Made by a program: the position numbers and the translations under genes. The notes beneath the pieces were generated by a model. It searched no databases, was not told the DNA's origin, and saw nothing but the letters and a program-made list of their open reading frames with translations. A stretch of DNA of 18,201 nucleotides. Source: Nitrospinae bacterium RIFCSPLOWO2_12_FULL_45_22 (GTDB lineage: Bacteria > 2-12-FULL-45-22). Positions 1 through 18,201 of this stretch are shown here, in pieces. Position 1 is the first letter of the stretch; each line of letters starts with the position of its first letter. Where the stretch lies: assembly GCA_001803565.1 (NCBI GenBank), contig MHDQ01000266.1, forward strand, positions 606-18,806, written 5' to 3'.

Positions 1-887
1 TCCGGGATAACCTTCAGCTCAAACCGGGCGGTTATTCTATCCTCCTCAAAGGGATCGAGATAGCCAGAGGCGAACTAATGCTAAATCACTTCCTGGCCAT
101 GGACCCTGGTACCGTCGAAGAAAAGATCACTACCGGTATCCCTGCTAAAGAACCCGTTTTTGGTCTACCGGCCCTCTGGATACCTGAACGAGACCGGGAA
201 AAAGCCCAGTTTGCTGGCTATACCATCGTGGATGCCGCCTCTATCATTGCTACCCATCTCTCGGAAATAATCAAGAATTTTGCCCACGAATTATTGGGTA
301 GGCAAGAGACACAAAACCTGCTGGATAACCTGGCTCAACACTATCCTAAGGCCGTGGAAGAATTAGTGCCAAAAGTCCTGACTTTAGGGGGTGTGCAGAG
401 GGTGTTGCAAAACCTGCTCCGGGAGGGAGTCTCTATAAGAGACCTGCTGAGTATTGTAGAAATACTGGCTGATTATGCCCCTCTTACCAAGGATCCAGAG
501 GTCTTGACCGAGTATGTGCGGCAGAAGCTGGCGCGCACTATCTGCCGTCCGTATCAATCACCAGAAGGTATTCTTACCGTAATGTCCCCGGAGCCCAAGC
601 TAGAGGAATGGATTTCTGAGGCTATCCAGCACACCGAGCAAGGAACCTATTTAGCCCTGGAGCCCAGATTAGCGCAAAAGATACTCCTGAAGACAAAAGA
701 ATCCTCAGAGAAATTTCAGATACAAGGCTTACAACCCATAATCCTCTGCTCTCCTATTATCAGGAGCCACCTCAAGAAGCTAACAGAACGATATCTCCCT
801 CGGTTGGTAGTCTTGTCCCATAATGAGATAGCAGAGAACATCCAGATTCAATCTCTGGGAGTTATAGGACTAGCCGATGAAAATTAA
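1..887 (+). CDS. flhA: FlhA C-terminal part (flagellar type III export gate), 5' truncated
   Basis: FlhA is the inner-membrane export gate protein of the flagellar type III secretion system; its cytoplasmic C-terminal domain forms a ring that docks chaperone-substrate complexes. The window enters the gene in frame (first full codon at 3) and about 295 residues are visible, all belonging to that cytoplasmic domain; the membrane part lies upstream. Recognisable family stretches are RDNLQLKPGGYSILLKG right at the edge, GVSIRDLLSIVEILADYAP in the middle and LTEYVRQKLARTICRPY. An internal ATG at 78 is not a real start, since the homology runs through it. The stop at 885-887 overlaps the first codons of flhF by 11 bases, which suggests translational coupling. 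Identification is firm; only the N-terminal part is unseen. Confidence 0.96.
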   Translation, partial: RDNLQLKPGGYSILLKGIEIARGELMLNHFLAMDPGTVEEKITTGIPAKEPVFGLPALWIPERDREKAQFAGYTIVDAASIIATHLSEIIKNFAHELLGRQETQNLLDNLAQHYPKAVEELVPKVLTLGGVQRVLQNLLREGVSIRDLLSIVEILADYAPLTKDPEVLTEYVRQKLARTICRPYQSPEGILTVMSPEPKLEEWISEAIQHTEQGTYLALEPRLAQKILLKTKESSEKFQIQGLQPIILCSPIIRSHLKKLTERYLPRLVVLSHNEIAENIQIQSLGVIGLADEN

Positions 888-2088
888 GCGTTATGAAGCG
901 ATAGATATGCAAGAGGCCATCAACCAGATCAAACAGGACTTAGGTCCTGATGCCCTTATCCTCTCCGTAAAAAAGATAAGACGGGGCTGTAAGGCCTTTA
1001 GCCTCTTCAGCCGGCCTATCCTGGAGGTAACGGCTGCACACGATATCCCCCCTCCTGGCGAATTGCCGCAAAAACAGGAGTATTATGGGACAGAATTATT
1101 GCTTGAATCCCTGCAAAGGGAATTTATGGAATTGAAAACGCTCCTATTACCTAAGTCCTATGAAAGAGAGATTTATACCGAACTCCGGGAACTAAAGGAA
1201 CTAATATCTTTACTGAGGCCAAAGAATGGGTCGGGCTCCTCTCCCACTAGCCCAACCCTTCTTTCCCAGCATCTGATCGCCCAGGGGATAGATAGCCCTA
1301 TAGCCCACGAATTACTATTAAGAGTGAGAAAGCATCTTAAAAATAAGAGGAAGATCAAACCTGATCAATTGAGGCTACTCTTGTTAAATGAGGCACAAAA
1401 TATGCTGCCTACTCGACCAGCCCATGAAGGACAAAGGGTAATGGTCTTGCTGGGGCCAACAGGTGTGGGTAAGACCACTACTATAGCTAAACTGGCTGGA
1501 GAATATGGGTTGGTAAAAAAACAAAAGGTAACTATAATAACCATTGACACCTATCGGGTAGCTTCCATAGAGCAGCTTAAGATATATGGAAATACCCTTG
1601 GACTGCCGGTTCATATTGCCTTGAGCCCATCTGACCTGAAACGATTCTTATCTATTAATAATGATAAGGACTTGATCTTGATTGATACGCATGGTTGTAA
1701 CCCCAAAGATAAGGATCAATTGTTAGAGATGCAAAGGTTCTTACCCCTAAACCCCGCTATCGAAAACCATTTAGTCTTAAGCATTACTACCAAAGAGAAA
1801 GATTTGAAGAGTATAATCAGCCGGTTTCATACCATACCTATTCATTGTCTACTCTTTACTAAGTTGGATGAGAGTGATTCTTATGGTGCTATCTTTAATC
1901 AAGCTATTTGGGCAAAAAAACCCGTCTCTTTTCTGACTACCGGTCAGAAAGTACCGGAGGACATTGAAATAGCAACCCCGGAACGAATAACACAGTTAGC
2001 GTTAAATATCCCTTTTAACCTTTGTCATGAGGAGGAGCCCATTTATGGCCCAGAAGCAGTGTATGGAGGCAGAGAAATACCCCTCTAA
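877..2088 (+). CDS. flhF: FlhF, SRP-type GTPase for flagellar placement
   Basis: FlhF is an SRP-family GTPase (relative of Ffh and FtsY) that recruits early flagellar parts to the assembly site on the membrane. The 403-residue protein has the usual basic N-terminal domain beginning MKIKRYEAIDMQEAINQIK, a linker with EL-rich helices, and the NG GTPase domain. Walker A/G1 GPTGVGKTTT starts near residue 193, the G2 region reads TIDTYRVASIEQLKIYG, G4 is TKLDE (about 328-332), and the closing TGQKVPEDIEIATPERI is typical. The G3 motif, usually DTAGR or a close variant, here reads DTHGCN (about 270-275). Frame and flanking sequence are intact, so this is a substitution rather than a frameshift. The start overlaps flhA and the end overlaps flhG, as expected for a coupled operon. 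Function as a flagellar GTPase is certain at family level; normal hydrolysis is less so. Confidence 0.95.
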   Translation: MKIKRYEAIDMQEAINQIKQDLGPDALILSVKKIRRGCKAFSLFSRPILEVTAAHDIPPPGELPQKQEYYGTELLLESLQREFMELKTLLLPKSYEREIYTELRELKELISLLRPKNGSGSSPTSPTLLSQHLIAQGIDSPIAHELLLRVRKHLKNKRKIKPDQLRLLLLNEAQNMLPTRPAHEGQRVMVLLGPTGVGKTTTIAKLAGEYGLVKKQKVTIITIDTYRVASIEQLKIYGNTLGLPVHIALSPSDLKRFLSINNDKDLILIDTHGCNPKDKDQLLEMQRFLPLNPAIENHLVLSITTKEKDLKSIISRFHTIPIHCLLFTKLDESDSYGAIFNQAIWAKKPVSFLTTGQKVPEDIEIATPERITQLALNIPFNLCHEEEPIYGPEAVYGGREIPL

Positions 2089-2929
2089 GGTAATAAAATT
2101 TCCTCAGAAGGGAAAAGTGGAGCGATGTAAAGTTATTGCTGTGACTAGCGGAAAAGGTGGCGTGGGTAAGACCAATGTGGTGGTTAACCTGGCCCTGGCT
2201 CTCATAGAGCTAGGTAAGCGAGTAATGATCCTGGATGCGGATTTGGCCCTGGCTAATATAGATGTATTGCTGGGACTGGTGCCTAAATTTAACCTACAAC
2301 ATGTCTTAACCGGACAAAAGAAGCTATCAGATATCCTGGTAGAGGGCCCCAGGGGAATAAAAATCCTCCCGGCTAGTTCCGGTATAATGGAAATGGCCCA
2401 GCTTACTGAAAGCCAAAAATTAATCCTATTGAATGGACTAGATGGCCTGGAAGAAGAGTTTGATCTATTGTTAATTGACACCGCGGCTGGTGTCTCTTCT
2501 AATGTAGTCTATTTTAACCTGGCAGCGGAAGATATATTAGTCATTGTCTCACCAGAGCCTACCGCTATCACTGATGCTTATGCTTTAATGAAGATACTGT
2601 TTACCAGATACCAGGAAAAGAGTTTCAGGTTATTAGTTAATTCTGTGCATGATTCCAGAGAAGCTGACGAAGTATATAGGCGGTTGAGTTTGGCGACTGA
2701 AAGGTTCTTACAGATATCTTTAGATTATCTAGGATATATCCCGCTGGATGATAATATCCCCAGGGCCGTAAAGCAGCAAAGAGCTGTTGTAGAAGCTTAT
2801 CCTTATAGCCAGGCCAGCCGATCCTTTTTCCAGATTGCCAGGAGTATATGCCAGCTTCCACCAGCTCCCTTCCCTAAAGGGAATATCCAATTTATGTGGC
2901 AAAAATGGCTGGAATGTTCACAAAAATAA
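2045..2929 (+). CDS. flhG: FlhG (YlxH/FleN), MinD-like ATPase controlling flagellar number
   Basis: FlhG is a ParA/MinD-type ATPase that works with FlhF to control flagellar number and position. The deviant Walker A SGKGGVGKTN lies at about residues 35-44, switch I as MILDADLALANIDVLLGL, and the DTAAG segment in LLLIDTAAGVSSNVV. ATG 2045 (294 residues) is preferred because GGAGG at 2031-2035 sits nine bases upstream; an in-frame ATG at 2027 overlaps that Shine-Dalgarno. With the 2045 start the gene overlaps flhF by 44 bases. The N-terminus before the ATPase domain (MAQKQCMEAEKYPSKVIKF) shows no DQAxxLR motif, which in characterised FlhG/YlxH proteins stimulates the FlhF GTPase. Its neighbour FlhF also has an unusual G3 motif. 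Family assignment is firm, based on motifs and context. Confidence 0.94.
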   Translation: MAQKQCMEAEKYPSKVIKFPQKGKVERCKVIAVTSGKGGVGKTNVVVNLALALIELGKRVMILDADLALANIDVLLGLVPKFNLQHVLTGQKKLSDILVEGPRGIKILPASSGIMEMAQLTESQKLILLNGLDGLEEEFDLLLIDTAAGVSSNVVYFNLAAEDILVIVSPEPTAITDAYALMKILFTRYQEKSFRLLVNSVHDSREADEVYRRLSLATERFLQISLDYLGYIPLDDNIPRAVKQQRAVVEAYPYSQASRSFFQIARSICQLPPAPFPKGNIQFMWQKWLECSQK

Positions 2930-2979
2930 TGACCGTTGTCAACAATTATAGAGATAACCAACGAGATTAGCTAGAGAAG

Positions 2980-3747
2980 ATGGAAACAGCAATAAATCCC
3001 TGGACTAAACTGACTCAAAAAGCCAAGCTCAGTCAGAACTTGAGAAATCAATTAATAGAAGAATATTCTCCTCTAATAAAGTATATTGCCCAGCGCATGA
3101 TGCGGAGACTACCCCGCCATATAGAACTGGATGAGCTGATCAACTCTGGTGTTTTAGGCTTAATGGATGCGATAGAGAAGTTTAATCCTTCCAGGAATAT
3201 TCAGTTTAAGACCTATGCCGAGGTAAGGATCAGAGGGGCCATTTTGGATGGCCTACGGGCTCAGGATTGGATACCGAGATCCCTCAGGCAAAAAGCTAAC
3301 AAGATGGCTTCTACTTATGCTCAAGTAGAACAGAAGCTCGGCCGGCCTGCCTCCGTGGAGGATATAGCGGACGAGCTGGAGGTGGAGGTAGGAGAAGTAG
3401 AAAATATCCTTACCCAACTGGAAAGCATACATTTAATAAAACTGGAGGAGATTATTACTGATCCTCAACCGGAAGCCAAAGAGTCCCTAAGTCACCGCCT
3501 GTTAGGCATTAGTGGGGAGGATTCTCTTTCTCTATTAAACCTGGCACAGGTCAAAAAGGCTATCGGCCAGGCAATAGACCAACTACCACCTAAAGAGAAG
3601 ATGGTTGTAACCTTATATTATTATGAAGAATTAACCATGAAAGAGATTGGTAAAGTGCTGAACATTACTCAATCCCGGGTATCCCAACTCCATACCCAGG
3701 CTATCTTAAGACTAAAAGGCAAATTAAAAAAATTTCTGGCAGAATAG
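2980..3747 (+). CDS. fliA: FliA, flagellar sigma factor (sigma-28/WhiG family)
   Basis: Alternative sigma factor that directs RNA polymerase to late flagellar and chemotaxis genes. At 255 residues it has the usual FliA/WhiG length. Region 2 covers LIKYIAQRMMRRLPRH, ELDELINSGVLGLMDAIEKF and FKTYAEVRIRGAILDGLR through DWIPRSLRQKA. Region 3 follows with LGRPASVEDIADELEV. Region 4 has LPPKEKMVVTLYYYEELTM and the helix-turn-helix KEIGKVLNITQSRVSQLHTQ. ATG 2980 is preceded only by a weak purine stretch (AGAGAAG), so translation may be modest or coupled to flhG, which ends 50 bases upstream. I see no FlgM-like anti-sigma gene next to it, although a small unidentified gene lies downstream. The flhF-flhG-fliA order is common in flagellated bacteria and supports the call. 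Confidence 0.95.
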   Translation: METAINPWTKLTQKAKLSQNLRNQLIEEYSPLIKYIAQRMMRRLPRHIELDELINSGVLGLMDAIEKFNPSRNIQFKTYAEVRIRGAILDGLRAQDWIPRSLRQKANKMASTYAQVEQKLGRPASVEDIADELEVEVGEVENILTQLESIHLIKLEEIITDPQPEAKESLSHRLLGISGEDSLSLLNLAQVKKAIGQAIDQLPPKEKMVVTLYYYEELTMKEIGKVLNITQSRVSQLHTQAILRLKGKLKKFLAE

Positions 3748-3757
3748 TTAGAGTAAG

Positions 3758-3876
3758 TTATCAGCCATCAGTCCATAGCTTTAAGCAAATTCGGTGTCCG
3801 TGTCCATCGGGCACGCTTCACGGTTAACAGAAAAACGGAGTTTCGCTGACCGCTGATTGCTGATAGCTGAATGCTG
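3758..3876. repeat. Palindromic intergenic element, GCTGA family
   Basis: Just after the fliA stop, the arm TTATCAGCCATCAG (3758-3771) is matched in inverse by CTGATTGCTGATAG (3853-3866) with 12 of 14 bases, followed by further GCTGAA words. Between the arms is a compact hairpin, CGTGTCC (3799-3805), loop ATC, GGGCACG (3809-3815). A related element lies between flgG and flgA. There is no convincing poly-T run for a rho-independent terminator, although such a structure could still slow polymerase or stabilise the fliA mRNA end. Confidence 0.75.
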
Positions 3877-3916
3877 AATTTTGTAATTGTTTAGCCAATC
3901 AAAGTCTCCGATCTTA

Positions 3917-4119
3917 TTTAGCCACAGAGGCACAGAGGACACAGAGTGTAGGGACGTAGCTGCTATGTCCCTACTAACTTTCAGCCTCGGAAAGTGTTAG
4001 CAAAGGATGTAGCGTGAAAGCTTGCTTTCATAAATGCGAGCAAGCCTTTGGCCTTCAAGGCCAAAGGCTTGCATGTTACATCTCATTTTCTCTGTGCCCT
4101 CTGTGTCTCCGTGGCTAAA
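3917..4119. repeat. Compound palindromic element, CACAGAG family, with three inner hairpins
   Basis: A 30-base arm at 3917-3946 (starting TTTAGCCACAGAGGCACAG) returns inverted at 4090-4119 (ending GTGGCTAAA) with three mismatches, so about 200 bases are bounded by terminal inverted repeats. Inside are a near-perfect palindrome at 3948-3974 (GTAGGGAC / GTCCCTAC), a small GAAAGC-TT-GCTTTC stem near 4017-4030, and a perfect 16-base inverted repeat at 4040-4055 / 4057-4072 (GCAAGCCTTTGGCCTT). No open reading frame of note lies inside, so it resembles a miniature non-autonomous repeat rather than an insertion sequence. Together with the preceding element it fills the non-coding stretch between fliA and the next gene. 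Confidence 0.8.
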
Positions 4120-4190
4120 CTGTTACCAATTTTAATGATTGACTCCTTAAGTTAAAAATGGTATAGGTAGAAGCCAAAAAAGGGGGGGTG

Positions 4191-4472
4191 ATGGTCTTGG
4201 ACAAAACCATAGATAAACCCCAGGGGTTATTACCGTGGTTAAACATAAAAGGAGTTTCTCAAGATGAAAAGTATTCCGGGGGGGAACATAAAAAGTTTGG
4301 TCAAGAAAAGAAAAAACCTCCCCCACAAAAAGAAAAAGTATCACTATCCCTAAGGGATGGTAAAGATAAGGAAGGAGAACCCGCGTATAGCAAAACCAGT
4401 ACCGATAAGAAGGGCAAAGAGGATAAGTCGCCTGCCGGCACCCAGGGTAAACAAATAGACATAACTATTTAA
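4191..4472 (+). CDS. Small lysine-rich protein of unknown function
   Basis: A 93-residue protein from ATG 4191; a GTG at 4188 would add one residue. I do not recognise the family. The first part (LDKTIDKPQGLLPWLNIKGV) looks partly ordered; the middle is highly charged, with many lysines, prolines and glycines and low complexity, suggesting disorder; the end, GKQIDITI, returns to a short hydrophobic strand-like segment. There is no signal peptide or membrane segment. The start is poorly supported: a run of seven G directly abuts it and no well-spaced Shine-Dalgarno is visible. A second seven-G run lies inside the frame (4278-4284). It sits between the sigma-28 gene and the sigma-54 activator, so a flagellar role is plausible. 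A FlgM-like anti-sigma role is conceivable but no FlgM helices are recognisable. It may also be a spurious frame. Confidence 0.5.
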   Translation: MVLDKTIDKPQGLLPWLNIKGVSQDEKYSGGEHKKFGQEKKKPPPQKEKVSLSLRDGKDKEGEPAYSKTSTDKKGKEDKSPAGTQGKQIDITI

Positions 4473-4605
4473 CTGCTACTAAAAACATATAAAAACATAA
4501 TATACTTTACTTTTGCACTTCTCCATGATACCGTGGTTAAAGTGTACGTCTCACCCGTCCTCTTATATACTTATATACCGGGCAAGATAGCCGGCATATA
4601 GGAAC

Positions 4606-4633
4606 TTTTGAAGAAAATCTGTGAAAGTATAAT
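4606..4633 (+). promoter_or_regulatory. Possible sigma-70-type promoter for the response regulator gene
   Basis: A perfect TATAAT at 4628-4633 lies 16 bases after a weak -35-like TTTTGA (4606-4611), putting a start site near 4640, upstream of the Shine-Dalgarno at 4656-4660. This favours ATG 4668 as the start of the next gene. The rest of the 195-base gap from 4473 is AT-rich with repeated TATA words, and I see no sigma-54 box, repeat or clear terminator in it. The -35 match is poor, so the call is tentative. Confidence 0.35.
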
Positions 4634-4667
4634 ATACAACTTCCCCACCTTTATTGGAGGGTTTGTT

Positions 4668-6035
4668 ATGGAAAACAAGAAAATCCTGGTGGCGGATGAT
4701 GATCGGACTAATGGTCGGTTGTTGGCAGAAGTCTTAGCGGGTGAAGGGTTTCAAACGGCTACTGCCTGGGATGGTGAACAGGCCCTGGGCATGCTGGAGA
4801 AAGAATTGTTTGATATTGTCTTAACAGACCTCAAAATGCCTAAGGTAAATGGTATTGAGGTACTGGAATATTTAACCCGCACTAATCCCACTGCTATTGG
4901 TATTGTTATTACTGGATACGGTACTATAAAATCTGCTATTGAAGCCATGCGTGCTGGGGCTTATGACTATATTACTAAACCAATACATCTCGACGAAGTA
5001 AAGCTAACTATAAAAAGGGCACTGGAACATCACTCCCTCATAAAAGAGAACATTACCTTGAAACAGCAGCTTAAGGGTAAGTATAAATTTGAAAATATCA
5101 TCGGTGATAGTGAGGCCATGCAGGAGGTCTTTAGCCTGGTTGAGAAAGTGGCGGATAGTGACATTACCGTACTGATCTATGGCGAGAGTGGCACCGGCAA
5201 AGAATTGATAGCCCGGGCTATCCATTATAATGGTCCCAGGTCAGATGGCCCCTGGATACCAGTGAATTGTGGCGCTATCCCCGAAGGGCTATTAGAGAGC
5301 GAGCTCTTTGGCTATGAGAAAGGGGCCTTTACCGGAGCAACCAAGACCCGCTTGGGACGCTTTGAATTGGCCCATCGAGGTACTATCTTCCTGGATGAGG
5401 TATCAGATATGAGTCCCGCTTTACAAGTTAAACTCCTGAGGGTTCTCCAGGACCAAAGTTTTGATCGAGTAGGCGGGGTGAAGACCATCAAAGTAGATGT
5501 GCGTATTGTTGCTGCTACCAACCGAGAGCTAGAAGAAGAGGTAGCCAAGGGTAGATTTCGGGAGGATCTATTCTATCGTCTCAATGTTATACCTGTGTTT
5601 CTACCACTCCTGCGGGAGCGTAAAAGTGATATACCTTTATTGATCCGGCATTTTTTGAGCCGACAAAACTCTAACAAGGAACGAAATATAATTGGCATCA
5701 CCCCTGAGGCTATGGAGCTCTTAATGAATTATTCCTGGCCAGGTAATATCAGGGAGCTAGAAAACCTGATAAATAGACTGTTAGTATTATATAGTGGCCA
5801 TATGGTAACGGCAAAAGATTTGCCAGAGAAATTTGTGAATGGCAAGGACACCTGTCCCACAATAACACATGCCTTTTCCCCTAATGGTATTTGTTTAAAG
5901 AGCGCAGTAAATGAATTCGAAAAACAGCTTATATTAAAGGCCCTGGAAAAGACAAAAGGGGTAAAAAAACGCGCTGCTAACCTCTTAGGCCTGAACCGAA
6001 CTACGCTGGTTCAGAAGATAAAAAAACTAGGTTAG
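4668..6035 (+). CDS. Sigma-54-dependent response regulator (FlgR/FlbD/FleR-like)
   Basis: NtrC-family transcription activator of 455 residues. The receiver domain has the acidic triad D10-D12, phospho-acceptor D54 (VLTDLKMP) and K104 (YDYITKP). The AAA+ domain has Walker A GESGTGKE (172-179), the sigma-54 contact loop GAFTGA (219-224), Walker B FLDE (D243-E244) and FYRLNV. A Fis-type helix-turn-helix closes the protein (KKRAANLLGLNRTTLVQKIK). All motifs needed for phosphorylation, ATP-driven activation of sigma-54 polymerase and DNA binding are intact. ATG 4668 is chosen because GGAGG at 4656-4660 sits seven bases before it; an in-frame ATG at 4608 adds 20 residues unlike a receiver domain and lacks a Shine-Dalgarno. 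A consensus sigma-54 promoter lies 143 bases past its stop, in front of flgB, so it probably activates the rod-hook operon. No partner histidine kinase is visible in the window. Confidence 0.93.
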   Translation: MENKKILVADDDRTNGRLLAEVLAGEGFQTATAWDGEQALGMLEKELFDIVLTDLKMPKVNGIEVLEYLTRTNPTAIGIVITGYGTIKSAIEAMRAGAYDYITKPIHLDEVKLTIKRALEHHSLIKENITLKQQLKGKYKFENIIGDSEAMQEVFSLVEKVADSDITVLIYGESGTGKELIARAIHYNGPRSDGPWIPVNCGAIPEGLLESELFGYEKGAFTGATKTRLGRFELAHRGTIFLDEVSDMSPALQVKLLRVLQDQSFDRVGGVKTIKVDVRIVAATNRELEEEVAKGRFREDLFYRLNVIPVFLPLLRERKSDIPLLIRHFLSRQNSNKERNIIGITPEAMELLMNYSWPGNIRELENLINRLLVLYSGHMVTAKDLPEKFVNGKDTCPTITHAFSPNGICLKSAVNEFEKQLILKALEKTKGVKKRAANLLGLNRTTLVQKIKKLG

Positions 6036-6177
6036 GGGCAGGGAAAAAAGCGGAAAAAATTGCCTACTTGAGAAGGATTAATATTTCTACTTTTGTCACT
6101 TTAATTACTTTTTCCTCCTTATAGAAGTTTCCTCCCATCCCTTTCAGTTAGTTAATCTCACATGAAAATTGCTGCCA

Positions 6178-6193
6178 TGGCACATTCTTTGCT
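6178..6193 (+). promoter_or_regulatory. Sigma-54 (-24/-12) promoter of the flgB operon
   Basis: The sequence TGGCACATTCTTTGCT fits the sigma-54 consensus TGGCAC-N5-TTGCW at every defined position, with GG at 6179-6180 and GC at 6191-6192 exactly ten bases apart. Transcription would start around 6204, giving a leader of about 45 bases before flgB. The gene immediately upstream encodes a sigma-54 activator with an intact GAFTGA loop. The rest of the 213-base gap (6036-6248) holds no gene; I see no clear terminator or activator-binding repeat in it. Confidence 0.85.
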
Positions 6194-6212
6194 CCCCCTA
6201 TCGTATAAAAAA

Positions 6213-6238
6213 TTTTAACCGCAAAGGACACAGAGGGA
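6213..6238 (+). repeat. Half of a CACAGAG-type repeat in the flgB leader
   Basis: TTTTAACCGCAAAGGACACA followed by GAGGGAG resembles one arm of the palindromic elements found elsewhere in this window (compare 3917-3946), but no inverted partner is present nearby. Its end provides the GGGAGG Shine-Dalgarno (6235-6240) of flgB, eight bases before the ATG. It is either a decayed element or a chance similarity. Confidence 0.5.
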
Positions 6239-6248
6239 GGCGGGTGGT

Positions 6249-6659
6249 ATGGCTTCTCCTATATTGTTTGATTCAACCATCAAAATTTTAGAAATAGCCA
6301 TAGATTTACGGGCTAAACGACACCAGCAGATCGGTACCAATATAGCTAACCTGGATACGCCAGGCTATAAACCTCAACCCCTGGGCTTTGAAGAGCAATT
6401 AAAGAGAATACCAGAATTATTGGAGACGGCTTCTTTAGGGGTAACTCAGAAAAGACATTTCCCAATCAATGAAGCTAATATCTCTTATACCACTGCCCAG
6501 GTGGCTTCTACTTCTACCTGGGAAGATGGTTCCGATTCTGTTAGCCTGGAGGAAGAAATGACCAAACTGGCAGAGAACAACCTCATGTATAATGCCCTGG
6601 CCAAAATCCTAAGAGGGAAGTTTGACAAGTTAAGGCTCGCTATTAGAGAAGGGAGGTAA
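6249..6659 (+). CDS. flgB: FlgB, proximal rod protein
   Basis: FlgB is a structural subunit of the proximal rod, exported by the flagellar type III system and assembled in the periplasm above the MS ring. The 136-residue protein has the expected size. The N-terminal rod signature includes RAKRHQQIGTNIANLDTPGY followed by KPQPLGFEEQL, and the C-terminus SLEEEMTKLAENNLMYNAL plus KILRGKFDKLRLAI is a typical FlgB ending. No signal peptide, as expected for this export route. It is the first gene after the sigma-54 promoter, and flgC begins six bases after its stop. Confidence 0.95.
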   Translation: MASPILFDSTIKILEIAIDLRAKRHQQIGTNIANLDTPGYKPQPLGFEEQLKRIPELLETASLGVTQKRHFPINEANISYTTAQVASTSTWEDGSDSVSLEEEMTKLAENNLMYNALAKILRGKFDKLRLAIREGR

Positions 6660-6664
6660 TCAAT

Positions 6665-7084
6665 TTGGATTTTTTAACCGCTATGGACATAAGTGCATCA
6701 GGGCTTACGGCCCAGCGCTTACGAATGGCAGTAATTGCCAATAATATGGCTAATATCCACTCCAGCCGTACTACTCAGGGTGGTCCCTATCAAAGAAAAC
6801 AGGTTATTTTTGCTGCGTTACCCATAACAGAAGCTACTGCAGCCAGCTTTGATCAAGCCCTCCAAGAGGTAAGGGTGGTTGGGGTAGTAGAGGATATGCG
6901 GGAACCTAAAAAGGTCTATGACCCAGGGCATCCTGATGCAGACCCTCAGGGAATTGTCCTTATGCCCAATATAAATCTCATAGAAGAGATGGTTGATCTG
7001 TTATTAGCTAGCCGGGCTTATGAAGCAAATGTCACTGTGATTAATGCTGCCAAAAGTATGGCCCAGAAAGCCCTAGAAATATAA
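6665..7084 (+). CDS. flgC: FlgC, proximal rod protein (TTG start)
   Basis: FlgC is a proximal rod subunit that stacks with FlgB and FlgF. The 139-residue protein begins MDFLTAMDISASGLTAQRL, as FlgC proteins do, has ANNMANIHSSRTTQGGPYQR, and ends with the rod/hook C-terminal helix (EEMVDLLLASRAYEANVTVI). The start is TTG at 6665: GGGAGG at 6651-6656, within the last codons of flgB, is eight bases before it, while the next ATG (6683) lacks a Shine-Dalgarno and would remove conserved residues. Tight packing with flgB and fliE indicates one operon. Confidence 0.95.
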   Translation: MDFLTAMDISASGLTAQRLRMAVIANNMANIHSSRTTQGGPYQRKQVIFAALPITEATAASFDQALQEVRVVGVVEDMREPKKVYDPGHPDADPQGIVLMPNINLIEEMVDLLLASRAYEANVTVINAAKSMAQKALEI

Positions 7085-7098
7085 CAACGGGAGGAACG

Positions 7099-7410
7099 AT
7101 GAGAGATTTAGAAATCCAGGGCCTTATTAAAGCCCCTATAAATCTACCTGGTTCAACAAAAGATACTAAAGAAAAAGGGGATGCAAAAGGGCCCTCATTT
7201 GGTGAGATATTAAAAAATTCTATCGAAGAGGTTAACCGACTACAGAAAGAGGCAGATACGGCTATCCAGGAACTGGCTACTGGTAAGGGCAAAGGTATCC
7301 ATGAGACTATGATTGCCCTGGAAAAGGCTGATACATCCTTCCAAATGATGATGCAGATAAGAAATAAGATAATAGAGGCCTACCAGGATATAATAAGAAT
7401 GCAAATCTAA
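7099..7410 (+). CDS. fliE: FliE, MS-ring/rod junction protein
   Basis: FliE joins the MS ring to the rod and is one of the first proteins exported by the flagellar system. The 103-residue protein has the normal length, with a variable N-terminus and the conserved C-terminal two thirds: FGEILKNSIEEVNRLQKEAD, ETMIALEKADTSFQMMMQIR and NKIIEAYQDIIRMQI at the end. A GGGAGG Shine-Dalgarno lies just upstream of ATG 7099, 14 bases after flgC. In many bacteria fliE is followed by fliFGHIJ; here fliK comes next. Confidence 0.95.
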   Translation: MRDLEIQGLIKAPINLPGSTKDTKEKGDAKGPSFGEILKNSIEEVNRLQKEADTAIQELATGKGKGIHETMIALEKADTSFQMMMQIRNKIIEAYQDIIRMQI

Positions 7411-7428
7411 TTTGGGTGATAAGTAAGA

Positions 7429-9075
7429 ATGAATCTTATAGCGCCATTCCTTAATCTTGAAGAGGGAATCTTAACGGGCGGTTCAAGAGGAGAGGGAGCG
7501 GATTTAAAATCTGTCCCTTCTTCTCTCACAGATAATTTCTCCAGTATCATAGCCGGGCTGTTGCCATCAATCCCTGGTATAGCTGCGGCCCCAGATATGG
7601 TTGCTGCTGTACCGGACATCAAATACCATTTGGTACCGGTTTATCAGGCTGAAGAAGGAGTAACTAAAGCTCCTGAGCGAGATACAGAAGGTACGGTTGA
7701 GGAAAACCATAGCGGGAAAAGATATCCTATAGACGCAGGAAAATTTATCTTCCCTTATACTATAGGTAGGGCTGACTTTAGTTGTCCCGTAGGGCAAACT
7801 AAAGATTCTCCTACGCAAGGGGAGGAAATAGGACCGGGAAACTCCGTTGCCCGGCTTGGGGCAAGCCCCATTGATTTAGCAGAAGATATGGGAATGAAGG
7901 CAGAGAAAAACTGGAATATTAGCAGATTTACTGGGGAAGGCTTAGAAGATTTATCACCCCACCCAGCAATAGAACAAAGCATATCTTTACCGCACCAGGA
8001 AAAACCCGTTATTGATTTGCCAAAAAGCTTACTAGCGAGCTTAGAGATAGACCTTTGTACCGCCGATTTTAATGAAGCAATCTCGCCCGTGGCCGGAAAT
8101 CCATTACCAGGACAGGGGATAAGCCCAGGTCTTACTGAATACCCTGAAGAAAGCCTATCAGGGGTAATAGGACGCAGATTTACGCAGATAAACACAGATA
8201 GCCTTACTGAATCTCTTGAAGAAGACCTATCAACCGACCTTCCAAAAACCCTGACCCACCAGACAAAGGGAGAGCAGATAAAAGAAGGGCTATCCTCAGC
8301 CGGATACGAAAAACCTGTTATTGATCTATCGGAGAACCCAGCGTTTAAAAAGGGGATAAAACCTGGCGCTACCGGTCCCCCGGAAGAAAGCCCTCCAGAC
8401 GCTCTTCCAAAAACCCTGACCCATCAGACAGAAAAAATATTGTCTTCAGGTAGATCGGATGATGGGGAGATTTATTATTTAAAAGACCTCTTGCCCGAGT
8501 ATAAGTTGAAAACCAGAAAGGAAACTCCAGGGGAAGGACTATTGTCAGCCAATACCGCTAAACCGCTCCGGGAAACCCCTGAAGTATTAGTTAATAATCT
8601 TTTTACCAAAGACCATCCTAACTCCATTGCCAATAGTTCGTATAACAACATACTGGAAGAAAAGGTCCTGGATCAGGTGGTGAAATATGCCCGGCTTAAT
8701 CTTAAAGAGGGCATCTCAGAGGTAGAAATTCATCTCAAGCCAGAATTATTGGGCTCACTGAGGATAAAAGTTGCCGTGGAAGGGCAAGAGGTTAAAGCCA
8801 GCTTCTTTGCCGATACTCCTTTAGTCAAAGAAATAATCGAGACCCATCTCCCTAGCCTTAAGCAGGCCTTTCTTGCTCAGAATCTAGATATCCAGAAGTT
8901 TTCAGTGTCTGTAGGGTATCATCCGGGCAGAGAAGATGTGGGCAACAATAACTTAAAAGACCTCCTTAAGGATAAAGAGGGTTATAAGAACAAAGAAATC
9001 AAGAAATCCCCGGAGCTTCACGAGGTTAGGAAGCCGGAGTACCATAGCTTAAACCTAATAGATTGTTTCGTATAA
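7429..9075 (+). CDS. fliK: FliK, hook-length control protein, with repeat-rich N-terminal region
   Basis: FliK is the secreted ruler that measures hook length and makes the export apparatus change substrate through FlhB. The 548-residue protein has the expected architecture: a long, poorly conserved, hydrophilic N-terminal region (about residues 1-400) and a conserved C-terminal Flg_hook domain containing EVEIHLKPELLGSLRIKVAV (LKPELLGSL near 436-444) and KQAFLAQNLDIQKFSVSVGY. The N-terminal region has duplicated segments: KPVIDL and LPKTLTHQT each occur twice, and a 72-base tandem duplication lies in the first module. Two stretches look derived from intergenic repeats (near 7486-7526 and 8172-8199), both in frame. 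Starts at ATG 7429, 18 bases after fliE, with only a weak Shine-Dalgarno. Because the linker works as a measuring tape, such insertions may set hook length. Confidence 0.9.
   Translation: MNLIAPFLNLEEGILTGGSRGEGADLKSVPSSLTDNFSSIIAGLLPSIPGIAAAPDMVAAVPDIKYHLVPVYQAEEGVTKAPERDTEGTVEENHSGKRYPIDAGKFIFPYTIGRADFSCPVGQTKDSPTQGEEIGPGNSVARLGASPIDLAEDMGMKAEKNWNISRFTGEGLEDLSPHPAIEQSISLPHQEKPVIDLPKSLLASLEIDLCTADFNEAISPVAGNPLPGQGISPGLTEYPEESLSGVIGRRFTQINTDSLTESLEEDLSTDLPKTLTHQTKGEQIKEGLSSAGYEKPVIDLSENPAFKKGIKPGATGPPEESPPDALPKTLTHQTEKILSSGRSDDGEIYYLKDLLPEYKLKTRKETPGEGLLSANTAKPLRETPEVLVNNLFTKDHPNSIANSSYNNILEEKVLDQVVKYARLNLKEGISEVEIHLKPELLGSLRIKVAVEGQEVKASFFADTPLVKEIIETHLPSLKQAFLAQNLDIQKFSVSVGYHPGREDVGNNNLKDLLKDKEGYKNKEIKKSPELHEVRKPEYHSLNLIDCFV
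7486..7526. repeat. Imperfect palindrome inside the fliK coding sequence
   Basis: A roughly 41-base stretch starting AGAGGAGAGGGAGCGGATTT and ending TCCCTTCTTCTCT is an imperfect palindrome centred on TTTAAAA, with most mismatches allowing G-U pairs in RNA. It encodes RGEGADLKSVPSSL of FliK (roughly residues 20-33). It looks like a repeat that entered the gene in frame. Confidence 0.5.
8002..8430 (+). repeat. Duplicated module in fliK, first copy expanded
   Basis: Module 1 (8002-8265) and module 2 (8311-8430) share their start (KPVIDL), a middle part (GI.PG.T..PEES) and their end (LPKTLTHQT, DNA matches at 8239-8265 and 8404-8430). Module 1 is longer, partly because it carries an extra segment between PEES and LPKTLTHQT. 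All units are multiples of three bases, so the frame is kept. Confidence 0.75.
8131..8232 (+). repeat. 72-base tandem duplication enclosing a repeat-like fragment in fliK
   Basis: A 30-base segment at 8131-8160 recurs at 8203-8232 with five mismatches. Between the copies is ACGCAGATTTACGCAGATAA and ACACAGAT (8172-8199), a word type resembling dispersed environmental repeats and related to the CACAGAG arms in this window. It translates as RRFTQINTD. Module 2 of fliK lacks this insert. Confidence 0.7.
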
Positions 9076-9089
9076 AAAGGAGGAGCACA

Positions 9090-9755
9090 ATGGCCTCAGT
9101 AGATGCTGTGTATAGAACTGAAAATTCTGATCCGGGCACTGTCAACAAAAATAAAGGTATGCTGGGCAAAGAGGATTTCTTACGCCTTTTGTTAGCTCAG
9201 CTCCAATACCAGGATCCATTAGAACCCTTAAAGAATGAGGAATTTGTTGCCCAGTTAGCTCAATTCAGCAGTCTGGAGCAACTCTTTGGCCTTAATAATA
9301 ACCTCTCGCAGCTTCAGAGGTATGCCGCATCTCTGAATAATTCCCAGGCCGTGGGCTTTATCGGGAAAGAGGTTAAGGCCCTGGGCGATTCCCTCTATAT
9401 AAACGCTGATGGTACCAGTAGTGGTGTCATGGATTATAAGCTGGCAGAAGATGCTAGAGCCACTACTATTGCTGTCTACAATTCCAGGGGGGAATTAGTA
9501 AAGACTATAGAACGTGGCTCCCAAAAGGCCGGGGAATATGAATATACCTGGGAGGGAAAGGATGATAAAGGCAAAACCGTGCCCGAGGGAGAATATACCT
9601 ATAAGGTGACGGCTACCAATAGCCAGGATGAAAAGATAAAAACTACTACCTATGTGACAGGAGCTGTTACCGGACTGGCTTTTGAGGATGGGATTAGTTA
9701 TTTGTTATTAGGAAAACGAAAAATAGCCCTGGGTAACGTGATCAAGGTTTCTTAG
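9090..9755 (+). CDS. flgD: FlgD, hook-cap (hook assembly scaffold) protein
   Basis: FlgD caps the growing hook and guides FlgE polymerisation; it is not kept in the finished flagellum. The N-terminal FlgD region has LGKEDFLRLLLAQLQYQDPL then EEFVAQLAQFSSLEQL. The middle carries SQAVGFIGKEVKALGD, and the C-terminal half is an Ig/FlgD-like fold (VYNSRGELVKTIERG, then YTWEGKDDKGKTVPEGEYTY). ATG 9090 (221 residues) is preferred: GGAGG at 9079-9083 precedes it by six bases, whereas an in-frame start at 9063 lies in the end of fliK and would add nine residues unlike FlgD. The last codons are duplicated 62 bases downstream in the flgD-flgE gap. Confidence 0.95.
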   Translation: MASVDAVYRTENSDPGTVNKNKGMLGKEDFLRLLLAQLQYQDPLEPLKNEEFVAQLAQFSSLEQLFGLNNNLSQLQRYAASLNNSQAVGFIGKEVKALGDSLYINADGTSSGVMDYKLAEDARATTIAVYNSRGELVKTIERGSQKAGEYEYTWEGKDDKGKTVPEGEYTYKVTATNSQDEKIKTTTYVTGAVTGLAFEDGISYLLLGKRKIALGNVIKVS

Positions 9756-9822
9756 GGTAGCTGCAGGGTCGTTCCCTGCCCTGGTCTTAGTCGAGTAACA
9801 TGATCAAGGTGTCTTACGATAG
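9733..9822 (+). repeat. Duplicated flgD 3' end in the flgD-flgE gap
   Basis: The 28 bases 9733-9760, spanning the last flgD codons and the stop, recur at 9795-9822 with four mismatches (both contain TGATCAAGGT). Between the copies is a GCAGGG / CCCTGC hairpin (9763-9768 / 9774-9779) with no following T run. The second copy has lost the stop codon and is untranslated. Confidence 0.75.
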
Positions 9823-9845
9823 TAAGGAGAGGAGGTTGTTGAGCT

Positions 9846-11057
9846 ATGTTAGGATCATTATTTACTGGTATTACGGGGATGAATGCCAATAGTCGGGTTA
9901 TGAGTGTTATTGGTGATAACATTGCTAATGCCAATACAACAGGCTATAAGAGTGGCCGGGCATCTTTTGAGGATATCCTGGGCCAGAGTATTGGCGGTAG
10001 ACGGGGCCAGATTGGTCGGGGTGTTACCCTCAGTAGTATCAATCGGGTCTTTAGTCAGGGCGCCTTATCTAGTACTGAACGGGTGACGGATATGGCTATT
10101 AATGGTAATGGTTTCTTTACGGTTAAGGAGGCCTCGGGGGTTTATTATACCCGGGCCGGAGAATTTACCCTGGATGAAAATGCCAAATTAGTCAATCCTA
10201 ATGGCCTGGTCGTACAGGGGTGGATGGCCGATAGCAGCGGCAATCTCACTACTACCAACGCTACTACGGATATTAACCTGGCCAATACCAACTCCTCACC
10301 TAAGGCCACTACTGCCTTCACTATTGGGGCAAACCTGGATGCCCAGGCCGCAAATGGTGATACTTACACTACCTCGATAACGGGTTATGACTCTAAAGGG
10401 AGTAAAGTAACCCTGACCCTGGATTTTACCTATGACAGTACCAATGATGAATGGGATTGGACCGCTTCGGCCTCTGATGGAGCTACGACAAACACCGGCA
10501 GCATTAGCTTTGATGCGAATGGTAACCTGAACTCTCCTGTCACTGACCCTACTATTTCTATAACTGGTCTCTCCTCTGGAGCTGCGGACCTATCCCTTAC
10601 CTGGGATTTAGTAGATGCTAGCGGGACCAGTAATGGTGATATTACGGGCTACGCCTCGGCTTCTACGACTACTTCTCAGTACCAGGATGGTTATAGCGCC
10701 GGCTCCCTCCAGAATATAACGGTGGATGAGAATGGTGTAGTTACTGGGCTATTTTCTAACGGTCAGATCAAGGACTTGGCCCAGGTAGCCCTGGCCGATT
10801 TTAACAATCCGGCTGGCCTGATCAGTATGGGTGGGAACCTATTTGCGGAGTCCCGTGCCTCCGGCTCCGCCATTATCGGCCCAGCCAGTACCGCGGGCCG
10901 GGGCAGTATTACATCAAATTCTCTGGAGCTGTCCAATACTGACCTGGCCAATGAGTTTGTTAATATGATTACTGCCCAGCGGGGGTTCCAGGCCAATGCC
11001 CGGGTTATTACCGCTAGCGATGAGTTATTGACTGAATTAGTCAACTTGAAGCGATAA
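9846..11057 (+). CDS. flgE: FlgE, hook protein
   Basis: FlgE is the structural subunit of the flexible hook. The 403-residue protein has the N-terminal rod/hook helix (LFTGITGMNANSRVMSVIGD, then NIANANTTGYKSGRASFEDI), the D1 signature FSQGALSSTERVTDMAINGN with GFFTVKE, a Thr/Ser/Asp-rich surface domain, and the C-terminal helix TDLANEFVNMITAQRGFQAN up to TELVNLKR. Length is ordinary for the family. GGAGG at 9831-9835 stands ten bases before ATG 9846. It follows its cap protein FlgD, the usual order. The gap to the next gene holds only AT-rich heptamer repeats. Confidence 0.95.
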   Translation: MLGSLFTGITGMNANSRVMSVIGDNIANANTTGYKSGRASFEDILGQSIGGRRGQIGRGVTLSSINRVFSQGALSSTERVTDMAINGNGFFTVKEASGVYYTRAGEFTLDENAKLVNPNGLVVQGWMADSSGNLTTTNATTDINLANTNSSPKATTAFTIGANLDAQAANGDTYTTSITGYDSKGSKVTLTLDFTYDSTNDEWDWTASASDGATTNTGSISFDANGNLNSPVTDPTISITGLSSGAADLSLTWDLVDASGTSNGDITGYASASTTTSQYQDGYSAGSLQNITVDENGVVTGLFSNGQIKDLAQVALADFNNPAGLISMGGNLFAESRASGSAIIGPASTAGRGSITSNSLELSNTDLANEFVNMITAQRGFQANARVITASDELLTELVNLKR

Positions 11058-11063
11058 AATTAC

Positions 11064-11098
11064 AACAATAAACAATAAACAATAACTAATAACCAATA
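11064..11098 (+). repeat. Short heptamer tandem array
   Basis: Five consecutive seven-base units: AACAATA three times, then ACTAATA and ACCAATA, filling most of the gap between flgE and the next gene. The array sits where a Shine-Dalgarno would be expected, and the next ATG (11109) has no clear one. Confidence 0.75.
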
Positions 11099-11108
11099 AC
11101 CAGATAGT

Positions 11109-12203
11109 ATGATAGTTTCGACCGACCCTATAAGCGGAAAAACTGTAACGATTCCAGGTACCAATGAACCGCGTGCCCTTAGAGGTCTGCTCTCACAATT
11201 GGTGATAGGTGAAGTGTTGGAGGGCAGGACTATAGAGCACCTGGGGGATCAGAGGATTCTGGTAAGCCTTAAAGATAAATGCGTAGTGGCTGAGACGCAG
11301 AGGGCTTTACTGCCCGGAGAGACCTTCATGGTACAGGTAAAGCAACTTAGCCCAAAGATAGTGCTAAGTCTCCTATCAGAGCCTATTCCCCTGGGCAATA
11401 AATTAGTATCTCAGATAAAGACCTTACTCACTTACCAGATAGCCCTGGGACGACTCATCGAGGATTTGCAGAAAAATATTGTATTAAACCAGCAATTAGA
11501 GTGGGATGGGAAAGAAAAGCTCCAGACTATCCTTTCTTCCCTGGTCTTTAACCAAAGTCAAGGAGACTATCTCAAGGCTTTTATCTCTGCCTCAGGACTG
11601 CTCTATGAGAACAAGATAATGAGATATTTATCCGGTGCCAGTAAAGAGTTGCCGCTGGACGACTTAAAAGGCCTATTGCTGCGGCTAGTTAGTGAGTTGA
11701 ATGTGGGGTCATCTAACAACTCATCGCTGGCAAATCTGGTCTCTTCCGGGGTAAAAAATATTGAGCTTCAGCAATATCTCAATCTACTGAGTAAAGAGAC
11801 CGGGGATTTTTATCTTCTCCAAATCCCGGTTGCGTTCTCTCAAACTATAGAGACTGTTCACCTTTATCTCTATGACCAGCGCGACAAGTCAGGACGAAAG
11901 GAGAAAAAAGATTGTTTTACTCTGGTTTTCTTACTAAGCCTGGAAGGTTTGGGGGAGGTAAAGATAGTGACCTTTATAGCGGATAAGAATATCCTTTGTC
12001 GAGTCACGGTAGCTCAGGAAAAGCAAGCGGAATTTATCCAGCGCCTCTTACCCCAACTAAAAGATCGGTTAGAAAACTTTGGGTATCAGGTAGAGGCCCT
12101 GAGCTGCTCGGCTGCTAAAGAAACCCCTGATCAGCTGCCATTACCTGGCTTAGACCTGGATGCTATTTTAGAAAGAATTAATTCCCTAAACTTATGGATA
12201 TAG
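11109..12203 (+). CDS. Second FliK-like protein (YlqG-type), probable hook-length/export-switch factor
   Basis: A 364-residue soluble protein with no signal peptide. The N-terminal part (GEVLEGRTIEHLGDQRILVS, then LLPGETFMVQVKQLSPKIVL) looks like the small beta domain found at the start of several FliK-like proteins. The middle is helical. The C-terminal segment (LEGLGEVKIVTFIADKNILC, then FIQRLLPQLKDRLENFGYQV) has the layout of the FliK C-terminal Flg_hook domain, without the LKPExLG signature. It is followed by a gene for a short protein like the FlhB C-terminus; this pair matches ylqG-ylqH of Bacillus subtilis. Role is inferred from fold and context: it may help regulate export switching. 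The ATG at 11109 has no visible Shine-Dalgarno. True FliK is encoded upstream at 7429, so this is a second member. Confidence 0.65.
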   Translation: MIVSTDPISGKTVTIPGTNEPRALRGLLSQLVIGEVLEGRTIEHLGDQRILVSLKDKCVVAETQRALLPGETFMVQVKQLSPKIVLSLLSEPIPLGNKLVSQIKTLLTYQIALGRLIEDLQKNIVLNQQLEWDGKEKLQTILSSLVFNQSQGDYLKAFISASGLLYENKIMRYLSGASKELPLDDLKGLLLRLVSELNVGSSNNSSLANLVSSGVKNIELQQYLNLLSKETGDFYLLQIPVAFSQTIETVHLYLYDQRDKSGRKEKKDCFTLVFLLSLEGLGEVKIVTFIADKNILCRVTVAQEKQAEFIQRLLPQLKDRLENFGYQVEALSCSAAKETPDQLPLPGLDLDAILERINSLNLWI

Positions 12204-12215
12204 CACTTGTAATCG

Positions 12216-12266
12216 TTCACCGCCGAGAGCGCAGAAAACACTTTTCTCTGTGTGCTCCGCGGTGAA
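12216..12266. repeat. Compact palindromic element, CACAGAG/CCGCGG family
   Basis: TTCACCGCCGAGAGCGCAGA (12216-12235) faces an inverted arm ending CTCTGTGTGCTCCGCGGTGAA (12246-12266) over a short spacer; the arms match imperfectly, with a two-base length difference. It occupies the gap between the FliK-like gene and the FlhB-like gene and ends a few bases before the Shine-Dalgarno of the latter. Confidence 0.75.
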
Positions 12267-12288
12267 TGGCTGTGGGAGTAATTATTCT

Positions 12289-12582
12289 ATGGGCAGGAAG
12301 AGCACCTTAAAAGAAGCAGTTGCTCTGAAATATTCTCCACCAAAAGACGCTGCCCCCAAGCTAATGGCTAAAGGCCGGGGTTTGGTAGCAGAAAAGATCA
12401 TAGAATTAGCCAGGAAACACGGTATCCCTATACAGGAAGACCCGGACTTAATAAAGATTCTTGCTCAATTAGATCTGGAGGAAGAAATACCACCTTCAGT
12501 CTATCAGGTAGTGGCAGAAATCTTAGCCTTTGTTTACTCTCTCAATGCCCAATGGCAAGAGAGGAATATTAGGGGAGGTTGA
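12289..12582 (+). CDS. FlhB C-terminus-like protein (YlqH/FlhX-type, EscU/YscU/HrcU family)
   Basis: A 97-residue protein equivalent to the part of the FlhB cytoplasmic domain after its self-cleavage site. The run AVALKYSPPKDAAPKLMAKG is the standard FlhB/YscU motif, followed by GLVAEKIIELARKHGIPIQE, PDLIKILAQLDLEEEIPPSV and YQVVAEILAFVYSL. The NPTH cleavage tetrapeptide is absent: the residues just before AVALKY read STLKE. No membrane segments. ATG 12289 is preferred, with GGGAG at 12273-12277; an upstream in-frame start at 12250 lies within the palindromic element. Known free-standing homologues can interact with or partly replace the FlhB C-terminal domain; here that is inference. It precedes flgF by four bases. 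Confidence 0.85.
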   Translation: MGRKSTLKEAVALKYSPPKDAAPKLMAKGRGLVAEKIIELARKHGIPIQEDPDLIKILAQLDLEEEIPPSVYQVVAEILAFVYSLNAQWQERNIRGG

Positions 12583-12586
12583 CAAA

Positions 12587-13330
12587 ATGGAGGGTATTTA
12601 TCCCGCTATCTCTGGTAGTCTACTCCAGGAAAAGCGATTAGAAGTTCTGGCTAATAACCTGGCTAATATCAATACCATAGGTTTTAAAGAAGACCGGTCG
12701 GTATTCGAAACCTATATCATGGGTAATGTCTCGTCCTACCAGCCTTTAGCGCCTACCAGGATTATTCCAGAGGAGGCTTACGCAGTATTTACTGGGATTA
12801 ATACCGTTTTTTCCCAGGGAGAATTACGCTATACCCGCAATCCTTTGGACCTGGCTATTGATGGGAACGGGTTCTTCGTTACAGAAACGCCCCAGGGAAA
12901 GGCATATACCCGCAAAGGGAACTTTACTATTAACAAGGAAGGTCTATTAGTTACGCAGGAGGGCTTATCGGTACTGGGTAGGGGAGGAACTATTACTATT
13001 CGGGGCAGCCAGGTAATTATTGATAATGAGGGAAACATCTTAGTGGATGATAAACGAGTGGATACTATATCTGTAGTGGATTTCCCTAAGCCTTATCCCT
13101 TACAGAAAATCGGCGATTCACTCTTTGTCCTTAATAATACGGAAATAGAAGAGATTACCCCTACGGGTATTACCATCCAGCAAGGCTACCTGGAGCTGTC
13201 CAATGTCCAGGCCACCAAGGCTATGGTAGAGATGATTGATATTTTACGAGCCTATGAGGCATATCAAAAGATTATCCAGTCATTTAATGATGAGGCATTA
13301 AAGACTATTAATGAAGTAGGTAAACCATAA
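12587..13330 (+). CDS. flgF: FlgF, proximal rod protein
   Basis: FlgF is a rod subunit of the flagellar basal body, related to FlgG and FlgE. From ATG 12587 the protein has 247 residues. The N-terminus reads EGIYPAISGSLLQEKRLEVL then ANNLANINTIGFKEDRSVFE. The central part has FSQGELRYTRNPLDLAIDGN and GFFVTETPQGKAYTRKGNF, and the C-terminus has [20 protein letters not shown] with LRAYEAYQKIIQSF. GGGGAGG at 12572-12578, eight bases upstream, decides this start over an in-frame ATG at 12530 inside the preceding gene. It is shorter and more divergent than the following FlgG, as is usual for FlgF in a flgF-flgG pair. Confidence 0.92.
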   Translation: MEGIYPAISGSLLQEKRLEVLANNLANINTIGFKEDRSVFETYIMGNVSSYQPLAPTRIIPEEAYAVFTGINTVFSQGELRYTRNPLDLAIDGNGFFVTETPQGKAYTRKGNFTINKEGLLVTQEGLSVLGRGGTITIRGSQVIIDNEGNILVDDKRVDTISVVDFPKPYPLQKIGDSLFVLNNTEIEEITPTGITIQQGYLELSNVQATKAMVEMIDILRAYEAYQKIIQSFNDEALKTINEVGKP

Positions 13331-13342
13331 GGAGGTGAGGTT

Positions 13343-14131
13343 ATGATTCGGGGACTATGGACTTCGGCCTCGGGTATGGAGGCACAGCAACTCAATATTG
13401 GTATTATTGCCAATAACCTGGCCAATGTTAATACCATAGGCTTTAAGAAGAGTCAGGCGGATTTTCAGGATCTACTCTATCAGACCCTTCGTACCCCAGG
13501 GGCTACCTCTGCCCAGGGCAATGAAATCCCTACTGGTATGCAATTGGGTCAAGGGGTCAGACCCGTAGCCATCCAGAAGATATTCTCGCAAGGCGATTAT
13601 CAACAGACTAAGAATGAGTTAGACGTGGCTATAGAAGGAGATGGGTTCTTTCAAATATTACAGCCCAATGGTGAGATAGCCTATACCCGCGCCGGCTCCT
13701 TCAAGCTGGATAGCCAGGCCCGGCTTGTTACCTCTGATGGCTACCCCCTGGACCCAGAGATCGCTATCCCACCAGATGCTACAGAGATCACAATTGGTAT
13801 AGATGGGACAATATCCATCATCCAGGCAGGGCAAAGCCAGGCCAGTGAGATAGGTGCTATTCAGTTAGCCAGGTTCCCTAACCCGGCTGGCTTGAATGCC
13901 ATCGGACGTAATCTCTTTCTACCTACGACGGCGTCTGGTACGGCGGAAACCGGCATAGCCGGTGAGAGCGGTGTCGGTACTATTGCCCAGGGTTATTTAG
14001 AATTGTCTAATGTCAGTGTCGTAGAAGAGATGGTAAATATGATCGTTGCCCAGAGGGCCTATGAAGTCAATACTAAAGCTATCCAGACCGCAGATGATAT
14101 GCTCCAGTATGCCAACAATATTAAGCGGTAA
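13343..14131 (+). CDS. flgG: FlgG, distal rod protein
   Basis: FlgG makes the distal rod that passes through the P and L rings. The 262-residue protein has the standard length and sequence: [20 protein letters not shown] and [20 protein letters not shown] at the start, then the FlgG-specific [20 protein letters not shown] with [13 protein letters not shown], and the C-terminal [20 protein letters not shown] plus [15 protein letters not shown]. An AAGGAGGTG Shine-Dalgarno overlaps the flgF stop, six bases before ATG 13343. It ends before a 174-base gap with a nested palindrome. Confidence 0.97.
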
Positions 14132-14144
14132 GATTAAGATAAGT

Positions 14145-14276
14145 ATTCAGCCATCAGCAAGACTTACCGTAAGGTGTCAGGGGTAAGGCGTAAGGAGAAA
14201 TTTTTCTCACCCCTTACCCTCTCACTCCTTACGCCTCACGATCATTTTAACTGAAAGCTGAAGGCTGATAGCTGAA
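14145..14276. repeat. Nested palindromic element, GCTGA family, between flgG and flgA
   Basis: The outer arm ATTCAGCCATCAGC (14145-14158) is answered by GCTGATAGCTGAA (14264-14276) with one mismatch over 13 bases. Inside, GTAAGGCGTAAGGAG (14183-14197) has its 12-base inverse CTCCTTACGCCT at 14225-14236, and GGAGAAA / TTTCTC forms a further stem at the centre. The outer arms match those of the element after fliA (3758-3876). It ends a few bases before the flgA Shine-Dalgarno. Confidence 0.8.
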
Positions 14277-14305
14277 GGCTTACAAATAAAGGAGGCAGGA
14301 ATAAA

Positions 14306-15073
14306 TTGACGAGAAGCTGGGTTTTTCTATTGTTAGGTTTGTTTTCTATCACCCTACCTGGTTCTATTTGTCTGGCTGATAACCGGGTAGCGGTTCGACC
14401 CCAGACCACCAGCGAACAGTCCTACCAAAGGGTTACAGAAAAAGAGATACAGGAAATAGTGAGAGAGTCTATAACAGATAATATGCCGGGAGAGTTAGGC
14501 CAGATTAAGATAAAGGACATTAAGATCTACCCGGCTAAAGAGGTGGTTTTGTCCCCGGGAAAGCTATCCTACCAGGTTTTCGCCCAGAGGGGGAGCAACT
14601 TTCTGGGCCCTACCTATTTTGATATCCTGTTTAACATTGATGACCGTTTGGAGAAGAAGGTTAGGGCTATGGCTTACCTGGAGGCAATAGAAAAAGTTGT
14701 GGTTACCCGAAAACCACTGGGCCGCCACCAGCTAATTACCCCGAACGATATCATTAGTAAAGAAATGAACTTGGCCAAACTTCCTTCAAACGTCATCCTT
14801 GACCCCAGTCAGGTTATAGGAAAAAGGACTAAGGCTATTGTTGATCCCTATACACCATTGACAGCAGCCATTATAGAGCTGCCACCATTGGTAAAAAGAC
14901 GAAAATTAGTAAAGATTGTGGCAGAGACTGAAAATCTTAGGGTAACAACTTTGGGCGAAGCTCGGCAGGATGGTCGGGAAGGGGAGGTCATAAAAGTGCT
15001 TAATACTTCCTCGCAAAAGGAGATCTATGGCCGGGTGATAGATGCCAATACCATCAAAATAGAACTTTATTAA
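14306..15073 (+). CDS. flgA: FlgA, P-ring assembly chaperone (TTG start)
   Basis: FlgA is a periplasmic chaperone for P-ring assembly by FlgI. The 255-residue protein starts at TTG 14306; AAAGGAGG at 14288-14295 lies ten bases before it and no ATG gives the signal peptide. The N-terminus (MTRSWVFLLLGLFSITLPGS, then ICLADN) is a clear Sec signal peptide with probable cleavage after residue 24. The C-terminal half is the SAF-type FlgA domain: VVTRKPLGRHQLITPNDII, LDPSQVIGKRTKAIVDPYTP and VAETENLRVTTLGEARQDGR then GEVIKVLNTSSQKEIYGRVI, a standard FlgA ending. It is followed by flgH and flgI, whose products need it. Confidence 0.94.
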   Translation: MTRSWVFLLLGLFSITLPGSICLADNRVAVRPQTTSEQSYQRVTEKEIQEIVRESITDNMPGELGQIKIKDIKIYPAKEVVLSPGKLSYQVFAQRGSNFLGPTYFDILFNIDDRLEKKVRAMAYLEAIEKVVVTRKPLGRHQLITPNDIISKEMNLAKLPSNVILDPSQVIGKRTKAIVDPYTPLTAAIIELPPLVKRRKLVKIVAETENLRVTTLGEARQDGREGEVIKVLNTSSQKEIYGRVIDANTIKIELY

Positions 15074-15098
15074 GTTTTTTAATAATTCATGTATAACT

Positions 15099-15234
15099 GC
15101 AGACGCCGAGGCGCGGAGAATAAAGTTGATGCCGTGTCCGTTAAGAGAGTTACCTTTTCTTCCCACGGACACGAATCACAGATACGGATCACGAAAGTAT
15201 GTTTTCTCTGCGTCTCTGTGCCTCTGCGGTGAAA
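15099..15234. repeat. Nested palindromic element, CACAGAG family, between flgA and flgH
   Basis: The left arm near 15099-15122 (GCAGACGCCGAGGCGCGGAG) is answered loosely by the right arm near 15203-15234 (TTCTCTGCGTCTCTGTGCCT, then CTGCGGTGAAA). Inside, CGTGTCCGT (15133-15141) and ACGGACACG (15165-15173) are a perfect nine-base inverted repeat, and CACGAATCACAGATACGG looks like another dispersed-repeat word. The element fills most of the 190-base gap and ends shortly before the flgH Shine-Dalgarno. Confidence 0.7.
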
Positions 15235-15263
15235 GATTGTGTTAAATGAGAGAGGATATTCTT

Positions 15264-15977
15264 ATGAAGAAATTGAGTCGACTGATCTCAGGGTGCTGGA
15301 TTATTATCTTCATGCTCTGCATCGGATGCGCCACTACCCGCAAACAAGTTGATACTGAAGAGAGCTATGGCAGGGTCACTGCGGGACAGCCAACCCAGAA
15401 AACACTCCCTCAGACCGAAGGATCTCTATGGCCCGGTGAGAACCAGTTCAATACCATGTTTATGGATAGTAAGGCCCGCCGGGTAGGTGATATTGTTACT
15501 ATCCGGGTGGTAGAGGTAGCGGAGGCATCCAAAGAAGCTACTACTTCCACCGGCCGTAATTCCACCATTGATGTAGGGATAGATAGTATCTTTGGTATAG
15601 AAAAAAATATTGCCACTATAAATAAGGGCATTGACCCGTCCAAATTAATAGCAACCCGAGCCAGTAGCGGTTTTGAGGGTACGGGTGCTACTACCCGGAA
15701 AGGGAGCCTCACTACTTCTATCAGCGCTATTGTCAAAGAGACACTTCCTAATGGGAATCTAATTATAGAAGGCAGACGAAAACTTGTGGTAAACAATGAG
15801 ACCCAAATCCTTATCCTGCAAGGCATGGTCAGGCCAGAAGACATATCACCGGCTAATGTAGTATTATCCACGGCCATTGCTGATGCTAAAATAGTCTATA
15901 CCGGCAGAGGTATTATCGCCGATAAGCAGAGGCCGGGTTGGTTTATTCAGATTTTAGACCTGATTTGGCCTTTCTAA
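15264..15977 (+). CDS. flgH: FlgH, L-ring lipoprotein
   Basis: FlgH forms the outer-membrane L ring around the rod, so its presence shows a diderm envelope. From ATG 15264 (237 residues) the N-terminus MKKLSRLISGCWIIIFMLCI plus GC is a lipoprotein signal with probable lipidated cysteine at residue 22; the -3 position is cysteine rather than the usual leucine, with leucine one place further up. GAGAGG at 15249-15254 supports this start over an in-frame ATG at 15246. Family stretches are SLWPGENQFNTMFMDSKARR with VGDIVTIRVVE, NLIIEGRRKLVVNNETQ, RPEDISPANVVLSTAIADAK and the classical ending GRGIIADKQRPGWFIQILDL-IWPF. Confidence 0.95.
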   Translation: MKKLSRLISGCWIIIFMLCIGCATTRKQVDTEESYGRVTAGQPTQKTLPQTEGSLWPGENQFNTMFMDSKARRVGDIVTIRVVEVAEASKEATTSTGRNSTIDVGIDSIFGIEKNIATINKGIDPSKLIATRASSGFEGTGATTRKGSLTTSISAIVKETLPNGNLIIEGRRKLVVNNETQILILQGMVRPEDISPANVVLSTAIADAKIVYTGRGIIADKQRPGWFIQILDLIWPF

Positions 15978-15991
15978 TGAAACGGTGGGAA

Positions 15992-16067
15992 CACGAATTA
16001 CACAAATATGCGAATAGCACGACTGAGAAGGGCCATAAAAGCTATTGGTGTTATTCGGCCATTCGTG
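15992..16067. repeat. Palindromic element, CACGAAT family, between flgH and flgI
   Basis: CACGAAT (15992-15998) pairs with ATTCGTG (16061-16067), and CGAATAGCAC (16011-16020) pairs with GTGTTATTCG (16048-16057) at nine of ten positions, giving a nested imperfect hairpin in the 131-base gap. The words resemble the CACGAATCACAG stretch in the flgA-flgH element. Confidence 0.7.
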
Positions 16068-16108
16068 GTTAAATCTTTGATTTTGTGCTTCTACACAAGA
16101 AGGTTACT

Positions 16109-17221
16109 ATGAAAAGGATATTATTTCGACTTCCAGCTATGGTTTGTCTGCTAGCGTGGCTGATCCATGCTGGGCCGGCATGGGCTATAAGGGTTAAAGA
16201 TATCGCTCAGATAGGGGGGGTCAGATATAACCAATTAGTAGGTTACGGCCTGGTAGTGGGGTTAAGTGGTTCTGGAGACCGGGAAGGGACCGAGTTTACG
16301 GTTCAGTCTCTAGTGAGTATGTTGCGAAAAATGGGTGTTACTGTGGATCCTCAAGAAGTAAAAGTAAAGAATGTAGCAGCCGTGATGGTCACAACTAACC
16401 TACCCCCCTTTGCTAAACCCGGTAGCCGGATAGATGTTCAGGTCTCTTCCATGGGAGATGCCCGTAGTCTCCAGGGAGGCACCTTGCTCCTTACACCCAT
16501 GCGGGGTGCTGATGGGCAGGTGTATGCTGTTGCCCAGGGGCCACTATCTATCGGCGGCTTTAGTTTTGGTGGTGCCGCAGGGGGTGGTGTACAAAAGAAT
16601 CATCCTACCGTTGGCCAGATACCCGCTGGGGCTATAGTAGAAAAGGTTGTTCCAGGAGAATTTGATGACAAGAAAACCCTTACTGTCTCTCTCCATGGCC
16701 CGGATTTCACCACCGCCCAGCGTCTGACCTGGGCCATCAACAGCCGGTTTGGTAAACAAATGGCCCGGGCGATTGATTCTAATACGGTTGTGGTACAAAT
16801 TCCTGATTATTATCCTGGGGGCGCAGTGGAGCTTGCCGCCGCCATAGAAAACTTAGATATAGTCCCTGATGCGGCTGCTAAAGTAGTTATTGATGAGCGG
16901 ACAGGGACAGTAGTCATGGGGGAAAATGTCCGTATCTCTACTCTAGCTATCTCTCACGGCAACCTTACTATAGAGATAAAAGAGCAACCGCGGGTATCTC
17001 AACCCTTACCTTTCTCTGGCGGGACAACCCAGGTGATTCCTGAGTCTGAGGTCACGGTTAAAGAAGAAAAAAATAATCTGATAGTGGTCCCAGCCGGAGT
17101 GAGTATAGGAGAAGTAGTAAAAGCCCTGAATGCCATAGGCGCAACTCCCCGGGACCTTATTGCCATCCTCCAGGCTATTAAAGCCGCTGGGGCCTTACAG
17201 GCAGAGTTAGAAATTATGTGA
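16109..17221 (+). CDS. flgI: FlgI, P-ring protein
   Basis: FlgI polymerises into the periplasmic P ring that acts as a bushing for the distal rod. From ATG 16109 the protein has 370 residues, with signal peptide MKRILFRLPAMVCLLAWLIH-AGPAWA and mature start IRVKDIAQIGGVRYNQLVGY. Conserved stretches include GLVVGLSGSGDREGTEFTVQ, VMVTTNLPPFAKPGSRIDVQ with VSSMGDARSLQGGTLLLTPM, and VVVPAGVSIGEVVKALNAIG with ATPRDLIAILQAIKAAGALQ near the end. AAGAAGG a few bases before 16109 supports the start over a GTG at 16085, which would spoil the signal peptide. A seven-G run (16214-16220) falls in codons for the mature N-terminus, with the frame intact. Confidence 0.95.
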   Translation: MKRILFRLPAMVCLLAWLIHAGPAWAIRVKDIAQIGGVRYNQLVGYGLVVGLSGSGDREGTEFTVQSLVSMLRKMGVTVDPQEVKVKNVAAVMVTTNLPPFAKPGSRIDVQVSSMGDARSLQGGTLLLTPMRGADGQVYAVAQGPLSIGGFSFGGAAGGGVQKNHPTVGQIPAGAIVEKVVPGEFDDKKTLTVSLHGPDFTTAQRLTWAINSRFGKQMARAIDSNTVVVQIPDYYPGGAVELAAAIENLDIVPDAAAKVVIDERTGTVVMGENVRISTLAISHGNLTIEIKEQPRVSQPLPFSGGTTQVIPESEVTVKEEKNNLIVVPAGVSIGEVVKALNAIGATPRDLIAILQAIKAAGALQAELEIM

Positions 17222-17234
17222 GAGGGGGAGAGAA

Positions 17235-18201
17235 ATGGCTATAAATCCGGTTATATCGGGTGGAAATTATTGGCCAAAACAGGGTGTAGAGACCAGAGTC
17301 AGGGATCTCCAGGAGGCTTCTGTCCTTGCCCAGGACCTTCCCCAGCCTGAAGAGAGTCTGGACCTACAAAAGGCCTGTCAGGAATTTGAATCCATCTTTA
17401 TCCACTTTCTTCTGAAAACCATGCGAGAATCTATCCCGACCGGGACTCTTTTAGACAAAGCTCCGGGCGAAGATATGTATGCTAGTTTGTTTGACCAGGA
17501 GCTAGCTAAAAATATAGCTCAGCGGGGTGGGATAGGTATATCTCAGATGCTGCTACGAGAATTATCTAGCCCGAATCACATAATCAAGCCCCTTGATACT
17601 ACCCTACCTTGTCTGATAAAACCTCTGGGAGATAAAGAGCAGCCCGGAGAAGGGGACTCTTTATCGCAGGCTGCTGTTCTTCCAGGGCCTGATCTAACTC
17701 CTGCTATACCTTCTGGAGATAAACCGAAAGAGACAAGCGACAATTACCCCATCAAGACCTGGCTCAGCAATGGGGTAGGGAGGATAGAAGAAAAAGCAAA
17801 TGAAACAGGCAAAAAATATCCAGGATATGTCCTGAATTTAAACGGAGAGCTAACCTCCCCCTTTGGATTGCGGAAGGACCCCTTTAATGATAAGGTCTGC
17901 TTTCATGCAGGTATTGATCTGGCAATGGCTGTTGGTTCAGAGGTTAGGGCTGCCTATTCCGGTAAAGTGATATTTAGCGGCTGGAGGGGTGGCTATGGGA
18001 ACATGGTTGTTTTGCAACATGATAACAATTATACTACTTCATATGCCCATAATGCCAAAAACCTGGTTAGTGAAGGTGATGTAATAGAAGGGGGGCAAGC
18101 TATTGCCCTGGCAGGAGATACTGGGCGGGCTACTGGCCCTCACCTCCATTTCGAGCTTAGAGAGAGTGGAATTCCTATTGACCCGGCAAAAGTTGTTGAC
18201 T
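17235..18201 (+). CDS. flgJ: FlgJ rod-binding domain fused to an M23 (LytM) peptidase, 3' truncated
   Basis: Open in frame from ATG 17235 to the window edge (322 codons), 13 bases after flgI and with GGGGGAG at 17224-17230 as Shine-Dalgarno. Residues about 43-110 (LQKACQEFESIFIHFLLKTM to IAQRGGIGISQMLLREL) are the FlgJ rod-binding domain, which acts in rod assembly. A hydrophilic linker follows (about 111-200), then an M23 metallopeptidase domain starting GELTSPFGLRKDPF. Zinc and catalytic residues are all visible: H224 and D228 (FHAGIDLA), H272 (SYAH), and H303/H305 (PHLHFEL). There is no signal peptide, so export through the flagellar channel is likely. In enteric FlgJ the second domain is a glucosaminidase; here an endopeptidase presumably opens the cell wall for the rod. 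The C-terminal end is outside the window. Confidence 0.9.
   Translation, partial: MAINPVISGGNYWPKQGVETRVRDLQEASVLAQDLPQPEESLDLQKACQEFESIFIHFLLKTMRESIPTGTLLDKAPGEDMYASLFDQELAKNIAQRGGIGISQMLLRELSSPNHIIKPLDTTLPCLIKPLGDKEQPGEGDSLSQAAVLPGPDLTPAIPSGDKPKETSDNYPIKTWLSNGVGRIEEKANETGKKYPGYVLNLNGELTSPFGLRKDPFNDKVCFHAGIDLAMAVGSEVRAAYSGKVIFSGWRGGYGNMVVLQHDNNYTTSYAHNAKNLVSEGDVIEGGQAIALAGDTGRATGPHLHFELRESGIPIDPAKVVD

Follow-up and report, generated by a model that had tools for sequence, protein, structure and literature searches.

The window, an 18,201-nucleotide stretch of a Nitrospinae genome, carries a flagellar operon including flgG, flgA, flgH and flgI, in whose junctions an earlier note had described imperfect inverted repeats. 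We scored end-motif matches in the window in bits, against the expectation from shuffled windows, and RNA folds against dinucleotide shuffles, given as z. The five highest-scoring end-motif matches of the window all fall at elements already reported, and the true ends lie outside the limits first given, at 3753-3878, 3883-4126, 12209-~12270 and 14139-14283. The element at 3883-4126, with the make-up of an IS66-type MITE with CACAGAG arms and inner hairpins beginning GTAGGGACGTAGC and GCAAGCCTTTGGCC, has both terminal repeats, GTAATTGTTTAGCCA on the left (3883-3897, plus strand; 17.6 bits) and GTAACAGTTTAGCCA on the right (4112-4126, minus strand; 21.2 bits, the best of the window), with 0 such matches expected in shuffles for either; it folds with z -9.7 and its flanks, TGAATTTT and CAATTTTA, agree at only 4/8 positions. 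The second two-ended copy, at 14139-14283, is a GCTGA-heptamer MITE with an inner GTAAGGA hairpin (fold z -5.4), whose ends ATAAGTATTCAGCC and GTAAGCCTTCAGC score 12.6 and 16.0 bits and whose flanks AGATTAAG and AAATAAAG form a 6/8 target duplication. One clear end was found at 12209-12270 (plus strand), a short CGCAGAG/CTCTGTG hairpin (z -5.7) with an intact left terminal repeat GTAATCGTTCACCGC (16.3 bits, 0 expected) and a decayed right end. The GCTGA-heptamer element at 3753-3878 (plus strand; fold z -2.8) is a decayed candidate with a left end GTAAGTTATCAGCC, a degenerate right end and flanks agreeing at 3/8, leaving no target duplication; its terminal repeat of 8.9 bits is weak on its own because 2.6 such matches are expected in shuffled windows, and its heptamer arms resemble those of end-bearing copies elsewhere in the genome.

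The three remaining sites share only internal words with these elements and may be end-less remnants or word-hairpin relatives that never had ends. At 15099-15234, a CGCAGAG-arm hairpin encloses a CACGAAT/GTGTCCGT hairpin (fold z -5.4), and at 15992-16067 lies a degenerate inverted repeat of CACGAAT words; the end-motif scan of the window detected no terminal repeat at either. Of the inverted repeats first reported, those at 3758-3876, 3917-4119, 12216-12266, 14145-14276 and 15099-15234 were confirmed and fold better than their shuffles; that at 15992-16067 is a poor hairpin (z -1.6, with 13 of 200 shuffles folding equally well), and the supposed half element at 6213-6238 (plus strand) turned out to be a fragment consisting of a single word array, TTTTAACCGCAAAGGACACAGAG, with no hairpin (z -0.7) and no terminal repeat.

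Searches of the whole genome with the arms showed that these words are not local to the operon: GCTGATNGCTGANNGCTGA has 89 matches and its reversed pattern 0, CTCTGTGYCTCYGYGGT has 80 against 19 for its control, and the end motif is found 262 times against 37 for the reversed pattern searched in the same genome, a multicopy dispersed distribution. The ends have the form GTAACNGTTYA[GC]C or GTAAGCGTTCAGC; the short MITE end is GTAACCGTTCAGCCACC. For insertion sites we used a sample of 749 kb in 60 contigs, 40 of which were picked for holding matches, so that densities are biased upward; this bias touches neither the duplication test nor its controls. The sample holds 41 inverted pairs of GTAA[CG]NGTTYA spaced 40-400 bp apart, 15 of them flanked by perfect 8-bp duplications (binomial tail 8e-62) and 21 by duplications matching at 6/8 or better (7e-39); a 6/8 match has a chance of 0.4% per site, and flanks offset by 10-30 bp never exceeded 5/8. 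Verified copies are 112-341 bp long, non-coding, bounded by terminal inverted repeats and flanked by a target-site duplication of constant length, 8 bp. Non-coding DNA makes up only 13.7% of the sample, yet holds 107 of its inverted repeats, with 29 in coding sequence. The ends and duplications that the earlier note had called for were found, and the arms were neither confined to these junctions and conserved with them nor present at chance level. Pairs of ends 400-6000 bp apart with duplications, as expected of autonomous elements, were absent from the sample, which fits the broken assembly of IS copies, and the heptamer MITE end pattern was absent from the viral contigs searched.

The genome has one detectable IS66-family transposase gene. 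Its start lies 133 bp inward of an end, GTAACCGTTCACCC, that matches the MITE ends exactly over 14 bp; a scaffold gap truncates this copy, so that the ends common to the MITEs and an autonomous element of the same genome are seen at one side. The transposase matches PF03050 (1.7e-18), zf-IS66 (9e-11) and NF033517 (1.6e-47), truncation of the gene keeping the last below its curated threshold. Complete IS66 copies in two other genomes (G048 and G233), with transposases 32-39% identical, carry the ends GTAACTATTCAG and GTAAGCGTTCAG (GTAAC/GTAAG) and the 8-bp duplications AAGTAAAC, GAATCATG, GCTCTTCG and CTAGAACC, equal to the MITEs in both ends and duplication length.

On the observed end motif, 8-bp duplications, genome-wide copies, same-ended transposase and complete IS66 relatives, we consider it highly probable that the elements in the junctions are members of a population of non-autonomous MITEs, spread over the genome and with IS66-type ends, that would be moved in trans by an IS66-family transposase. 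Such a transposase, ISBst12-like with a single transposase gene, would recognise the MITE ends and move the elements in trans, duplicating 8 bp of target; between the ends lie hairpins whose arms are built of 7-, 8- or ~10-bp words in tandem and inverted order. Surviving insertions would be mostly intergenic, and later decay of ends and duplication could leave only the hairpin visible, a possible origin of the end-less copies. MITEs inside operons are known. The earlier suggestion of dispersed miniature mobile elements tolerated between genes is borne out by the ends and target-site duplications; recent activity fits the genome, with its 15 perfect duplications, but the window copies are mostly decayed, retaining 6/8 (14139-14283) and 4/8 (3883-4126) of a duplication.

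The interiors consist of 7-10-bp words iterated in inverted arms. Many word types occur (GCTGAnn, CACAGAGn, CACAAAGn, CACCAAGn, GGTTATTA, GTAAGGA, ACAGGATTT and more), often within one terminal-repeat class; the at least three word families proposed earlier were thus even an undercount of words, but they are not separate element families, being mainly interiors behind shared IS66-type ends. A less probable but serious alternative is that the word hairpins (CACAGAG, TCAGCnn and others) are REP-like elements in their own right, spread across phyla without target duplications, some of them captured by IS66 ends or invaded by MITEs here; the end-less copies of the window would then be free word hairpins. 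In line with it, among 290 sampled genomes CACAGAG words occur in 32 and the heptamer in 42, with controls near zero, a second kind of end in this genome, CAAAAGTAGTTAACANTTT, also encloses CACAGAG words, and the CACAGAG palindromes of genome G203 are free-standing and sharply bounded; a search for duplications at these palindromes and those of G230 found none, and those of G203 also lack the end motif. It leaves the duplications unexplained, however, and heptamer elements are tightly tied to IS66-type ends, with an end motif at most 45 bp away at 35 of 50 GCTGA arms (control 2). Moreover, the same heptamer MITE, with its ends and perfect 8-bp duplications (TCGCGCCG and AAGGATGA), recurs in an unrelated genome, G289. 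Besides the free-standing palindromes of G203 and the truncation of the only IS66 copy found, several points count against the reading as IS66-type MITEs: among 56 CACAGAG-type arms, no more than 9 lie near an end motif (control 0), 3 of the 7 reported sites are end-less, and no IS66 was detected in G289. Across genomes, IS66 presence showed no clear correlation with word arrays (6/42 with heptamers, 7/32 with CACAGAG, background ~10%).

More speculatively, and with considerable doubt, the iterated-word hairpins may be modular parasitic DNA shared across phyla and housed in IS66-type, GTAGTTAAC-type or no ends, the 7-8-bp words serving as multi-site transposase-binding arrays or self-renewing hairpin units, which would make words uniform within an element and different between elements. 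Mobilisation of REP/BIME palindromes by RAYT (Y1) transposases is improbable and was rejected. Y1_Tnp is commoner in genomes with heptamers (38/42 vs 131/248, Fisher) and with CACAGAG (29/32 vs 140/258, Fisher), and this genome has five matches, but such co-occurrence may mirror general repeat load: no word arrays lie beside any of its own Y1 loci, 15 Y1 loci in word-bearing genomes have only one heptamer pair near, ~1.3 kb off, and G203, with ~100 CACAGAG matches, has no Y1_Tnp match. Target duplications, seen here with 8 bp, and GTAA ends are also foreign to RAYT-moved REPs.

Gene arrangement around the copies is unremarkable, with same-strand gene pairs at 18/21, equal to the background of 474/577. 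The remark that elements mostly end just before a Shine-Dalgarno sequence is roughly true of some window copies but not of the genome, where 18 same-strand intergenic copies lie at similar, broadly spread distances from the upstream stop and the downstream start. At homologous junctions, none of 19 relatives has a flgA-flgH gap above 110 bp, against 172 bp here, and the flgH-flgI gap (107 bp) has a median of 14 bp in 25 relatives. The flgG-flgA gap (174 bp) is nothing out of the ordinary for relatives and so gives no evidence of insertion. Local conserved regulatory structures of the operon (attenuators, processing sites or regulator arrays) are very improbable and, as a primary explanation, largely refuted, since stable predicted RNA folds and the reading of paired tandem words in Geobacter metallireducens as IHF/HU sites (PMC2700814) are outweighed by the same arms at unrelated loci genome-wide with target duplications, while no element is conserved at flgA-flgH or flgH-flgI because these gaps are short in most relatives, and Rfam has no match in the window up to E 0.1. 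Judged by their folds, the predicted hairpins may plausibly have a role in processing the operon mRNA.

Earlier papers describe inverted short-word arrays from several lineages, taking them for regulator sites or for repeats without a spreading mechanism. At least one such class can now be assigned precise ends, a target duplication of 8 bp and a transposase family that fits, and it is common to two only distantly related genomes; ends and duplication make the origin of word arrays testable and offer a route to annotation, and junction hairpins of this kind in operons should not be taken as regulatory signals. A paper search by literal word sequence gave no relevant match, and we found no description of IS66-type ends on iterated-word hairpins.

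Among dispersed intergenic palindromes, REP/RAYT and TIRYT repeats are set apart by their tetranucleotide tags and their Y1 transposases, and duplication of the target is no feature of theirs (PMC3733652). The TAACTGA heptamers of Beggiatoaceae, cyanobacteria and Bacteroidetes are likewise an iterated 7-bp intergenic word in distant lineages with no known spreading mechanism, but the word is another, nearly all copies are direct rather than inverted, and no ends are described (PMC4679880). The G. metallireducens octa- and heptanucleotides (GTTGCTYN, TCTCCGTS, MTYCTGA), read as binding sites of global regulators, are also tandem, multicopy and paired on opposite strands at variable spacing; by description, their words differ, and the text consulted states no ends or duplications (PMC2700814). 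Prokaryotic MITEs such as QMITE2 of Coxiella and Chunjie of Geobacter uraniireducens, the latter an operon-inserted MITE as described in a review (PMC10969869), are similarly small, non-coding and mostly intergenic, with terminal and direct repeats and strong hairpins, and their truncated copies resemble REPs; relative to them, the elements here have IS66-type ends and multiple word-array interiors per end class. Similar in its ends is the ISBst12 group of IS66, in which the active element ISDge4 shows GTAACTGCTCAGCA at an end, together with a repeat of 8 bp (PMC12898284): the GTAAC..TCAGC end and the 8-bp target duplication are shared, whereas the elements here are about 110-340 bp long, carry no transposase and enclose hairpins of iterated words.

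Predicted folding of five elements in the window was significantly better than that of shuffled sequence (z -2.8 to -9.7) and that of 15992-16067 weakly so, while 6213-6238 had no advantage; every junction was read directly, and the inverted repeats described in the earlier note are real. Whole-genome counts of the arm patterns were 89 and 80 as against 0 and 19 for the reversed control, indicating that the arms are not confined to the flagellar operon, in keeping with the dispersed class of elements proposed there. In a 749-kb sample of this genome (60 contigs, 40 picked for holding hits), inverted repeats were concentrated in the non-coding part (13.7% of the sample). The supposed placement beside gene starts did not hold genome-wide, where the elements have no special attachment to start codons.

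Alignment of copies revealed a common end, GTAAC[ACT]GTT[CT]A[GC] or GTAAGCGTTCAG, outside which the sequences are unrelated. The sample holds 41 pairs of such ends, inverted and 40-400 bp apart. Identical 8-bp flanks were found in 15/41 pairs and flanks matching at 6/8 positions or more in 21/41, whereas control flanks offset by 10-30 bp never matched at more than 5/8. Verified copies are 112-341 bp long and nearly all intergenic, and the perfect target sites are 70% A+T. Ends and flanks of this kind are what transposition through a staggered cut of 8 bp leaves behind.

IS66-family elements typically have GTAA ends and 8-bp duplications. The one IS66 transposase detectable in the source genome starts 133 bp inside an end, GTAACCGTTCACCC, which is identical to the ends of the miniature elements (MITEs) over 14 bp; its gene is truncated by a scaffold gap, and a single end is visible. 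At L127:13469-13477 (contig C275), a run of N fuses this transposase in frame with the end of an HD-GYP-like gene, and the 562-aa chimera is probably a scaffolding artefact; directly after it, between two signalling genes, lies a MITE (L127:13986-14185) with a perfect AAGAAAGA duplication. Complete IS66 relatives in two other genomes (G048 and G233), delimited by comparing each genome's own copies, end in GTAACTATTCAG and GTAAGCGTTCAG, and duplications of 8 bp accompany each. For an active element of the ISBst12 group, GTAACTGCTCAGCA is given as an end, together with a repeat of 8 bp (PMC12898284). The two MITE end variants therefore correspond to two IS66 end variants.

A weight matrix built from the ends of duplicated copies, the window contig left out, gave its five best matches in the window at 4126(-), 3883(+), 12209(+), 14283(-) and 14139(+), the first four being expected less than once in shuffled windows. 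Elements 3883-4126 and 14139-14283 are therefore two-ended, retaining 4/8 and 6/8 of their target duplications, respectively; 12209-12270 has one intact end and 3753-3878 a weak left end, and the scan found no end at 15099-15234, 15992-16067 or 6213-6238. The source genome spans 3.67 Mb in 321 contigs, and the cluster in these 18.2 kb (G000:C266:606-18806) comprises the flhA C-terminus, flhF, flhG, fliA, an NtrC-type regulator, flgB, flgC, fliE, flgD, flgE, a FliK-like gene, an FlhB C-terminal paralogue, flgF, flgG, flgA, flgH and flgI (flhF, flhG, flgB-flgE and fliE named from gene order and sequence appearance). The paralogue (12250-12582), between the FliK-like gene and flgF, is a stand-alone FlhB C-terminal-domain protein covering PF01312 profile positions 262-335 only, with a hairpin element at its start. 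At 172 bp, the flgA-flgH gap exceeds that of 19/19 relatives, and at 107 bp, the flgH-flgI gap exceeds that of 23/25; such lengths suit insertions without identifying them. FlgI relatives among named genomes (Deltaproteobacteria/Thermodesulfobacteriota, Nitrospirae and others) are merely 48-63% identical, and a close relative is therefore absent among them.

The arms consist of short words in tandem, with period 7 in the GTAAG class (z of 18.8 and 14.5 at lags 7 and 14, respectively) and weaker periodicity near 8 and 10 in the other classes; many elements are concentric, the ends enclosing a word array and this one or two inner hairpins. CACAGAG words occur in 32/290 sampled genomes (controls near zero) and TCAGC words in 42/290 (controls few). 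Heptamer elements of G289 likewise end in GTAAGCGTTCAGC and are flanked by perfect duplications, TCGCGCCG and AAGGATGA, so this class is common to distant genomes. The CACAGAG palindromes of G203 and G230 are free-standing and sharply bounded, no target duplication was found around them, and in the source genome the end motif lies near only 9/56 CACAGAG arms; IS66 ends therefore do not explain word hairpins everywhere. The complete genome G203 holds about 100 CACAGAG palindrome-arm matches (L185, L215, L219 and other stretches) and gave no Y1 transposase match. CACAGAG words are also enclosed in a second class of miniature elements of the source genome, whose ends lie around AAAGTAGTTAACANTTT, with GGCATCCTTCA as outer sequence (L066:3594-3756, L091:6157-6319, L102:3067-3284, L105:16233-16437, L107:3467-3527 and L120:11544-11752).

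An origin of the word hairpins through RAYTs, the Y1 transposases that move REP palindromes, was also tested. Y1 transposases are commoner in genomes with word arrays and occur in 24/24 of those, among the 290 sampled, with heptamer matches on both strands. However, Y1 genes do not adjoin the arrays, and the link is therefore not specific on present evidence. Two Y1 genes, in L253 (G088, ~2952-3793) and L255 (G034, ~2698-3506), have GGGGAC..GTCCCC-type palindromes on both sides and resemble the TIRYT group with its GGGGWSAS repeats (PMC3733652).

Most likely, the elements are mini-elements with IS66 ends that would have been moved in trans, inserting into A+T-rich intergenic DNA with duplication of 8 bp, copies being retained where harmless, as at operon junctions. 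Within a polycistronic mRNA they would fold into strong hairpins, which by analogy could pause or protect the message or expose it to RNase III; Correia elements have been reported to act in this way (PMC10969869).

No account of MITEs that derive from IS66 and have interiors of this kind was found in the open-access literature, which does not prove that none exists. As operon-inserted MITEs, the elements resemble Chunjie of Geobacter uraniireducens, as described in a review (PMC10969869). Their paired tandem-word arrays are similar to the 'global regulator binding sites' that occur in many copies in G. metallireducens (PMC2700814) and more loosely similar to the TAACTGA heptamers (PMC4679880).
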